Part shown: in pieces, positions 1-64,000 of the stretch
How the letters are laid out: each line of letters opens with the position of its first letter
How positions within the stretch are numbered: the stretch's first letter is position 1
Assembly: GCF_002197845.1 (NCBI RefSeq)
Contig: NZ_NIDE01000002.1
Span: 868,001-932,000 of the forward strand
Length of the DNA: 64,000 bases
Source of the DNA: Fimbriiglobus ruber
GTDB taxonomy: Bacteria > Planctomycetota > Planctomycetia > Gemmatales > Gemmataceae
Reading direction: 5' to 3'
Notes under the pieces: model-generated
Database searches by the model: none
What the model was told of the DNA's origin: nothing
What the model saw: only the letters and a program-made list of their open reading frames with translations
Translations under genes and position numbers: made by a program

Positions 1-2
1 AG

Positions 3-542
3 GCCACGTTGATCACGGATTCCGGGCTTTCCCGTCTCATGGAACTCCGTAATCTCTCCCATCTCTACCTGGCAAATAGTTCCCAAATCACAGATGTGGG
101 ATTGCAGCACGTTGTCGGCCATACTTCACTTCAAACCCTCTCTCTCATAGGCACGAGTGTAACCGATACCGGGCTCAAGAAAATTGAGAAGCTGACGCAG
201 CTTACAGTACTCACTGTCGGCGGAACGGGCACGACCGAGGCCAGCTTCGACACGATCGTCAAGCTCAGCGAACTGTCACTGTTACATCTCGGACCGACAC
301 TCTCCTCGAATGCCGGGCTCGCCCGACTCGCCGCGCTGCCCAAACTCTCGAAGCTCATATTTGGGCATAGCGATCGGCTCACCGATGATGGGCTAGAGCA
401 TCTGGTGAAATGTCAGCGTCTGAAAGAGGTTTCGTTTGAGGAGACCAAAGTTACCGAGGCCGGGGTCAAGAAACTCGCGGCCGCACGGCCAGACATGAAG
501 ATCACTTGGGACGGAAAGGTGATCGGGCCGAAGAAGCAGTGA
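3..542 (+). CDS. Leucine-rich-repeat protein, 3' part only
   Basis: The reading frame is already open at the window edge (Ala-Thr precede the first possible TTG start at 9), so the true start lies upstream. What is visible is about six leucine-rich repeats with the signature ITDxGL..L..L..L..L (examples near residues 2-20, 27-45, 51-70, 123-141), ending in a short basic tail. No signal peptide or membrane segment is visible in this part. LRR proteins of this Cys-containing/internalin-like type are numerous in Gemmataceae and usually mediate protein binding. The actual partner cannot be deduced. Confidence 0.8.
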   Translation, partial: ATLITDSGLSRLMELRNLSHLYLANSSQITDVGLQHVVGHTSLQTLSLIGTSVTDTGLKKIEKLTQLTVLTVGGTGTTEASFDTIVKLSELSLLHLGPTLSSNAGLARLAALPKLSKLIFGHSDRLTDDGLEHLVKCQRLKEVSFEETKVTEAGVKKLAAARPDMKITWDGKVIGPKKQ

Positions 543-673
543 CCGTGCTCCAACCCGAACTGGCGCGCGACGGCTTCACCTGTCGTCGCTTCCAAAGTTC
601 CGGTATTCCCCCACCGTAAGATGTGCCGTCACCGAAAAGTCATGCAAATAACGGCGTACCAATCCGGGCGCTG

Positions 674-1123
674 TCACGCCTTCCGCAACCGCTCTTCCAG
701 CTCCTCGACCGCCCGCTCCTGCGCGGCCGTCTCGACCGACCCCGGCCGCAGCGTGCGGACCTTGCGGATGGCCGCGTCGGCGGTCAGTCCCTGGGCCACG
801 AAGTACGCCGCCAGGACCGTCCCCGTGCGGCCCTTCCCGGCCGTGCAGTGGACGGACACGCCCATGCCGGAATCGACCGCCCGGGTGATCGTGTCCAGGC
901 AGAGGTCGATCTGGCGGTCGGTCGGGGCGGTCATGTCCGGGACCGGGACGTGGACGGCCATCATGCCGGCTTCGTTGACCCAGTGCCGCGGCGGCGGGGA
1001 TTCGCTCAGCGACAGCAGGACTTCGATCCCGCTCTGCCGGAGCCACGTCAGGTCGGCGGCCGAGCCGGGCATGGCGTGGGCCGCGAGCCGCGGCCGGTCG
1101 ACCCAAGTAAATCCCGGCGGCAT
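674..1123 (-). CDS. Dual-specificity / tyrosine protein phosphatase
   Basis: 149 aa, the normal size for a compact cysteine-based phosphatase. The catalytic P-loop HCTAGKGRTG lies at residues 92-101 (Cys93, Arg99; C-x5-R). An upstream Asp (D63 in VPVPDM) is suitably placed as general acid. No signal peptide, so probably cytoplasmic, removing phosphate from Tyr/Ser/Thr or a small phosphorylated substrate. It follows the release-factor-like gene by 13 bp on the same strand, so the two are probably co-transcribed. The substrate is unknown. Confidence 0.85.
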   Translation of the reverse strand: MPPGFTWVDRPRLAAHAMPGSAADLTWLRQSGIEVLLSLSESPPPRHWVNEAGMMAVHVPVPDMTAPTDRQIDLCLDTITRAVDSGMGVSVHCTAGKGRTGTVLAAYFVAQGLTADAAIRKVRTLRPGSVETAAQERAVEELEERLRKA

Positions 1124-1136
1124 ACGCGAACCCCGG

Positions 1137-1700
1137 TCACGTCGATTTCAGCGGCTTCAAACCCCATTGTACGCGGAGATGATTCACTTCCTGCCAGAGT
1201 TTGGGGTCGGTGAGAAAAAACTCGACCAGGTTCGCGGTCGACACCCCGAGCCCCTCGGCGGCCGTGCTGACCTGCCCCCCGGCCGCCTGCAAGACGTCCA
1301 GGGCCACCCCCGCGGCCGGCCAGAACCGCGCGTCGCGGGCGGAGAGGTGGAAGCGGCCGCCCACGCCCCGCGCGGCTGCGATGTCGGGGTGGGCGCCGAC
1401 CGTCTCGGGCGACAGGGTATCGGGCGGGAGTGGGTCGCGGAGTTGGAGGAAGAGCGCCCGGCGGAGGCGGACGAGGGCCTTCGCCTTGTTCTCGTGCTGG
1501 GACCGGCTCTCCTCGGCGATCACGATCAGGCCGGTCGGTGCGTGCCGGAGGCGGACGGCCGAACTCGTTTTGTTCCGCTTCTGCCCGCCCGGGCCGCTCG
1601 CCCGGTAGGTGTCGACGTCGCACTGGGCGAGAAGTTGGTCCGGGGTCAGGGCCGCCCAGGTGTCGCGGGGCGGCCGCGGCGGACCGGGCGGGGGCGTCAT
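1137..1700 (-). CDS. Peptide chain release factor-like protein (RF-1 GGQ domain)
   Basis: 187 aa. The class-I release factor catalytic motif is present as [19 protein letters not shown], with GGQ at residues 38-40. GGQ triggers peptidyl-tRNA hydrolysis in the ribosomal peptidyl-transferase centre. The codon-recognition domains of RF1/RF2 are absent, so this belongs with the stand-alone GGQ proteins (ArfB/PrfH-like) that act on stalled ribosomes. The basic C-terminal tail typical of ArfB is not seen; the C-terminus is a small helical domain. Start at 1700 chosen because GGAGG lies 8 nt upstream; a longer frame runs upstream through a palindromic repeat and is probably not translated. Confidence 0.85.
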
Positions 1701-1764
1701 GTCACCGTTCCTCCGGCGGGCGGATACCGGCGTCATTGTACGCCTGTACCGCCGGGGTTCGCCC

Positions 1765-1844
1765 TTGCGCAAATTTGGAGTGCGGCGCTTGACCGCCGCT
1801 TTGGCTTTTAAAAAACCAAAGCGCCGCACCCCAAATTTGCGCAA
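1765..1844. repeat. 80-bp inverted-repeat element
   Basis: Two arms of about 26 bp, beginning TTGCGCAAATTTGG, are near-perfect reverse complements (one A/G mismatch). They flank an AT-rich centre holding a second, overlapping palindrome (CGCTTTGG / CCAAAGCG). It sits between the divergent genes starting at 1700 (minus) and 2060 (plus). It could be a MITE-like dispersed element or a bidirectional transcriptional barrier; the sequence alone does not decide. Confidence 0.7.
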
Positions 1845-2059
1845 CGCGCTCGAACAATCACCCGGGTGATTGATTGAAAACGGGCGTCCAGCCGACGCCC
1901 GTTCCCGCCAAAGAGTCTCGAATTCGTGCCCGTTACGGCCGCGTCACGATCGTGAAACTCTTGTGAAGGCGACCGCCACTTGCCGTCATTCGGCGCAGAA
2001 CAAAGTACGTCTCCGAGCATCTGTTCGTCCCGCCCGTCCTTCATTCGCGAGGGCTGCCC

Positions 2060-2593
2060 GTGCCGATCGTGACCTGCCGGAAGTGTGGCGAGACGCAGAA
2101 GGCGTTGGAAGGAACGCAGCCCTGCGCCCAGTGCGGTGCCGCGCTCGTCGTTCCGTCCAAAGTCCCGTGGTGGGTTTGGGCCGCCGGTGTGGTCGCGGTC
2201 CTCGGGCTCGTCGGGATTTGGCAGCGGGGGAAGATCTTCCGGTTCGGCGACAAGGTCGCGACCCGGGCTGCCGACGCCCTCGAAAAGCCGTCGCCCGACC
2301 GCGAGGGCGTCGAGTGGACCTACGGCAGTCTCGCCCATTACCTGCGGACGAAAAAACTCGACTTCGCCATCGAAACGGAGGACGAGACGGATGTCGCCAA
2401 GAAGGTCGTCGGGCGGAAAGCGGTTCTCCGCGCCAAAGACGGGCGGGCGGTCGACGTGTTCAAAAAAGCCCAGTTTAAGTTGCCGAACGTCCGGGCCGGT
2501 GAGCCCGGTGGGGGCGGGCCGTACTTCTGGGGCGAGTTCCGTTTCTCCGGCGACCCGGACCTCGTGCTGGCGATCAAGCACGCACTCGAATAG
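2060..2593 (+). CDS. Zinc-ribbon single-pass membrane protein, unknown function
   Basis: 177 aa from a GTG start with a GAGGG-type ribosome site. Residues 6-25 form a four-cysteine ribbon (C6-x2-C9 ... C22-x2-C25), followed by one hydrophobic segment at about residues 37-55 (WWVWAAGVVAVLGLVGIW). The remaining ~120 residues are a soluble domain I do not recognise, ending close to a statement-like motif DPDLVLAIKHALE. The layout (ribbon-TM-soluble domain) is common among uncharacterised Planctomycetes proteins. It converges on the gene at 2615. Confidence 0.7.
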   Translation: MPIVTCRKCGETQKALEGTQPCAQCGAALVVPSKVPWWVWAAGVVAVLGLVGIWQRGKIFRFGDKVATRAADALEKPSPDREGVEWTYGSLAHYLRTKKLDFAIETEDETDVAKKVVGRKAVLRAKDGRAVDVFKKAQFKLPNVRAGEPGGGGPYFWGEFRFSGDPDLVLAIKHALE

Positions 2594-2614
2594 TCCCGCT
2601 GCCCCGCTTACTTC

Positions 2615-3265
2615 CTACTTACTGAGGCCCGCGGCCTCGGCCCTCAGATCCTGGATCTTCTGAAGCAACTGGTCGACGGCTTTCTTGTCCGGCGTGCCGT
2701 TGATCCGCATTCGCAACCGGCCGGTCGCGTCGAACACCGCGAGGTTCGCCTGACCCGGACGCAGCCCGAAGTCCTTTTCCATGACCCCGGTGAAGTCCAA
2801 CCAAATGGGCAGTTCCGGGGACGCCTTCTTGATCTGCACGCGGATCAGATCCTTGATGACCGTCGGCACGTTCCCGGCCACGGCCACCGGGATCACGACC
2901 GCGTCCGGCGACCGCTGGCCGACCGGGACGCCTTGCAGCGGGGCCACGGCCGCACCCCGGGCCTTTGCCGGCGTCTGCCCGGCGGCCGTCGGGTGGAAGA
3001 GGATGTGGAGGCTCTCGCCGAACTCGCGGCTCGCGTCGGTCCCCTTGCGGTCGCCGTAGACCAGGATGAGTACGTCGCCCTTGTACGCGGCGATGTCCTG
3101 CCGTCGCCCGAACTGGTCTTCCATCACCAGCTCGACCGGCTGCTTGCCTTCCCCGTGCGGCGTCGGCGGCAGCGCGTCAGCCGCACCGGCGTAACCCCCG
3201 ATCACAGCCGCGAGGAGGCCGACGAGACCGAACCGCACCCCCGACTTAGCCCCCAAAGTCTTCAT
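2615..3265 (-). CDS. Secreted protein, possible thioredoxin-like fold lacking CxxC
   Basis: 216 aa with a signal peptide (residues ~1-30, hydrophobic core GLVGLLAAVIGGYAG). The mature part has segments typical of a redoxin fold: a strand with DVLILVYGDRKG and a late 'NLAVFDATGRLR' strand, as in AhpC/TlpA-type domains. No active-site CxxC is visible, so reductase activity is unlikely. The start overlaps the stop of the ABC permease gene in an ATGA arrangement, making it the third gene of that operon. A periplasmic accessory of the exporter is a reasonable but unproven inference. Confidence 0.65.
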   Translation of the reverse strand: MKTLGAKSGVRFGLVGLLAAVIGGYAGAADALPPTPHGEGKQPVELVMEDQFGRRQDIAAYKGDVLILVYGDRKGTDASREFGESLHILFHPTAAGQTPAKARGAAVAPLQGVPVGQRSPDAVVIPVAVAGNVPTVIKDLIRVQIKKASPELPIWLDFTGVMEKDFGLRPGQANLAVFDATGRLRMRINGTPDKKAVDQLLQKIQDLRAEAAGLSK

Positions 3266-4461
3266 GCCATCCCGCGCCGGCGGCGCGCCTCGGAAGTTAC
3301 CAGCCGGGCCACCGCCACGGCCAAAAACACGGCCGCGAACGCGAGCACGACCGCGACGCTCGGTAGCGCCGAGAGAAGATCCCGCCCCTGCCAGGTGACG
3401 CCGTCCAGCCCGCGCATCGCCCACGTCGTCGGGAGGGACAGGGCCAGGTCGCGGGCCCACCCCGGGAGGACGAACGACGGCAGCCAGAGCCCGCCCAGCA
3501 TCGAGACGCCCAGGATGACCAGGATACTCACACTCCGGGCCCGCGCCTCGGTGCCCCCGACCGCCGCCACGAGCAACCCCGTGGCCGCCGACAGCAGACT
3601 CACGCCCACTGCTAACAGTATAAAGCCGATCCACGACCCGCCGATGGTCACGCCAAACACAGCGTACCCGAACGCGAACGTCACCACCACTTGAAGAAAG
3701 GCGATCGACGCCGTGGACGTCGCCTTGCCGAGCAGGATGGCCCACAGCGGGACCGGGGCGGCGCGGAGCCGGTGCCAGAGACTCCGCTGCCGCTCGCGGA
3801 GGAGCAGCAAGCCGCTCTCCATGCCCCAGAAGAGCAGGTATTGCAGGGTCATGCCGCTGAAGCTGTGCGTGTACGAATTAAACCCGTCGACGCGCGACCC
3901 GGTGACGGCGACGGTTTCGACCGCGAACGGGACGGCCGCCGCGTCGTCGGCAGTGCCGCCGAGCGCCCGGGCCACCGGCGCGAGTCGGTCGCGGGCGAGG
4001 CGGCGCATCACGACCTCGGACACGACCCCTTCCGCCCACTGGCTCTCACTTTCCGAGAGCGGGTCGTGCAGAATGCGGACGGACGGCCGCTCCCCGGCGG
4101 CGCCCGGCGTCCAGCCGGTCAGGGCGTCGAACCCTTTCGGGAAGACGACCGCGACCCCCGGCCGGCGGTCGGCCACCCGCTCGTCGGCGACCGCCGCGGT
4201 CACGACCTCGGCTTCGACCCGCGCGCTCGCCAGCAGATCGTCGACGACCCGCCGGGTGAACGGCCCGCCGTCTTCGTCGACGACGAGGAGGGAGAGCCGG
4301 GGGGCGCCGCTCTTCCCCGGCGCGCGGTGGAACACCAGCCCGAACGCGGACGCCAGGACGATCGGCACCGCGAAGCAGAGGACGGCGGCCCGCCGGTCGG
4401 CCAGGAACAGCCGCCAGTCTTTCGCGGCGAGGGCCAGGATGAGCGACACTTTTGACGGCAT
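3262..4461 (-). CDS. ABC-2 type transporter permease
   Basis: 399 aa. Topology matches ABC2_membrane-type permeases: one N-terminal membrane segment (about residues 22-45), a large external loop of roughly 150 residues, then a cluster of five or six hydrophobic helices from about residue 200 to the C-terminus. It would form the membrane channel for the ATPase encoded 64 bp upstream. A GTG start at 4509 would add 16 residues, but the ATG at 4461 gives the usual short cytosolic N-terminus. Stop overlaps the next gene (ATGA). Confidence 0.85.
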   Translation of the reverse strand: MPSKVSLILALAAKDWRLFLADRRAAVLCFAVPIVLASAFGLVFHRAPGKSGAPRLSLLVVDEDGGPFTRRVVDDLLASARVEAEVVTAAVADERVADRRPGVAVVFPKGFDALTGWTPGAAGERPSVRILHDPLSESESQWAEGVVSEVVMRRLARDRLAPVARALGGTADDAAAVPFAVETVAVTGSRVDGFNSYTHSFSGMTLQYLLFWGMESGLLLLRERQRSLWHRLRAAPVPLWAILLGKATSTASIAFLQVVVTFAFGYAVFGVTIGGSWIGFILLAVGVSLLSAATGLLVAAVGGTEARARSVSILVILGVSMLGGLWLPSFVLPGWARDLALSLPTTWAMRGLDGVTWQGRDLLSALPSVAVVLAFAAVFLAVAVARLVTSEARRRRGMA

Positions 4462-4525
4462 TCGTGAGTTCCGGGCCCCGCGACCCGAGTCCCGCGGCGC
4501 GGGGCGCACCCGGCCGGTGTTCCGG

Positions 4526-5491
4526 TTAACTCGGAACGTGGGACTCGGAATGCGGGGCGTTTTGGTGGCCGCGGAGGAGGTGTTCCAGGCGCCCGGGCGG
4601 CGTGCGGAACGTGTCTAACACGATGCCGTCGGAGAGGACGACGGCCAGCGCGCGGCCGAGTTCTTCCTGGGTGGCGGCGGCCAGGCGCAGGCGGCGGCCG
4701 GTGATTTCCACCTCGACGCCCGGGCCGACCCGCCGGCGGAGGCTCTTCTGGAAGAATTTCGGGAGCGCGTCGCGGAGGTGGGCGTACAACACGGCCCGGC
4801 CGGACGGCTGGTTGCGGATCAAATCCGCGGGCCGGCCGCACGCGACGAGCCGGCCCTTTTCGAGGACGGCGATGCGGTCGCACCCGTGTTCGGCTTCGTC
4901 CAGGTGGTGCGTGCTGAGCAGGATCGCGTGGCCGCTCTCGCGGAGGTCATGTAGGGTGCCGAACAGGGCATCCCGGCTGGCCGGGTCGAGCGACGCGGTC
5001 GGCTCGTCGAGCAGGAGGACGGGCGGGTCGTGGAGCAGGGCGGCGACGAGGTTGAGCCGCTGCTTCATCCCGCCGGAGAACGTGCCGACCCGGTCGTGCC
5101 GCCGGTCCGTGAGCCGGGCAACCCGCAAAGCCCGCTCGACCCGGGCGCCCAACACGCAGCCGCGCAGTCCGTACAGCCGGCCGAAGAACGCGAGGTTCGC
5201 GTCGGCCGACAACTCGTCGTAGAGGGCCGGTTCCTGGGGGACGAGGCCGACGCGGGCGGCAAATCGGGCCGGGTCGCGGTCGCGGCCGACGCCGCCGATG
5301 GCGACCGTCCCTTCGACCGGGTCGATCACCCCGCCGGCGGCCGCGAGGGTCGAACTCTTCCCGGACCCGTTCGGCCCGAGTAGCCCGACGATCTCGCCGC
5401 GGTGGACGTCGAGGGTGACGCCGTCGACGGCCAGGGTCGCCCCGTACCGGACGCGAACGCGATTCAATGCCAGAACGACCGGCGCGGTCAT
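4526..5491 (-). CDS. ABC transporter ATP-binding protein
   Basis: 321 aa. All ATPase motifs are present: Walker A GPNGSGKSS, signature FSGGMKQRL, Walker B VLLLDEPTASLD and an H-loop in LLSTHHLDEAEH. The ~75-residue extension after the ATPase core is typical of the DrrA/CcmA-like exporters that work with ABC-2 permeases (drugs, lipids or polysaccharides). ATG at 5491 is preceded by GGAG at 7 nt; an upstream in-frame start lacks a ribosome site. First gene of a three-gene operon with the permease and a secreted protein. Substrate unknown. Confidence 0.9.
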   Translation of the reverse strand: MTAPVVLALNRVRVRYGATLAVDGVTLDVHRGEIVGLLGPNGSGKSSTLAAAGGVIDPVEGTVAIGGVGRDRDPARFAARVGLVPQEPALYDELSADANLAFFGRLYGLRGCVLGARVERALRVARLTDRRHDRVGTFSGGMKQRLNLVAALLHDPPVLLLDEPTASLDPASRDALFGTLHDLRESGHAILLSTHHLDEAEHGCDRIAVLEKGRLVACGRPADLIRNQPSGRAVLYAHLRDALPKFFQKSLRRRVGPGVEVEITGRRLRLAAATQEELGRALAVVLSDGIVLDTFRTPPGRLEHLLRGHQNAPHSESHVPS

Positions 5492-5655
5492 GACGGCTCC
5501 GCCGGGATCGAGGATCGTCCGTGATCGACACGCCGGTATAGTCCGGGTAGGCAAGCTGCGTCAACCCGAAAGGCAGGAAAACGCGCGGGGCGGTGGGGTG
5601 CTGGAGGCGACCGGTAGAACGCAGTTGGCCCGAACACTCATCACAACGCCGGGCG

Positions 5656-6393
5656 TCACATCCCCACGTCGATTCGCATCGCATCCCAATCTCCGGATAC
5701 GCGATCGATGCCGCCACGGTTGCGGTTGTTCTGTCCCAAGCCTCCCGTGTGTGCCTGGCACCAGATACGAGACTGCTGGTATGAGATTGGGGACGTTATT
5801 GCCTGACCGAGTGTCTTGACAGGTGTGGCGCCCAGAGCCCGGCGCAGGCTAACAAAAGTCTTCAGACCGAGACAGATCACGAGATGCGGCTCAACGATCT
5901 CGATTTGTGGCAAGGCGAATTCGCGGGCCGCCTTATCAAGATCTCGTACAGGAATGCTACTGCTCAAACTGCCTGTTTTGATGAAGGGAAACAAATTTGT
6001 GCCGTATGTTTCGTCAAGTCGCAGGTTAAAATGCTTTTGCAGTAGTTGTTTTAGCCTCTGATTCGTGGGGAGTTTCGGCGTATGGCCATATTCAGCCGCT
6101 TCGAGATCTGGAGGCCCACTCAGGCGATCGTGGGAACTCCAATCCTGCAACATAATCATGACCTTCGCGTTCGCGTCTGATGCCGACTTCGTATATGGAG
6201 AAACGAAATCGCACTCGTACATGCCGCCGTGATATTCGCTAAGCGGTTTGTAGCCCGGCCAACGACTGTCTTGTCGTAGCCGGGCGAGCTGAAGAAGTCT
6301 CTCGGTCTTGTCCACGTGATCTCCACGATCTGCCTGGCCACGTAGTTTTTGCTGAAATTCACAGCCTGATTCCCAACCGGGGTCAGTCTTCAT
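5656..6393 (-). CDS. Uracil-DNA glycosylase superfamily-like protein
   Basis: 245 aa. Segments resembling the UDG superfamily appear in order: a motif-1 region ending YGTNLFPFIKTG (129-141), the central strand PHLVICLGLKTF (169-180), and a C-terminal loop QAHTGGLGQNNRNRGG (213-228), whose His215 occupies the position of the catalytic/DNA-contact His of UDGs. The family removes uracil or other damaged bases, but some members have been recruited to other roles. It overlaps the HTH gene upstream by 11 bp, so the two form one transcription unit. The usual assignment is DNA repair; its partner makes a defence or toxin-like role possible. Confidence 0.65.
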   Translation of the reverse strand: MKTDPGWESGCEFQQKLRGQADRGDHVDKTERLLQLARLRQDSRWPGYKPLSEYHGGMYECDFVSPYTKSASDANAKVMIMLQDWSSHDRLSGPPDLEAAEYGHTPKLPTNQRLKQLLQKHFNLRLDETYGTNLFPFIKTGSLSSSIPVRDLDKAAREFALPQIEIVEPHLVICLGLKTFVSLRRALGATPVKTLGQAITSPISYQQSRIWCQAHTGGLGQNNRNRGGIDRVSGDWDAMRIDVGM

Positions 6394-6754
6394 CCCAGAG
6401 TTTCCGTTTCTTGCCAGCGAGTAGGGTTTTGGCTGCCACGTCTACCAACTTTTGATAGCCGACCGAATCGACTCCCGCGGCCTCCAACCCCTGCGTTCCC
6501 TGCACGACTTTCGCGACGTATCGAGCTTTCACGAGTACCCGATCCTGAAGAACTCGCTCGACGGGCATCTTCCGGGCGGTCACGAAATCGACACCGAGAA
6601 TTTGTCCGACGGCAGCGACGTGTTCGAACCGGACTTTCCCCGGATCGGCGAGAATACGGTTGACCGTGGCAACGGGAACCTTGCTCATGCGCGCGAGCGC
6701 GCCGGTGGTGATTCCGAGCCGCCTGCGTCGTCGATCGAGCAAGGTCCGCGTCAT
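6383..6754 (-). CDS. XRE-type HTH transcriptional regulator
   Basis: 123 aa. An N-terminal helix-turn-helix (about residues 12-52: LGITTGALARMSKVPVATV then RILADPGKVRFEHVAAVG) resembles Cro/C1-type DNA-binding domains. The C-terminal half is a short helical tail containing VLVKARYVAKVVQG. Start supported by GGGAGGT 7 nt upstream. It overlaps the UDG-like gene, and a perfect 20-bp palindrome lies about 30 bp upstream, so it is probably autoregulatory. Its size and its position ahead of an enzyme gene resemble an antitoxin or a controller protein. Confidence 0.75.
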   Translation of the reverse strand: MTRTLLDRRRRRLGITTGALARMSKVPVATVNRILADPGKVRFEHVAAVGQILGVDFVTARKMPVERVLQDRVLVKARYVAKVVQGTQGLEAAGVDSVGYQKLVDVAAKTLLAGKKRKLWDED

Positions 6755-6782
6755 GTCGCACCTCCCGCTACGGTGTTAGGAA

Positions 6783-6802
6783 TTGTATCACCGGTGATAC
6801 AA
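6783..6802. promoter_or_regulatory. Perfect 20-bp palindrome, probable operator
   Basis: TTGTATCACCGGTGATACAA is a perfect 10+10 bp inverted repeat centred between 6792 and 6793. It lies 29-48 bp upstream of the HTH gene start and overlaps a possible -10 (TACAAT on the minus strand). A second small palindrome, TGTCAATTGACA (6831-6842), lies further upstream. Position and symmetry fit the binding site of the dimeric HTH protein encoded next to it. Confidence 0.7.
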
Positions 6803-6890
6803 ATTCTTAAGCACTTCGCCGGTGGCGGGATGTCAATTGACAGATGGGGAAAAAGAGCCCGTTCGACTCGGCCGGAAGCACGCCGCCTGC

Positions 6891-7133
6891 TCAGGTACTC
6901 TCTCTGCGCCACCCGACAACGGCCGCGTACCCGAGCCAGAGACCGAGGAAGAACAGCGACATCACGACGGCGACCATGGCTCCCGTCGCCAGATCACCGC
7001 GGCCGTCGACCCGCGCGGCATGAGTCGCTTCGGCCAAGATGCCAAGAAATCCGACTGCCATGACGGGCACCGCGACCCAACTCGCTCGTCGCACCGCCCG
7101 CCATGCCGACACCGCCCTGGCGTTCGATGCCAT
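6891..7133 (-). CDS. Small two-TM membrane protein, uncertain
   Basis: 80 aa with two hydrophobic stretches (about residues 19-34 and 50-72) separated by a short polar loop, and an Arg-rich N-terminus that would stay in the cytosol. No family recognised. No strong ribosome site was seen, and it stands alone between the HTH operon and a repeat-rich zone, so it may be a remnant. Confidence 0.35.
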   Translation of the reverse strand: MASNARAVSAWRAVRRASWVAVPVMAVGFLGILAEATHAARVDGRGDLATGAMVAVVMSLFFLGLWLGYAAVVGWRREST

Positions 7134-7247
7134 CGATACCCCTCTGCTGGTGCGCCTCGCACGGAAGACTCAGCCAATGCCCCGCGCGGGCCACGGTGCC
7201 GCACGGAGTCCGCGCGGGTTCCTATTAGGCGCACCGCCGTGTTCGGC

Positions 7248-7361
7248 TCAGCCCCGGTCTTCCGGACAGCCAATGCGGACCAACACGCCTTTTTCATCGA
7301 CCTTGAACGCCCCGGCCTTCAGATCGGCTGCCAGTGCTTCCCACCACGCCTTGATAATACG
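7248..7361 (-). pseudogene. 3' fragment of an unidentified coding sequence
   Basis: A 37-codon frame bounded upstream by TAG reads like the end of a protein (WWEALAADLKAGAFKV then GVLVRIGCPEDRG and stop). There is no start codon. It looks like the C-terminal remnant of a gene whose front has been lost, at the edge of the repeat-rich stretch 7.4-8.0 kb. Confidence 0.3.
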
Positions 7362-7437
7362 CTACCTCACATGTTAGGCGTTCGGCAATTGATAGTTAAC
7401 CTAACTCCGACCAACCTGTGGAACTCCTCGTGGCCGT

Positions 7438-7630
7438 CGAGCCGTGGCACGTGGGAGCATTTTTGCATTTATTGCGCGGAAACCCCTGTTTTGGGACCGG
7501 GCGCGTTTCCGCGACTATCGAGCCGTGGCGCGTGGGAGCATTTTTTGCATTTATTGCGCGGAAGCCCCCGTTTTAGGACCGGCGCGTCTCCGCCGCTGCC
7601 GAGCCGTGGCACCTGGGAGCATTTTGGGGG
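7438..7630 (+). repeat. 81-bp tandem repeat, about 2.4 copies
   Basis: Units begin at 7438, 7519 and 7600, each starting CGAGCCGTGGC and containing GGGAGCATTTTT; the third is truncated after about 31 bp. Period is exactly 81 bp (27 codons), but no frame through it reads like a convincing protein. The rest of 7362-8093 has no credible gene. Confidence 0.75.
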
Positions 7631-7837
7631 CCTGATTCAACGCCGGGAAACCTACGGTTCGCTCATGTTTGGGGCCGTTTTGAGGAATCAGTGGGTTCCC
7701 AGTTTGCCCCGGATCTCCTGATGAGTGAGTACCCAGCGGCGAGCGCATGTGTCACTCGTTGGTACAAGACCAGATGGCTCATGAGGGCGGTCGAGGTGCT
7801 TCGGCCCGACCGCAAGTCTTCCGTCCCGACGCCCCCA

Positions 7838-7920
7838 CACCGGCGCTCGGCGCGGGTCTCCGACCCCGCCGCCGTTCGGCGCCTCGCACCGGCGCTCGGC
7901 GCGGGTCTCCGACCCCGCCG
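7838..7920 (+). repeat. 49-bp-period direct repeat
   Basis: Two identical 34-bp segments (7838-7871 and 7887-7920) contain GGCGCTCGGCGCGGGTCTCC. Related half-units lie on both sides (CGGCCCGACCGCA at about 7803 and 7923). Low-complexity, GC-rich intergenic DNA; no function evident. Confidence 0.65.
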
Positions 7921-8093
7921 TTCGGCCCGACCGCAGGTCTCCCCCTCCTGCCGCGCGCCGCACGGGAACACCGCTCGGCTACGAATCCGAAAGCGCCTTC
8001 AGCACTACTTTCAAGAGGGTCATGGGCTGTTCGCCGCGGAAATATAGCCGCGACCGGAAATAGGCCGTCGTGCGGTCGAGTCAGTAAGTCACT

Positions 8094-8474
8094 TTATTTC
8101 TGTTGCGTGGTCTTCAAACGGAGGCAAGACCAGGTTTCGTCGACCGAGATGATCGATACCGTTTCGAGGCCCAGGCTCGCGGCGTATTCTCGAATCGAAT
8201 CACGGTGAATATCGCTTTTCAACTTCGACGTGCCTTTCGGGTAGGCCAGCCAAAGGGCTCCTTCCGGTTGAAGGATCTGGGGCTTCCCGAGACGCGCTTC
8301 CATTTCTTCGCGATCGCGAACGAAGAGCAGCACGAGATCGGCGAGTTCCCTCGAACGCTCCGACACGATGACGGCGTCGTGAGACCCGAAGATCTCGGAG
8401 AAGTTCTCCGGCTTCGCGATCACCCGGACCTTCATGCCGCTCTTAATAAATAACTTCTGCGCCACGGTTTTCAT
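8094..8474 (-). CDS. DUF3052-like protein
   Basis: 126 aa. Resembles the DUF3052 family: N-terminal 'K..IKSGMKVRVIAKPENF', a central strand 'DLVLLFVRDREEM', then 'LQPEGALWLAYPKGTSK' and a C-terminal 'VSIISVDETWSCLRLK'. The characteristic late 'VDETWS' motif is intact. These proteins adopt a Rossmann-like methyltransferase-related fold, but their biochemical role is not established. Monocistronic here, divergent from the TetR gene. Confidence 0.7.
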   Translation of the reverse strand: MKTVAQKLFIKSGMKVRVIAKPENFSEIFGSHDAVIVSERSRELADLVLLFVRDREEMEARLGKPQILQPEGALWLAYPKGTSKLKSDIHRDSIREYAASLGLETVSIISVDETWSCLRLKTTQQK

Positions 8475-8576
8475 TAGTGAATGCTCCCGGAATGTCGTTT
8501 CTTACCGGACTCCGTGCTCAAGAAATTATGCGACTCCTCGCTCCACGCGACAGATCGTGTATGTGCCGGGCCTTAA

Positions 8577-8618
8577 ACGAACAGTGTTCTTGACGGACAC
8601 TGTTCGTTGTTGTATTCT
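8577..8618 (+). promoter_or_regulatory. TetR-type operator overlapping promoter
   Basis: ACGAACAGTGT (8577-8587) and ACACTGTTCGT (8597-8607) form a perfect 11-bp inverted repeat with a 9-bp spacer. A -35-like TTGACG (8590-8595) lies in the spacer, with a -10-like TATTCT (8613-8618) 17 bp further. The operator therefore covers the promoter of the TetR gene starting at 8625, implying autorepression. The -10 is only 6 nt from the ATG, so the mRNA may be leaderless. Confidence 0.75.
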
Positions 8619-8624
8619 GTTGGC

Positions 8625-9329
8625 ATGGACGACAAAACTCCCCGCGAAATCATCGGTCGCCGAAACCGTCCGGCCAAGGCACCCTTGAGCCGGGAGGTTA
8701 TTGTTGCGACCGCACTCGGCATTCTTGAGAAGGACGGCATGTCCGGCTTGAGTCTGCGGCGGGTTGCGACCGCATTGGATACCGGCGCGGCATCGCTCTA
8801 CGTCTACCTAGCGAACCTCGACGAACTCTACTCGCTGATGCTCGACCAGGCACTGGCGGCGGTGAAGTTGCCCAAAGCGGGCAGCCTCTCCTGGCGCGAC
8901 CGGCTGAAAAAGTACCTCCTGTCGTATCTTCACGTCCTCTACGGGCGGCAGGGCCTGGCTCAACTCGCCATGTCCACCATTGCGACGGGCCCCAATTCCT
9001 TGCGGATGTGGGAAGTGCTTCTCGGCCTTCTCAAAGAGGGTGGCGTCGCCGACGCAAAACTGGTCTGGGGGGTCGACATGCTGCTCCTGTACGTCACGGC
9101 CGTCGCGGCCGAAAAGAGCAACTGGCGCGCGACCGGCCAGGACTTTGGACGAGTGAAGAGCGCGTTGTCCGCCGTGTCTGCCGAGCAATTCCCTCTCGTG
9201 TCCGCCCTTTTTCAGGGCGAATGGCTCTCCGGAATGGGCGACGGCGACGCCCGCGTCCGGTGGGCTCTCGATGGCATCATCGACGGCATCAAGGCCAACC
9301 GGATGCCGCTTCCCGACCCTAGCACGTAA
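8625..9329 (+). CDS. TetR/AcrR family transcriptional repressor
   Basis: 234 aa. The N-terminal HTH (about residues 22-68) has the family pattern ALGILEKDGMSGLSLRRVA, then TGAASLYVYLANLDEL. The larger C-terminal part is all-helical, as expected for the ligand-binding and dimerisation domain. ATG at 8625 preferred over a TTG 18 nt upstream, which lies inside the operator. Followed by a methyltransferase and a TetX-like monooxygenase on the same strand, which it probably controls by releasing DNA when a small hydrophobic ligand binds. Confidence 0.88.
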   Translation: MDDKTPREIIGRRNRPAKAPLSREVIVATALGILEKDGMSGLSLRRVATALDTGAASLYVYLANLDELYSLMLDQALAAVKLPKAGSLSWRDRLKKYLLSYLHVLYGRQGLAQLAMSTIATGPNSLRMWEVLLGLLKEGGVADAKLVWGVDMLLLYVTAVAAEKSNWRATGQDFGRVKSALSAVSAEQFPLVSALFQGEWLSGMGDGDARVRWALDGIIDGIKANRMPLPDPST

Positions 9330-9371
9330 CGAAAATCACTGGCTACTACCAAGACCGCTCGGAGAAATCGC

Positions 9372-9944
9372 ATGACAAAACCGGCTCCCACCACGAGCGC
9401 CGACTTTGACTGCGCCTATCGCTTACCATTCACGTTCTGGGGCGACATTCGCATTCCCGGAGAAGTCAAAGCACTGATTCAGTTGGGAACACCCCGGAAC
9501 ATTCTGGAACTGGGATGTGGGGTGGGGAGGTTCTCTCGCTACGTGGCGCAACAGGGGTTGCACGCGACCGGTGTGGACTTTTCGCCCGTGGCGATTGCCA
9601 AAGCCCAGAAGCGGGTCGCCCACGACAAAGTGCGGCCCCGGTTTCTCGTGGGCGACGTGACGCACCTGGATGCTCTCGGCGGCCCGTTCGACGCCGCGTT
9701 CGATGTGGGCTGCTTTCACTGCCTCGACCAACAAGGCCAGCGGGCTTACGCGTCGGAACTCTTCCGCCTTCTCGCGCCGGGAAGCACCCACCTGATCTGG
9801 GCGATCGATTCGAGCCCCGCCGGCATTCCGCTCTCGCCCGCGGCCGTGAAAGAGGCTTTCGCCCCCGGTTTCGAGTTACGGGACGCGCAGCCGAGCCGGC
9901 GCCGCATCCTCCCGTCTCACTGGTACTGGCTCGTCCGGGCGTGA
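9372..9944 (+). CDS. Class I SAM-dependent methyltransferase
   Basis: 190 aa. SAM-binding motif I ILELGCGVGRF at residues 44-54, an acidic strand end (TGVDFSPVAIAKAQ) and motif 'FDVGCFHCLDQQGQ' typical of Methyltransf_25-type enzymes. GGAG lies 9 nt before ATG. The substrate is not deducible; its place between a TetR repressor and a flavin monooxygenase suggests tailoring or detoxification of a small molecule. Confidence 0.85.
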   Translation: MTKPAPTTSADFDCAYRLPFTFWGDIRIPGEVKALIQLGTPRNILELGCGVGRFSRYVAQQGLHATGVDFSPVAIAKAQKRVAHDKVRPRFLVGDVTHLDALGGPFDAAFDVGCFHCLDQQGQRAYASELFRLLAPGSTHLIWAIDSSPAGIPLSPAAVKEAFAPGFELRDAQPSRRRILPSHWYWLVRA

Positions 9945-10027
9945 GCGAAATCGTGCCGCTGTGGCAACACCCCCGCCCCCGAATGGGAACGGACTCGCTT
10001 CCTGGAATCGCGGGAGACATCACCCTC

Positions 10028-11182
10028 ATGAAAACACGACCCCGGATCGCCATTATCGGGGGAGGGCCGGGCGGCCTCACCTTGGCCCGAATCCTGCACG
10101 TCAACGGCATCGCCGCAACCGTGTTCGAGCAGGAGGACCACCCGCTCGCCCGGCCGCAAGGTGGGACGCTCGACATCCACGCCGACTCGGGCCAGGTCGC
10201 CCTCGCCCGGGCCGGCCTTACGGCCGAGTTCCGCCGCATCGCGCGGTACGAAGATCAGGGGGACCGTCTACTCGACAAAACGGGCAAGGTGCTGTTCGAG
10301 CAACAGTCCGCGGTGGACGGCGACCGGCCGGAGGTCGACCGCACGGCGTTGCGCGAGATCCTGCTGGCGTCCCTACCGGCCCACGGCATTCAGTGGAGTC
10401 GTAACCTGCACGCCGTCCTGCCGCGCGACGACGGGGCTTACGACCTCTCGTTCGGCGACCTCACCGTCGGCCCGTTCGATCTCGTCGTCGGGGCCGACGG
10501 GACCTGGTCGCGGGTGCGGCCGTTGGTGTCGCCATACAAGCCGCAGTACACCGGCGTGATGTTCATCGAATTCGGCATCGACGACGTCGACGCACGCCAC
10601 CCGGAGTTGTCGCGGCTCGTGGGCCGCGGGAAAATGGAAGCCTTGGGCGACGGCAAAGCGCTTATCGCACAGCGCAACGGGAACGCTCATATCCGGGGGT
10701 ATGCGATCTTTCGCGTTCCGGAGGGCTGGCCCGCCCGAGCCATCGACTTCTCTTCCCCGGCGACCGCCCGCGCGGGCTTGATCGCGCAATTCGACGGGTG
10801 GGCGCCGGACATTCTCGACCTCATCCGCGCCTGCAACGACAGGATTTTGGCCCGCCCGATCTACGGCCTACCGGTGGGGCACCGCTGGCCGAACCGCGTC
10901 GGCGTGACCCTGCTGGGCGACGCCGCCCACGTGATGTCTCCGTTCGGCGGCGACGGTGTCAACAACGCGCTCTTCGACGCCGCCGAGCTAGCCCGTTGGA
11001 TCGCGGAGAGCGAAGATTGGGCGGAAGCCGTCCGGGCCTACGAGGCCGACATGTTCGAGCGCGTCGTCGAATCCGCGGCCCACGCCGCCGAAGCCGTGGC
11101 AACCCTTCTGTCACACGACGATCCGGCTTTGACACTTGAGCATTTGCGTCATCGCGGCCAACCCGCCCCGGACGCCGCGTGA
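10028..11182 (+). CDS. TetX-like FAD-dependent monooxygenase
   Basis: 384 aa, close to TetX length. FAD-binding GxGxxG in IAIIGGGPGGLTLARIL (residues ~7-23), a GGTLDIHADSGQ segment closely matching the TetX family, 'DRTALREILLASL' and the second FAD motif LLGDAAHVMSPFGGDGVNNA near residue 297. TetX-type enzymes hydroxylate tetracyclines or similar aromatic polyketides using NADPH and O2. Start ATG chosen because the Rossmann motif begins just after it. Downstream of the TetR and methyltransferase genes; resistance or aromatic catabolism are both possible. Confidence 0.82.
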   Translation: MKTRPRIAIIGGGPGGLTLARILHVNGIAATVFEQEDHPLARPQGGTLDIHADSGQVALARAGLTAEFRRIARYEDQGDRLLDKTGKVLFEQQSAVDGDRPEVDRTALREILLASLPAHGIQWSRNLHAVLPRDDGAYDLSFGDLTVGPFDLVVGADGTWSRVRPLVSPYKPQYTGVMFIEFGIDDVDARHPELSRLVGRGKMEALGDGKALIAQRNGNAHIRGYAIFRVPEGWPARAIDFSSPATARAGLIAQFDGWAPDILDLIRACNDRILARPIYGLPVGHRWPNRVGVTLLGDAAHVMSPFGGDGVNNALFDAAELARWIAESEDWAEAVRAYEADMFERVVESAAHAAEAVATLLSHDDPALTLEHLRHRGQPAPDAA

Positions 11183-11306
11183 TTCCCACAAGACCGAGAT
11201 TTTGCCGGAGGGGTGTCCGCCCTGGAGCAACCGCCACCCGCACCCACACAACGCCCGCCCATCCTGCCGTCGGATATGGTATCCTCGTCCCCGAAGGAGG
11301 TGCCGT

Positions 11307-12383
11307 ATGAACGCGTTGCTCCGCAAGCTCGGGATCGATCTCCCGCTCATCCAGGCGCCCATGGCGGGCGTGTCCACCCCGGAGATGGCCGCCGCGGTGT
11401 CGAACGCCGGCGGGCTCGGCTCCCTCGGCGTCGGGTCGGTCGACGCCGAGGCCACCCGAAAGATGATCGTCGCCGTCCGCTCCAGGACTGATCGCCCGTT
11501 CAACGTCAACGTGTTTTGCAACCAGCCGGCGGTCGCGGACGCCGCCCGAGAAGCGGCGTGGCTCGCCCGCCTCGGACCCACGTTCGCTCGGTTCGGGGCG
11601 AACCCGCCGGCCCGCCTGACGGAGATCTATCAGACGTTCCTGACCGACGACGCCAAACTCGCGGTCCTGTTGGCCGAGCGCCCCGCGGTCGTCAGCTTCC
11701 ATTTCGGCTTGCCTTCCCGCGATCGGATCGAGGCCCTCCGCGCCGCCAGGATCAAACTCCTCGCGACGGCCACGAGTCTCGAAGAGGGAAAGGCTGTGGC
11801 CGCCGCCGGGCTCGATGCCGTCGTCGCCCAGGGGTATGAAGCAGGCGGACATCGCGGGGTGTTCGACCCCGCCGGGCCAGACGATCGACTCGGGACGGTC
11901 GCCCTGACCCGGCTCCTGGTGAAAGCGCTCGACGTCCCGGTGGTCGCGGCCGGCGGGATCATGGACGGGGCCGGGATCGCGGCGTGCCTGACGCTCGGTG
12001 CGGCGGCCGCGCAGCTCGGCACCGCTTTCGTCGCCTGCCCGGAGTCGTCGGCCGACGCGGGCTACCGGGCCGCCCTCCTCGGTCCTTCCGCGGAACACAC
12101 CGTGATGACGGCCGCGATCTCCGGCCGCCCCGCCCGCTGCCTGGCCAACCGCTTCACGTCCCTCGGCGAGGATGTCAGACGGGGCGAGGTGCCGGACTAT
12201 CCGATCGCTTACGACGCGGGCAAGGCGCTGCACGCCGCGGCGAAGGCGGCCGGGGAGTTCGGGTACGGGGCGCGGTGGGCCGGACAGGGCGCCCCGCTCG
12301 CACGCTCGTTGCCCGCCGCGGAACTGGTCGCGCGACTTTGGAGCGAGACGCAAGAAGCGTTGTCGCGCCGGCTACCCGGGTGA
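11307..12383 (+). CDS. Nitronate monooxygenase / 2-nitropropane dioxygenase family
   Basis: 358 aa TIM-barrel FMN enzyme. N-terminal 'LPLIQAPMAGVSTPEMAAA' and 'NAGGLGSLGVGS' match the NMO family, and VAQGYEAGGHRG carries the catalytic-position His. Oxidises alkyl nitronates to carbonyl compounds and nitrite using FMN and O2. AAGGAGG lies 6 nt before the ATG. A 36-bp dispersed repeat (11219-11256) lies just upstream. The 3' end overlaps the convergent tautomerase gene by 12 bp. Confidence 0.88.
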   Translation: MNALLRKLGIDLPLIQAPMAGVSTPEMAAAVSNAGGLGSLGVGSVDAEATRKMIVAVRSRTDRPFNVNVFCNQPAVADAAREAAWLARLGPTFARFGANPPARLTEIYQTFLTDDAKLAVLLAERPAVVSFHFGLPSRDRIEALRAARIKLLATATSLEEGKAVAAAGLDAVVAQGYEAGGHRGVFDPAGPDDRLGTVALTRLLVKALDVPVVAAGGIMDGAGIAACLTLGAAAAQLGTAFVACPESSADAGYRAALLGPSAEHTVMTAAISGRPARCLANRFTSLGEDVRRGEVPDYPIAYDAGKALHAAAKAAGEFGYGARWAGQGAPLARSLPAAELVARLWSETQEALSRRLPG

Positions 12384-12590
12384 CGCCGCGGCGGCCCGCC
12401 GCCGGTGCTCGGCCGCGGGCAAGCCGTTCACGCCCCAGTCGTCCATCTCCACCTCCTGAATGAGCACGAAGGTCAGGCCCGGCGGCTTGTTCAAAACGTC
12501 CGCCAGAAGCTTCGTCGCGCCCGCGATGAGCGCGGCCTTCTGCTCGGGTGTCGTCCCCTCGCGGGTGATCTGGATCGTCACGATCGGCAT
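12372..12590 (-). CDS. 4-oxalocrotonate tautomerase family protein
   Basis: 72 aa. Begins Met-Pro-Ile-Val, so after Met removal Pro-1 is the catalytic base of the tautomerase superfamily. 'REGTTPEQKAALIAGATKLL' is the typical following helix, and 'VLIQEVEMDDWGVNG' the late strand. Start 12590 chosen over 12596 because it leaves Pro at position 1 and places GAGGAG 6 nt upstream. It follows an SDR pseudogene by 17 bp, apparently the survivor of an operon. Confidence 0.85.
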   Translation of the reverse strand: MPIVTIQITREGTTPEQKAALIAGATKLLADVLNKPPGLTFVLIQEVEMDDWGVNGLPAAEHRRRAAAASPG

Positions 12591-12607
12591 GGTCATCTCC
12601 TCGGGGG

Positions 12608-12935
12608 CTACCAGTGGCCGGCGTGCGCGCCGCCGTCGACGTGCAGGGTCTCGCCGGTCACGAACGCGGCCGATTCCAGGTACAGCACCGCCTCGACCAC
12701 TTCCCGGACCTCGCCCATCCGCCCGAGCGGCCGGCACGCCCTTCACGGGCTGGTCGACGAGCGTCGTCGAGAGGTTCACGACGCGGCCGCCGCCCCGCAC
12801 GAGCATCTGGGGAGGGCGCGCTGGGTGACGTGGAAGAACCCGACCAGGTTCACCGAAAGGATGCCGGCGAAGTCGGCCTCGGCATACTCGGTGAACGGCT
12901 TGGCGATGAATGTCCCGGCCTGGATTGACCGCGCG
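12608..12935 (-). pseudogene. Decayed short-chain dehydrogenase/reductase (SDR)
   Basis: Pieces of an SDR follow one another in different frames: 'FIAKPFTEYAEADFAGILS' and 'NLVGFFHVTQRALPR', then in another frame 'GGRVVNLSTTLVDQP', then a C-terminal piece 'AAFVTGETLHVDGGAHAGHW' and stop. The N-terminal nucleotide-binding glycine motif and the Tyr-x3-Lys catalytic region are missing, so there is at least one frameshift, an internal deletion of roughly 180 bp and a lost 5' end. Confidence 0.75.
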
Positions 12936-12973
12936 TCCGTCGCCCGCCCTCTTTCGGAGTTCGTCTGATACGT

Positions 12974-13195
12974 TTGTGGCTGGCGTGTTGTGGCCTGACG
13001 GCTGTCCTGGCCGCGGGGTGTGGCGGGAGCGGCCCCGTGACGGTGAGCGGCGCGGTCACTCTCGACGGGATGCCGGTCGGGGTCGGCAACCCGGGCACGA
13101 TCCGGTTCCAGCCGACCGACCCGACCGCCGGCTGGCTGGCCGAGGGGTTCGTCTCGGCCGGCCGGTACGAGGTGACGATACAGAATCATCCGGAT
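12974..13195 (+). pseudogene. Truncated carboxypeptidase-regulatory-like lipoprotein
   Basis: From a TTG start, a signal peptide with lipobox LAAGC is followed by 'GPVTVSGAVTLDG' and 'GRYEVTIQ', the usual start of small planctomycete lipoproteins encoded next to DUF1559 genes. After about 75 residues the frame turns into non-protein-like sequence up to a stop at 13573, while another frame begins to resemble a different family. The gene is probably truncated by recombination. Confidence 0.5.
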
Positions 13196-13202
13196 GACGC
13201 CG

Positions 13203-13330
13203 ACGCCTCTCTCCTACGGCCCGTCGAAGCGGCCGCCGGTGGCGTACAGCAACGGGGCGCGGACGGACTACGCCGGGAACGCCGGGCGGGCGCGAATCCC
13301 CCCGGAAGCCCCAAAGATCCGCGCCCCAAG
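13203..13330 (+). pseudogene. Fragment of a DUF1559-like gene
   Basis: In a frame different from the preceding lipoprotein, 'YGPSKRPPVAYSNGARTDYA' resembles the central region of DUF1559 proteins (CPS+RRP...DYAGN). No start, no pilin-like N-terminus and no C-terminal DG motif are present. It is joined directly to the lipoprotein remnant, as if a lipoprotein/DUF1559 gene pair had suffered an internal deletion. Confidence 0.4.
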
Positions 13331-13634
13331 CCTGGTTCGGGGCCGACACCGCCTCGATGTCGGTCGTCGCACGGGACGGCGGTCACACGAATCGTGCAGA
13401 GTGCCACCCCGAGTCGTGCGAGATGCACTGCCGGGACGGGACACTCCTTCGCTGGTTTCCCTCCAAGACCAGTCGCCGCGGGGCATTGCGGCATATCGCG
13501 TACCCGGGCACACCTCTTGCATTACCCGTCGATCGTCCCGAACCCCAGTGCGCCGTTGCCGGTCCGCCCGTGACCGCGCACGTTGCGAAATGTGCCCGGC
13601 GGTCGCCACAGATCCCACGATTAAGGAGTTGGTG

Positions 13635-14030
13635 ATGCTCTTGAAGATTCGGTTGATGTCCGCGGCGGCGGCCCTGTTCGCGATCGCGGTGTTCTGCCCC
13701 GCGCGGGCGGACGACGTCAAGCCGACCGACGAAGGCAAGGGGGTGGAGTTCAAGGGCAAGCAGATCGAGATGAAGGACAAGGGCGCGGTCGCCATCCTCC
13801 TATCCTTCCCGGCGGGGAAGGAATTCGAAGCCACCACCGACGGCACGAAGGAAACCGACGTCCACCTGTTCGTCTACGACGAGGCCGACAAGGAGGTCGG
13901 TAAGGACGACAGCACCGGCCCGAAGTGTTCGGTGAAGGTCACGCCCGCGAAGGACGGGAAGTACAAGTTCGTGATCAAGAATTCCAAAGGCGACAACACG
14001 GTCACCTTCAAAGTGACGGTCGCAAAGTAA
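13635..14030 (+). CDS. Small secreted protein, pre-peptidase C-terminal-like domain
   Basis: 131 aa with a signal peptide (cleavage probably after PARA, residue ~25). The mature part is a compact beta-sandwich-like domain: 'KGAVAILLSFPAGKEFEATT', 'TDVHLFVYDEADKEVGKDD' and 'KDGKYKFVIKNSKG', like PPC domains of secreted proteins. AAGGAG lies 6 nt before ATG. Probably extracytoplasmic; no enzymatic residues evident. Confidence 0.75.
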   Translation: MLLKIRLMSAAAALFAIAVFCPARADDVKPTDEGKGVEFKGKQIEMKDKGAVAILLSFPAGKEFEATTDGTKETDVHLFVYDEADKEVGKDDSTGPKCSVKVTPAKDGKYKFVIKNSKGDNTVTFKVTVAK

Positions 14031-14074
14031 GCTATTTCCCGCTGAACGCGACATCTGACGTTTGGGGTGGGGGC

Positions 14075-14122
14075 CGCTCCAGGGCAGGCCCAGGGCTTAC
14101 GGCCTGGGCCTGCCCTGGAGCG
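14075..14122. repeat. Perfect 20-bp inverted repeat
   Basis: CGCTCCAGGGCAGGCCCAGG (14075-14094) and its exact reverse complement (14103-14122) flank an 8-nt loop. It lies 45 bp after the preceding gene. No T-tract follows, so either a GC-rich hairpin barrier or part of a dispersed repeat: the next 36 bp (from 14112) match 11219-11256 with four differences. Confidence 0.75.
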
Positions 14123-14537
14123 ACCGCTACCCGCACCCACACAGCGTTTGCCCTGGGGCAATCGCCAGCCAGACGACGAGGCGTCTCCCCTCTCCGCTCC
14201 CTGCGACTTGGCTTTGTCATAACCTCCGTGGCGAGATTTTTTGGACTGACTCCCATGCCGACTTCCATCAACGACGTCCTGCACACAGACATTTTCCAGC
14301 GTTTGTGCGTCACCAGCGGGGTTTGGTAACACACGTCTCGCGCGGCACCGGCCGCACACTCCTCTTATTCACGCATCTAATGCCGAACGCGTTCCGCCCC
14401 CCGAAACCCGCCCGCGGGTCGGGTCGGAACGCGTTGCAACGCCCTCCTCTCCACGGCGGTCGCGGGCTCAGGCTTTTTCGCTCCGAGGCCACGTCGCCTC
14501 ATCGTTTACCCGGGTTACCGGGCCGGAGGGCTTTCGT
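14123..14537. other. Intergenic region without a convincing gene
   Basis: About 415 bp. Short frames on both strands read as low-complexity translations rather than proteins. It contains the tail of the dispersed repeat (to about 14160) and, near 14430-14500, GC-rich sequence ahead of the lipoprotein gene. No promoter could be assigned confidently. Confidence 0.5.
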
Positions 14538-14963
14538 ATGTCCAGACGACTGGGATTCCTCGCCGTCGCCTTGTGCGCGCTCGCCTGCAGTTCGTGCGGC
14601 AGCTCGTCCGGGCTGTACCCCGTGACCGGCAAGGTACTGTTCAACGGCGAACCGGCCGTCGGGGCGACCGTGACGTTCGTCCGCAAGAGTTCGGCCGACC
14701 CACTCAAGGAATCGACCCCGCAGGGCGTCGTCGCGGAGAACGGGATGTTTACCCTCAGCGGGCCGGGCGGGGACGGCGCCCCGGCCGGCGAGTTCGTCGT
14801 GTTGGTCGAGTGGAAGGAGGGGGCGGGGGCCAAGCGGGGGCGGGCGCCGGCGCTCAGCGCCCCGGACCGGCTGAAGAAGAAGTACCTCGACCCGAACAAG
14901 CCGCTCCTGACGGCCACCGTCGAGGCGAAGTCCAACACCCTGGCGCCGTTCGAACTGAAGTAG
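14538..14963 (+). CDS. Carboxypeptidase-regulatory-like lipoprotein
   Basis: 141 aa. Signal peptide with cysteines at 17 and 20 (ALACSSCGSS), consistent with lipid attachment. The body 'YPVTGKVLFNGEPAVGATVTF' through 'AGEFVVLVEW' is the transthyretin-like fold often seen in planctomycete lipoproteins. It precedes the DUF1559 gene by 57 bp, the usual arrangement. Located in the periplasm or on a membrane surface; role unknown. Confidence 0.8.
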   Translation: MSRRLGFLAVALCALACSSCGSSSGLYPVTGKVLFNGEPAVGATVTFVRKSSADPLKESTPQGVVAENGMFTLSGPGGDGAPAGEFVVLVEWKEGAGAKRGRAPALSAPDRLKKKYLDPNKPLLTATVEAKSNTLAPFELK

Positions 14964-15020
14964 CCGCCGACCCGCCGGTCGCGAGTCGTACCCCAATACA
15001 CCAACCCGGAGTTTACGTCC

Positions 15021-16127
15021 ATGACCCGTTTTCGCAACGCCCGCCGCGGCTTCACGCTGATCGAACTGCTCGTGGTGATCGCCATCATCGCGATCCTGAT
15101 CGGCCTGTTACTCCCCGCCGTTCAGAAGGTCAGGGAGGCGGCCGCCCGCACCACCTGCACCAACAACATGAAGCAACTCGGGCTGGCCATCCACAACTAC
15201 GAGTCCACCTACGGCAAGCTGCCGGCCGCGTACACCAAGCTGCCGGCCCCCGACCCGGACTCGAACGCCCAGTTCGCCGGCCGGAACGTCGGGCTGTCCC
15301 TGCAATCTAACCTGATGCCGTTCATGGAGCAAAACCCGCTCTACATGAAACTGAACCCGAACCTGTCGGAGTTCGACACGGCGAACATCCCGCCGAACGG
15401 TCCGCACGCGGGGGCCAACACCGCATACGCGACCGTCGTGAAATCCCTCCTCTGCCCGTCGGACCCGACCCCGACGACGCTCGACTACTACAACGCATGC
15501 TGGGGCCCGTACGGGGACGGCGGGGGCGCGATCTGCTTTCCGGGTGGCGGCGGCGGCTCGAACATCACCCCGCCGGGGCAAATCTGGGCCCGGACGGACT
15601 ACTTCCCGATCGTCGGCATCCAGAACGCCCTGATCACCAACCTGGGCCTCCAGTCGATGTACCCCGGCGACATGCAGATGTCCGGGACGCTGAACGACCC
15701 GCAGTACCCGAACGGCGGCCCGTTCCCGATCCTGGCCGTGACCGACGGCACGTCGAACACGATCTTCATGTCCGAGTCCGGCGGCAAGCCGGTCGGGTAC
15801 AACCGCCTGCGTCAGATTTACAACTCGGAGGTGGACGGGAAGCCCGTCGATGGCAGCATCGAGCCGGTGTCCAGCGGCGGCGGGGCATGGGGCGACATGT
15901 TCTGCTACTCGGCCCTGGCCGGGGCGAAGTGCGACAACAGCGGCCAGCGACTCGGGCCGTGCATGGTCAACACCACCAGCAACAACGAGATCTACTCCTG
16001 GCACACCGGCGGGGCGAACGCCCTCTTCGGGGATGGCTCGGTTCGCTTCCTGCAAGACAGCGTCACGGCCGCGGCGGTGATCGCGATGGTCACCCGGGCC
16101 GCGGGGGACATCGTTCCGGCCAATTAG
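15021..16127 (+). CDS. DUF1559 pseudopilin-like protein (type II secretion-like N-terminus)
   Basis: 368 aa. N-terminus 'RRGFTLIELLVVIAIIAILI' is a type IV prepilin/pseudopilin signal (cleavage before Phe, Glu5 present). 'CTNNMKQLGLAIHNYE' and the C-terminal HTGGANALFGDGSVRFL (the H-x9-DG motif) are diagnostic of DUF1559. This family is hugely expanded in Planctomycetes; members are probably exported surface or pilus-like proteins of unsettled function. Likely co-transcribed with the preceding lipoprotein. Confidence 0.93.
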   Translation: MTRFRNARRGFTLIELLVVIAIIAILIGLLLPAVQKVREAAARTTCTNNMKQLGLAIHNYESTYGKLPAAYTKLPAPDPDSNAQFAGRNVGLSLQSNLMPFMEQNPLYMKLNPNLSEFDTANIPPNGPHAGANTAYATVVKSLLCPSDPTPTTLDYYNACWGPYGDGGGAICFPGGGGGSNITPPGQIWARTDYFPIVGIQNALITNLGLQSMYPGDMQMSGTLNDPQYPNGGPFPILAVTDGTSNTIFMSESGGKPVGYNRLRQIYNSEVDGKPVDGSIEPVSSGGGAWGDMFCYSALAGAKCDNSGQRLGPCMVNTTSNNEIYSWHTGGANALFGDGSVRFLQDSVTAAAVIAMVTRAAGDIVPAN

Positions 16128-16167
16128 TAAGGCCGCGTTGGAACGTGCCCCGGTCAACAATCCCAAC

Positions 16168-16193
16168 GGGCGACCGGTTCGCGCCGGTCGCCC
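16168..16193 (+). terminator. Hairpin after DUF1559 gene
   Basis: GGGCGACCGG and CCGGTCGCCC form a perfect 10-bp stem around a 6-nt loop, 41 bp after the DUF1559 stop, followed by C-rich then TTGTTCTTCTTCTC sequence. A plausible intrinsic terminator, although the T-run is interrupted. Confidence 0.55.
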
Positions 16194-16226
16194 CCCCTCG
16201 TTGTTCTTCTTCTCGTCGGTGAATTC

Positions 16227-18283
<2,057 letters not shown>

Positions 18284-18287
<4 letters not shown>

Positions 18288-19633
18288 TCCAGTCGTTACC
18301 CACCCGGCGGGCCGTCCTCCGCGCGGCCGGCGTATCTGTCGGACTTCCATTCCTCGAATCCTTCTGCCACGGGCATACCGCGGGCAAGACGCCCGGTCCA
18401 CCACTCCGTCTGGCGTTCGTCTACGCCCCGAACGGCAAACACATGGCCGACTGGACGCCGGCCACAGAAGGGGCGATACCCGACTTGCCCCCGACGCTCG
18501 CCCCCTTGGAGAAGGTCCGTGAGCATGTCACGGTGCTGTCGGGGCTGTGCCACCGGAACGCGACTCCGGGGGCTGACGGGCCGGGCGACCACGCCCGGGC
18601 GATGGCCACATTCCTGACCGGCGTGCGGCCGAAAAAGACGTCTGGGGCGGACGTCCGGAGCGGGGTGTCGGTCGACCAGATGGCTGCCGCGGCGATCGGG
18701 CGGGCGACCCGGTTCCCGTCCCTGGAGGTCGGGTGTGAAGGCGGGAAGCCGGCCGGCGCGTGCGACAACGGGTACAGCTGTGCGTACCAGACGAACCTGT
18801 CGTGGCGGGGCGAGTCCACGCCCGTGCCGAAGGAGGTCGATCCCCGGCTCGTGTTCGAGCGCCTCTTCGGAGACCGTCTCGGGTCGACCGCCGGCGCCTC
18901 ACAAGATAAGCGGGACAAACGGGACCGGGACCGCCGGAGCGTTCTGGATTTCGTCGCGGAAGATGCCCGCGAGTTGGGCGGCAAGCTCGGCGGCGCGGAC
19001 CGGCGGAAATTGGACGAATACCTGACGGGCGTCCGGGAAATCGAACGGCGAATCCAACACGCCCAGCCGACGGTCGCGGTCGGGGCCGAGAACCTCGTCC
19101 GCCCGACCGGCGTGCCGGAGAACTACCGGGACCACGCCCGGCTGCTCGCGGACCTGGTGGCCCTGGCATTCCAGGCCGACCTGACCCGGGTGGCGACCTT
19201 CGTCCTGGGCAACGACGGGAGTAACCGGAGCTACCGCGAGGTCGGCGTCTCCGAGGGACACCACGACGTCTCGCACCACGCCGGAGACCCAACCAAGCAC
19301 GACAAACTGCGGGCCATCAACCGGCTGCACGTGGCCCAGTTTGCCCACCTCGTCGAACGACTGAAGACGACCCCGGAAGGCGACAGCACGCTGCTCGATC
19401 GCTGTCTGCTCGTTTACGGCAGCGGGATTCGAGACGGAGACCGGCACGACCACGACGACCTACCGGTCTTGTTGGTCGGCGGTGGGAACAGGACGAGGAA
19501 GGGCGGGCTACACGTCCGCCACCCGGCCGGCACGCCGCTCTGCAACCTGTATCTCTCGCTGCTGGACCGCGTCGACGTTCGCGGCGACCGATTCGGCGAC
19601 AGCACCGCCAGGTTGGCCGGTTTACCTGGCTGA
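18284..19633 (+). CDS. DUF1552 domain-containing protein
   Basis: 449 aa from a GTG start that overlaps the upstream stop by 4 nt. Twin-Arg-like N-terminus 'TRRAVLRAAGVSVGLPFLES', then the DUF1552 landmarks 'FVYAPNGKHMADW', 'TFLTGVRPKK', 'SCAYQTNLSW', 'LDEYLTGVREIERRI' and 'EGHHDVSHHAGDPTKHDKL'. Distantly related to sulfatase/DUF1501-type exported proteins. Translational coupling with the DUF1592 gene implies they act together outside the cytoplasm. Confidence 0.92.
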
Positions 19634-19654
19634 GGGCGTCAGCCGGGGCGTCCG

Positions 19655-19912
19655 TCAGGCGTGGGGTTCGCTCCCGCGCGGCCGGGGCGCAAGCGCGGCC
19701 CCGAGAAAGCACAGGCCGCCGGCCACGGCGAATCCGCCCGCCGCGCCCCCGGCCGCCGGACTCGGGATCTTGACGGAGGCGGTGCCGCCGCCGGCCGCCA
19801 CCTGGGACTCGACGATCGACGGCGAGGTTCCAAGCAGTGCGGCCGCCACCCACGCCACGAGGCCCAGCACCGCAAGGAAAAGCTGCCCGGCCGAAACGAT
19901 TTCCCGGTTCAT
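19655..19912 (-). CDS. Small two-TM hypothetical protein
   Basis: 85 aa with two hydrophobic segments (about 9-27 and 55-74) separated by a Ser/Gly/Ala-rich loop. No family recognised. Downstream of, and possibly co-transcribed with, the secreted protein gene at 19967-20370. Confidence 0.55.
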   Translation of the reverse strand: MNREIVSAGQLFLAVLGLVAWVAAALLGTSPSIVESQVAAGGGTASVKIPSPAAGGAAGGFAVAGGLCFLGAALAPRPRGSEPHA

Positions 19913-19966
19913 GTGAGAGCCCCTCTTTCGTCGAACAAAAAGCCCACTGGAGTGGCGAATCCCTGG

Positions 19967-20370
19967 TTACTTGCCCTGCACGTCGGCTTGCGCCGCGGCG
20001 TTTCGCTCGTCGTACAGGATGAACTGCTCGTAGCAGAAGTCCGCCCGAAGGATGCGAATGCGGCTCCCATCGGCGAACGTCGCGGAGCCGGCGACGATCT
20101 TCCCGAACCCGCCGTTGCCGTCGGACAGCACGCCCTTCTCGACCTCGGTGAACTTCCGCCCGTCGAACGGCTTACTCAAGTAATACCCGTCGGCGCCTTT
20201 CGTAATGGTGAGCTGCTCTTGTTCGGCTTTTCCGACGAAAAACAGCGTGCCCTTGATGTACGTCCCCGCCCACGGGTCGGTCGGTTTCGGAGCCGGCTCG
20301 GCCGAATGCCCAGCCCCGAGAAGGGCCGAGCCGCCGCGAACACGAGGGCGGACAGAAACATCGGTCGCAT
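19967..20370 (-). pseudogene. Secreted hypothetical protein with apparent frameshift in the signal peptide
   Basis: From ATG at 20370 (AGGA 8 nt upstream) the frame gives a signal-peptide start (MRPMFLSALVFAAA) and then runs into nonsense-like sequence. The mature protein ('AEPAPKPTDPWAGTYIKGTL' to 'LYDERNAAAQADVQGK') is in another frame with no start of its own. A single-base change around 20325-20340 would join them. Either a recent null mutation or a sequencing error. The ~110-residue mature domain is not recognised. Confidence 0.6.
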
Positions 20371-20532
20371 GTGATGGTTCCTGCCAGGCGAGGGGCGATT
20401 GGTTAAGCGGACACGACAACACGCTCGGACATCTACCAGATAAGGCCGCCCGTGACAAGACGACTGCCGGGGTTCGGACTCGCGAAATGCCGGCACACAT
20501 CCGCCCTCACGTATCGGGGTAGCGGTCCCGAG

Positions 20533-20991
20533 TTAGGCGCTCCGGGACTGTTTCGCCTCGCGTTCCAGGAGTCCCCGCTCGAAGTCCGGGTCGGGGGTCA
20601 GGAACTGGGTCAGCGGCCGGCCCTGCCGGACAATCGCGAACCCTTCGGTCCCGTCAACGCCAGTGAACCGCCAGACTTCGTCGCCGGGCTGTCGGTAGGC
20701 CAAGAACTCGGCCCACCATTGGCCGAACAGGGTGACCCGTTCGAACCGCGCGGTGAGCGCCGGCAACTCCTCGGCCGACACGGCGGCCCGTAGCAACTCG
20801 GGCGGCGGAACCAGGGCCCGCCACGCCGGCGATTCGCCCCGGGCGACCCGCCGCCTCAGGTCGGTGTCGCAGGCGGAACACCGCCCTCCCAATATCGTGC
20901 CGCCCACCCCGTCGTATTCCGACCAGTGCATGAGCCCCCGCACTTCGGCAACTGTGCCGCCGCACAGTGGGCAGAGTTCGTCCGGCGTCAT
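20533..20991 (-). CDS. Zinc-ribbon hypothetical protein
   Basis: 152 aa. Two CxxC pairs near the N-terminus (CPLC at about 7-10 and CSAC at about 38-41) would bind zinc. The rest, with 'FERVTLFGQWWAEFLAYRQP', is not recognised. Start 20991 chosen for GGAGAAACCC upstream. First (lowest coordinate) of the long minus-strand run of small genes. Confidence 0.65.
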   Translation of the reverse strand: MTPDELCPLCGGTVAEVRGLMHWSEYDGVGGTILGGRCSACDTDLRRRVARGESPAWRALVPPPELLRAAVSAEELPALTARFERVTLFGQWWAEFLAYRQPGDEVWRFTGVDGTEGFAIVRQGRPLTQFLTPDPDFERGLLEREAKQSRSA

Positions 20992-21161
20992 GGGTTTCTC
21001 CGGTGGCGGCGGCCCCAGCCCGTACCGCACGGGGAGTGGTCGTGGCTGTCGGCAACATATTTCGCTCGGAGCCAGCCGAACAGTCTCATTCGCGTTCGCT
21101 CCCACCTTGGGTTCTCGCCTTGTGACGGCGAAGTACCGGCGCCGGATGCTTCGGAAACGAC

Positions 21162-21632
21162 TCACTCCCACTCGTCTTCTGACTCGCCCGATTCAACGTC
21201 TTGGCTGTCCCCTTGCCGGTGCCCGAAGAACACGCGGGGCACTTCGTACGGCAGTGACAAACCGGGCGGCCACGGTTGCTCGGATAACTCCAGCGTCCAA
21301 TGGAACCGGTAAGTGAGACCGACGATATCGTCCTCGCCCGACACCATCCCGGGGCTGAGGGTGTATCGCAGCTCTCTGACCGCGTCGGCCCCGGGCGAAA
21401 ATTCCTTGAACCGATGGCCGTCGGCCGGCGTCTCCAGGTAGTCCAACCGCAACACCCCGGCCGACGGCACTTCCCAACGGCACAGAATGTTCGCGTAGAT
21501 CGTCTGGCCGTAGGCGTAGACCAGCCGCCCGGAGCCGTTCGCGTGCAGTATGAGGAACCGCGTGCTGGAGTAGCTCCAAGGCGTCGCCGCCCAGACACCG
21601 CGCCCACCGTGAATCACCTCTGCGTCGCTCAC
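21162..21632 (-). CDS. Hypothetical protein
   Basis: 156 aa from a GTG start preceded by GGAGAGG; an ATG at 21746 would extend it into the preceding gene and is less likely. Rich in aromatic beta-strand-like segments ('WAATPWSYSSTRFLILHANG', 'LVYAYGQTIYANI', 'LTYRFHWTLEL') with an acidic tail. No family recognised. No signal peptide from this start. Confidence 0.55.
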   Translation of the reverse strand: MSDAEVIHGGRGVWAATPWSYSSTRFLILHANGSGRLVYAYGQTIYANILCRWEVPSAGVLRLDYLETPADGHRFKEFSPGADAVRELRYTLSPGMVSGEDDIVGLTYRFHWTLELSEQPWPPGLSLPYEVPRVFFGHRQGDSQDVESGESEDEWE

Positions 21633-21705
21633 CCGTGTGCCCTCTCCGGCTGAATGATGAAGCCAGCAGTCCGGTTCCGCGGTCCTGACGTTCGATGCTT
21701 GAATG

Positions 21706-22092
21706 TCACGTGCTTTTGCTTTCGTTGCCTTCTCCCGCGGGGGCAATAACGATCATGCGAATCGCTTTCGCGCGGACGAGAAACCGTCTTTTCTCCGGGT
21801 CTTCCAGAATCACCATGCCGTTGAGGTCGTAAGGGAGATGGGTTTTGAGGCTTTCGGTATTTGTAAACCCGATGAAGCGGACCCGCTCGAATGTCTCCGA
21901 GCCGGACATGTGGACTGTCGCCCACGTGTCCTTCTTCAAAACGCCGCGGACGGCCATGCTTTCCGGCTTCGCCCCGCGATTCCCGATCCAACTCAACGCC
22001 GTGAAGAAGAGGGCGAGCGCCATGATGCCGAGCGCGGCGCAGAGAATGCCGACGCCAAACGTGCTGAATGTCTCGATGGCGGTGTGACTCAT
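21706..22092 (-). CDS. Membrane-anchored hypothetical protein
   Basis: 128 aa: one N-terminal membrane segment (about 14-36) and a ~90-residue soluble domain with 'VRFIGFTNTESLKTHLPYDL' and 'FLVRAKAIRMIVIAPAG'. No family recognised. In the minus-strand small-gene run. Confidence 0.6.
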   Translation of the reverse strand: MSHTAIETFSTFGVGILCAALGIMALALFFTALSWIGNRGAKPESMAVRGVLKKDTWATVHMSGSETFERVRFIGFTNTESLKTHLPYDLNGMVILEDPEKRRFLVRAKAIRMIVIAPAGEGNESKST

Positions 22093-22215
22093 AAGCTTTT
22101 CCCAATTCGTTGTGTCGATGCGGTCTCCCTCCCTCGCGCGACTCGGTTCGGCGGCATCTCAGTCCGGGCGGCGACAGATGCGGCCGATGACCCGGTCCGC
22201 GATTGTGCGACTCGG

Positions 22216-23145
22216 CTACTCCATGTTTGCGATCCTCAACCGCTGCCATTCCTCCGGCTTACCCGAGCCGAGATCGAATTGCATCTCGACGGCGAAGGTG
22301 ACGCGGGTCACCCCGCCCCGCCTCGCTAAGGTGATGAATCGCGGCGGAGCGCTCGCCCGTGGCGGCCCGGCGTCTGGGGTGAAACAGGGGTTCGCGAGAC
22401 CGGACGCCGCTAGTTCGACGTATCCGAAGCGTTCCTCGCGCCGCACAACGCCCTGCCGGACCCGACTCAAGTCGAGGTATTGAACTTTCCACGAGCCGTC
22501 ATCGCCCCAGTGACAGCCCCAAACAAATCCGAAGTCGCCAGTGGGCCACTCCTGGTCGGCGTCCCAGTACTCGCTCCCGGGGATGACCGAGCCGTCGTGT
22601 AGATCCCACCAATCCGGCACGTAGAAGCCGGCCGGGCAAAACCCGCCCCCGCCCGCGTCGATCTCCTCGGCTATTACGCTACCTGTCCCGAGGTCCAACA
22701 CCGCCGTCCTCGTGTAGTCGCGGGACACCAGCGCGAACTCCTTGCCCCCCTGACGGAACGGCTCGAACGTTTGCAGCAGAGAGTAGTTTCGCTCGTATTC
22801 GCAGACCTTTTCCGGTCCGCCCGGTGAATCGGTCCGCCGAAATACTTCCACGATGGTCGAGGCCCACGCGCCCGGTTGGTTCGCCTTCGGTGTGTCTTTG
22901 ACGGTGTATTTGTCCCGCGGCTTCGGGCGCAAGGGGATCTCGAAGTCGGTTTCGACGACCACCTTTCGGATGACGAACCCGCGGTTGTGATACTGCTCCG
23001 CCCAGTTGTGCCCGTTCATTTCCCGAGCACGCAGCTTCGCGATCTCCGCTTCTGTCTCGGCGATGGAACGAAAGGCCCCGAAGTAGTAGTCCTTCTCGCG
23101 GCCGTCGTGGCGGGCGTAAATGCGGTAGACAACATCGTCGCGCAT
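22216..23145 (-). CDS. Hypothetical protein, cytosolic
   Basis: 309 aa without signal peptide or membrane segments. N-terminal ~60 residues ('DVVYRIYARHDGREKDYYFG', 'RSIAETEAEIAKLRAREM') form a separate alpha/beta segment; the remainder is beta-rich with many aromatics ('GFYVPDWWDLHDGS', 'GFVWGCHWGDDGSW'). It reads like a substrate- or partner-binding protein, but no family was recognised. Start supported by CACCGGAGGCGCG upstream, a ribosome-site context that recurs before other genes of this run. Confidence 0.6.
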   Translation of the reverse strand: MRDDVVYRIYARHDGREKDYYFGAFRSIAETEAEIAKLRAREMNGHNWAEQYHNRGFVIRKVVVETDFEIPLRPKPRDKYTVKDTPKANQPGAWASTIVEVFRRTDSPGGPEKVCEYERNYSLLQTFEPFRQGGKEFALVSRDYTRTAVLDLGTGSVIAEEIDAGGGGFCPAGFYVPDWWDLHDGSVIPGSEYWDADQEWPTGDFGFVWGCHWGDDGSWKVQYLDLSRVRQGVVRREERFGYVELAASGLANPCFTPDAGPPRASAPPRFITLARRGGVTRVTFAVEMQFDLGSGKPEEWQRLRIANME

Positions 23146-23224
23146 ACGACGCGCCTCCGGTGAACTTAACGGCCTAGATCAGCCGATGGCGCAACGCTTG
23201 TCAGCGGGACAGCCCGGAAACGAA

Positions 23225-23716
23225 TCACGCCGCGCCGTCTGCGGGGCCCGGCGGCCAAAACTGACGGCCGTTGTCCGGGTGCGCTACGCGGATCTGGAAT
23301 CTGGCATCGCGCACAAGTGACCCCAAGGCTTCCGTGACCTCCGGTCGCGCGATCGCCTCCGCGCAGGCTCGTAGAAACGTATCCACCGTCGCCAGCCGGC
23401 TGCCTTCATTATCGGCGGCTTGATAGGCCTCCGCCATCTGGCGGCCCAACTCACTCTCCGGATCCCACGACGACAGCCCGGCGGAGAAGTTGTAGTGGTG
23501 CCAGGCGGCTAACTCTCCCGGCTCCTGCAAGGCCGGGTCCGTGTCCAACTCGTCGGCGGTCAGGAGCGACAGCTCGACCGATCCGTGCCAGGGGAAGCAG
23601 CCGACATCGAAGGCGACGACGGGCTTACCCCGGAGCCGCCACGCGCTGTACTCCCGCAAGGCCGCGGCGACCGCTACGGCCAACCGAGGGATCCAGTCCT
23701 CCGGCACCACGCCCAT
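23225..23716 (-). CDS. Hypothetical protein
   Basis: 163 aa. Contains 'GKPVVAFDVGCFPWHGSVEL' and 'WHHYNFSAGLSSWDPESELG', with a helical C-terminal half. No family recognised; no signal peptide. Ends in Asp-Gly-Ala-Ala with the stop embedded in the shared GGCGTGATTCG junction. GGCGGAGGCGTGG upstream of ATG. Confidence 0.6.
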   Translation of the reverse strand: MGVVPEDWIPRLAVAVAAALREYSAWRLRGKPVVAFDVGCFPWHGSVELSLLTADELDTDPALQEPGELAAWHHYNFSAGLSSWDPESELGRQMAEAYQAADNEGSRLATVDTFLRACAEAIARPEVTEALGSLVRDARFQIRVAHPDNGRQFWPPGPADGAA

Positions 23717-23783
23717 CTGCACCACGCCTCCGCCGTCGACCGATGAAACTCCGCGCCCACGAACCGGAAGCCCCCGAACTGAT

Positions 23784-24173
23784 TCACGCCCCGGCGTCGG
23801 CTGCCGCGCGGGGTTCAGCTCGACGGCGCTCGACGGCCCGTAGCAAGTACCGCTCACCGGCCGCGGCGGCCGCATCTAGTACCGCCTGTGGACACTCGGA
23901 GAGGTATACGATCGCAGACATGATTGACCCGCCCATGCCCGGGTCGGCATCGGTCGCGCCCAATTCGTACAGTGCGGCTGCGAGGTCGGCGGATAGTGGC
24001 CGGCGGGCGGCAAGGAACTCCTGGAATGCCCACCACCGATAGTGCTCAGTGTTGGTATCGTCGCCCTTGTCCCATTCGGCCCGAGCCTTCTCCATGAACG
24101 CCTGATCCACGACCCCGAGGTCGAACCACGCCGGGGTGAACCCGAGCCGTTCTCCGAAGTCTGGTGCCGCCAT
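23784..24173 (-). CDS. Hypothetical protein, possible immunity-like
   Basis: 129 aa, mostly helical. 'HYRWWAFQEFLAARRPLSAD', 'ALYELGATDADPGMGGSIM' and 'YLSECPQAVLDAAAAAG' suggest two or three short helical repeats. Size and context, in a run that includes a SUKH-type protein, are compatible with an immunity protein, but I recognise no named family. Stop lies in the shared 3' junction sequence (GGGGCGTGA variant). Confidence 0.5.
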   Translation of the reverse strand: MAAPDFGERLGFTPAWFDLGVVDQAFMEKARAEWDKGDDTNTEHYRWWAFQEFLAARRPLSADLAAALYELGATDADPGMGGSIMSAIVYLSECPQAVLDAAAAAGERYLLRAVERRRAEPRAAADAGA

Positions 24174-24248
24174 CCGAACGCCCTCCGTCGCCGAATTAAA
24201 AGCTCACCGGCCTGCCCACGCGACGAGCGATGAATCTCCGAAAGCAAA

Positions 24249-24968
24249 TCACGCTCTACCGCCCGGTGTGGCGGCGGCCTGTGCCGTCCGCGCGCGGGGG
24301 CCGTACCAGTAATCCAGCCCCGCGCGCCGGCCGAGTGCCAGGCGAACGCCGACGCGCAACAAACTCAGCGCGGAGTTCGCCCGGAGCTTGCGGCCCGACG
24401 TGATCACGAATTCCCGGAGGATGACGAACCGGCCTTGTCGCTTGAGCCGTCGACCGAACGCCACCTCTTCCGACCAGAAAAGCGTCTCGTCGAACCCGCC
24501 CGCCGCCGAGTACGCTTGTCTCGTGCAGAACAAGAAACAGCCCGGTGCCAGTTTGAACAGCGGGAGGATTACCGGCAACACCATCCGCTCCAGGATCGTG
24601 GCGTACAACGGCACCGGTCCGTCGAACCGGGCCGCGGAACCACCGCCGACCGCGCCGCCCCGCAACGAGCGGACGGCGGCGCGAACCGCCCGCGCCGTCA
24701 CCATCGTGTCCGCGTCGACGAAAAAGAGCAGGTCGCCGGCCGCCACGCGGGCACCGGCGTTGCGCGTCGCCGCGATCTGACGGAAGGTGGCGGCGACGAC
24801 CCGGGCGCCGTGCTCGCGCGCGATCGCACCGGTGCGGTCGGTCGAGCTGTCGTCTACGACGATGACCTCGTAGGCCTCGCCTGCCGCGCGTGCGGACTCG
24901 TGTACCGCCGCGAGCGTGCGGCCGATCAGATCGGCTTCGTTGTGCGCCGGGATCACGAACGAAATCAT
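24249..24968 (-). CDS. Family 2 glycosyltransferase
   Basis: 239 aa. N-terminus 'MISFVIPAHNEADLIGRTL', 'YEVIVVDDSSTDRTGAIARE' and the DxD-type metal site in 'DLLFFVDADTMVT' define a GT-A fold family 2 enzyme. An internal 'GGFDETLFWSEEVAFGRRLK' is the usual acceptor-side ED motif. It probably transfers a sugar from a nucleotide-sugar donor at the cytosolic membrane face; no membrane anchor visible. ATG at 24968 follows GGGGAGGG. Sits among small unrelated genes and shares their 3' junction sequence. Confidence 0.88.
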   Translation of the reverse strand: MISFVIPAHNEADLIGRTLAAVHESARAAGEAYEVIVVDDSSTDRTGAIAREHGARVVAATFRQIAATRNAGARVAAGDLLFFVDADTMVTARAVRAAVRSLRGGAVGGGSAARFDGPVPLYATILERMVLPVILPLFKLAPGCFLFCTRQAYSAAGGFDETLFWSEEVAFGRRLKRQGRFVILREFVITSGRKLRANSALSLLRVGVRLALGRRAGLDYWYGPRARTAQAAATPGGRA

Positions 24969-25012
24969 CCCACGGCCCTCCCCGCCGCCGGCCGACAAAG
25001 CTCCGAAGCGAA

Positions 25013-25519
25013 TCACGGTCCGCCGGCTCCGGCGGCGTTCGGTTTGGCCCGCTGTTTGTGGAGTAAGATTGGTATGACCAGTTTTGTTTCCCCCGGACCA
25101 ACCCGCCGCACCTGTCGCCACGACTCCGTCAGGAAGGCCCACTCTGTTAGCTCATAGCCCACCGCTCCCGCCCGATAACACCAGTGTGGCAGATGTACCA
25201 CGTAAGTGTTCGTGAAGTATAAGCCACTCTGGGCACCGGAGCACGTGGTCCACGGACACTCCCGGCGAGCGATCCCACTGGTATCGTTGACGAGTAGGAA
25301 TTCGCGTTCGGCATCCTCCGTGTTGGGGTGGTCGTTCGACTGGATCTCGATTTCCGCTCCTCGCACGGGCTCGCCGGAAACGGCATCGGTTACTACGAAC
25401 GTAACGTCCAAGTCGGTATGACCCACCCAGTAGAACATGTACGAGCGGTCGCAACCGATTACCAGCAGCGCAATCACGGCCGCGGCGATCAGGAGCCTCT
25501 TCCGCCAAGGTCGTGCCAT
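25013..25519 (-). CDS. Lipoprotein, carboxypeptidase-regulatory-like
   Basis: 168 aa. Signal peptide with lipobox VIGC (Cys at about 23). The following 'LDVTFVVTDAVSGEPVRGAE' is a transthyretin-like strand pattern. GGAGGT 5 nt before ATG. Probably anchored on the outside of the cytoplasmic or outer membrane. Ends '...GAGGP' with the stop in a variant of the shared junction. Confidence 0.7.
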   Translation of the reverse strand: MARPWRKRLLIAAAVIALLVIGCDRSYMFYWVGHTDLDVTFVVTDAVSGEPVRGAEIEIQSNDHPNTEDAEREFLLVNDTSGIARRECPWTTCSGAQSGLYFTNTYVVHLPHWCYRAGAVGYELTEWAFLTESWRQVRRVGPGETKLVIPILLHKQRAKPNAAGAGGP

Positions 25520-25562
25520 TCGTACCTCCGGGTCGAACGTCAGAGCGCCACACCTCACGGAC

Positions 25563-26081
25563 TCATGGCGGCGCGAGCCAGCGGTCCAACAGAGGTTTCA
25601 CGTCGGCCAACGTCGGGTCCTGTTTCGTGCGGAGGTTCTCGTCCGGACCCACGTAGCTGACGTTTAGGCTGTTTAGTCGGTAGTGAGCCACGCGCGACGT
25701 CTCGTAGTTGAGCGTGATGTGCTCGGTCCGCGTGCCGTCGGCGTCCGTGTACTGCCGTGGTCCGTCGACGGTCGCCTGCTCGTGAATCCACTTCAGTTGC
25801 CCGTTTTGACGGCGGAACGCGATCGTCCGGCTCCGGCCGGTGTTGTAAATGTGCAGCATCGCGTCGTAAGCCGACCCGTTCGACCGCTCGACCTCGACCT
25901 TGGCCGTCGCGGGTAGCGGCGGGAGCCCGAGCGGACCGCGGTCGATCGTGTGCATGTCGCCGAACTCCGCGAGCCGCGGGTCCGTGAGGGCGATGGCCGG
26001 ATACGACCCCGGGGCACCGCAGCCGGTCAGCACGGCACACGCCGCGAGTACGACGACCGACGCGCAATGACGCATCAACAT
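25563..26081 (-). CDS. Lipoprotein of unknown function
   Basis: 172 aa. Lipobox LTGC after a short hydrophobic stretch ('VVVLAACAVLTGCGAPG'). The body includes 'DAMLHIYNTGRSRTIAFRRQ' and 'EQATVDGPRQYTDADGTRTE', beta-rich and unassigned. ATG at 26081 follows CACGGAGGCGCG, the same ribosome-site context used elsewhere in this run. Confidence 0.65.
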   Translation of the reverse strand: MLMRHCASVVVLAACAVLTGCGAPGSYPAIALTDPRLAEFGDMHTIDRGPLGLPPLPATAKVEVERSNGSAYDAMLHIYNTGRSRTIAFRRQNGQLKWIHEQATVDGPRQYTDADGTRTEHITLNYETSRVAHYRLNSLNVSYVGPDENLRTKQDPTLADVKPLLDRWLAPP

Positions 26082-26288
26082 CTGGTCGCGCCTCCGTGGC
26101 TGAAGGGTGTTACTCGGCGGCAGCCAGCCGTCAGTGAATTTGCAGTCTCTGGAGCGATTCACGCCCCGCCGTCTGGTGCGACGCCGGGTTCGGCCAACCT
26201 TGGTACTTACCAGCCCACAGAATCTCCGCGATCTCAGACTTTCTGGCGACCTCGGCCGCCGTCTGTTGCGGCGGATCGTTCGGGCGCG

Positions 26289-26843
26289 TTAGCCGCTTGT
26301 AGGACGGAACGACCGCTCGAATGGTCCGGCCGGAAACACGCCGACCGAAAGCTGGCCAGTCAACCACAACCGGACAAAGCCTGCGGCCGTCCTCTGGAAA
26401 ACTTCAAATCGGAAGCCCCGCCCTTCCTGGACCACGACTGGCCAGTGATCCGCCGGCCCGTGTGTGTACCAATACAGTGTGTTGCCGTTATCCGTAACTG
26501 CCCACGGGAACAATCCCGACGTGTCCGGATATAGTGAAAATGGAACGCCTTGGTCTCGCCACATACCGCTCGACCGTTCTGCTTCAAGAATAGCCTTAGC
26601 CCGTTTGAGGAAATTGCCGTACTCGCTTACCGCAAAGGGAGTAAGGGGATACAGGAAATCGCCGAAACTTCCGGACCCATAACTATCAATTAGACACTTG
26701 TAATCACTTGGCAAACGTATGCCAAGTTCGCGCTCCACGCGAGTCCATTCGGCAGCCGGACCGATCTCGGCTGTGGTCGCAGGAAACGGAACGATCAATT
26801 CCAGTGCCGCAACATCACGGTGTAAGAGCGGCTTGCGTGGCAT
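26289..26843 (-). CDS. SUKH/SMI1-KNR4 family protein
   Basis: 184 aa. The SUKH pattern is recognisable: 'WTRVERELGIRLPSDYKCLI' then 'SYGSGSFGDFLYPLTPF', and further on 'FPWAVTDNGNTLYWYTHG' and 'WPVVVQEGRG'. SUKH proteins are the commonest immunity proteins against contact-dependent or polymorphic nuclease toxins. None of its neighbours is a recognisable toxin. Between its stop and 26163 a frame continues that reads partly like protein and ends in the shared junction motif, suggesting a rearranged end. Confidence 0.8.
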   Translation of the reverse strand: MPRKPLLHRDVAALELIVPFPATTAEIGPAAEWTRVERELGIRLPSDYKCLIDSYGSGSFGDFLYPLTPFAVSEYGNFLKRAKAILEAERSSGMWRDQGVPFSLYPDTSGLFPWAVTDNGNTLYWYTHGPADHWPVVVQEGRGFRFEVFQRTAAGFVRLWLTGQLSVGVFPAGPFERSFRPTSG

Positions 26844-26904
26844 GTTCCTTCGCCTTATCCTTGGGGGCGAACGCCCCGGTCCGATCACTCAGTCACCCGG
26901 CCGC

Positions 26905-27306
26905 TTATTCCTCACCGAGGGCCTCCCGTAGCAGGCGGACATCCTCGGGCGTCAGCCGTTGGATGATCTGTTCCCACTCCCCATCCCGACCGGTCTGGTG
27001 ATTCAGTACGCAGGTGCCGTCGCGCAGCAGGTTGAGGGTAAACCCGCTGCCCACCACCCGCGTGCCCGGGGCGTATGTGGTGTACGACGTCGACCACCCC
27101 GTGCCGTGCGCCGCGAGCCAGTCGGCGAGGGCTCGCTCCCGGTCCGTGCCTGGCTCGATCGGCCGCGTGGTGCTGGGCCGACCCGACGCGTAGACTTCGA
27201 CCCGGTACGGCCCACCGAGCACGGCCGTGTTGACGGCCGGCCCCTTGGAGCTACACCCCGGGACTATGGTCGCAACGACCGCAAGAGGAAGTAACGCACC
27301 TCGCAT
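26905..27306 (-). CDS. Small lipoprotein of unknown function
   Basis: 133 aa. Signal peptide with lipobox 'VPGC' (Cys18). The mature part contains 'GPYRVEVYASGRPSTTRPIE' and a C-terminal helix 'RLTPEDVRLLREALGEE'. AAGGAG 9 nt before ATG. Its start follows the shared junction element of the upstream gene. Confidence 0.65.
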   Translation of the reverse strand: MRGALLPLAVVATIVPGCSSKGPAVNTAVLGGPYRVEVYASGRPSTTRPIEPGTDRERALADWLAAHGTGWSTSYTTYAPGTRVVGSGFTLNLLRDGTCVLNHQTGRDGEWEQIIQRLTPEDVRLLREALGEE

Positions 27307-27371
27307 CGGACGTACTCCTTTGCCGAACGATAACAACTTCACAGTGGCGACTTCGACATCCCAGGAACGAA

Positions 27372-27893
27372 TCACGCCCCGCCGTCGGGCGCCGTTGTGC
27401 CGGGCTCGGACTGCCTTGTGTGCCGGAAGCGCCACGATTCCAGCAGCTCCGCCAGGGCCACGGGCCGGTACCCGTAGGTGTCCGGCAAGATGCGGTCGAA
27501 CCCACCAAACCTCTGGTTGATGCGGCGGACCCGCTCGTCGCCCGGGTACTCACGGGCGAACACGAACACCACCCACCGGTGGGACGCGAACTCGGACACC
27601 CCGAACCAGGCCACGTCGTCCCACCGGAAGGAATACCGCCGGAGAACGGTGCCGTACTCGAACCCGGTCGGCGACAGCCGGAGCCACATCCGCGGGGCGG
27701 TCAGTACCCAGCACCCGAACCCGGTCAGCAGTGCCGCCAGTCCCAGGTACAGCCACGGCAACCCGGTCCCGCGGTAAAGCATCACGTCGCCGAGCGCTGC
27801 GAGCGCCGCCGCCGAGCCGAACAACCAGCCGAACCGGGACAAGCCGGGCCGCAACACGAGTTCACTCGGCTCCTCCAACCGCGCCTCCGTCAC
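27372..27893 (-). CDS. Two-TM PH-like domain protein (STM3941-like)
   Basis: 173 aa from a GTG start. Two membrane segments (about 24-40 and 46-64) are followed by a small PH-like domain: 'LSPTGFEYGTVLRRYSFRW' leads to 'DDVAWFGVSEF', then 'INQRFGGFDRILPDTYG' and 'ALAELLESWR', the pattern of STM3941-type proteins. Membrane protein of unknown function. Ends Asp-Gly-Gly-Ala-stop in the shared junction sequence. Confidence 0.7.
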   Translation of the reverse strand: MTEARLEEPSELVLRPGLSRFGWLFGSAAALAALGDVMLYRGTGLPWLYLGLAALLTGFGCWVLTAPRMWLRLSPTGFEYGTVLRRYSFRWDDVAWFGVSEFASHRWVVFVFAREYPGDERVRRINQRFGGFDRILPDTYGYRPVALAELLESWRFRHTRQSEPGTTAPDGGA

Positions 27894-27951
27894 CGAACGA
27901 TAAAGCCCCGCCGCGGTGGACCCACCCGCGCCGGGTAGTCGAAGAAACGAA

Positions 27952-28557
27952 TCACGCCCCGCCGTCGGCGGCCGCGCCGGGTTCGGCCGGCTTGGCGGCC
28001 GCGTGCTGCACGCCCCGGATGAATTCGTACACCATGCGGGAATCGGCTGCCAAATCCAGCGACACTAGCCCGCCCGAGTTGTTCGTCGGCCACCCAGCCC
28101 CCGTATACCACCACGAAGGGACCGTACCGAACCCGATTAGCCCGCCGCCGTCTCGGTAGACTGTAAGCTGGACCTCGGCCACCTGCCGCAGAACGAGTGA
28201 GTGAACCAACGTGCGACCGGACAACGCAGTCACGACCACCACCCGCTCGGATGTAACCCCGTAGCACGTCCCCCGTCGCCATTGCGCATCCACCCAGAAT
28301 CGACCGACCGACAAGTACACGCCGGCAACCACGAACAGCGACGTGAAGGGCACGCCGATCACGGCCCCGGGGGCAAAATCCTGACGGGTAAATATCGACA
28401 CCAGCGCGAACACCGCGACTGCCGTCCAGCACAGCGCGAACGGGACGAGGTACAGGTCGCCCGCCCGGAATCGCAAGCCACGCGGCGGGCGGCCGGACCA
28501 CAACAGCCGTTCGCCCGGGGAGAGTTCTCGGCCGATCACGTCTTCGGGCGATTCCAT
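27952..28557 (-). CDS. Membrane protein with bacterial PH-like domain
   Basis: 201 aa. N-terminal 'LSPGERLLWSGRPPRGLRFR' followed by two membrane segments (about 37-57 and 65-85) and a beta-rich domain beginning 'CYGVTSERVVVVTALSGRTL' is the usual layout of bacterial PH (bPH2-like) proteins. GAGGAG before ATG. Also ends Asp-Gly-Gly-Ala-stop, like the next gene, although the two proteins are otherwise only loosely similar. An AT-rich stretch (28620-28680) upstream may hold the promoter of the run. Confidence 0.7.
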   Translation of the reverse strand: MESPEDVIGRELSPGERLLWSGRPPRGLRFRAGDLYLVPFALCWTAVAVFALVSIFTRQDFAPGAVIGVPFTSLFVVAGVYLSVGRFWVDAQWRRGTCYGVTSERVVVVTALSGRTLVHSLVLRQVAEVQLTVYRDGGGLIGFGTVPSWWYTGAGWPTNNSGGLVSLDLAADSRMVYEFIRGVQHAAAKPAEPGAAADGGA

Positions 28558-28723
28558 CCGGTCTCCTCTCTGGGGCCGAACATGGCGTTTGCTCGCGCCG
28601 GCGCTATCTATTGCGGATTCATAACCCGACTCAATAATCTTACAATAATTTATATTATATTGACTTATTTTAATTAGTTAACCAATGCCCGCGTCGCTCT
28701 CACTCACTTCCCGACCCGCCGCG

Positions 28724-29338
28724 TCACGCGCCCAGCTCGCCCCGCCACCGCGTGCGGACGCGCAGGAGCTTGCGCTCGACGGTGGCCAGCGACACGCCCT
28801 GGCGGTCGGCGATTTCCTCGTTCGTGTACCCCTCCAGGCGGGCCCGGGCCACCTGCCGCAACTCGTCGCTCCCGAGCAGGTCGAGGAGCCGGTGGAACTC
28901 CTCCTGGGCGGCCACCGCCTCGGCCGGGGTCGGCTCGGCCGCGGTCAGGGTGCCGAACAGGTCCGCGGCCTCGGCGTCCGCCCCCGTGCCTACGTTCGAG
29001 AACGCGACGACCTGGCCGCCCCCCCGCTTGGCGGCCGTCTCCCGCTGGCGGGCGCTGACCGCCTTCCGGGTGGTCAGGACGGCCAGCAGCTGCCAGAGGT
29101 CGTCGCGGTCGTCCAGGCGCCGGAAGCCGCCCTCGCCGGCCCGCTGGAAGAAACTCTGGAACACGCTGACCGCCACGTCCTCGGCCACGTCCTCCCGGTA
29201 CGGGGCGCCGGACAGCCGCCTGTTGGCCAGGCTGACCAGGCGGGTGAAGTACCGCTCCCACAGCGCGGCGGCCGCGTCCGCCTCGCCGGCCTTCAGGCGG
29301 TCGATCCAAACACTGATCGAACCTTTGTCGTGAGTCAT
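28724..29338 (-). CDS. ECF-type RNA polymerase sigma factor
   Basis: 204 aa. Region 2 'LKAGEADAAAALWERYFTRL' with 'DVAEDVAVSVFQSFFQRA', and region 4 HTH 'RLEGYTNEEIADRQGVSLA' + 'TVERKLLRVRTRW', match the planctomycete ECF family that begins 'SISVWIDRLKAG'. Start 29338 chosen at the conserved N-terminus. No anti-sigma gene adjacent. Directs RNA polymerase to alternative promoters under an unknown signal. Confidence 0.88.
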   Translation of the reverse strand: MTHDKGSISVWIDRLKAGEADAAAALWERYFTRLVSLANRRLSGAPYREDVAEDVAVSVFQSFFQRAGEGGFRRLDDRDDLWQLLAVLTTRKAVSARQRETAAKRGGGQVVAFSNVGTGADAEAADLFGTLTAAEPTPAEAVAAQEEFHRLLDLLGSDELRQVARARLEGYTNEEIADRQGVSLATVERKLLRVRTRWRGELGA

Positions 29339-29616
29339 GCGCGCGTCCGGTCGGTCGTGGGAACACCACCCCGTCACTTTACCCGGGCCGGACAAAGGGC
29401 CGCAAGCAACGCGGGAAGAAATCGCGATCTTCGGGTGCGCTCGCCGTATACACTGGTGGCAAAATCTGGACTCCCCCACTGCGAACCCCGCCGGCCGAAC
29501 CTCGCGCCGCCCCAGGTGTCCACTCGAATCGAAACGGAATGCCGTCGCGGGGCGTAAAGCGGCCTTACGGGCCCGGGTCGTTAACGTCGCCGGAAACCCA
29601 TAGATGAGGGCGAAGT

Positions 29617-30087
29617 ATGAGCGAGGAGATTCGCAGCGCCACCGACGCCGCCAGCTTGCCGGTCGTCCGGGCGTTGTTCCGGGAATACGCCGACTCGCTG
29701 GGCATCGACCTCGGGTTTCAGCACTTCGCGGACGAACTCGCCGGATTGCCCGGGCAATACGCGGGGCCGACAGGCTGCCTCCTGCTGGCGCTGGCGGACG
29801 ACCACCCCGCCGGGTGCGTGGCGCTGCGGCCGCTGGCGGACGGCGCGTGCGAGATGAAGCGGCTGTACGTTCGCCCGCCGTACCGGGGGAGCGGGTTGGG
29901 CCGCCGGCTCGCGGAGCGCGTGATCCGGGAGGCCCGGGACCTGGGCTACCGCCGCGTCCGCCTGGATACGATCCCGCCGCTCATGGGGAACGCCGTCACC
30001 CTGTACCGCGGCCTGGGATTCGAGGCCATTTCGCCCTATTGCGACAACCCGATCCCGGGCGCCCTGTTCCTGGAACTTCGGTTGTAA
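29617..30087 (+). CDS. GNAT family N-acetyltransferase
   Basis: 156 aa. Acetyl-CoA binding motif A '[20 protein letters not shown]' (R/Q-x-x-G-x-G/A) and '[20 protein letters not shown]' motif B are clear. Transfers acetyl from CoA to an amine of unknown substrate. Stands alone; the 278 bp upstream hold no other gene. Confidence 0.88.
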
Positions 30088-30217
30088 GGAGAGGAAGTCG
30101 GCAGCCGGCTGTCGCGAACGTTAGGCAACGTCGCGCGGGCCGCCGGCAATTGACGGCGGGTTGCGCGAGACGTAGCCTGGGTCTTTTCTTCGTTCGACGT
30201 TCACGCGGGGCGACGCG

Positions 30218-31236
30218 ATGGCCGAGGATCAGCTCCCGGATCACGAGAATGACGCTCCGACCGCTTGCCACCACTGCGGGGCCGGGTTGCCGCTGGTGGT
30301 CGACGCCTTCTGCCCGGAATGCCGGGGTCGCTTGGACGACCCGCCGCCGGCACCCGCTGAGCCGGGTCAACCGCCGGAAGGTGGGTCGGGAGACCCGGTC
30401 CGCGCTTACGCCGGCTGTTTGAGTATCGGCGGCGGGCTGGCGGCGCTCTTCGTATCCGTTCCGGCGGCACTGCGGGGCAACTGGCCCGAGGTGATCGCGA
30501 CCGGCGGCGTCGGAATTGTGTTGGCTGCCGGCGGCGTGGTCTGGGCCGCCAGACAACGGCACGCGGCCGACAATCCCGAGGTTTCGGGCGATGCCCCGCC
30601 CGCCCGCCGGCGGTTCTCCCGGAAGTGGTTCGCCACGACGGCCTGTCTGCTCGTGATACTGGTGTTCGTCGTCGTCGAAAGCTTCCGGCGGGACGACCCG
30701 CCGGGAATCCTTGCGGACGTCCGCGGCCTCTCCGAACCGGGAGACTACCGGAACCCGTATTTCGGCTTCCGCGTCCGCTACGGCGCGGACTGGCGGGACG
30801 CCACGGAGGAAACGCGGCGGCAGGCCGCGGGCCGTCCCAACTCGGGGAGCGACCGGACGGCGTACCTGTTGGCCCTCGTGTGGGCTCCGGTCGCCGACCG
30901 GAATGAGGCGAGCGTCTTGTTTGCGGCCGAGCCGGTCAGGCGGGCCGATCCGGTCGACTCGGGGGCCGAGTACCTGCGGCGGTTGTTGGCCCTGTTGCGA
31001 CGGCGCCCCGAGCCCCGCGCGAGGTGGCGTGGGAGCCGCCGGCCGTGATCGGCGGACTCACGTACGACCGGCTGTCGTTGCGGTTGACGCCGGAAAACCT
31101 CGAAGTCCGGATGACGTTCTGGGCGACGGTCCACAAGGGGCACGTCGTCGCGATCAAGGGCACCGACACCGCGCCCGACGGGCTCCGGGCGATCGAGGCA
31201 CTCTTGGCCGGCGTGAGCGCGGAGCCGGGGAAGTGA
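30218..31236 (+). pseudogene. Zinc-ribbon membrane protein with apparent frameshift
   Basis: First frame (30218-31048): N-terminal ribbon 'CHHCGAGLPLV' with 'FCPECRG', two membrane segments in the middle and a third before residue 150, then a soluble domain with 'NPYFGFRVRYGADWRD'. Around 31000-31020 that frame becomes Arg-rich, while the +1 frame takes over with 'VAWEPPAVIGGLTYDRLSLR' and ends at 31236. One base gained or lost joins them into a ~339-residue protein. Null mutation or sequencing error. Confidence 0.65.
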
Positions 31237-31403
31237 CCGGCACGGGTGATCGCGTTTTGAGCCCCAACGGGGCGGCAGAGGATAGCCCTGAGGGGTTCTG
31301 CCGGAGCCCCTCCGAGGGAGACAACCAGCGCGGCGACGATAAAAGCCCGGACCGAGGCGAGAAGTCTGATTGTTTTCTGGCTCATTTATGGCTTTCTTGG
31401 TGG

Positions 31404-31502
31404 GGGCACGTTTCCAACGTACCCATCTTCCACCCCTGCCAAACGTGCCCATCTACCACCCCTGCCCATCCACCACCCCTCGGGCACGTTGGAAACGTGC
31501 CC
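31404..31502. repeat. Inverted-repeat cluster
   Basis: GGGCACGTTTCCAACGTACCC (31404-31424) recurs inverted at 31482-31502, with a partial copy near 31440 and interspersed CCACCCCTGCC units. It fills the gap 31237-31642 between the zinc-ribbon gene and the portal fusion, together with a GCCCCAACGGGGCGGCAGAGG-type hairpin at about 31262. No gene here. Confidence 0.65.
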
Positions 31503-31707
31503 ATCCACGCGGCACGCACTTCGACTCAATCTCGTCTGACGCCTGGTTAGTCTGCGGTTAGCCGCACCTCTTGTCCCCGCGCCGGTCGCCCGGCGTCGGT
31601 CTCGCTGTTTCTACTGTAGGGCGGCCGTCCCGAGGCCCCCGCATGCCCGCCGCCCGCCCCCCGATCGACGCCCAGGCGACCGACGCCCGCGGGTTCCTCA
31701 TCCCCCC

Positions 31708-31719
31708 GTTCGTTCGTTC
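31708..31719 (+). repeat. Tetranucleotide tract (GTTC)3 at a frameshift
   Basis: Three perfect GTTC units lie where a frame starting at ATG 31643 (MPAARPPIDAQATDARGF...) stops resembling the portal N-terminus, and the frame of the large downstream gene takes over ('SALYNLFSRTYSYRWDEAV'). Adding exactly one unit would bring the two into frame. Confidence 0.6.
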
Positions 31720-31803
31720 TCCGCCCTCTACAACCTGTTCTCGCGGACGTACTCGTACCGGTGGGACGAGGCCGTCCGGGCCGGCCGCCGGAACGCCCAG
31801 GCC

Positions 31804-34647
31804 ATGCGCCGGGACGCCTACCTGGCGGCCCTCGAACAGGAGCGCGTCCTCCCTCTCACCCGGTGGCCGTGGGAGGTCGAGGCCGACCCCGACGACCCCG
31901 ATCTCGCCAACCCGAAGGACCCGTACTCCGACGACCGCGAGCGGGTCCGCCGACTGTTGCAAGCGTGCTGCCGCCGGACCCCCAGTCTGTCGCAACTTGT
32001 GACCGCCCTCGGGTCGGCCGTCTTCTTCGGGCGGTCCGGTGCTCAACTGGCGTGGACGCAGGACACGGTTGCGGGCGAGCCCCGGTGGGTGGTGCGGGCG
32101 TGGGAACCGGTCCACGGGGACGCCATCCAGTACGACTGGGACGGCACCCCGGGCATCACCATCCGGCCCGGCGACACCGGGGCGTTCCCCCCGGAGGACG
32201 TCAAACTGTGGGACGGCGGGACGCTGCTCGCGATGCTCCGCCGGCCGCACCTCCGCCAGCGGTTCATTCTGCATGCGCACAAGCGGGAGGCGGCCGACTA
32301 CTGGCAGCCCGAAATGGCCGGGCGGTCCCACGGTGTCGGTCTCCGGGACTACGTGTACTGGGCGTGGTGGCTGCGGGACGAGATGCTGTCGTGGCTGACC
32401 GACTACATGGAGAAGGTCGGCAGCATGGGTCTGCTGCTCTTCTACTACGAGGACGGCAACCCGGCGGCCGAAGCGGCGGCCAAGCAGGCGGCCGCCGACG
32501 CCCGGGGCAAGAGCGCCCTCGCGGTCCCGGTGCCGCGGGGGCGGGACAAGGACGCGGCCAAGGTGGAAGTCATCGCGGCCCAGACGGCGGGCGCCCAGTT
32601 CCTGGTCGACATGGTCGACCGGTACTTCGAGCGGCACATCGAGCGGCTGTACGTCGGCCAGTCGTTATCCGCTGGGACCGAGGGCGGCGGGCTCGGCGGG
32701 TCCGGGGTGGCGGCCCTGCACGCGGACACCAAGTTCAACCTCCTCGCGTGGGACGCCGACAACCTGGCCGAGACCCTCACCCGGGATCTCGTCGGCGTCC
32801 TCCAGCGCCTCAACTTCCGGGACACCCGATGGCGGTACCGGTGGGCGTTCCGGCTACCCGACCCGGACGCCAAGGACAAGCTCGATGCGCTGGTGAAGGC
32901 GGCCAATCTCCCGGGCGCCAAGCTGACGTTCAAGGCGGACGACGTGCGGGCGTTAGTCGGGCTGACCAAGCCCGGCCCGGGCGACGAGATCGTCGGCGGC
33001 GGCGAGCCCCAGCGCGCGCTCGCCGGCGACCCGGTGGGATACGCGCAGGATTCGCCCCACGCCCCGCGGGGCGGGATCGACCTGAAGGGGAAGCACTTCC
33101 TCGGCGGCCAGTTCGTTCCCAAGGGCGGTGGGTCGGCCGTATCGGTCGCGACTCCATACGAGCCGAAGGATGACATCCCCGTTTACCGCTACCACCCTCT
33201 ACCGAACGGTATGGCACAGATCGTCATGCCGGACGGTTCGAGTCGGACGATGAGATTGGCTCAATTTGAGGGGACGCTCAAGGAGATCCACGGCGACAAA
33301 TACCGGCTCGAAAAGATCGAGCGGCACGATGTCGAAGGGCTGCGAAAGCAGTTCCCCCAGGCGACCCCGTACCTCCCGAAGACGCCCAAGGAGGAAGGCC
33401 AGGAGATGCGGGAGGCCGCGGCCAAGCGGCCGGACGGATGGAAGCTGCTGTCGGCGACCGTCTTCGCGGGCCCGCTCGCGACCAAGCAGGTATCCCCGGA
33501 CGAAAGGGTCATCATTTACCGTGACCCGGACGGCGGCACGAGGACCGTCAACATCGTGCGGGTGAATTACCACGAGCAGTTGGCACAGACTCAGAAAATG
33601 TACACCGACCTGTCGAACAGTCGGTTGGCCCAGGACCCCGTCGAGTCGGAGCGCCTGCAGCGGGAGGCGGCCGCGAAGGCGGCCCGCGCCGCGAAGGACT
33701 TGGCCGACAACCCGCCGAAATACCTCTACATCCCGATTGTTATCAACACCGGCCGCCCGGGCAACCCGGTCGAATCCGCCATCCGGTTCTACGAAACGAG
33801 TCACGCGGAGGGCTGGGCGGCCTGGGCGCTCAAGCAGAAGTGGGTGCCCGTGTGGGGAACGGCCACCCACGTTGACCAGGCGATTCAGCTGTGGGACAAA
33901 GATCGCTTCGAAGCCCATCGTGAGTTGATGTTAGCCGCGCATTCGTTCGCGGAAGACGTGTTGTTCGTTTACGGGGCGAAAGGGTTAACGGCGGTTGCCC
34001 GGGGCCGAGTCGTCGGCAGCATGCCGCTGAAGTCGGTCTCGTCGTGGGAAGAGGCGGCCTCTCTCGCCCACGGCAGCGCCGAGGCGCGGATCCTGTCGGG
34101 CCTGGACCTGATGGCCGGCAACGGCGCGGTCGGGCGGACGGTACTCGACAAGCGTGCGATCGGGCACCTCGCCCGGGGGATCGAAGCCGACAGCGGGAAC
34201 CGCGTAACGGTCAAGCTGGCGTCGGAAGCTCCGGCCGAGGTTCAACCTTACTTGACCGGGAAAAAGCCGGCGTTTCATGTCCCGCGCGACGGCGGCAAGC
34301 CCGTCATATACATGCACGAGGGGAACTCGCTCTCGGCGTTCTGGCACGAATATTTTCACTACCGAAATTGGTACGACCGTGCCGTTTCGGGTATAGTGCG
34401 GGAACCGTATCTCGTACGGTCGCCGATCCTGCGCGAAACCGACGTACTGGAGCGGTTCTTGGATCACAATACGATTTGGCGGTTGATGACAAAGAACGAA
34501 CGTCGAGTGCAGATCGAGTCGTTACGGAATCATTTGAACGACGCGGCGGCGTTAGGGGAACTTACGGAGGCGGAGCGCGAGGCGGCGGCCGCGATGATGA
34601 GGCGAGCCGAGCTTAGGATGAACGACGTATCAATTACGGGAGAGTAA
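31804..34647 (+). CDS. Phage portal protein (DUF935/Mu gp29-like) fused to C-terminal zincin toxin-like domain
   Basis: 947 aa from ATG 31804; homologous portal sequence extends upstream ('LFSRTYSYRWDEAV' in frame), and a further N-terminus from 31643 is out of frame at (GTTC)3. Residues 1-~400 match DUF935 portals ('AMRRDAYLAALEQERVLPL', 'GLRDYVYWAWWLRDEML', 'NFRDTRWRYRWAFRLPDPD'). From ~415 comes a junction motif 'GKHFLGGQFVPKGGG', then a charged region, a pretoxin-like hydrophobic segment ('WVPVWGTATHVDQAIQLWD') and a C-terminal domain with HEYFH at 848-852, a zinc-metallopeptidase HEXXH. GC falls towards the 3' end. Two small genes follow at once. Known logic of polymorphic toxins suggests the last ~150 residues are the toxin. 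Peptidase activity is inferred only. Confidence 0.75.
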   Translation: MRRDAYLAALEQERVLPLTRWPWEVEADPDDPDLANPKDPYSDDRERVRRLLQACCRRTPSLSQLVTALGSAVFFGRSGAQLAWTQDTVAGEPRWVVRAWEPVHGDAIQYDWDGTPGITIRPGDTGAFPPEDVKLWDGGTLLAMLRRPHLRQRFILHAHKREAADYWQPEMAGRSHGVGLRDYVYWAWWLRDEMLSWLTDYMEKVGSMGLLLFYYEDGNPAAEAAAKQAAADARGKSALAVPVPRGRDKDAAKVEVIAAQTAGAQFLVDMVDRYFERHIERLYVGQSLSAGTEGGGLGGSGVAALHADTKFNLLAWDADNLAETLTRDLVGVLQRLNFRDTRWRYRWAFRLPDPDAKDKLDALVKAANLPGAKLTFKADDVRALVGLTKPGPGDEIVGGGEPQRALAGDPVGYAQDSPHAPRGGIDLKGKHFLGGQFVPKGGGSAVSVATPYEPKDDIPVYRYHPLPNGMAQIVMPDGSSRTMRLAQFEGTLKEIHGDKYRLEKIERHDVEGLRKQFPQATPYLPKTPKEEGQEMREAAAKRPDGWKLLSATVFAGPLATKQVSPDERVIIYRDPDGGTRTVNIVRVNYHEQLAQTQKMYTDLSNSRLAQDPVESERLQREAAAKAARAAKDLADNPPKYLYIPIVINTGRPGNPVESAIRFYETSHAEGWAAWALKQKWVPVWGTATHVDQAIQLWDKDRFEAHRELMLAAHSFAEDVLFVYGAKGLTAVARGRVVGSMPLKSVSSWEEAASLAHGSAEARILSGLDLMAGNGAVGRTVLDKRAIGHLARGIEADSGNRVTVKLASEAPAEVQPYLTGKKPAFHVPRDGGKPVIYMHEGNSLSAFWHEYFHYRNWYDRAVSGIVREPYLVRSPILRETDVLERFLDHNTIWRLMTKNERRVQIESLRNHLNDAAALGELTEAEREAAAAMMRRAELRMNDVSITGE

Positions 34648-34649
34648 TT

Positions 34650-34910
34650 ATGAACTCAATAACAAAACAAGAAGCAATAAATATACTGCGTACTTATTGC
34701 TACAAAATTCACCCGGGGCTAGGCCCGATGACGTTCGTTCGATTTGTTCCGGCTCACAGCACGGACCCCATGGATACGGACTTCGAGGACGACCACTGGG
34801 TCGCCCATTTCAGTCTCGAGTCTCCGATTTCGGCCGAGATGGAGCGTAATTTTTGCGTGTACATACTCAATTGCCGCACGCGGAAAGTCTCGGATGTGAT
34901 GGTCATGTAG
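34650..34910 (+). CDS. Small protein, candidate immunity protein
   Basis: 86 aa, starting 2 bp after the stop of the portal-toxin fusion. Lower GC than the surroundings. Predicted alpha+beta: 'ITKQEAINILRTYCYKIHPG', then strands 'MTFVRFVPAHS' and 'HWVAHFSLESP', ending 'VYILNCRTRKVSDVMVM'. No signal peptide, hence cytosolic. No family recognised. Placement directly after a toxin-like C-terminus is the classical position for an immunity gene. Confidence 0.6.
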   Translation: MNSITKQEAINILRTYCYKIHPGLGPMTFVRFVPAHSTDPMDTDFEDDHWVAHFSLESPISAEMERNFCVYILNCRTRKVSDVMVM

Positions 34911-35024
34911 CCGCAACGAGCAGTACACGGTTGTGCTCGGGCCGTGCGCCGCCTACCTGAGGGCCGCAATCGGAACAAATAATCGCCCGGTCAGACCGAC
35001 AGCCCATTGGCCCCGAAGGTACGC

Positions 35025-35318
35025 ATGATCGACGAAATTCGGGCGCGTATTCTAGCGGAGAAATTCTTTTCTTACTGTTACGCGCGATTTGTATGTACAA
35101 TCGATTTGATAATCGATCCGGGGACGTTTTGGAAGGTGGGCTACTCGCTGGTATCGAAGACGGACCCGTCTGCCATGCACATTACGGGCTGTTGGCTAAT
35201 GATCGACAAGGAGACTGGCTTGATCTATACCCCCCGAGTGCGTACTCAGGGGTCCGATGTCCGCGACTTTCCAGGGAACCGCGACGAACTTCCGTGTACG
35301 GATTTAACCAGGGAGTGA
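35025..35318 (+). CDS. Small protein, second candidate immunity protein
   Basis: 97 aa, low GC. 'MIDEIRARILAEKFFSYCYA' helix, then 'WKVGYSLVSKTDPSAMHITG' and 'CWLMIDKETGLIYTPRV', a pattern loosely like YrhB/Imm35-type proteins (a strand ending in 'D+.TG.I'). That assignment is weak. GAAGGT precedes the ATG at 35025. Lies 114 bp after the first candidate and is probably co-transcribed. Confidence 0.55.
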   Translation: MIDEIRARILAEKFFSYCYARFVCTIDLIIDPGTFWKVGYSLVSKTDPSAMHITGCWLMIDKETGLIYTPRVRTQGSDVRDFPGNRDELPCTDLTRE

Positions 35319-35461
35319 CGACTCCCCCGTATGTTACGCTCTTCCGGCGCTCCGGTGGATGTCTCCCGTCGCCACGAGACGACGTAAAACCGCCACAGGC
35401 CGGAACTGAGCCAGTAACTCCGGCGACAGTGGTCACATCGCAGCTCGTATTCCATCGCCAT
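35246..35461 (-). CDS. Doubtful small ORF
   Basis: 71 aa, antisense to the end of the preceding gene. The first 30 residues ('MEYELRCDHCRRSYWLSSGL') have a CxxC and read somewhat like protein; the rest is Arg/Ser-rich and shadow-like. It may be a remnant of a ribbon protein. Otherwise 35319-35686 shows no gene. Confidence 0.2.
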   Translation of the reverse strand: MAMEYELRCDHCRRSYWLSSGLWRFYVVSWRRETSTGAPEERNIRGSRHSLVKSVHGSSSRFPGKSRTSDP

Positions 35462-35686
35462 CGGACCTGCTCCGTGTCGACCGTTCGACCCGTTCGATCA
35501 TATTTAGGGAAAATGCAGGTCGATCCTGCCCCAGAACGATCGCATCGCGACGGCCTCCTGCCTGGCGTTCTCCTCGCATCTTGCCCAATTATAGGGAACA
35601 CTTAAAGACAGAGTTTATCCGCCCGGGCCAGTCGTTTCTCGAATTCCACCGTGCCGGATCGCGTCCGGCGGCCATGTAGGAAGGTA

Positions 35687-36919
35687 ATGATTCGGGTTCT
35701 GCGACTCCTGAGAGCCGGCGCCGGGTCCGACCAGGACCTGCTCGCCCGCTACGTCCGCGACCGCGACGAAGCGGCGTTCGAGGCGTTGGTCCACCGCTAC
35801 GGGCGCGGCGTCTGGACCGCGTGCGTCCGGCTCGCTGGACGAGACGCGGACGACGCTTTTCAGGCTGTGTTCCTGACGCTGTCCCGCAAGGCCGGGACCG
35901 TGACCGGCTCGCTCCCGGCGTGGCTGCACGCGGTCACGCGGCGGGTCGCGTCCACCCTCCGCCGGACCGCTCGGAGGCGGGCCGCGATCGAGGCGGCGGC
36001 GGCTCGGTCCGACCGGGCGGAGGTCGTTGACCCGAGTTTCCGCGAAGGTCTGGCCCTGCTCGACGAGGAACTGGCGCGGCTGCCGGACCGGTACCGCGCG
36101 GTTCTGATCGTCTGCTGCCTGGAGGGGCGGTCGCGGGACGATGCCGCGGCCCAACTCGGGTGGACGGAAGGTCAAGTCAAAGGCCGACTCGAACGTGCCC
36201 GCGAGATGCTCCGGGCGCGACTCGCGCGGCGGGGTGTCGAACTCGGCGGGTTGTTGCTCGCCGCCGCGGTGATTGGTCCGGTTCCGACCCTCGCGGACAC
36301 TCCCTCCGCGACGGCTATAACCCTTACCCACGGAGTGATCCGAGCCATGACGGTCGAGAAGCTTAAACTGGTAGCAGTGATGGCCTGTGTCGGTGTGGCG
36401 ATCGCCAGCGGGGTCGTGCTCCGGGCTCAACCCGATGACCCGGCCCCGGCCCTGGCGCGGCCGGACGGCGCCGCGAAGGCCCCGCCGGCCGCCCCCAAGG
36501 AACGGCCGGCCGACCCGCAGGATAAGGACAAGGGGAAGCCGCCGCCCGAGGATCGGAAAGCCGAGGCCGCCCGGAAGATCAAAGACCTCCAGGCCGAGCG
36601 GATCACCACCCTGCGGGATCTGACTGAGACCAGCCTTGCATTGTACAAAAACGCCCGTGCGTCGTATGAAGGTGCGCTGGAGGCACGGATCTTATTGCTC
36701 AAGGCGGAGCTAGAGGTTGCGACGGACGATGCGGCTCGCATGGATCTTTACAAAAAGTGCGTGGACGCGCTAACGGGGTACGAGGAGATCGCGAAAGCCC
36801 AGCACCAGGGCGCGCGGGGAACGATCGCGGCCGTACTCGGCATTAAAGCGAGGCGCCTGGAAGTCGAGATTCAAATAGAGCAAGCGAAAGCCAAAGAAGA
36901 CCAGAAGGCCGGTAAGTAA
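35687..36919 (+). CDS. ECF sigma factor with transmembrane segment and extracytoplasmic helical tail
   Basis: 410 aa. Sigma-70 region 2 ('DQDLLARYVRDRDEAAFEAL', 'DADDAFQAVFLTLSRKAG') and region 4 ('YRAVLIVCCLEGRSRDDAAA', 'TEGQVKGRLERAREML') occupy residues ~10-190. One clear membrane segment follows ('LVAVMACVGVAIASGVVL', ~225-243), then a Pro/Lys-rich linker and a long helical region. This fits the planctomycete ECF groups with built-in C-terminal extensions, in which the tail is thought to sense or anchor. Start 35687 chosen for GGAAGG upstream. Confidence 0.85.
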   Translation: MIRVLRLLRAGAGSDQDLLARYVRDRDEAAFEALVHRYGRGVWTACVRLAGRDADDAFQAVFLTLSRKAGTVTGSLPAWLHAVTRRVASTLRRTARRRAAIEAAAARSDRAEVVDPSFREGLALLDEELARLPDRYRAVLIVCCLEGRSRDDAAAQLGWTEGQVKGRLERAREMLRARLARRGVELGGLLLAAAVIGPVPTLADTPSATAITLTHGVIRAMTVEKLKLVAVMACVGVAIASGVVLRAQPDDPAPALARPDGAAKAPPAAPKERPADPQDKDKGKPPPEDRKAEAARKIKDLQAERITTLRDLTETSLALYKNARASYEGALEARILLLKAELEVATDDAARMDLYKKCVDALTGYEEIAKAQHQGARGTIAAVLGIKARRLEVEIQIEQAKAKEDQKAGK

Positions 36920-37053
36920 GTGGAATAATCGGATTCGGTGACGTGGTGATAAAGTGGGTAATATGGGGCGGCGTGGACCGGGGCGCGCCCCAGGACCGAT
37001 GTCCCGCCGGCCGCGTGAAATCGGTCCGGCCGGCGGGCGTCTAGTAGGATGAG

Positions 37054-37548
37054 ATGGGACCGGACGCCTTGGCCGAGCTGGTCGACCGGCACGCGGCGGC
37101 ACTCGTGCTGTACGCGCGGCAGTGGTGTTTGTCCCCGGAAGACGTGGTGCAAGGCGCGTTCCTCAAGCTCGCCCGCCAGCGGACCCCGCCGGACAACCTG
37201 CTCCCCTGGCTGTACAAGGTCGTCCGCAACGGCGCGATCGACGCCGCCCGGGCCGCCCGCCGCCGCCAGAAGTACGAGACGCGGGCCGCCGAGCGGGCCC
37301 CGGACTGGTTCCTGCCCCCCGACGACCCGTCCGGCCTGGACGCCCGGGTCGTGACCGACGCCCTCGCCGAGTTGCCCGGCGAGATCCGCGAAATCATGGT
37401 CGCCCACCTGTGGGGCGGCCTCACCTTCGAACAAATTGCCGCGACCGTCGGCGGGTCGGCGAGTACCGCCTACCGCCGGTACGCGGCCGGGTTAACGATC
37501 TTGCGCGAACAGTTGGGAGTGCCATGCCCGAACCCCGGCCGGACCTGA
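37054..37548 (+). CDS. ECF-type RNA polymerase sigma factor
   Basis: 164 aa. Region 2 'LVDRHAAALVLYARQWCLSP' + 'EDVVQGAFLKLARQ' and region 4 'LAELPGEIREIMVAHLWGGL' + 'TFEQIAATVGGSASTAYRR'. Overlaps by 25 bp the next gene, a single-pass membrane protein, which is the typical sigma/regulator arrangement. Confidence 0.9.
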   Translation: MGPDALAELVDRHAAALVLYARQWCLSPEDVVQGAFLKLARQRTPPDNLLPWLYKVVRNGAIDAARAARRRQKYETRAAERAPDWFLPPDDPSGLDARVVTDALAELPGEIREIMVAHLWGGLTFEQIAATVGGSASTAYRRYAAGLTILREQLGVPCPNPGRT

Positions 37549-38126
37549 ACACGCTCTGCGACGGCGACCCGCTCGCCCGCGCGCTGGCGGCGCTCCGCCC
37601 GGTCCCGCCGGCCGGCCTCGACGCCCCGCGGCTGGTCTACCTGGCCGGCCGGGCCGAGCGGGACCGGGCCGCCGCGTTCTGGCGCCGGGCGTTCGCCGCC
37701 CAGAGCGTGTGCGTCGTGCTGGCGGCCGCGGTCACGGGCGTTTACCTCGCGCACGACGCGGAGCGCGGCCCGGCTCAGCCCGCGGCCCGGCGGTCGCCCG
37801 CACCGCCGCCCGCCGGCGCACCCGTGCCCGCACCCCAGGAAGCGAGCGGCCCGGAACCGGCGCCGGCCCCCCGCATCATCTTGCCCCCCGAGTCGCCCCC
37901 GACCCAGCCGCTGGAGGGCTTCGCCGGGCGGACGGACGAGCCGACGGTCGAAGAACGGGCGAAGTGGCTGCACCTGCGGAACGACGTCCTCGCGGCCGGC
38001 CTCGGCGTCCTCCCGACCCCCCCGCCCGCGGCCCCGCCGACCGCGCCCGACTGGGAGCGCTCGTTCGGCGTCTCGCCGAAGGTGCTGGGCATCCACCCGC
38101 CGCGGCCCGCCCGCGGCGAGGAGTAA
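37524..38126 (+). CDS. Membrane protein, probable regulator of the adjacent ECF sigma factor
   Basis: 200 aa. N-terminal ~65 cytosolic residues, one membrane segment (about 67-83, 'QSVCVVLAAAVTGVYLA'), then a very Pro/Ala-rich exported part ending in a helix-containing 'DEPTVEERAKWLHLRNDVLA'. Its start lies inside the 3' end of the sigma gene (translational coupling), and the topology is that of an anti-sigma factor, though no zinc-binding ZAS motif is present. Confidence 0.7.
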   Translation: MPEPRPDLNTLCDGDPLARALAALRPVPPAGLDAPRLVYLAGRAERDRAAAFWRRAFAAQSVCVVLAAAVTGVYLAHDAERGPAQPAARRSPAPPPAGAPVPAPQEASGPEPAPAPRIILPPESPPTQPLEGFAGRTDEPTVEERAKWLHLRNDVLAAGLGVLPTPPPAAPPTAPDWERSFGVSPKVLGIHPPRPARGEE

Positions 38127-38153
38127 AAGCCCTGGGGTGGGCTGAAGGCGCAG

Positions 38154-38482
38154 CCCGGTGTCCCCGGGCTCCCGCCCGGGTCTACGTTAGGCCGCCCCGG
38201 AGGGGCGGAAGACCACGACCGGCCGAGGCGTTCGGTCCCTCACACAGGCACCGGATTTCCGCCCCTCCGGGGCGGCCTAACGTAGACCCGGGCGGGAGCC
38301 CTCGTTGTACCCCACAAGTCTGCAACGTCTTTCGTAACAAGATGTTGCGGAAACGGCATTCGGAAGGCCCAAATCCGCTTCGCCGTTTGGAAAACGCTTG
38401 TTTTCCAGGCCATTCGGAAGGGGCATTTTCGCTGTTTCCGACTTATGGGGTACAACGAGGGCGGGAGCCCGGGGACACCGGG
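38154..38482. repeat. ~160-bp palindromic repeat (copy 1), interrupted by a MITE
   Basis: Left arm 38154-38210 (tip CCCGGTGTCCCCGGGCTCCC) and right arm 38257-38301 plus 38471-38482 are near-perfect reverse complements around a ~46-nt unique loop. The right arm is split by a 157-bp insertion. Without insertion and target duplication the element is ~160 bp, the same as copies at 51957 and 56352. Confidence 0.85.
38302..38458. mobile_element. 157-bp MITE-like insertion with 12-bp target duplication
   Basis: Ends are inverted repeats (TCGTTGTACCCCACAAGTC versus TCGTTGTACCCCATAAGTC read from the other end, one mismatch). GGGCGGGAGCCC is duplicated on both sides (38290-38301 and 38459-38470). The interior has two copies of CATTCGGAAGG and a hairpin GGAAAAC-GCTT-GTTTTCC but no coding capacity. 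A non-autonomous element moved by a transposase encoded elsewhere. Confidence 0.8.
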
Positions 38483-38568
38483 GGCCGATCGCTTACCCGT
38501 CGCCCGCGACCGGCCCTGGGGCAACTTCCCTCTCCCGCGAAAAAACCACGTCACCCCGGAGCCGACCC

Positions 38569-40044
38569 ATGCGCCGCTTCCTGACCCCGCTCGCCGCGGC
38601 CGTCTGCGCCCTCGCCGCCCTCCCCGCGGTCGCCCAAGAGCCGCCGCTCCCGCCGACGCAGGCCGACCGCAAGGAAATCGTCACCGTCGTCGCACCCGCC
38701 CCGGTCCCGGCCCTGCGGTACGAGCTGCTCCCGCCCGCGCGGGACCGCGTGCCGGGGAACGCGGCGGTCGGCTATTTCAAGGCGATCACGCTCCGCCCGG
38801 CCCCGCCGAAGGACGCGGCCGCCGCCCAGAAGCAGCAAGCCCTCTACGAGACGTGGAACGCCGCCCCGATCGACCGGCTCCCCGCGAAGGACGCGGCCGA
38901 GTACCTCAAGCCGTACCGGGACATGCTCCGGGCGGCGGACGAGGCCGCCCGCTGCGACCGCTGCGACTGGCACCCGGGCACGCCCCTCAAGATCGAAGAC
39001 ATCCAGGGCATGCTCAGCTCGGTCCAGGGGAACCGGGAGGTGATCCGCGGGCTGAAACTCCGGGCCCGGCTCGAGCTGGCCGAGAAGCGGCCGGCCGACG
39101 CCGTGCGGACGGTCCAGACGATGTTCCAAATTGCCAAGCATTACGGCGAAGGCGGGACGGCCATCCAGATGTTGGTCGGCCTGGCGTTCGAGGCGATCAC
39201 CCTGGGCTGCGTCGAGGACATGATCCGGCAGCCGGACGGCCCGAACCTGTACTGGGCCCTGACGGCCGCCCCGCACCCACTCGTCGACCCGCGGCCGGCG
39301 CTGGACGGCGAGGCCGAGATGAGTACCAGCTTCATCCCGAACCTCCGCGAGCTGACGGCCGGCCCGATGACCGAGGCCCGGGCGGTCAAGACGTATCAAG
39401 ACGCGATCCGGCTGCTGAAGGGGTCGCTCGGGGACGCCGAGAACGAGGGGTTGCTCGACCTACTCGGTCGGCTGGAAATGGCGGCCGGACAATCGCTCCA
39501 GGGGCCGCGGGCGAAAACGGACTTGACCGCCCGCGGGTGGCCGGCGGCGGACGTGGACGCGATGCCGAACGCCCAGGCCGTCCTCCTCCGGGCGGTGGCC
39601 GTCCACCGCGAACTGTGGGACGACCAGGTGAAGCTCTTCTACCTGCCGTACCCGGCCGCCCTGACCCAGCTGGCGGTGGTCGAGAAGCGGACCAAGGCCG
39701 TCGGCAAGACGTACCCGAACGACGCGATCATCGGCATCCTGTCCCAGGTCTACCCGGCGCTGTCCAAGGTCCACGAGTCGCACCGCCGGCTCGTCCGGCG
39801 GGTGGCCCAGCTCCGGGCGGTCGAGGCCGTCCGCCTCCAGGCGGCGGTGAACGGCGGCGTCCTGCCGAAGACACTCGCCGACGTGACCGTCGTCCCGGTC
39901 CCGGACGACCCCAACACCGGCAAGCCGTTCGAGTACGCCGCCACGACCGACACCTTCACCCTCACCGCGCCCCCGCCCCCCGGCGAGAAGCCCAACCTGG
40001 CGAACGCGGTCGAGTACGTCGTGACAGTCCGTAAGGCGAAATAA
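38569..40044 (+). CDS. Secreted hypothetical protein
   Basis: 491 aa with a clear signal peptide (residues 1-23, cleavage after AVA-Q). The body is mainly helical with repeated Ala/Leu segments ('RARLELAEKRPADAVRTVQT', 'VHESHRRLVRRVAQLRAVEA'), suggesting a TPR-like or helical scaffold. A CxxC pair ('RCDRCDW') near residue 127 is notable. No family recognised. GGAG precedes the ATG. Followed convergently by the gene at 40147. Confidence 0.7.
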   Translation: MRRFLTPLAAAVCALAALPAVAQEPPLPPTQADRKEIVTVVAPAPVPALRYELLPPARDRVPGNAAVGYFKAITLRPAPPKDAAAAQKQQALYETWNAAPIDRLPAKDAAEYLKPYRDMLRAADEAARCDRCDWHPGTPLKIEDIQGMLSSVQGNREVIRGLKLRARLELAEKRPADAVRTVQTMFQIAKHYGEGGTAIQMLVGLAFEAITLGCVEDMIRQPDGPNLYWALTAAPHPLVDPRPALDGEAEMSTSFIPNLRELTAGPMTEARAVKTYQDAIRLLKGSLGDAENEGLLDLLGRLEMAAGQSLQGPRAKTDLTARGWPAADVDAMPNAQAVLLRAVAVHRELWDDQVKLFYLPYPAALTQLAVVEKRTKAVGKTYPNDAIIGILSQVYPALSKVHESHRRLVRRVAQLRAVEAVRLQAAVNGGVLPKTLADVTVVPVPDDPNTGKPFEYAATTDTFTLTAPPPPGEKPNLANAVEYVVTVRKAK

Positions 40045-40146
40045 AAAACCGCCCGGGAACGGAGGTCTGGGAGGGCCGCCGCCGCTGGCGGGGTTTGGGG
40101 CCGAGCCCCAAGCCTTCCGCCCACGAACCGGGACTGCCCATGCCGG

Positions 40147-41796
40147 TTATTTGACCACCGGCAGTGTGGTCTTGGCTTCCGGCAGAATACTGCTGCCCAT
40201 CAACTGAATAAACACGCCGCGGGGCAAAGCCCCCTGGCACTCGGTTTTCACCCGGATCGTTTGCCCGACCTTCACCCGGTCGCCCCATTCAACGTCGATC
40301 CCGATCCGCGCCTGCGGCCCGGTCGCCGGCCCCTTGAAATGGGCGGTCCGAAGGCCCATCTTGTCCGTGGTGATGTTGGCGATTTCCCCGGTCAGATACA
40401 GCCATTTGCCGGAGGTGCGGTTGCCGTACTTCTCGCCGGCCGCTTTGTTGTCGTCGCGGTAGGCGGTCACCAGTTCCGTTACTGACACGGAGGGCATCGG
40501 GTTCGCTTCCATCAGACTCAGTCGGCACCGGCCCAGCCACACCTCATTGCGCTTGGGCTCGGTGAAAGCGATCACCCCGACGACCTTGACCCGCAGCCCC
40601 GGCGGGAGCTGGCGGACGGCGTCCAGTTGGTCCTGGTCCACGTCGCACTTGATGCCGGCCAACGGAGGGGCACCAGTATACCGAACGGGAAGATCCACCC
40701 CTTGGTGGGTGTGAACCGGGTCGAGGTCGATGACGCCGGTGACGGCTACCACCTGCCCGCGAAGCTTAGCGACCGCCCCCGGGGCCCACACCTCCCGGAA
40801 CACGTCGTCTGCCGTCAGTTGGCGGGCCGGGGTGAGGGCGGGCCGCCGGTCGCCGCCGCGCGGGACGGCCTCACCGTGTACCAATACGTTGTCGACAAAT
40901 TTTTGAACGAACAGAACACGAACGGTGACCTCGTCGCCCAACCCCACGGCCCGCACCCGCTCCAGGGTAGGGCTGGTCCCGCGGAAATAGACCGATACCT
41001 GCGGCGACGGCCCCGCATCTCGGGCCGGCGCGCCGACGAGATCCAGAGACCAGGCGCCTTTCTCAATCGACTCCTGGACCGGTCGGCACGACCGGACCAT
41101 CCCGGTCACTTCTAACACCTGGCCCCGATACCGCCGTTCGAGTGTGCCGTCCTTGTCGGCCAGGAGTTTGGTGGACAATTCCACGGCGGACAGGGTTCTC
41201 TCGGCTGCCGGCAGCGCCACCTCTGCCCGGTAAGGCCGGTAGGGCTCCGGCTTGGGGTCGCGCGCGGGCGCCGCCTCTTGTTGCGGCGGCGCGCCCGGCG
41301 CCGGGGGCTTGGAGGCGGGTTCCGGCGCCGGGGACGCGGCGGGCGCTTTACCGTCCTTGGCCGGCAGGGCCACGGACGCGCCCAGCAAGGCCGGACTCTT
41401 GAGGGTAAAGGCCATGCCGGTAACCTCGCCGATCTCCCCGCGCACCCGTACCGTCATCCCCGGCTTCAGCTCCTTTACCAGTTTCATGAACGGGTAGTCG
41501 GCGGCAAACGGGATGGTGCAACCGGTTGCCTCGTCGGCGGTCGGGCGTAGCCCGTTCAGCGCGAGCGTTCGGCCGCCGTCGACCTCCGTCACTTCCTTGA
41601 CGGTGCCGGACAACGTTACCGTCCGACCAATGTACGTCTTGGCGGTGGCGCCACTCTTGTCTCTCTTAAACAGAGCGTTCAGGGACATGACCGTGGTCGG
41701 CCTCGCGTCTTTGGCCGCCGGCGGGTCTTCGGCCGGGACGGTGGCAAAGGTGGTTAAAGTCGCCAGGGCGGCGAACAGGCTCAGACGAATACTCAC
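40147..41796 (-). CDS. Secreted protein with repeated OB-fold (tRNA_anti-like) modules
   Basis: 549 aa from a GTG start with GGAGGG 5 nt upstream. Signal peptide (LFAALATLTTFATVPA). Three or four ~85-residue modules recur, each with 'Y.G+.V.LSGTV' followed by 'G..V.VRGE' strands (for example TYIGRTVTLSGTVKEV, RRYRGQVLEVTGMVRS, AKLRGQVVAVTGVIDL, KWLYLTGEIANIT), as in OB-fold tRNA_anti-like domains. A Pro/Ala linker follows module 1. Extracytoplasmic; ligand unknown. Confidence 0.7.
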   Translation of the reverse strand: MSIRLSLFAALATLTTFATVPAEDPPAAKDARPTTVMSLNALFKRDKSGATAKTYIGRTVTLSGTVKEVTEVDGGRTLALNGLRPTADEATGCTIPFAADYPFMKLVKELKPGMTVRVRGEIGEVTGMAFTLKSPALLGASVALPAKDGKAPAASPAPEPASKPPAPGAPPQQEAAPARDPKPEPYRPYRAEVALPAAERTLSAVELSTKLLADKDGTLERRYRGQVLEVTGMVRSCRPVQESIEKGAWSLDLVGAPARDAGPSPQVSVYFRGTSPTLERVRAVGLGDEVTVRVLFVQKFVDNVLVHGEAVPRGGDRRPALTPARQLTADDVFREVWAPGAVAKLRGQVVAVTGVIDLDPVHTHQGVDLPVRYTGAPPLAGIKCDVDQDQLDAVRQLPPGLRVKVVGVIAFTEPKRNEVWLGRCRLSLMEANPMPSVSVTELVTAYRDDNKAAGEKYGNRTSGKWLYLTGEIANITTDKMGLRTAHFKGPATGPQARIGIDVEWGDRVKVGQTIRVKTECQGALPRGVFIQLMGSSILPEAKTTLPVVK

Positions 41797-42031
41797 ATGA
41801 CCCTCCAGGTCGGTCGGAATGTGTGCGCGTGACAGGCTCTGACAGAATAACGTTCCCGGCCGAACCCGCGCCAACAGGATCTGGCAGAGTAATGACTATA
41901 TGCGCCCGAATAAAGTACAAGTCGACTCGGCGCACCCTATTGAGCAATTACCCATGGCGCATAGTTGGAGAAATCATTTGCCGGAGGAACCCGCCGGCTA
42001 CGCGCGTCTGAGCGAGTACAGGGAGGTGGTA

Positions 42032-42072
42032 GAAAGAAAAAGCGGCGCCCCGGGCGAGAACCCGGGCGCCGC
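42032..42072 (-). terminator. Intrinsic terminator of the phage-like module
   Basis: On the minus strand a GC-rich stem (GCGGCGCCCGGG / CCCGGGGCGCCGC, one bulge, 6-nt loop) is followed by TTTTTCTTTC. It lies just after the stop of the 53-aa gene at 42099, as expected for the end of the minus-strand operon. Confidence 0.8.
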
Positions 42073-42098
42073 TATCGCCCAACGACTGTGTCCGCCGT

Positions 42099-42260
42099 TC
42101 AATTCTGCGCGTCGCTGATCGCCTGACGCACGTCCGCGATCAGCTGCGCCAACTTCTCGGCCGACACGCTCTGCGCCACCGCCGACAGGTCGGCCACGAC
42201 GGCGATCAGGTCGGGCACGCTCGGGAAATGAATCGCCGTCAACTTCTCGGCTTCACTCAC
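42099..42260 (-). CDS. 53-aa hypothetical protein
   Basis: From GTG 42260 with AGGAGA 6 nt upstream: 'SEAEKLTAIHFPSVPDLIAV' and 'SVSAEKLAQLIADVRQAISD', two amphipathic helices. Last gene before the terminator, after the papain-like peptidase gene; perhaps a small companion of it. No family recognised. Confidence 0.55.
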   Translation of the reverse strand: MSEAEKLTAIHFPSVPDLIAVVADLSAVAQSVSAEKLAQLIADVRQAISDAQN

Positions 42261-42325
42261 GGTCTGTCTCCTGTGTTGAATGACCGCGCCGGTACGCCCG
42301 GCACGGGTTGAACCGTCCCGGGGCG

Positions 42326-43144
42326 TTACGCCCCGAACTGCGGCGCCGGCAGGTTCTCCGCGTCGGACTCGCGGACGACCCCCCGGCACGCCCACCAGCC
42401 ACCCACCGGCCCGGCGAACAGCGGTTCCGGGATCACGAAGAACCCCTTGTCGCCCCACTGCGCCGTCCACGAGTTCGCGCAGCGGATGCCCCAGACGCCG
42501 TTGCGTTGGGCGAGCCCGACGCCGCAGATCGCGTGGCCGCCGACGTTGGTCCCCTGGTAGGGCGGGAGCCATCCGTCCGCGTCGGGGTTGTAGTTGTCGC
42601 ACCACGTGACCCCGACGCTGAGCGCGAACCCCTGTTGGAGCGCACTCGTCAGGTGGTCGAACGTCGGGCAGACGTAGGCTTCCAGCACGCGGTGCTTCGC
42701 GGCGTCGGCCTCCCAGCCCGTCTTCCAGTGGTCCGGGTAAAAGTCCTGAAAGCCGGCGAACGCGACGGACGCAATGCCCGTCTTCATGGCCTCGGCCAGC
42801 GCGTCTTCGAGCAGCGAGCCGTTGTCCTGCCCGTACCCGCCGTTGATCCGCCCGTACAAATTCCCGGCGGACAGCTCGACGAACGGCAGCCCTTCCATCG
42901 CCCGACAGACCTGGAGGAGCTGGCAGGTGTCCGCCGCGTTGCACTCGCCGACCTGTCCCTGGTCCGCGATCTTGGTCACGAACCCGGACAGGTCGACCTC
43001 GCGCCACTGGTCGCGCGGCAGCACCGTCCCCGTCTGGGGCGCCGCGGCCGACCCGAACACCTTCAGCCCCGTCTTCGAATGCGTCGGGGCGATGTTGCCG
43101 AGCTTGCGCGGCGCGATGCCGTCGTGGAAAATCGGTAGACTCAC
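42326..43144 (-). CDS. Papain-like (C1 family) cysteine peptidase
   Basis: 272 aa. The papain triad is in order: Gln-Cys in 'ADQGQVGECNAADTC' (Cys replaces the usual CWA), His in 'GTNVGGHAICGVG' and Asn-Ser-Trp in 'IRCANSWTAQWGDKGFFVI'. No signal peptide or obvious propeptide. At the end of the phage-like module next to a holin-like gene, so it might act in lysis or in processing of structural proteins; neither is proven. Confidence 0.8.
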   Translation of the reverse strand: MSLPIFHDGIAPRKLGNIAPTHSKTGLKVFGSAAAPQTGTVLPRDQWREVDLSGFVTKIADQGQVGECNAADTCQLLQVCRAMEGLPFVELSAGNLYGRINGGYGQDNGSLLEDALAEAMKTGIASVAFAGFQDFYPDHWKTGWEADAAKHRVLEAYVCPTFDHLTSALQQGFALSVGVTWCDNYNPDADGWLPPYQGTNVGGHAICGVGLAQRNGVWGIRCANSWTAQWGDKGFFVIPEPLFAGPVGGWWACRGVVRESDAENLPAPQFGA

Positions 43145-43171
43145 GGCAAAACCCTCGTGGATATGTGGGAG

Positions 43172-43294
43172 ACCGGCGAGCGGGGGACGTGAGTCCCCTG
43201 ATTCTGGTATTGGTTACTCGACACGCGCCGAAGATACTCTAAACCAATTGATTGATTGTCAGAATCAGGGGACTCACGTCCCCCGCTCGCCGGT
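43172..43294. repeat. 34-bp perfect inverted repeat
   Basis: A 34-bp arm (43172-43205, containing GGGGGACGTGAGTCCCC) is repeated exactly inverted at 43261-43294 around a 55-nt loop that contains a further ATTGGTT/AACCAAT pair. It overlaps the last 21 bp of the preceding lipoprotein gene and lies upstream of the peptidase gene. MITE-like or a strong mRNA hairpin. Confidence 0.8.
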
Positions 43295-43762
43295 CACTGA
43301 CTTCAGCAATTTCAACAAATCCGCCGGTGTTGCCGGAAGCGGCCCCTCGAACGCCACCTTCCCCGCCTGCGGCGAGCCCTTGGCCCCGACCAGAAATAGG
43401 TACGGCAAGCTTTTCCCGGCCGCCCGCGTGAGATAGGGAGCCAGGTCGGCCGGCGGGTGTCCGCTCTCGTCGACCACCGTGCTCGCCGCGACGACCGGGT
43501 GCGGGAATTGGCGCGCGGCAATGAACCCGACTAGATCCTTGTCCGTGAACCACGCGGCCCGGTCGGCGGCGGCCGCGGCCGTGTCTTCGATCACCACGAT
43601 CTGGATGCTCGTCAGGGTCGTCGGCGCGGGCGGGGCGACGGCCGTTGGATGCGTCGGCACACTCCCGCAGCGACAACAGCCGGCCAACGCGCCCGACGAC
43701 AGAACGAGTATCACGACAACCCAACACCGGAAAACAGAAGCGTTACGGATCACGAGTTTCAT
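43274..43762 (-). CDS. Lipoprotein of unknown function
   Basis: 162 aa. Signal peptide with lipobox 'GALAGC'. The mature domain has 'TSIQIVVIEDTAAAAADRAA', 'IAARQFPHPVVAAS' and 'LPYLFLVGAKGSPQAGKVAF', a thioredoxin-like alternation of strands and helices without CxxC. Its last codons are part of an inverted repeat arm. Possibly a spanin-like or accessory protein given the location. Confidence 0.6.
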   Translation of the reverse strand: MKLVIRNASVFRCWVVVILVLSSGALAGCCRCGSVPTHPTAVAPPAPTTLTSIQIVVIEDTAAAAADRAAWFTDKDLVGFIAARQFPHPVVAASTVVDESGHPPADLAPYLTRAAGKSLPYLFLVGAKGSPQAGKVAFEGPLPATPADLLKLLKSVTGERGT

Positions 43763-43800
43763 CCTCCTGGGTGTTTGACGTAAGCCGCCGCAAGCGGGTG

Positions 43801-44163
43801 CTACGGCGACGGGGAGCCCTTACCGGGCTCGGGGCGGGCGTCGCGCGGCGGCGGGCGCCCCACCAGCCACGCCTCGAGCATGCCGAGGCGGACGGCGAAT
43901 TCGCGGACGGTCGCCGTGTTGGTCTCGATGACCTTCCGGTTCAACTCGTCCCGCCGGGCCAGCTCGGCCTTGTGCTCGGCGTGCATTTCCCGCATCTCGG
44001 TCCGCCGCTCGGTGTGGAGCGCTTCGAGCCGGGCCTGGTGTTCGGCGTGCAGGCGGATCATGTCCGCCCGGTAGGCGGGGACCGCGTACCGGATCGCCCA
44101 GACGACGAGGGCCACCAGCACCCCGAACGCGCCGAACTGCATGAACGGGGTCACGGTGTCCAT
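43801..44163 (-). CDS. Holin-like single-TM protein with coiled coil
   Basis: 120 aa: a short exported N-terminus, one membrane helix (about 8-28, 'FGAFGVLVALVVWAIRYAV'), a charged coiled coil (30-90, with 'LHAEHQARLEALHTERRTEM') and a Pro-rich tail. The layout resembles phage holin/antiholin or tail-anchored proteins, and it lies two genes from a peptidase. Function not proven. Confidence 0.55.
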   Translation of the reverse strand: MDTVTPFMQFGAFGVLVALVVWAIRYAVPAYRADMIRLHAEHQARLEALHTERRTEMREMHAEHKAELARRDELNRKVIETNTATVREFAVRLGMLEAWLVGRPPPRDARPEPGKGSPSP

Positions 44164-44192
44164 GGCGTCAGTGCCTCCTTCAAAAAGCAGAG

Positions 44193-44978
44193 TCAGGACG
44201 GCCCCCGGCGGGCGCTCGCAAGCGGCCGCGAACCCGACGTTGGACCGAACCGGGCGGTCGTCCGCCCCTTCCAGTTCGCGCCGCGGCGGGCGGGCTCACT
44301 TTCCAGGTGGGCGACGAACAATTCGGGGACGAGTTGCCGGTCGCGGCGGTCCCATTGCAGGGCGAATTGAACGTCTTCCCGGCAGGCCGACCCGTGGCCC
44401 GACGGGTACGGCTTGGTCCGGCACCCGTGCCGCTCTTCGCCGCCGCCGGTCCGGTGCCAGAGCTGGAAATACCCAATGGGCACGTACCCGTCCGACCCGG
44501 CCCACCGCGCCCCGACGGCAAACCCCGTCGGGGGCGCGATCGCGTGCGGGTGGTCGCTGAACGTGTGCCCGGGCCAGCCGGTGGCGAGGAGCCGGAGCCA
44601 GTCGGCGTGGGTCCGCACGAGGAACCGGTCGGCCCCGTAGATCTTGGCCGGGTCGAGGTGCGACCGGGCCAGGATGTCGTGGGTGCGGGCGGGTAGGACC
44701 ACGTCCGCGTCGACGTGCAGAATCCACCCGCTGGCCGGCAGGTGTTGGAGCCCGCGCTCGACGGCCCGGCCCTTCGAGAACGCCCCGTCCCGCTCGTGGT
44801 CGGCGGTGACGAGGCAGTGCAGCCGATGCTGCCGGCAGACCTCGCGGGTCTCCGCGTCGTCGGCCGCCGTCACGACCGTCCACCGGTCGAACAGCGGCGC
44901 GTTGTGCGGGGCGGCCGCGGCGAGGAAGTCGCCGTACCCGACGCAGACCGTGACGGCGTGGATCGGTTCGCGGAGCAT
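44193..44978 (-). CDS. GT-A type glycosyltransferase-like protein
   Basis: 261 aa. 'RWTVVTAADDAETREVCRQH' and the DxD metal motif in 'ILHVDADVVLPARTHDIL', plus 'CREDVQFALQWDRRDRQLVP', indicate a family-2-like nucleotide-sugar transferase. No membrane segment. One of three glycosyltransferase genes in the phage-like module; might modify phage structural proteins or host surface glycans. Confidence 0.75.
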   Translation of the reverse strand: MLREPIHAVTVCVGYGDFLAAAAPHNAPLFDRWTVVTAADDAETREVCRQHRLHCLVTADHERDGAFSKGRAVERGLQHLPASGWILHVDADVVLPARTHDILARSHLDPAKIYGADRFLVRTHADWLRLLATGWPGHTFSDHPHAIAPPTGFAVGARWAGSDGYVPIGYFQLWHRTGGGEERHGCRTKPYPSGHGSACREDVQFALQWDRRDRQLVPELFVAHLESEPARRGANWKGRTTARFGPTSGSRPLASARRGPS

Positions 44979-45002
44979 GGGAGCCTTTCGGGGAAAGACG
45001 GT

Positions 45003-45296
45003 TTACCGGCACCACCCGCCGAACAGCCGCGGTCGGGCGTCGAACCGCTCCCTCAGCCGCGGGAAAAGCGGCCCCGGCATCGGTTGCGGCAGCGGAACGG
45101 TCGGCGTGTACTGGAACGGGGCCGTCGGGACGTAAGGCACGGCCGCGACGGACGGTGTGACGGGCTGGCCGATCGCCGCCGGAGGCGGGGCGATTTGTTG
45201 GGGGATCGAACAGCCGTACGGCCCGCACGTTTGCGCGACGGCCGTGCCGACGAGGAGGGCGAGGGCGGGCAGCGAGAGCAGGGATCGACGTAGCAT
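45003..45296 (-). CDS. Small secreted Pro-rich protein
   Basis: 97 aa with signal peptide (cleavage after VAQ-type site, residue ~21), a 'CGPYGC' pair and a Pro/Val/Thr-rich remainder. GGAGG 12 nt before ATG. The motif GGTTAGCCTGTGGGCGG lies 40-58 bp upstream, shared with other genes of the module. Confidence 0.6.
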   Translation of the reverse strand: MLRRSLLSLPALALLVGTAVAQTCGPYGCSIPQQIAPPPAAIGQPVTPSVAAVPYVPTAPFQYTPTVPLPQPMPGPLFPRLRERFDARPRLFGGWCR

Positions 45297-45391
45297 CGGG
45301 GTCGCACCTCCGTGGGGTCCGTGCGGATCATCCGCACCGCCCACAGGCTAACCGCGCTGGGCGGATGACCCGCGTCGCGTTCCAGGCTGGT

Positions 45392-45637
45392 TCCCCCTCA
45401 CCCCCAGCTCCTCTCCGACACGGAGAGGGGAGCCCGAAGGTTCCGGAGATCTTCCAATCGGATAACCGGGGAGGTTGTCGTCGCCGGGGGTGAGGTCGTT
45501 CCGGTTCCCCTTCTCCGTGTCGGAAAGGGGGGTTAGGGGGTGAGGTCGCGCCCCCCCAACGGAGAGGGCTCAAAGGCGCGGGGGCCGCGACCTCACCCCC
45601 AGCCCCTCTCCGACACGGAGAGGGGAGCCCGAGAGTT
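45392..45637. repeat. Three copies of a CTCACCCC...GGAGAGGGG repeat
   Basis: Copies at about 45397-45440 (+), 45505-45552 (inverted) and 45591-45637 (+) share CCTCTCCGACACGGAGAGGG; each can fold on itself. Widespread type of bacterial intergenic palindrome. No gene in 45297-45774. Confidence 0.75.
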
Positions 45638-45774
45638 CCAGCGGAGTGGGACGTCCGACCGGAAGCACGGGCGGCTTTGATTGATTTCGTCGTCCGGCGC
45701 GCCAACTTTTTGGCTGATAAGATAGAGAACGGTTGGGGCGTGAAGTGGTGGACGCCCCCCGCGGAGTGAGAGCT

Positions 45775-46578
45775 ATGCCCCGCAAGCGAGCCTTTTATAG
45801 CGTCGTTCAATACATGCCGGACGGCAGCCGGTCCGAGGCGGCCAACGCGGGCATCGTCGTATTCGTACCCGAAACGCGCCGGATAGCCGTGCGAACGTCC
45901 TCAACACTGGCACGCATCAAGAAATTCTTTACTACCAAAAAAAGGGATTTGCGCCGTATCGAACTATCGCTGGAAGCGTTCAAGAACCGTCTGGAGACGG
46001 CTCAAGGCGAGTTCGGGTCGGAGGACGAGTTCCGGCGATTCGTGGCCGCCCGCGCCGACGACGTGCGGATGACGCCGCCCCGGTTGGTCGTTTTGGAAGA
46101 CGCCGCGCGGACGTGCGACGAACTCTATGCAGATTTGGTAGGAGACGAGACGGCGGACGAACCACGGCCGACGGAGAAGTCGTTTTTCCCGCCGCCCGTC
46201 GCCGCGATTTTCGGGCGCCTCGAAGCCGCCCGGAAGGTTTGGCGGCCGGGTACGATCGTGGTGCCCGAGTCGAAGCAGTCCCTGGAAATCCCGTTGGCTT
46301 ACAAGAACGGAAAAGTCAATTACGTGCTCCCGCAGTCACTGGCGCCGGGTCGCCGGCCGGAAGCCCGGCTGCCAAAACTCGGGTTCGACGGGCTCCTGAT
46401 TCACCAACACAAGATTAACGACGAGGAAGGCAAACTCGTTGTTTTGTCGACCGACGAGAGGGCCAGTGGGGAGCTGGAACGTCGATTTGCTGACGTACTA
46501 CAAGACTTTCACGTCCGGTTCGTGCCTTACGCCGCGTCCCTGGAATTTGCCGAGGAAGTGGCAGAGACCGCACACTAA
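45775..46578 (+). CDS. DUF3037 family protein
   Basis: 267 aa. 'FYSVVQYMPDGSRSEAANAG' + 'IVVFVPE' is the DUF3037 signature. The C-terminal half contains 'LLIHQHKINDEEGKLVVLST'. ATG 45775 lies after GCGGAGTGAGAGCT. Runs against the surrounding minus-strand module and so is probably not part of it. Function unknown; DUF3037 genes often accompany HipA-like kinase genes, none of which is seen here. Confidence 0.75.
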   Translation: MPRKRAFYSVVQYMPDGSRSEAANAGIVVFVPETRRIAVRTSSTLARIKKFFTTKKRDLRRIELSLEAFKNRLETAQGEFGSEDEFRRFVAARADDVRMTPPRLVVLEDAARTCDELYADLVGDETADEPRPTEKSFFPPPVAAIFGRLEAARKVWRPGTIVVPESKQSLEIPLAYKNGKVNYVLPQSLAPGRRPEARLPKLGFDGLLIHQHKINDEEGKLVVLSTDERASGELERRFADVLQDFHVRFVPYAASLEFAEEVAETAH

Positions 46579-46592
46579 CAGGGGATGCGCGC

Positions 46593-47879
46593 TCACTTCT
46601 TTAATGCATCAAACCGCACCACCCCCTGGTGCGGCGTCGGTTTCTCGGCCGCGTACCCCGCTTCGTCGATCGCCCGCCGCACGCCCGGACAGTGTTCCCA
46701 GTCGCAATCGTCCAACGCGATGACCCCACCGGCGACCATCCGCGGTCCGAAGTAAGCGAGGGCCGCCCTGGTCGTCTGGTAGGTGTCGCCGTCGAGGTGG
46801 ACGCAGCGGAAGCGTAAGCCGTCGACCGCCGTCTCCGGGAACATACCGACGTGGAAGACCGCCCGGGGATTCGCCAGGAACGCTTCAACCTCGTCGGCCC
46901 CACACGCGAACTCGCCGCGCCGGTGGCCACCCGGCAACTCATCGTCTTCCGGGATGCCGGCGAAGGTGTCGAATAAGTGGAGCGGCGTGCCGGGCGACAC
47001 CCAGCCCATCACCTTGGCCGACCCGCCGCGGAAGACGCCCAACTCGGCCAGGTCGCCGGGCAACCGCTCGGTCTGACGGACCACCTCCGCGATCGTCCGG
47101 AGTCGCCCGGTGTCGAGGAGCGAACGGTCTTCGGCTTTCTTGACCGCGTTCCAGCCCCACCGCGGGCGGAGGTCGTCGAGGCCGGGAATCCAGGTGTCCT
47201 CGTTGACGCCGTACAGGCCGAATTCCCTTGCAAAGTGGCAGTTCGCCGACGTGAGGCAGACTTCGAGCAGGGCGGGCGTCTTCAGCGCCTCGGCCAGCCA
47301 CCAGTTCCCGGACTGGTTGCCGATGTACAGGTCCGCGCCGGCGATCACCTCGGCCAATTCGAGGTGGTCGCGGGTCGGGTAGTACGCGACCGGCCCGACG
47401 TGCAGAACGAAATCGCGGTGCTCGTCCGACGACCCAACGAAGACCGCATCGAGGTGGTATGTGCGCCACGCACGCTTCAGAGCGGGGACGAAGTTCCAAT
47501 TGAGGTATCGGTTACTCCGGTGGAAAACGACCCGCGCGACGCGGTTGACCCGCGGCACCGTCAGCCACGGCCGCTCCCGCGGAAAGTGTTCCGCCCCGTG
47601 GCAATCGGCGACCATGTCGGCGATATTGAGCCGGCTGTTATACCGGCCCCGCCAGGCGTCCAGGTTCGTCCCGGTCGGCCCCTCGGCCCATTGGACGGAC
47701 GCGAGGTAGGTCTGGGCTTCGAGGAGCGGTCGCAGACTCTCGGCCCGCTCCCGCGTCATCCGGTAGCCGGTGTGGGAGGAGGGGAACAGGCGGAGGTGGC
47801 CGCCGCCGAGCGCCTTGACCGTGGCGAGTGCCGCGATCAGGTCGCCGATGTCGCCGCTGTGGGAAAAGGTGGTCGTCAT
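46593..47879 (-). CDS. Bifunctional glycosyltransferase-like / TylF-type methyltransferase
   Basis: 428 aa. Residues ~1-240 resemble a GT9/heptosyltransferase-like fold ('FSHSGDIGDLIAALATVKAL', 'LAEVIAGADLYIGNQSGNWW'). Residues ~255-428 match TylF/macrocin O-methyltransferases ('GDLAELGVFRGGSAKVMGWV', 'PLHLFDTFAGIPEDD', 'VHLDGDTYQTTRAALAYFGP', 'VIALDDCDW'). Starts inside the stop of the GT25 gene (ATGA), so the two are translationally coupled and probably act on the same glycan. Confidence 0.78.
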   Translation of the reverse strand: MTTTFSHSGDIGDLIAALATVKALGGGHLRLFPSSHTGYRMTRERAESLRPLLEAQTYLASVQWAEGPTGTNLDAWRGRYNSRLNIADMVADCHGAEHFPRERPWLTVPRVNRVARVVFHRSNRYLNWNFVPALKRAWRTYHLDAVFVGSSDEHRDFVLHVGPVAYYPTRDHLELAEVIAGADLYIGNQSGNWWLAEALKTPALLEVCLTSANCHFAREFGLYGVNEDTWIPGLDDLRPRWGWNAVKKAEDRSLLDTGRLRTIAEVVRQTERLPGDLAELGVFRGGSAKVMGWVSPGTPLHLFDTFAGIPEDDELPGGHRRGEFACGADEVEAFLANPRAVFHVGMFPETAVDGLRFRCVHLDGDTYQTTRAALAYFGPRMVAGGVIALDDCDWEHCPGVRRAIDEAGYAAEKPTPHQGVVRFDALKK

Positions 47880-49636
47880 CGGCCGTCCTTCCACCCCCGG
47901 GCAGCTTCTTCGACCGACGCCGCCGTTACTTCGACGACCTTCCGGTCCGTCGCACGTGCAACGTCCTCGGCCCGGATCTCCGGGTGCCAGACGAGGGGCA
48001 CCGCGCCGGTCTTCTCGCACTCCCGGGCGACCGTTTCGAACCACTCCCGCAACCCCGGCGCCCGGTCGGCCGCGACGGCGATCGCCCGCAAGCCGTTGTC
48101 CTGGCCCGTGACCGGGTCCGTCCAATACCCGCCGTGGAACCCGGGCAGCGCCTCGGCCACGCTCCGGGGCGCCCGGAGGATGAGGACGTGCGTGGCCCCG
48201 TAGTTGGCTTTGAGCTTGCAATCGGTGAGCCGAGCCAGGCACTCTTCGACCGTGTCGCCCTTCACCTCGATGACGCCGGGGTGGATCGCCCGGACGTCGG
48301 CGGCCGAGATCATTGGGTGGTAGACGCAGACGACCGACCCCTCGTCCGACGCGCACTCCCAGGAGATGGTGTCGACCCACTTTCGGAGGGCTGGCCCCTT
48401 TTGTCGGTGCTTGACGACGTCCGCCAGCCCGCGGTCGAGATCCTGTTCGTCGCGGTCGTGGCCGGTGTGGAGGCCGTACCCGCGGAGTCGGCTGACGACG
48501 CCCGGCGGACAGGTGAGGTGGACGACCGGGATGTCCTTCGGGGCGACCCAGAACTTGGCCGGGTTCTCGCGGCCGGAAATGTCGCTCCGCCCTCCCGCCT
48601 GCCCGAACACGAACGGGTCGGGCGCGTAGACCTTCCAGCTCTTCTGCCACTCGCCCATCTTCCAGTCGATGTGAACGCCGCAGGTGTACCAGAGGTTAAG
48701 TAGCGACCTCATCGCCCCGCCGCGGACCGCGTAGGCGTGGGTCCGCTGGCAGTTCCGCACGCGGACAACGCCCGGCGCGACCCGCCCGGCGGGGCTCCCC
48801 ATGTGCTGGCCGCCGAGCATGAGCTGGTCCCAATCGGCCGGTACGGCCCGCAGAAATTCTTCCAGACGGCCCCACGCCTCCGTGTACCACGCGAGGTCGT
48901 CTTCCAGCATCAAGACGGACCCGACGCCGTCCATGAGCGCGCGCTCCAGGCATGTCACGTGCGACCGGAGGCACCCCCAGGCCCCGCCGCCCTGGGAGAA
49001 ATAGGACGGCACGCCGACGGTGTCGCCGCGGACCGCCTCGAAGACGGTCGGCTCGGGCAGCTTCCAGCCGTACTCGACCTGGTTCGCGCGGAACGCCGCG
49101 AGTCGGTCGGCGCGCTGCTTGAGGTTGATGAGGTAAACGCGGTCGAACACGACGGCCTCTCTTGAAGAATGAGTCACGGGGGCCACGGAACTCTCGTTCT
49201 CGCCTTCTCTCTCTTTCTCTGTGACCTCTGTGGCTAAGCTCGGTTGTTTGTGTTCGGCCACGTCGTCTGGCGTGTAGTCGGGACACCGATCGCACCGGGC
49301 GACGTTGGGTCGGTCGTCAGCCTTGACGCAGGTGCCGTGGACGTCGCAGGCGCGCAGCCATTTGCCCTGACAGCCGCATCGCGTGCCGCGTCCGTCCGTG
49401 TGATCCAGAATGGAACCAAGGTGGATGCAGTCGCGCCGCTTTGCCGGGGCGGCGGTTGCGAGGGGCTGCTGGTGCATGGGCGGGTTGCCGGCGGCGGCCC
49501 GCTTCCGCCACAGCTCGCGGTACCGCTCACGTTTCTCGCCCGACATGGAGATCGGTTCGCCGGCCGCGGTGAACCCCGTCCAGATGGCCAGTTCGACGTC
49601 CGAAAGGGCGCGCCCCAATTCGTCCACATACGTCAT
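47876..49636 (-). CDS. GT25-type glycosyltransferase with Cys-rich N-terminal domain
   Basis: 586 aa. Residues 1-~65 are a short phage-like helical region; ~69-120 hold a Cys/His cluster ('CGCQGKWLRACDVHGTC', 'CDRCPDY'). Residues ~131-160 ('SLATEVTEKEREGENESS') are the translation of a dispersed hairpin repeat. The GT25 core starts at ~166 ('FDRVYLINLKQRADRLAAFR') with 'SVLMLEDDLAWYTEAWGRL' as the metal site. The C-terminal ~170 residues have two related segments ('VVCVYHPMISAADV', 'VPLVWHPEIRAEDV'). Overlaps both neighbours (ATGA). Confidence 0.75.
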   Translation of the reverse strand: MTYVDELGRALSDVELAIWTGFTAAGEPISMSGEKRERYRELWRKRAAAGNPPMHQQPLATAAPAKRRDCIHLGSILDHTDGRGTRCGCQGKWLRACDVHGTCVKADDRPNVARCDRCPDYTPDDVAEHKQPSLATEVTEKEREGENESSVAPVTHSSREAVVFDRVYLINLKQRADRLAAFRANQVEYGWKLPEPTVFEAVRGDTVGVPSYFSQGGGAWGCLRSHVTCLERALMDGVGSVLMLEDDLAWYTEAWGRLEEFLRAVPADWDQLMLGGQHMGSPAGRVAPGVVRVRNCQRTHAYAVRGGAMRSLLNLWYTCGVHIDWKMGEWQKSWKVYAPDPFVFGQAGGRSDISGRENPAKFWVAPKDIPVVHLTCPPGVVSRLRGYGLHTGHDRDEQDLDRGLADVVKHRQKGPALRKWVDTISWECASDEGSVVCVYHPMISAADVRAIHPGVIEVKGDTVEECLARLTDCKLKANYGATHVLILRAPRSVAEALPGFHGGYWTDPVTGQDNGLRAIAVAADRAPGLREWFETVARECEKTGAVPLVWHPEIRAEDVARATDRKVVEVTAASVEEAARGWKDGR

Positions 49637-50082
49637 GGCGATTCCGTGATGGTGTAAGTCACGCTTTCAGCGGAACCGCAGCACTGATTCACCGGGACGT
49701 AAGTGCCGGATAAATAAAACGGCGAGAGCGTCGGATAAACCACCGTGTCCGGCGGGCCCGAGTAAGCTGGCGCGCCCGGAATGCCCAACAGGGGTCTACC
49801 AATCGTCCATTGCCCCGTTGCCGGATCGTAAGTCAATTTCAACCCGACGCCCGGGTCTCCTTCCCCGCACGCACAAGATCCGCACCCGCCCGAGACTGTC
49901 CATGCGCAGGTGGAGGTGTCTGGACTATATGCTGTTTGGGTGAAGGTCGTAGACGCGTCGGGATCCGTGCTGCCCAACGCACACGGATCGCCACCCGCGA
50001 TCGTCACCGACAGTGACAACGAGGTCGGGCACGACGGCGGCGACCCGCAGCAGCACGACCCGTCGCTCGTGTTCGTTGGCAT
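49633..50082 (-). CDS. Cys-rich phage-like structural protein, unassigned
   Basis: 149 aa, Ser/Thr/Gly/Cys-rich, with 'DGSCCCGSPPSCP', 'CAWTVSGGCGSCACGEGDPG' and 'QCCGSAESVTYTITESP'. Beta-structured, no signal peptide. One nucleotide separates it from the Ser-rich protein gene and it overlaps the GT25 gene by 4 nt. Disulfide or metal binding by the cysteines is possible. Confidence 0.6.
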   Translation of the reverse strand: MPTNTSDGSCCCGSPPSCPTSLSLSVTIAGGDPCALGSTDPDASTTFTQTAYSPDTSTCAWTVSGGCGSCACGEGDPGVGLKLTYDPATGQWTIGRPLLGIPGAPAYSGPPDTVVYPTLSPFYLSGTYVPVNQCCGSAESVTYTITESP

Positions 50083-50083
50083 G

Positions 50084-51823
50084 TCAGGGGGTATCCGAAA
50101 GGGTCAGGCAGCCGTTCGCGAACGACAGATATTTCGTCGTCGTCGTCAGTACGCCGTCGGAGCACGTCACGGACACGACCACTTCGACACTCCCACACCC
50201 GGACCCCGAGATCGATTCCGACTCCGAACTCGACCCGCTCGCCGACTGGGAGTTCGAAGACGATCCGGATGCGGACTGAGAGTTCGAGGATGACCCGCTC
50301 AGAGACTCGCTCTGGGAACTCGACCCCGATTCGGACGTCGACGAGGTCGACGACCCGGAGGTCGACGATCCGGAGGTCGATGATCCGGAGGACGACGATC
50401 CGGACGAACTCGATGAACTCGACGAACGCGGCGGGCAGCAGCACGTGTACTGGAACTCCCACTTGCCCGGCTGCGTCTTTGACCGCCAGAACCACGCGTA
50501 AGCCGTCCGGTCCGTCGGCACGTCGGGTGGGTAACCGGTCTTGTCCGGGAGGGGGTACGCGGCCAGCTCGATTTCCGCGCCCACCTCGACGTAGTTAAAC
50601 GAGGCGTCCAGTATGACCGTCTGAAACGAATAGGCCGTGGGGCTGCCGTCGGAGGCGCTCGACCCCGGCACGCCGGCCCCCGTCACCACACCCCACCGGC
50701 CGTCCAACGGCCGCGGGGCGGCGTACACGTTGGCGTCGCCCCACGGCGGCCGGACCACCCGCGTCAGGATCTTGTCCGCGCACTGCTCCCACTCCGTCAC
50801 GTCCTCGGCGCCGGTGGGCACCCACGCGACCACGCCGCGGAACGTCGCGTCGACGGCGGGGAGCAGCCAGCGGTAGTAGTCGCTCGCGGCTTCGGTGGCG
50901 CAGGCGTCCTGGTGGTCGGTGTCCGCCGCCTGGACGTCGGCGTTGAATTGGCCGACGTAGCCGGGCAATCCTTCCGCGTCCTCGTATTCGGGCAGGGAAA
51001 GGTCGGAGAGGGCGAGTGTGGTTTGGGCCGGCTCGTCGCCGAAGAAAATGACCGCACACGAGCCGGGAACCGTCGCCGCGATGTCGGCCGCCGCGATGAT
51101 GCCCCCCGTCTCGACCTCCGTTTCGTTCGCCGCCCACTGCGAATCGCTGTCCGCGGACGCCCCGTCCCACCGGCGAACGAGCACCGTCCCGTCGAGCCGG
51201 CGGACGACCCGGCAGCCGACCGACCGGGCGGCCGCATCCAACAGGACCGGCAGGGGCTGGTACGACACCACCCACCGGTCGGTCGGCGTGCTGTACCCTT
51301 CGGGGATTTCGTCCACTTCGGCCGAGACGCCGAGGCCGCCCGTCAGGGTGTCGAACAGGTCGGCCCAACTCTCTGGTGCTTTCGTGATGTTCGGCTGACT
51401 GCCCTCCCGCCACCAGTACCAGCGCTCGTCCACGAGCGACAGGAGGTACAAGTCCCCGTCCTGGTCGTTCTGGGCGATCGGCCGCGGCGGGAGCAGGTAC
51501 ATGTCGGCCGAGATGCTGTCCTGGCCGTCGTCGATTTCCAGGGCCTGCGCGCCGTCGCCCGCGGACTGGATCGCGTCCAACGTCGTCGCGTCCACGACGT
51601 GGTGGTAAGTCGCCCACCGGCTGGCCCCGGTCGGCCACCGGAGGACGCCCGGCCGGGGCGGCTCGCTGCGCGGCGGGGCCGGGCGGGGCAGGTAGGCGGG
51701 GCCGGGGACGTAATAGCCGTCGGGCGTCGATTCGACGATCGACCGCGCGTGCCACCATGTTTCCAGGTGGTCGCGGACCGCGTCTGTCAACAGGGGGAGA
51801 TCAACGCCCGCGTAGGTGATCAT
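50084..51823 (-). CDS. Phage tail/baseplate-like protein with Ser-rich region
   Basis: 579 aa. The first ~460 residues begin 'ITYAGVDLPLLTDAVRDHLE' and read as a structured alpha/beta protein with 'VSYQPLPVLLDAAARSVGCR', reminiscent of phage tail hub proteins, though not clearly assigned. About 465-545 is a low-complexity Ser/Gly/Thr/Gln/Glu tract made of repeats such as SNSQSASGSS. A short C-terminal Cys-containing beta domain follows. GGTTAGTCTGCG lies directly before the ATG. Confidence 0.6.
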   Translation of the reverse strand: MITYAGVDLPLLTDAVRDHLETWWHARSIVESTPDGYYVPGPAYLPRPAPPRSEPPRPGVLRWPTGASRWATYHHVVDATTLDAIQSAGDGAQALEIDDGQDSISADMYLLPPRPIAQNDQDGDLYLLSLVDERWYWWREGSQPNITKAPESWADLFDTLTGGLGVSAEVDEIPEGYSTPTDRWVVSYQPLPVLLDAAARSVGCRVVRRLDGTVLVRRWDGASADSDSQWAANETEVETGGIIAAADIAATVPGSCAVIFFGDEPAQTTLALSDLSLPEYEDAEGLPGYVGQFNADVQAADTDHQDACATEAASDYYRWLLPAVDATFRGVVAWVPTGAEDVTEWEQCADKILTRVVRPPWGDANVYAAPRPLDGRWGVVTGAGVPGSSASDGSPTAYSFQTVILDASFNYVEVGAEIELAAYPLPDKTGYPPDVPTDRTAYAWFWRSKTQPGKWEFQYTCCCPPRSSSSSSSSGSSSSGSSTSGSSTSGSSTSSTSESGSSSQSESLSGSSSNSQSASGSSSNSQSASGSSSESESISGSGCGSVEVVVSVTCSDGVLTTTTKYLSFANGCLTLSDTP

Positions 51824-51856
51824 AGACGCAGACTAACCCGGACGGAGTTCAGGCGG

Positions 51857-52195
51857 GTTAGCCACGGAGATCACAGAGAGGAGAGAGAAGAGAGAAAGGC
51901 AGACAGGGTCCGGGTGGTGGTGTCCCATCTCAGCCGGCTTCCGTGATTGGTGCGGTCGTTCGCCCGGTGTCCCCGGGCTCCCGCCCGGGTCTACGTTCGG
52001 CCGCCCCGGAGGGGCGGAAATCCGGTGTCCACGCGAGGGACCGAATGCATCGGCTGTTCGTGGTTTTCCGCCCCTCCGGAGCGGCCGAACGTAGACCCGG
52101 GCGGGAGCCCGGGGACACCGGGCGAACGGCCGCACCCTGCTCACCCCAGCGTTTTCACTCTCCTCTGTGCCCTCTGTGCTCTCTGTGGCTAAATC
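51857..52195. repeat. Nested palindromes (copy 2 of the ~160-bp repeat inside an outer hairpin)
   Basis: The inner element 51957-52128 has 64-bp near-perfect arms (tip CGTTCGCCCGGTGTCCCC) around a 44-nt loop. An outer inverted repeat (TAGCCACGGAGATCACAGAG from 51858; inverse to about 52195) flanks it. The whole of 51824-52203 is filled by this and has no gene. Confidence 0.85.
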
Positions 52196-52203
52196 TCTTC
52201 TCT

Positions 52204-52731
52204 TCACAGTCCGCCGTTGCCGCTGAAGTCCGTCCGGAACTTCGCGCTCACCGGCACCCGAGCCCACGCCCAGCCGGTCGCCGGCTTCCGCGGGTTGAAA
52301 ACGACCGCCCCGCCCAGACGCATCGGCTCGATCAGGACCGACGTGGCGCCGGTCGGGTCGGGCACCGGTTGGACCTGGACCGCCGCGATCACGCTCTTGA
52401 CGAGCCGGCCCATGCCGTTCGAGGCGTCCCGGAGCAGGCGGGCGTCCCGGAACTGCTGGTCGGACCCCAGCCGGCAGAACACGTCGACCCGGAACCGCCC
52501 GTCGAACGCCGTCTGGGCCGACCCGCCGCCCGCGACGAGCCCGTCGATCGGGGGAAGCGATTCGACCCCGACGGCCACGAACTTGTCCCCGGGCGGGTGC
52601 GCGAGCAGGTCGTCCGGCTCGCCCAGGTACGCGAACACGTATTCGCGGGGGAGGGCCGCGCCGGCACGGACCAGCGACTCGATCGCGCCGAGTACGTCCG
52701 TCACCCAGGCCGATTGACCGAACGCGATCAC
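52204..52731 (-). CDS. Phage tail-like protein
   Basis: 175 aa. 'VTDVLGAIESLVRAGAALPR' at the N-terminus and 'RFRVDVFCRLGSDQQFRDAR' in the middle, no signal peptide. Size and position between fibre genes and the tail-hub-like gene suggest a tail-completion or joining protein; no defined family. Confidence 0.55.
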   Translation of the reverse strand: MIAFGQSAWVTDVLGAIESLVRAGAALPREYVFAYLGEPDDLLAHPPGDKFVAVGVESLPPIDGLVAGGGSAQTAFDGRFRVDVFCRLGSDQQFRDARLLRDASNGMGRLVKSVIAAVQVQPVPDPTGATSVLIEPMRLGGAVVFNPRKPATGWAWARVPVSAKFRTDFSGNGGL

Positions 52732-52734
52732 GGG

Positions 52735-52842
52735 CTACCCCCGGAACTGGTACAGGGTGTAAAGAGTCAGGCCCGCGACCGCCGCGAACACCGCGGCGGA
52801 CGCCAGTAGGCCGACGAACCACGCCAGCCGAGAACCGGCCAT
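52735..52842 (-). CDS. 35-aa single-TM protein
   Basis: MAGSRLAWFVGLLASAAVFA followed by VAGLTLYTLYQFRG: one membrane helix with a short basic end. Its ATG overlaps the TGA of the upstream gene (ATGA), and its stop is 3 bp before the next gene, so the coupling supports a real gene despite the small size. Possibly a holin-like or membrane-targeting peptide. Confidence 0.6.
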   Translation of the reverse strand: MAGSRLAWFVGLLASAAVFAAVAGLTLYTLYQFRG

Positions 52843-53387
52843 CACGAATCGAGTCCCGTCGACGAGGGAAGTGGATCGCCCGCCCCGGCCGCAAGAAGCC
52901 CGAGCGTGGTGGCGACGATCGTGGCCTGATCGAGTCGCACGCCGCACTGCGCGGCGACCGTGGCCGGGTCGCTCGCCCCGGGGATGCCGTTGGTGCCCCG
53001 ATTCGTCGCGATCTGGGCGGCGATCTGGTTCGCGGTCGGCATCGGCACGTTGGCCGCCGCCGCGACGAGTTGGATGACCGCGAACAACCCCTCGGCTACG
53101 TCGTTCACGCGGTAATGGAGAGCCGCGTCCCCGGCCCTGGCCCCCGTTGCGGTCGGCGAAACGCCGCCGAGCATGTCCGCCCGGGCCGACTGTGTCTGCC
53201 ACGTCGTCGTTGCCGCGGTCAGGTTGGCCACCGTGTCCGGCAGCGGTCCGCCGATCTGGGGCGGCGGACCCGGCCAGTAAAACACCCGGCACCCGGGGTA
53301 CAAGGCCGGGTCGACGGTGGCGTCATCGTGGGTCGCGAATATGCTCCCCGTAACGCCGTCCGCGTTGATGGACGCGACGATTTGCAT
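52842..53387 (-). CDS. Phage-like structural protein, unassigned
   Basis: 181 aa. 'QIVASINADGVTGSIFATHD', 'GCRVFYWPGPPPQIGGPLPD' and a helical C-terminal half 'VNDVAEGLFAVIQLVAAAAN'. No signal peptide. Start overlaps the stop of the fibre gene by one base; stop overlaps the 35-aa gene. No family recognised. Confidence 0.6.
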   Translation of the reverse strand: MQIVASINADGVTGSIFATHDDATVDPALYPGCRVFYWPGPPPQIGGPLPDTVANLTAATTTWQTQSARADMLGGVSPTATGARAGDAALHYRVNDVAEGLFAVIQLVAAAANVPMPTANQIAAQIATNRGTNGIPGASDPATVAAQCGVRLDQATIVATTLGLLAAGAGDPLPSSTGLDS

Positions 53388-54976
53388 CACAGTGCCCGGA
53401 AGTTCTTCAGGGTCGGGTAGTTCGTGTACGATCCGCTGCCGAGGTAATACCAGCCGACGCCGGCCGACTGGAGTGTGTTCGCGTAGGTCGAGTCGGTGGC
53501 CGTGATGGCCGTGGCTCCGTCGAGCTGGACCATGATGGACGAACCCGACATGCTTACTGTCAGCGTGTGCGTGGCGCTCGCGGCCCACGTGTACGAGTAG
53601 GCGGTTCCGACAGGGGTAAAGACGTTCGATACTACCTTTTGCAGCGTGATTTTGTTGGTATTCGTGTCGTAAAAGATCTGATACCCGTTCTGGTTGATGG
53701 TGCCGGTCCCGAGTCGGGTCCAGATCTGACCGGACCAACTCCCCGACGCCGGCGCCGTGAAGTCGCACGAAATCGTGTAGTCGCCCTTCCCCAGGCTCAT
53801 GTAGACGATCGTGTTGCCGGGACTACTCGCCCCGTTGGGGATCAGGGCATTGGAACTGATCTGTCCGGCCCCGCCGACGATCGACCACGCCCCGCCCCAT
53901 GTGGGCGTGTGGGCGGTGACGTTCGTTCCCGTGGTGTCGATGAAGGGGTCGTAGGCCGTCATTCCGTTGAACCCGGGACCGGCTACTAACCCGCCGTAGT
54001 TGCTCAGCACCCCGAGAGGCGGACTGAACAGGGCCGTGTTACCAATGTTGGGGGTCGTCAGCGGGTAGGTGCATCCCGCGACGGAGACCTTGGCCCCCTG
54101 CTGGGCCAGAACGACCTGGGCATTCCCGTATAACTGCATTCCTTGGATCAGGGCTTCCCCGCCGTACGCCGCACTAACGGCGGACAGCGTGCAGTTTGTG
54201 ATGTACCCGTTGTAAAGCTGGACGTGACCCATCCCGGCCGTCAGGTCAATCCCCGTCCCGCAAGCAGTAATAGTCAGGTTATTATTGGACGAGAAAAAGA
54301 AGCCCGGGCCGTAGGTTCGGACCCCGAGTGTACACCCGGTGATGGTGACGGAGGTGGCGATGTTTAGTTCGCCGTCCCCGATCTGGGCACCGATCACAAC
54401 ATTTTCGATCGTACTCCCGCTGATCGTCGTCCGGGACCGCCCCGTCTGGTTGATTCCGATTTGGCCGTTAGGCGACGACCCATTAATTACGAGATTGTAA
54501 ATTGTTAGATTAATACCGTCTGCTGGTATTGTTACGCATGTTGTCGATATCGCCACTCCCAGTATCGTGCTGCCACTGCCACTAATAATCAGGTTGCCAC
54601 TTTGGGGGCCGTTGATCGTGATGGCGGTATTCAAGAACGTCTGACTTGCCAGCGCCAGTGTGACGCTGTTCGTCGGGGCGACCACGCAATCTCGGCAAAA
54701 CAACAGGGCGTTGGCGATCGTGGAAAATCGGGACGACGTGCCGACCGCCAGGGATACGTTGGCCGCGACGAACCACAGTTTCCAGTACGTGTAGGCGTCG
54801 GTCGTCGGGTTGTTCCCCGTGGACGCGGCGATGCACTGGTAATAGTTCCCGTCCGACCCGATCACGATGTCGCCGACCGCGTAGGCCACCCCGCTCGCGT
54901 AAGTCGCGAGTTTGACCTGGCCGAGCTGGGCCACGTCGGTCGAGAGCGCCCCCGCGTTGCTGCTCGGAAACCCCAC
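53387..54976 (-). CDS. Tail-fibre/spike-like protein with beta-helix and lectin-like C-terminus
   Basis: 529 aa. The N-terminus contains 'ASGVAYAVGDIVIGSDGNYY' (a carbohydrate-binding-type module found in phage fibres). Residues ~80-290 form successive short strands of a right-handed beta-helix ('NLIISGSGSTILGVAIS', 'NLTIYNLVINGSSPNGQIG', 'TSVTITGCTLGVRTYG'). The last ~170 residues are LamG-like ('GSWSGQIWTRLGTGTINQNG', 'SGSSIMVQLDGATAI'). Typical of receptor-binding spikes. GC is lower than in neighbours. Confidence 0.75.
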   Translation of the reverse strand: MGFPSSNAGALSTDVAQLGQVKLATYASGVAYAVGDIVIGSDGNYYQCIAASTGNNPTTDAYTYWKLWFVAANVSLAVGTSSRFSTIANALLFCRDCVVAPTNSVTLALASQTFLNTAITINGPQSGNLIISGSGSTILGVAISTTCVTIPADGINLTIYNLVINGSSPNGQIGINQTGRSRTTISGSTIENVVIGAQIGDGELNIATSVTITGCTLGVRTYGPGFFFSSNNNLTITACGTGIDLTAGMGHVQLYNGYITNCTLSAVSAAYGGEALIQGMQLYGNAQVVLAQQGAKVSVAGCTYPLTTPNIGNTALFSPPLGVLSNYGGLVAGPGFNGMTAYDPFIDTTGTNVTAHTPTWGGAWSIVGGAGQISSNALIPNGASSPGNTIVYMSLGKGDYTISCDFTAPASGSWSGQIWTRLGTGTINQNGYQIFYDTNTNKITLQKVVSNVFTPVGTAYSYTWAASATHTLTVSMSGSSIMVQLDGATAITATDSTYANTLQSAGVGWYYLGSGSYTNYPTLKNFRAL

Positions 54977-54979
54977 TGG

Positions 54980-56281
54980 TTACCCCTGGATGATGGCGCG
55001 GAACTGGTTGGTCGTGGGGGCGGTGGTGAACTGCACGGTGACGTTGCCCGACGTGTCGACCGTGTTGTACGTCAGCCACTCGGCCCCGGTCGACACGTTC
55101 CGCACGGTCACCTTCAAGGCCTGGGACGCCGTCAGCCCGTGGGTCGACTGGGTGATCGAGAACGAGGTCGTCGAGCCGTCGCCGATCGTCGCGGAGTAGG
55201 TCCGGTTGCCCGTGCTCGAGATCGTCGCGCCGGAGACGGAAATGCCGGTCCCGGCCGTCAGGCTGACGGAGACGGTGTTGCCGCTGATCGCGATCCCGGT
55301 CCCGGCCGTGAGGTCGGCGGCCTTATTGAACTCCGCGAAGACAATATTTGTGGTGCCGACGGTCGGGGTCGCGGTCGTGCAGACCCACGCCGACCCGCTG
55401 TTCGTGGTCCCCTGGTTCACTAGCACCAGGGCGCCCTGGAACTCGCCGGACGTGTCCATGTCGGCGTCGCGCGTCAGGATGAACGGCGTCGACCCGTTAC
55501 CCGTCTGTGTCACGTCGTAGAGGCCGTTCTGGGCGGCCGTCGCCTGGTTCTTGACGAGGACCACGTCGCCCGTCTGGACCGCGTACCCGTCGATCGTCAG
55601 GGCGCCGTTCGAGCCGGCCGTCAGGGTCGCGCCGACGCCGCTCGTGCCGTTGGCATACGTGCAGGACGGCAGTGCCGCCGTCGTCGCGGCCTGGGCGAGC
55701 GGCTTGAGCGGCACGCCCTGGGCCACCGAGTCGACGTAGGCTTTGTTCGCCGCGTCGGTCCCGCTGGTCGGGGTGCCGAGGTTCGTGATCTTCTGGCCGT
55801 TCATCGACACGGCCGAGGTCGGGGCCGCCATCTGGTCGAGTCGGGAGGTGCGAACCTCCGTGTCGAAGTCGCTGATCCAGGTGTGGTCGAGCGTCTTCGG
55901 CACGTCGGCGGCGACCATCGCCCGGAAGGTCGGCGTGCCGCCGGTCCCGTTCGGGGCCGCGAAGATGGCGTTCGCCGATTGACTGACCAGCGTGAACGCG
56001 AGCGTCCCGCTGGTGGTGATCGGCGTGCCGGAGATCGCCAGGAGGGCCGACGGGACGGTGGCCGCGACGGACGTGACCGACCCGCCGCCGGTCCCCATGT
56101 AAGCCCACACCGGCCCCGTGGCGTTCGTGCAGATCCCGAACTGCCCGAGCGTCGAGTCGAAGTATTCCTGCCCCTGGAGGGGCGAGGACGGGGCCGACGC
56201 GAGCACCTGCACCACGCGGTTGTTGATCGCGTTCTGGTGCATGTCGATCGGGACGGCGACGTCGAGCGGGGTGGCGGACAT
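54980..56281 (-). CDS. Phage tail-fibre-like protein
   Basis: 433 aa. 'DMHQNAINNRVVQVLASAP' and 'EYFDSTLGQFGICTNATG' at the N-terminus, then the fibre hallmark 'KITNLGTPTSGTDAANKAYV' + 'DSVAQG', and a C-terminal 'STHGLTASQALKVTVRNVST' knob. No signal peptide. Start ATG 56281 chosen because upstream sequence belongs to the palindromic repeat at 56352. Two to four bases separate it from the beta-helix gene. Confidence 0.78.
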   Translation of the reverse strand: MSATPLDVAVPIDMHQNAINNRVVQVLASAPSSPLQGQEYFDSTLGQFGICTNATGPVWAYMGTGGGSVTSVAATVPSALLAISGTPITTSGTLAFTLVSQSANAIFAAPNGTGGTPTFRAMVAADVPKTLDHTWISDFDTEVRTSRLDQMAAPTSAVSMNGQKITNLGTPTSGTDAANKAYVDSVAQGVPLKPLAQAATTAALPSCTYANGTSGVGATLTAGSNGALTIDGYAVQTGDVVLVKNQATAAQNGLYDVTQTGNGSTPFILTRDADMDTSGEFQGALVLVNQGTTNSGSAWVCTTATPTVGTTNIVFAEFNKAADLTAGTGIAISGNTVSVSLTAGTGISVSGATISSTGNRTYSATIGDGSTTSFSITQSTHGLTASQALKVTVRNVSTGAEWLTYNTVDTSGNVTVQFTTAPTTNQFRAIIQG

Positions 56282-56351
56282 GCTGGCCTCAGTTCGGGTA
56301 CGCGGGTGACACTGTCCGCTCTTGGTCTTTGGTGGTCGGTGGGGCCGTTTC

Positions 56352-56510
56352 CCCGGTGTCCCCGGGCTCCCGCCCGGGTCTACGTTAGGCCGCCCCGGAG
56401 GGGCGGAAATCCGCCGCCTCGTGGGAGACAGCACCCAACGACTACTCTTGGTCTTCCGCCCCTCTGGGGCGGCCTAACGTAGACCCGGGCGGGGGCCCGG
56501 GGACACCGGG
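56352..56510. repeat. ~160-bp palindromic repeat (copy 3)
   Basis: Arms 56352-56408 and 56454-56510 are near-perfect reverse complements with the same sequence as the repeats at 38154 and 51957 (tip CCCGGTGTCCCCGGGCTCCC), and a different ~45-nt loop. Lies between two phage-like genes. Confidence 0.85.
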
Positions 56511-56545
56511 AGCCGACGCGGACGCGTGTCCACAAATACGGCCGG

Positions 56546-57013
56546 TCAGTTCAGGTAAGCGGTCCCGGCGAACGGCGCGGCGAACGAGACGGTGAGGGTG
56601 TTCGCGTCGAGGTATTGCACGGCCCCGAGCCACCACCGCCCGGACGAGTCGACCACGGCCACCGACGGGAACTTGCCCAGCCCGTGCGCGATCGTCCAGG
56701 TCGCGGCCGCCGTCGACTGCGTGAACGTGTAGTGCAGGTCGCCGTCCCGCCCCGGCGGTCCCTGTATTCCCTGCTGGCCCTGCGGCCCGATCGTGCCCGC
56801 CGACCGGACCAGGAACGCCGGCTCGGTCCGCGTCACCACGGTCCGGGCGGTCGTGCGCGTCACCCGGAAGACCCGCGGGGCCACCGTCACCCGGAAGCCG
56901 CCGGCGGCCCGCGTCACCCGCCGGTCGACGGCCGCGCGCGTCACCCGCGAGCCCAGGTCGGCCCGCGTCACGGTCGGCCCGGCGTCGACCCGCGTCACGG
57001 TCCAACTTGTCAC
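56546..57013 (-). CDS. Fibre-like protein with VTR repeats and collagen-like segment
   Basis: 155 aa from a GTG start overlapping the upstream TGA. Residues 1-~70 consist of about six 9-12-residue repeats ending in V-T-R (for example 'TVTRADLGSRVTRAAVDRRV'). Next comes a short collagen-like 'GPQGQQGIQGPPGRDGD', then a C-terminal domain 'AATWTIAHGLGKFPSVAVVD' + 'LTVSFAAPFAGTAYLN' common in phage fibre tips. Probably trimeric. Confidence 0.7.
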   Translation of the reverse strand: MTSWTVTRVDAGPTVTRADLGSRVTRAAVDRRVTRAAGGFRVTVAPRVFRVTRTTARTVVTRTEPAFLVRSAGTIGPQGQQGIQGPPGRDGDLHYTFTQSTAAATWTIAHGLGKFPSVAVVDSSGRWWLGAVQYLDANTLTVSFAAPFAGTAYLN

Positions 57014-57390
57014 AGCGTTAACCCCGTGGGTGTCACCTGGAAAGCCCCGATCGCGATCAGCCCGTTTTGGACCGGCGTCCCGGTCCCGTCGACCAGGACG
57101 AGCGCGTACCAGAAGTCGCCCACCCCGACGGTGACGGTGTCGGCGGCGGACAGGGTCATGGTGATGCGGCTCGCGACCGACCCGCCGGGCGGGGCGGCGA
57201 TCGTCAGCCGGCCGTTCCCGTCGTTGACCGTCAGGGCGGCCGGCCCGGGGTCGTCCGGGCTGCCGGGGCGGACGTCCGCCTGGGCGTGGTAGGTCGACAG
57301 GTCGACGGGCGCGCCCGTGTCGTCGACGACGTCGAAGTAGGTGCCGTAGGGCACGCCGTAGGGTGCCTGGATGTTTGCCGCCTCGTCCAC
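57010..57390 (-). CDS. Phage-like structural protein (fibre/neck type)
   Basis: 126 aa from GTG 57390, GGAGG 9 nt upstream. 'YGTYFDVVDDTGAPVDLSTY' and 'VGVGDFWYALVLVDGTGTPV' resemble small beta-sandwich domains before phage fibres. GGTTAGCCTGTGGGCG lies 20-35 bp upstream of the start, so this is probably the first gene of a transcript. 57391-57649 upstream has no gene. Confidence 0.6.
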   Translation of the reverse strand: MDEAANIQAPYGVPYGTYFDVVDDTGAPVDLSTYHAQADVRPGSPDDPGPAALTVNDGNGRLTIAAPPGGSVASRITMTLSAADTVTVGVGDFWYALVLVDGTGTPVQNGLIAIGAFQVTPTGLTL

Positions 57391-57649
57391 GGGCCGCCCT
57401 CCGGGTGTCGCCCACAGGCTAACCGGGGAGGGAGCGGGCGTTGACGATTGGGAGGGTTGTTCGCCCGGGATAGGCCCGGGGTTCACACGGACAATGGTGT
57501 TGGAAATGACGCTTGAAATGAGCAAATTGACGCAAGGCGAGATTAAATAAATGGTTGCGACCAGATAACGAAGGGTGTCGCACCTGCCTCAGCTCAAGTT
57601 TCCTTTTAGCACGTTTGCTGTTTGAGAATCGTCCCGAAAGCGGGTAAAC

Positions 57650-57684
57650 TGTTCGTGTGTGAACAAGTTGTTCACCTGTGAACA
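57650..57684. promoter_or_regulatory. Multi-half-site operator upstream of HTH gene
   Basis: Four half-sites alternate in orientation at about 10-bp steps: TGTTCG (57650), TGAACA (57660), TGTTCA (57669) and TGAACA (57679). They give two perfect palindromes, GTGAACAAGTTGTTCAC (57659-57675) and TGTTCACCTGTGAACA (57669-57684). The last ends 23 bp before the HTH start. A likely autoregulatory operator binding two or more dimers. Confidence 0.7.
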
Positions 57685-57707
57685 GGTAAAACGAAAGAAC
57701 AATAATC

Positions 57708-58424
57708 ATGTCTTTCGGCGTAAACTTAAAAAAAGCAAGGGAGTTGCAGGGAATCAGCCAGTCCCTTTTAAGTCGCCTTTCGGGTGTTGGTCGTCTTGTT
57801 ATCGTAAGAACGGAAGCCGGAGAGTCAGTCCCTGACATCAACGAAGTGGTTGCGTTGGCCAAGGCTTTAAAAGTGCCGTTGTCAAAATTGGTTAACGCCA
57901 GGTGGAGGCCAGAAAAAGGGTTAAAAGGAATAGGGCTCGAACTCTGGCGATTGGGAATTCGTGATTTGGAAGTGAGCGACGCCGAGGTTCCCGGCTCATT
58001 TCGCAGGAAGGAGGAAGTGCTCGTCTTGGCCGTTGCCGGGACCAGGCCGAATCCACGTATAGTCGAAGCGATGCCCTATGTGTTGGGAAGCAATGTTTTT
58101 GACCCGACACTTCTCCTGGCGTTTGCAAAAAATATCGACCCCCGCGCGCGCAGGCGCCTTGCCTGGCTTGCCGACTTCACTCTCGTACTTCGCGGTGCAG
58201 TCACCCCATTTCCGAGCACGTCTGACTCGGGGTATTGTCTCGAAAAACTGGTTTCGATGGTCAAGAAGCCTGGTCCTAAAGTTAGTTTTGATAACTTGGG
58301 CTACCCCGGCGATGCCCCTTTTCCTGTGGTGTGGCGCAGGTGGAAAATGAGTTACGGAGGGCGCCGGGAAGAGTTCGTAACGCGGGCTGGAACTTTGGCA
58401 GCCATGAATTCGGTGAGCGAGTGA
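57708..58424 (+). CDS. XRE-family HTH regulator with C-terminal domain
   Basis: 238 aa. N-terminal Cro/C1-type HTH ('NLKKARELQGISQSLLSRLS' to 'VVALAKALKVPLSKLV', residues ~6-62). The remaining ~175 residues are an unassigned domain ('PRIVEAMPYVLGSNVFDPTL', 'RRRLAWLADFTLVLRG', 'WRRWKMSYGGRREEFV'). Lower GC than the surroundings suggests recent acquisition. No good ribosome site. Downstream is a truncated partner that overlaps by 4 nt (GTGA), like a two-gene toxin/antitoxin-type unit. Confidence 0.75.
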   Translation: MSFGVNLKKARELQGISQSLLSRLSGVGRLVIVRTEAGESVPDINEVVALAKALKVPLSKLVNARWRPEKGLKGIGLELWRLGIRDLEVSDAEVPGSFRRKEEVLVLAVAGTRPNPRIVEAMPYVLGSNVFDPTLLLAFAKNIDPRARRRLAWLADFTLVLRGAVTPFPSTSDSGYCLEKLVSMVKKPGPKVSFDNLGYPGDAPFPVVWRRWKMSYGGRREEFVTRAGTLAAMNSVSE

Positions 58425-58543
58425 AAGACGCCATCCTCCGATTTCTCAACGACCTCGACCAAACGCTGCTACCGTTGGCAAATGGGGCTTTGCTATTGAA
58501 TTGGTCCCCCCTCGATACAGAATTCGCGATGAAGTTCAGGTAA
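58421..58543 (+). pseudogene. Truncated downstream partner (possible nucleotidyltransferase remnant)
   Basis: A GTG overlapping the HTH stop starts 'KDAILRFLNDLDQTLLPLAN' + 'GALLLNWSPLD' and stops after 40 codons; beyond the stop another frame continues briefly with 'PRYRIRDEVQVTVERFRD'. The opening resembles the N-terminus of some AbiEii/DUF6036-type nucleotidyltransferases, but the catalytic GS...D-x-D motif is absent. Probably a gene cut off by the convergent gene at 58536. Confidence 0.35.
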
Positions 58544-59219
58544 CCGTCGAGCGATTCAGGGACGTGTCTGTTCTGGTGTCAAGCGAAGCGAGAATCGCCT
58601 TCCCGTGTGCCTCGCACTGGGCGAATTGCGCGGGACGACTTGTCTCGAAGCAAGATCCTGCCACTTCTTCTGGCCGAATGCGAATACAACTCACGTCGGA
58701 TTGAATTCGGGCGATGTGAGCCGGATCGACACTGTTTCGCTGCATGTACCGCAGAAGCGCGCCGTACCACCGAGCGTCGTCTGCTCGTGCGGGCCAACCA
58801 GTGATGTCGATCATTCGCAAATGCGCCGGGTTGAACACCGCCATCACGAACGTCGAACAAGTCAGTCCGAACGGCGCGTATTGCGAGATCACCTGCGCCG
58901 AATTGCGGTCGAGAACCGCTTCGGGGTCGAAGCGAAAGGAGTAATGAATCTCTGGCATCTCTCGCCACACAGCCCGACAGACCGCGCGAACCTCATCGGC
59001 CTCTTCTGGAAGCAGATCGGGAATCACCCACGCGAAGGTCCCATCGAAAACTTCGCAAGAGAGATCGCAGTCCCCTCCGAGATGCAGCAAAAAAAGTTGT
59101 CCATTCGTGTGCCGATGCAAGACGCCGGTGTGAGTGGACACCCCCGGCGACGTGCGACGAACGGCGACAGCGACTCCCTGGATCTCGTCGCCGGCGAACC
59201 GGAGGTGGTGGGTGGTCAT
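58536..59219 (-). CDS. Hypothetical protein, possible NlpC/P60-like Cys hydrolase
   Basis: 227 aa. 'GVLHRHTNGQLFLLHLGGDC' and 'GLTCSTFVMAVFNPAHLRM' give a His and a Cys in the order and spacing of permuted papain-like (NlpC/P60 or YiiX-type) hydrolases, but the assignment is tentative. No signal peptide. Its ATG overlaps the stop of the upstream gene (TAATG), so the two form an operon. Confidence 0.5.
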   Translation of the reverse strand: MTTHHLRFAGDEIQGVAVAVRRTSPGVSTHTGVLHRHTNGQLFLLHLGGDCDLSCEVFDGTFAWVIPDLLPEEADEVRAVCRAVWREMPEIHYSFRFDPEAVLDRNSAQVISQYAPFGLTCSTFVMAVFNPAHLRMIDITGWPARADDARWYGALLRYMQRNSVDPAHIARIQSDVSCIRIRPEEVAGSCFETSRPAQFAQCEAHGKAILASLDTRTDTSLNRSTVT

Positions 59220-59938
59220 TAGCGGAGGTGCCCCACCAAACGGGCGGCGCGGGTGCCGTCTTGTTGCCGCGTTATTTCGGCCAGTGCCGTCTCAAAAAAG
59301 GCTGGTCGGGTCCAGATCTCCTCTTTAGCCCTAAATGTGAGGGACAAGAAGGATCGCATCAAGGACGTTGTGAGTTTCTTTACGTCGGCAAATCGGAAGA
59401 TGTCACGGCACTGTTCATAGTCGCACGCCGTGAGGATGTCGTGGAAGTGGTCGTACAGGAGGTCCGCTGCTTCGTCCTTTTTGTTCTGTCGGACGAGACC
59501 GTACAACTCGTCAAGGAACGACTCTGCGCTAGCCGCCGCCCGTTCGTTTTCGGTAAGCGTGTCCATGAGCGCGATTCCATCTTGATTGACGGACCAAACG
59601 GAAAAATTCGGCGCGCCGACGCCCGCTGTGGCGATTATATACCCAATTCGAAGAACCGGAGGGATGACTGCGGTTGAATCGACCCCTCCTTCGGCTTTCC
59701 ATTCCGCTCCAGCTGGCACATTGAGACGGACAATCATTACCCGGTAAAGGAAATCCGTCGTCTCTGGGTCAACTTCAACGTGCCGCAGGTAGCGGTCAAG
59801 AAGCAGATATGCTTCTCTGTGATCCGCGACGGGTCGCTCCATCGAACCGGCCAAGGCCAGACGTTTGATTAAGACGCCTGGATGGGGGAGAGGATTTCTA
59901 GCATTCCTCGGAAAGGTTTTGCCGCGACCCGATTTCAT
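59219..59938 (-). CDS. Hypothetical protein, operon partner
   Basis: 239 aa from ATG 59938; ATG 59845 is an alternative start. 'AYLLLDRYLRHVEVDPETTD', 'NFSVWSVNQDGIALMDTLTE' and a mainly helical C-terminal half ('AADLLYDHFHDILTACDYEQ'). No family recognised, cytosolic. Translationally coupled to the next gene, which may be its effector or enzyme partner. Confidence 0.55.
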   Translation of the reverse strand: MKSGRGKTFPRNARNPLPHPGVLIKRLALAGSMERPVADHREAYLLLDRYLRHVEVDPETTDFLYRVMIVRLNVPAGAEWKAEGGVDSTAVIPPVLRIGYIIATAGVGAPNFSVWSVNQDGIALMDTLTENERAAASAESFLDELYGLVRQNKKDEAADLLYDHFHDILTACDYEQCRDIFRFADVKKLTTSLMRSFLSLTFRAKEEIWTRPAFFETALAEITRQQDGTRAARLVGHLR

Positions 59939-59994
59939 CTCGTGAGAAGTACTCCCGTCTTCCCAGGACGGCCGTCGATCGCACCCGCCATCTC

Positions 59995-62900
59995 CTACTT
60001 CACCGCGAACCTTTCCAGCTCCCAGACGAGCGCCGTCTTCTGGTTCGCCTCCTTCGCCACGAGGCGGCGGCCGTCGGCGGAGAACGCCAGGCCGCGGCAA
60101 TAGTTCACCAGCGGGAGTTGGTATTTCCGGGCCCCGGTCGCCACGTCGACCACCTGCAGCCCGTTCTCGGTGTTCGCGGCGACCGCCACGAGTTTGGCGT
60201 CGGGGCTCAGAGCCAGGAAGATGTTGGGCCCGGGTTTGCTATGGCTCCAAAGATGCCCCAGGACGATCGGCATCGCCGCCTGGGCCAGGGTGTCCGTTCG
60301 ATAGAAGCGGACCTCACCCCGCTGGTCCGCGTTTAATACGGTCACCGCCAGAAGCAACCCGTCGTTCGAGAGGACCACGTTGTCAAACTCGATGTTCTTC
60401 GGCTTCGTGCTGCCCGACGAAACGACCTTCAATTCGCGACCCGTGTCGATGTCCAATAGGATGCCCCGCGTGTTCGTCAGGACGAAGAGTCGCTTGTTGT
60501 CGGGCAGGGCCAGGAAGCGGATCGGCTGGTACTCGCCGTAAGCGGTGACGCCGTTCGTCGTCGACCAGCCGGTGGGCGTGAAGTCCGGGTCGGGCGGGAT
60601 CACGTACACCCACTTCTTCCCACCGGTGGCCGCGTCCCAGCAGGTCGCGAACGCCCGCGGCTTCTCGCCCGCTTCGATGTCGCCCGTGAAAAGGCGGCCG
60701 TCGTGGGGGTAGACGATTCCGGCCAACTCGCTTTCCCGGTCGGCACGCTGGAGGGCCTGGGCGGCGCGTTCGGTCTTCGCCAGACGGCCGCCGTCCCAGG
60801 TGTACTCCGCCCACTTGCGATTCCAGCGCGCGAAGCCCACCCACTTCGCCTCGCCGGGGTAGTCGGGGACGACCGTTTCGCCGATCGTGTCGACGGCGGC
60901 CAGCGTCTTCTTCGCTTCCACGTCGTAGACCGTGAATTTCGGCCCCGCCGTCCAGACCAGCTTGTTCGACCCCGGCACGAAGCCGACCTGACCAAGGCTG
61001 TCGTTGCGCCAGTGGGTTTCGGGGGCGTCGGTCGGCGTGGCTTTCGGGTCGAGGAGCTTGGCAACCTCGTACAGTCCGATGTTGTTGCTACTGAACGCGA
61101 CGAGCCGGCCGTCGGGGGACAGGGCCGTTGTCCGGGTGAAGTGGGTCGGGCCGCGGTCGGCGTAGTCTGAGACGGGGGGCGACAGGAGTTCGCCGGTATT
61201 CAGGTTTCGCACCTCGATGCCCTGATTGTTAACAAAAAGGCGGCCGGCCTTCTCGTCGAACAAGAAGCTGGCGGGCGTACTCGTTGGGGCTTTGACGTCC
61301 CAGAGAATTTGGCGGCGACTGATGGAATAACAGAGGTAGTCGGTCGGGTTCGTTCCTTGCCAGCCGCGCCAGACCACCTTGTCACCGTCGGGCGACACCG
61401 CGAGGGGCGGGACACGCCCGACATCAATGCACCGGACGGTGCCCCCGTTGGGGAGGCCTTTGGTCACGTTGGCGCCGGGGATTGCGACCGGAACGGAATA
61501 GATTGGATCGCTCATCGACGCTTGCCAGCGGGAAAGGCGACCGTCCGACGTGACCGCATATATCCGAGAGTTGTCGGGTTCGGTCGTCACTGTGAGCGGT
61601 ACCCCGCGAAAACCGGTCAGACCGATCAGGCGCGACGACTTTCCCTCGGGGGTGTGGAACGAGTGGACGCGAATTTCCCCAACCCGCATATCGTCGACGG
61701 GGACGTTGCCGTCGGCCGGTGCGCCCCACACGGCCATCAGCCCGCCATTGCCTAGCGGCAGTGCCGCAGAGCCGGCGAACGTTGCCTCCGTGAACGCTCG
61801 CGCTTCAATGTCGAGCCGGCGGACCATGACCTCTGATCCGCTGCCCGAGCGGAATGTCATGACCACTCGGTCCGGAGGGATGAACAGCACGGTATCGGGC
61901 TCCCGGTCGCGGAACGCCTGCCAGACGAGCTTTCCCGTCAGGGCGTCGTAGACGTTTCCCTTCTGGGCGAACCACCGGCCGTCGGGCGAGACGTCGCCCG
62001 GGGCGTCGTCGATCGGGGTGCGGTGCAGCTGTTCGCCGGTGGTCACGTCCCAGGCGAGGAAGTCCGTGCTGCCGACGGCGACGAGCTTGCTGCCGCCGCC
62101 GGCGAAGCGGATCTGCTTGCTGCCGAGTGCGAGTGTGTGGCGGCCGTCGCCGATCCGGGCGATCGCCCCTTTCGGCAGCGGCGTGTCGGTGGTCAGCTCC
62201 CACCTGGCGACCTGGAGCGGCGGGAGTTGGGGTTTCGGGGGACCGTCCTTACCGCTGTAAATCACGCAGGCGGCGAAGATCGCGGCCGCCGTCGCGCCGA
62301 CCAGGAACAGCTTGGGGACCACGCCGGTAAACAGGGCCGCCCAGACGGTCGGCTTCGCGGCCGGGGCGGCGACGGCGGCCTCGATGGCGGCCGCCGTGGT
62401 CGCGGCGGAGACGGGCGTCGGCAGGCCGAAGACGGCGCCCAGGGCGGCCGGGACGGCGAGCCCGCGCTTCTCCAGGCGCGTTTTCAGCAGCTCGCGCCCG
62501 CGTTGCAGCCAGCCGCGGAGGGAGCCGTGGGAGGTGCCGAGCCGTTGGGCCGCCTCGTTCACGGTCAGGCCCTCGATCCCGCACAGGAGAATGGCCGATC
62601 GGTATTCTTCCGGCAGCGCCGCCAGTTCCTCGTCGACGGCCGTGACCAACTCGCGGGCGGTGATCTCCTCCAGCGGGTCGCGGCCCCGCGCGGCGACATC
62701 GTCCGTCGGCGTGGTCTTCGGCCCCTTACGCCCGGCGATCGACAGCGCCGCGCGACGGGCCGTGGCGTGTAGCCAGCCGACCAGCGCCTCGGGCTTCCGG
62801 ATGCCGTGAGCGGACCGGGCCAGGTTCATGAAAGTCTGCTGGAAAGCGTCGTCGCTGGCGTGATCATTCCCGAGGACGCGCCGGCAGACGCCGAAGACGA

Positions 62901-63012
62901 TCGGGCCGTAACGACGCACCAACTCGCCGAACGCTTCGCGGTCGTTCGAGGTGCGAAAACGGTCGAGGAGGTCCAGGTCGGTCTGGGATGTCGATACGGA
63001 TGACATGGGCAA
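59995..63012 (-). CDS. ECF sigma factor fused to transmembrane segment and beta-propeller
   Basis: 1005 aa. Residues ~10-195 are an ECF sigma factor (region 2 'FGELVRRYGPIVFGVCRRVL', 'ASDDAFQQTFMNLARSAHG'; region 4 'YRSAILLCGIEGLTVNEAAQ' + 'RLGTSHGSLRGWLQRGRELL'). A membrane helix at about 236-256 is followed by ~740 residues of WD40/PQQ-like blades ('DFLAWDVTTGEQLHRT', 'RIYAVTSDGRLSRWQASM', 'GRRLVAKEANQKTALVWELE'). This is a known planctomycete ECF architecture. The propeller would be outside the cytoplasm and probably sense a ligand or protein partner. Confidence 0.88.
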   Translation of the reverse strand: MPMSSVSTSQTDLDLLDRFRTSNDREAFGELVRRYGPIVFGVCRRVLGNDHASDDAFQQTFMNLARSAHGIRKPEALVGWLHATARRAALSIAGRKGPKTTPTDDVAARGRDPLEEITARELVTAVDEELAALPEEYRSAILLCGIEGLTVNEAAQRLGTSHGSLRGWLQRGRELLKTRLEKRGLAVPAALGAVFGLPTPVSAATTAAAIEAAVAAPAAKPTVWAALFTGVVPKLFLVGATAAAIFAACVIYSGKDGPPKPQLPPLQVARWELTTDTPLPKGAIARIGDGRHTLALGSKQIRFAGGGSKLVAVGSTDFLAWDVTTGEQLHRTPIDDAPGDVSPDGRWFAQKGNVYDALTGKLVWQAFRDREPDTVLFIPPDRVVMTFRSGSGSEVMVRRLDIEARAFTEATFAGSAALPLGNGGLMAVWGAPADGNVPVDDMRVGEIRVHSFHTPEGKSSRLIGLTGFRGVPLTVTTEPDNSRIYAVTSDGRLSRWQASMSDPIYSVPVAIPGANVTKGLPNGGTVRCIDVGRVPPLAVSPDGDKVVWRGWQGTNPTDYLCYSISRRQILWDVKAPTSTPASFLFDEKAGRLFVNNQGIEVRNLNTGELLSPPVSDYADRGPTHFTRTTALSPDGRLVAFSSNNIGLYEVAKLLDPKATPTDAPETHWRNDSLGQVGFVPGSNKLVWTAGPKFTVYDVEAKKTLAAVDTIGETVVPDYPGEAKWVGFARWNRKWAEYTWDGGRLAKTERAAQALQRADRESELAGIVYPHDGRLFTGDIEAGEKPRAFATCWDAATGGKKWVYVIPPDPDFTPTGWSTTNGVTAYGEYQPIRFLALPDNKRLFVLTNTRGILLDIDTGRELKVVSSGSTKPKNIEFDNVVLSNDGLLLAVTVLNADQRGEVRFYRTDTLAQAAMPIVLGHLWSHSKPGPNIFLALSPDAKLVAVAANTENGLQVVDVATGARKYQLPLVNYCRGLAFSADGRRLVAKEANQKTALVWELERFAVK

Positions 63013-63085
63013 AATCTCGCTCCCCGGGACTTATCCTACCCGAGAGAGCGTCCGGGCTGCGAAGCGGCGCGCGAATTCCGAAGAA

Positions 63086-63226
63086 TATTCACCGCAGAGG
63101 GCACGAGAGGGCACATGAGAAGACAGAGAGAGAAGCGAAAATCGGTACGATTCTTTTTAAAGAATTGCTATTTGCTTCTCTCTCTTCGTCTTCTCATGTG
63201 CCCTCTCGTGCCCTCTGCGGTGAATA
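63086..63226. repeat. Large hairpin repeat (~50-bp arms)
   Basis: TATTCACCGCAGAGGGCACG and following sequence (63086-63135) is repeated inverted at 63174-63226 with a 2-nt difference. The AT-rich loop contains a small ATTCTTT/AAAGAAT stem. The same family of CACAGAGGGCACAGAG-type repeats appears at 51858 and, translated in frame, at about 49150-49240. Separates the ECF-propeller gene from the phage-like gene at 63247 and could terminate both. Confidence 0.8.
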
Positions 63227-63246
63227 CGGATTTGGATTTTGCATCT

Positions 63247-64000
63247 TTAAGACGTAATCAGCGTATCGACGATCGTCGGGCTGCCGCTCGACGGAAGGAG
63301 CAGGCCCAGCGCCCGCATCCCGAAGAGGCGGTCGAACAGCGCCTGCCACGTCGCGAGATTGGAGGAGTCGCCGCGGTCGTTCGTCGCGGTCACGTTCCAC
63401 CCGTCGCCTTGAACGAACCGCGTCGCCCCGGAGAAGAGGGCCAGGCCCGGGCCGCCCGGGTAAGCCGCCGTCAGTGGGGCGACCGCGAGGTAGTCGATGA
63501 GCAGGTCGCCGCCGGCGGGCGTGGTGGAGACGTTCAGGCGGAGTTGCAGGCCGGTCGTCGGGATCACGGGCGGCGTGCGGACAATTCCCGTTTGTGAGGT
63601 GTAAGTCGTCCCGAGCCCCGTCAGGGCGAGGGAGACGCTCGCCGGGTTGCCCGTGGCGTCGTTGACTACGGCGCCCGTGCCGTCGACGAGTTCGACCTTG
63701 AGGACGCCCCCGGTCAGCGCCGCCGAGCCGCGCAGCCAGACGGCGAACGCGAGCGAGCTAACGGGCGGCGGCGTGTACCGCGTGTTCCCGCTCACGCCGG
63801 CGGCGGTGAACGTCTGGACGAGCGTGGGCGTCGCTCCAGCCGCCACCCGCACGGCGAAGCCGGTCGCGCCGTAGATCAGGGTGGTCTCCTGCGTCACCGT
63901 GCCCGTCGCGGTCCAGTTCACCGGCGCCGTCAGGCCCGTGTTCCAGGTGTCGAAGCCGCCGTTCACCAGCACGTTCGTGCCGCGGCTGTAGTCCGTCCCG
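63247..64000 (-). CDS. Phage-like structural protein, 5' end beyond window
   Basis: The frame is open at the window edge; the visible part is ~250 aa. 'VNGGFDTWNTGLTAPVNWTA' and 'GATGFAVRVAAGATPTLVQT' are typical of a carbohydrate-binding-like jelly-roll in phage fibres. The C-terminus 'DSSNLATWQALFDRLFGMRA' and '...SGSPTIVDTLITS' is unassigned. Same strand as the 42-57 kb module, probably belonging to it before the intervening genes inserted. Confidence 0.65.
   Translation of the reverse strand, partial: GTDYSRGTNVLVNGGFDTWNTGLTAPVNWTATGTVTQETTLIYGATGFAVRVAAGATPTLVQTFTAAGVSGNTRYTPPPVSSLAFAVWLRGSAALTGGVLKVELVDGTGAVVNDATGNPASVSLALTGLGTTYTSQTGIVRTPPVIPTTGLQLRLNVSTTPAGGDLLIDYLAVAPLTAAYPGGPGLALFSGATRFVQGDGWNVTATNDRGDSSNLATWQALFDRLFGMRALGLLLPSSGSPTIVDTLITS

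Follow-up and report, generated by a model that had tools for sequence, protein, structure and literature searches.

A minus-strand run of unrelated genes in Fimbriiglobus ruber is very probably an old, eroded integron cassette array whose attC sites appear to serve as coding ends

The window, that is, the whole 64-kb stretch of DNA analysed here, contains a minus-strand run of unrelated small genes with shared sequences at their junctions. Its parts are given below from upstream to downstream, with the genes numbered as putative cassettes (c) and the junctions as j1 to j7. The last base of the junction TGA lies at 27952, 27372, 26159, 25013, 24249, 23784 and 23225, respectively, on the minus strand. 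HMM and CM values refer to the sequence profile and to covariance model R2, both described below.

28581 to 28700, minus: AT-rich leader preceding the first cassette, possible promoter
28575 to 28581, minus: R'-type core GTTCGGC, left array boundary just upstream of the first cassette (from sequence)
27952 to 28557, minus: cassette 1 (c1), PH-like membrane protein, 201 aa (weak, below-cut-off PuhB match)
27892 to 27987, minus: putative attC j1, with each of the four boxes discernible (59.7 bits, E 1.3e-12)
27372 to 27893 (ORF limits), minus: cassette 2, membrane protein, ends in the putative attC (weak bacterial-PH match, E 0.075)
27322 to 27408, minus: putative attC remnant j2, R' GTTCGGC retained (HMM E 6e-6)
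26905 to 27306, minus: cassette 3, small protein whose start resembles that of a lipoprotein (by eye), not followed by a recognisable attC
26289 to 26843, minus: cassette 4, SUKH-family protein (SUKH_6, E 1.7e-9)
26256 to 26282, minus: possible remnant of an attC 5' half, adjoining the SUKH stop codon (HMM E 0.79, not significant)
26099 to 26194, minus: putative attC remnant j3, preceded by a gene remnant (HMM E 6e-12, CM E 0.003)
25563 to 26081, minus: cassette c6, lipoprotein-like (by eye); of its attC only an R'-like core seems to be left
25532 to 25538, minus: R'-like remnant GTTCGAC, then ribosome site (from sequence)
25013 to 25519, minus: cassette c7, lipoprotein-like (by eye), ends inside the putative attC (..AAGAGGP-stop)
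24987 to 25048, minus: putative attC remnant j4 (HMM E 0.023, CM E 0.028)
24249 to 24968, minus: cassette c8, family-2 glycosyltransferase, ends inside the putative attC
24190 to 24278, minus: putative attC remnant j5, weak (HMM E 0.67, CM E 0.15)
23784 to 24173, minus: cassette c9, 129-aa protein, tail AEPRAAADAGA-stop from the putative attC
23735 to 23819, minus: putative attC remnant j6 (HMM E 7e-6, CM E 0.24)
23225 to 23722, minus: cassette c10, 165-aa protein, ends ADGAA-stop inside the putative attC
23164 to 23260, minus: putative attC remnant j7 (HMM E 5e-5, CM E 1.1)
22216 to 23145, minus: c11, 309 aa, probable last cassette, downstream of j7; no attC after it
21113 to 21197, minus: possible additional attC remnant where an ORF at 21162 ends (HMM E 0.54, not significant)

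Seven related junctions are indeed present, all on the minus strand, as a sequence-only reading of this DNA had reported. That reading placed them at gene ends, which is true of six of the seven, each ending an ORF on the same strand, but not of the 26159 copy, which lies about 130 bases beyond the SUKH stop behind an apparent gene remnant. The sequence CGGAGGCG, also picked out there, recurs exactly before four starts and corresponds to the ribosome site directly after the R' box. When up to three mismatches were allowed, GGCGGGGCGTGATTCG occurred 9 times in the 64-kb window, where 3.02 ± 1.78 occurrences were expected (none of 100 shuffles reached 9); six of the nine fall inside the array. 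Junction 24249 was too diverged for this mismatch search and was located by alignment. As a homology control, a sequence profile (HMM) was built from four junction copies outside the window. Its top six window matches were array junctions, five at E 6e-12 to 5e-5 and the sixth at 0.023, followed by 21197 (0.54), the seventh junction (0.67), 26282 (0.79) and 46644 outside the array (1.1); the best match in the reversed window had E 1.5. Four places outside the array matched the 16-mer with at most one mismatch; three of them (C17:770807, C1:399133 and C14:419694) had no significant attC match nearby and were taken as chance. Of the four non-window places first found, the one on C1 (C1:858013, locus L023) has the same core and was confirmed as attC by neither covariance model.

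The junction element had been described as a sequence of about 20 bp without attC features. The true element is about 95 bp long, and its best copy (27892-27987) shows R'', L'' including the extra base, the stem, L' and R' in recognisable form. Covariance model R1, made from intI-adjacent attC only, matched this copy with 32.3 bits (E 5e-6 for 314 kb searched). Model R2, made from 51 attC of other genomes, matched it with 59.7 bits, for which E is 1.3e-12 when the window is searched and 2.5e-10 over the whole genome. With R2, j3 was matched weakly (E 0.003), the values of j4, j5, j6 and j7 (0.028, 0.15, 0.24 and 1.1) were in the chance range, where the best chance match had 0.021, and j2 had no full-length match in the window. 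The boxes R'', L'', L' and R' occur in this order in j1 and marginally in j3; of the five other junctions, the profile found three at E ≤5e-5 and one at 0.023, and one was not found. Junction j5 was weak by every test. A profile of the three intI-adjacent attC alone, without structure, recovered no window junctions, and the link from the window to attC therefore runs via the structural models and the C14 and C17 copies.

In relatives, the attC fold is supported by covariation, with double changes in 104 cells, compared with 37.1 ± 3.8 after shuffling (none of 500 shuffles reached this number). The conserved imperfect hairpin is clear in 51 relatives' sites, partly broken in j1 and largely lost in the other window sites; single junctions folded as DNA (two sites, both strands) showed no signal, with z between -0.60 and 0.17. 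The R' box GTTCGGC departs at one of seven positions from the classical core site GTTRRRY (PMC2674596), and the same departure is seen in the intI-adjacent attC and attI-like sites of this genome. Taken on their sequence, the junctions common to the array genes read as degenerate integron attC sites.

The 12.4-Mb genome carries an integron integrase gene with an unbroken frame (C14:1281594-1282535, 447 bits, cut-off 265) and a second, split one on C18, and textbook attC adjoin both. TIGR02249 (E ≤1e-5) had 17 matches in the genome and none in the window, and the only match above the cut-off was that on C14; an Rfam search of the intI locus (L020) gave no match at the gathering threshold. At E ≤0.01 the genome contains at least 70 attC sites in 23 clusters, a lower bound, and attC at E ≤1e-4 were found in 40 of 59 genomes, its own included. 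Thus attC are scattered over this genome and most of its relatives. In one relative (G034), a 387-bp unit of an ORF and an attC is present at two loci with 99.5% identity, and the copies diverge immediately after GTTCGGC; it is this relative that supplies the sequence evidence for mobile units cut at G^TT.

Such scatter in the genome and relatives is what a dispersed repeat of the REP or MITE kind, inserting by chance at gene ends without an integron, would also produce. We consider this highly improbable, because the full element has attC boxes and a covarying attC fold, adjoins integron integrases and bounds the duplicated ORF unit in the relative. The sequence-only reading would have been refuted by a junction found genome-wide at gene ends regardless of context, or by a gene order fixed across distant relatives. 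The junction is indeed found at other places in the genome, mostly in other cassette clusters, and gene order is not fixed: in relative G012 two array genes have their homologs on separate contigs, the body of c9 being homologous to a protein there and c11 having a full-length homolog on another contig. Its proposal of integron-like recombination at short shared ends appears to be literally right, in that the ends read as attC and the genome carries an integron integrase.

The shared protein ends (DGGA and its like) would be translated attC. The c1 protein ends in AEPGAAADGGA-stop within the attC, and for two array proteins the homologs cease to match the bodies within 4 residues of the start of the attC tail. 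Homologs of c1, c9 and c11 in other genomes (14 loci) never adjoin an attC at E ≤1, and in the c1 and c9 homologs without attC the tail is absent. Similar tails would also be expected of diverged paralogs whose common C-terminal coding end was kept by gene conversion or by selection on the tail, and the bodies do show purifying selection in three pairs (dN/dS about 0.11 to 0.24, two of the three with dS >2, near saturation). We nevertheless give this explanation almost no credence, since the bodies are unrelated wherever families can be named, the likeness extends beyond the stop codon (TGATTCGTTTC) and to R', the 26159 copy lies outside any gene, and the tail of c1 and c9 is missing where attC is missing. 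We thus read the attC as the probable source of both the final residues and the stop codon in several array genes, whose ORFs are presumably translated.

In the relatives' attC, the loop carries a stop codon in phase with R'' (AEPGAAADGGA-stop) at 70 of 92 sites, where shuffled loops would give 29.5. These 92 sites came from 20 array regions and were collected with a regular expression that ignored the loop, so as not to select for TGA; earlier frame tests were biased because loci had been fetched by a pattern containing TGA. Among coding frames entering attC, 31 of 34 were in the R'' phase, and all 31 of these stop at the loop stop. A separate frame sample consisted of 144 hand-picked rows out of 219, leaving out reverse-strand duplicates, L137, sites cut by contig ends and rows <39.9 bits, and was reduced to 82 by a box filter excluding ACCTGA-type L''.

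These observations raise the possibility, for which we see the balance as even, that the attC of these planctomycetes is a dual-function element under selection, being both a recombination hairpin and a ready-made 3' coding end. R'' in the form GCCGAAC, and not in forms such as GCCTAAC, where TAA stops the same frame, would keep the phase open, and the loop stop would close it. A captured ORF without its own stop would then receive a small Ala/Gly-rich tail rather than be fused to the next cassette. If so, the barrier from gene fragment to cassette would be lowered, and attC 5' halves could be helped to outlive the remainder of the site in dead arrays. Selection on the in-phase stop would make attC coding ends too, and this would be relevant to the open question of the route from gene to cassette.

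We found no report, in the literature searched, of an in-phase attC loop stop ending cassette proteins. Planctomycete chromosomal integrons and a Planctomycetes attC model have been described (PMC8352920, PMC2426708), but the text consulted in these papers makes no mention of this planctomycete family, the in-phase loop stop or the shared tail. In class 1 integrons, the att site at attI1 likewise provides a stop codon to a reading frame, ORF-11, through a core-site TAG. Short ORFs inside attC can also be translated by ribosomes, to the benefit of the next cassette (PMC8876359). Those are separate peptides coupling translation, whereas here the loop stop would end the cassette protein itself. 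In fused cassettes, too, attC sequence can become part of the coding region, cassette ORFs and attC forming one coding region after partial attC loss; there the ORF can join that of the next cassette, whereas here the attC would end the frame (PMC4670013). The ACID annotation rule allows an ORF-attC overlap of at most 15 bp (PMC2674596) and would therefore miss or shorten proteins of the present kind, whose overlap is at least 36 bp.

Since the junctions read as degenerate attC and intI lies on another contig, the run is very probably an old, eroded cassette array without integrase (CALIN) with decayed attC 3' halves. A CALIN is a cluster of attC without an integron integrase, proposed to be a degraded integron (PMC9024848), and the present run resembles it in having several attC-bounded ORFs in one orientation with no integrase nearby. 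Unlike the CALIN described there, most attC here are too decayed for the structural model, and their 5' halves would act as coding 3' ends. The kind of array is thus already known, and what is new is the attC as a built-in coding end; an apparently new shuffling system becomes a recognisable integron remnant. No intI or attI adjoins the array as in a complete integron, with zero intI matches in the window.

In the proposed history, the original unit would be a cassette of ribosome site, ORF and attC, and an integron integrase would have linked such units through recombination at G^TT within GTTCGGC, which would explain the unrelated ORFs between near-identical sites. Because the attC 5' half is open until the loop stop, ORFs without their own stop would get the shared tail (AEPGAAADGGA and variants). 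The integrase may have acted in trans, either the one still present elsewhere in the genome or a lost relative, and once activity at the locus ceased, the 3' halves would have diverged more than the 5' halves. Identity of the 3' half to the family consensus averages 0.59 in the seven window sites, 0.92 in 23 relatives' sites and 0.45 (sd 0.24) in random window pieces. This low value and several non-standard stem pairs in j1 make it unlikely that IntI of this genome can still mobilise the array in trans, although the unbroken IntI frame and the recognisable j1 boxes would speak for it. The CALIN is presumably inactive.

The SUKH immunity-like protein had been correctly recognised (see the list), but an immunity-gene array is unsupported, as this is one gene among the 9 array proteins scanned, six of which had no Pfam match even at E 0.1 and may still be of that kind. 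The low end first given for the array was too short, as it extends at least to 22216. At its upstream end, the AT-rich leader shared matches of about 10 bases only with the attI-like regions beside the integrases and with the C14 leader; of all 100-bp pieces of the window, the lowest GC content found was that of 28601-28700 (34%). The true start of cassette 2 may be a TTG near 27880.

The sequence-only reading had placed a shared junction at the ends of unrelated small genes in a minus-strand array. The features discussed here are as follows.

28557 down to at least 22216, minus strand: the array, cassettes c1-c11
27952..28557, minus strand: cassette c1
23784..24173, minus strand: cassette c9
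22216..23145, minus strand: probable last cassette, c11
27892-27987, 26099-26194 and 24190..24278: junctions j1, j3 and j5 of j1-j7

GGCGGGGCGTGATTCG with up to three mismatches occurred nine times in the window (shuffles, 3.02 ± 1.78; 0/100 reached nine). Six of these occurrences lay in the array, whose seventh junction was located by alignment. Placement at gene ends held for six of the seven junctions, each ending an ORF, but not for the one at 26159, which lies about 130 bases beyond the SUKH stop, after a gene remnant. The genes were indeed unrelated where they could be named: one encodes a SUKH protein, one a glycosyltransferase of family 2, and two encode membrane proteins whose matches, to PH-type families or PuhB, are weak. 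Three proteins looked lipoprotein-like by eye, and six of the nine scanned had no Pfam match at E 0.1.

As had been proposed, we looked for the junction in the rest of the 12.36-Mb genome, in which the window occupies C2:868001-932000. GACGGCGGGGCGTGATTCGTTTC with three mismatches gave eight places, four in the array and four elsewhere (C14, two; C17 and C1, one each), and the reversed pattern gave none. The flanks of the genome copies outlined an element of about 95 bp, GGCCGAACCC..GCTGCAGCAG..GACGGCGGGGC..loop..CTGAGC..GTTCGGC. The attC sites (integron cassette recombination sites) adjoining both integron integrase genes (intI) of this genome show GCCGAAC, GCTGCAGCAG, CTGCTGAGC and GTTCGGC; the C14 integrase matched TIGR02249 at 447 bits versus a cut-off of 265.

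A sequence profile built from four copies outside the window matched array junctions at E 6.4e-12, 7.9e-9, 6.1e-6, 6.9e-6, 4.9e-5 and 0.023. The next matches were at 21197 (0.54), j5 (0.67), after the SUKH stop (0.79) and, outside the array, at 46644 (1.1); the best in the reversed window was 1.5. Two covariance models, for which E-values are rough, were built from six intI-adjacent attC (R1) and from 51 attC of other genomes (R2). Junction j1 was matched by R1 at 32.3 bits (E 5e-6 for a search of 314 kb) and by R2 at 59.7 bits (E 1.3e-12 in the window, 2.5e-10 in the whole genome), and j3 by R2 at E 0.003. The remaining R2 values (0.028, 0.15, 0.24, 1.1) were no better than chance window matches (best 0.021), and j2 gave no full-length R2 match. 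Both models confirmed the copies on C14 and C17 as attC; neither confirmed the one on C1. The attC fold is supported by covariation across these 51 attC: 104 cells were double-changed, versus 37.1 ± 3.8 in shuffles (0/500), and paired cells made up 96.9%.

Translated in frame 0, the attC site reads AEPGAAADGGA and a stop. Homologs of c1 cease matching at residue 187 of 201 and those of c9 at residue 120 of 129; the tails, 11 residues long, start near residues 191 and 119, respectively. Among 92 attC sampled blind to the loop from 20 array regions of relatives, a frame-0 stop preceded the 3' stem in 70 (shuffled loops: mean 29.5, maximum 43, 500 shuffles), although the attC counts in this paragraph represent sites related by descent and therefore not independent events. 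Frames 1 and 2 had 23 (shuffled 30.1) and 30 (37.6) stops, and sites without the window-type core had the frame-0 stop in 59 of 80 (24.9, maximum 36). Judged by third-position GC, a coding frame entered attC in 34 of 88 cases (frame 0, 31; frame 1, none; frame 2, three) and none entered in 54; all 31 frame-0 cases ended at the attC stop. An earlier, biased sample gave 28/32 in frame 0 and 4/32 in frame 1, one of the four being a 387-bp unit of a relative (G034) whose ORF ends in frame 0. In that sample ORFs ended inside attC in 27/58 cases in relatives and 8/23 in F. ruber. Of 24 F. ruber attC, 15 had a stop in frame 0, whereas 200 shuffles gave 8.4 on average and 15 at most. The classical R'' box is RYYYAAC, and T as its fourth base creates TAA in frame 0. 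Here the box was exactly GCCGAAC in 120 of 144 sites, and its fourth base, G, leaves frame 0 open.

Passages of published work already treat integrons and attC of planctomycetes (PMC2426708, PMC8352920), Xanthomonas CALINs (attC clusters without integrase) at several loci distant from the integrase, with mention of attG integration outside integrons (PMC12444791), and the translation of short reading frames within attC, as well as a stop codon in attI (PMC8876359). Neither an in-phase loop stop nor a shared attC-encoded tail ending cassette proteins appears in the passages of PMC8876359, PMC2674596, PMC9176274 and PMC10963911, and no report of either was found in a literature mostly outside subscription journals, a weak hint that neither has been described.

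Mean identity to the family consensus over the 5' half, the stop plus first loop part, and the 3' half was 0.73, 0.88 and 0.59 in the seven window sites, 0.95, 0.92 and 0.92 in 23 sites of relatives, 0.90, 0.93 and 0.73 in four other F. ruber copies, and 0.45, 0.44 and 0.45 (sd 0.22 to 0.24) in random window pieces. It is attractive to suppose that the 5' half outlasted the 3' half through its coding role, but this cause is not established, because the non-coding j3 keeps a 5' half (0.85) as good as that of coding copies. From dN and dS (c9, 0.24 and 2.06; c11, 0.16 and 1.05; c1, 0.52 and 2.20), the protein bodies appear to be under purifying selection.

In F. ruber, R2 at E <= 0.01 found at least 70 attC, which group into 23 clusters when gaps of up to 10 kb are allowed; the number is a lower bound because scoring covered only 150 of the 13,205 candidates from the first look. 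At E <= 1e-4, attC occurred in 40 of 59 genomes (own included), among them 2 of the 15 from outside the order, with one match apiece; TIGR02249 exceeded its cut-off in 16 of the 59, fewer than carried attC. An exact core scan of genome contigs, with two positions degenerate beyond R, gave 15 stretches, titled Fimbriiglobus, Limnoglobus, Gemmata or Gemmataceae (ten), Planctomycetota (two), Kuenenia (one) and 'Bacterium' (two, one isolate). A plus-strand cluster of 11 attC (R2, E <= 0.01) lies at C2:935537-945033, starting 3.5 kb past the window end.

Sequence evidence of mobility came from the G034 unit, a block 99.5% identical at C1:2.208M and C1:4.58M, which begins at GTTCGGC, has flanks that diverge directly after its own GTTCGGC, and encodes an ORF ending AEPGAAADGGA*. 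Matches to c1 occurred in 10 and to c9 in 4 of the 59 genomes (own counted in both), with none to either in two listed congeners (assemblies 86-87% complete). The suggested comparison of gene order placed the homologs of c9 and c11 on different contigs in another relative (G012). A search of 14 loci with homologs of c1, c9 or c11 found no adjacent attC, and there is therefore no direct evidence of these genes travelling as cassettes elsewhere; for them, only the patchy distribution would point to mobility.

Several minor features were also observed. A stretch of about 1.5 kb (31619-33150) has six further copies in the genome (83-90% identity). AT-rich leaders precede this array (28581-28700) and the C14:874k array (L019 ~7160-7245), with no clear sequence similarity found on comparing the two. 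The second integrase, on C18 (L021, C18:66000-85000; 9246-11828), is broken into two fragments separated by about 1.6 kb. Putative attI regions lie directly downstream of both intI stops (L020, C14:1272000-1291000, 9381-9620; L021 8851-9300) and have short stretches in common and a GTTCGGC; their strongest match is mostly the intI end itself, and at both loci intI is oriented as the cassettes are. An IS110-family element (PF01548, PF02371; one copy scanned) adjoins the integrase (L020 2496-9160, L021 7040-7124). Four attC lack the 5' end, cut at one identical point, and each begins with the same IS110-family element end; such truncation at the element end has been described for attC-targeting IS elements.
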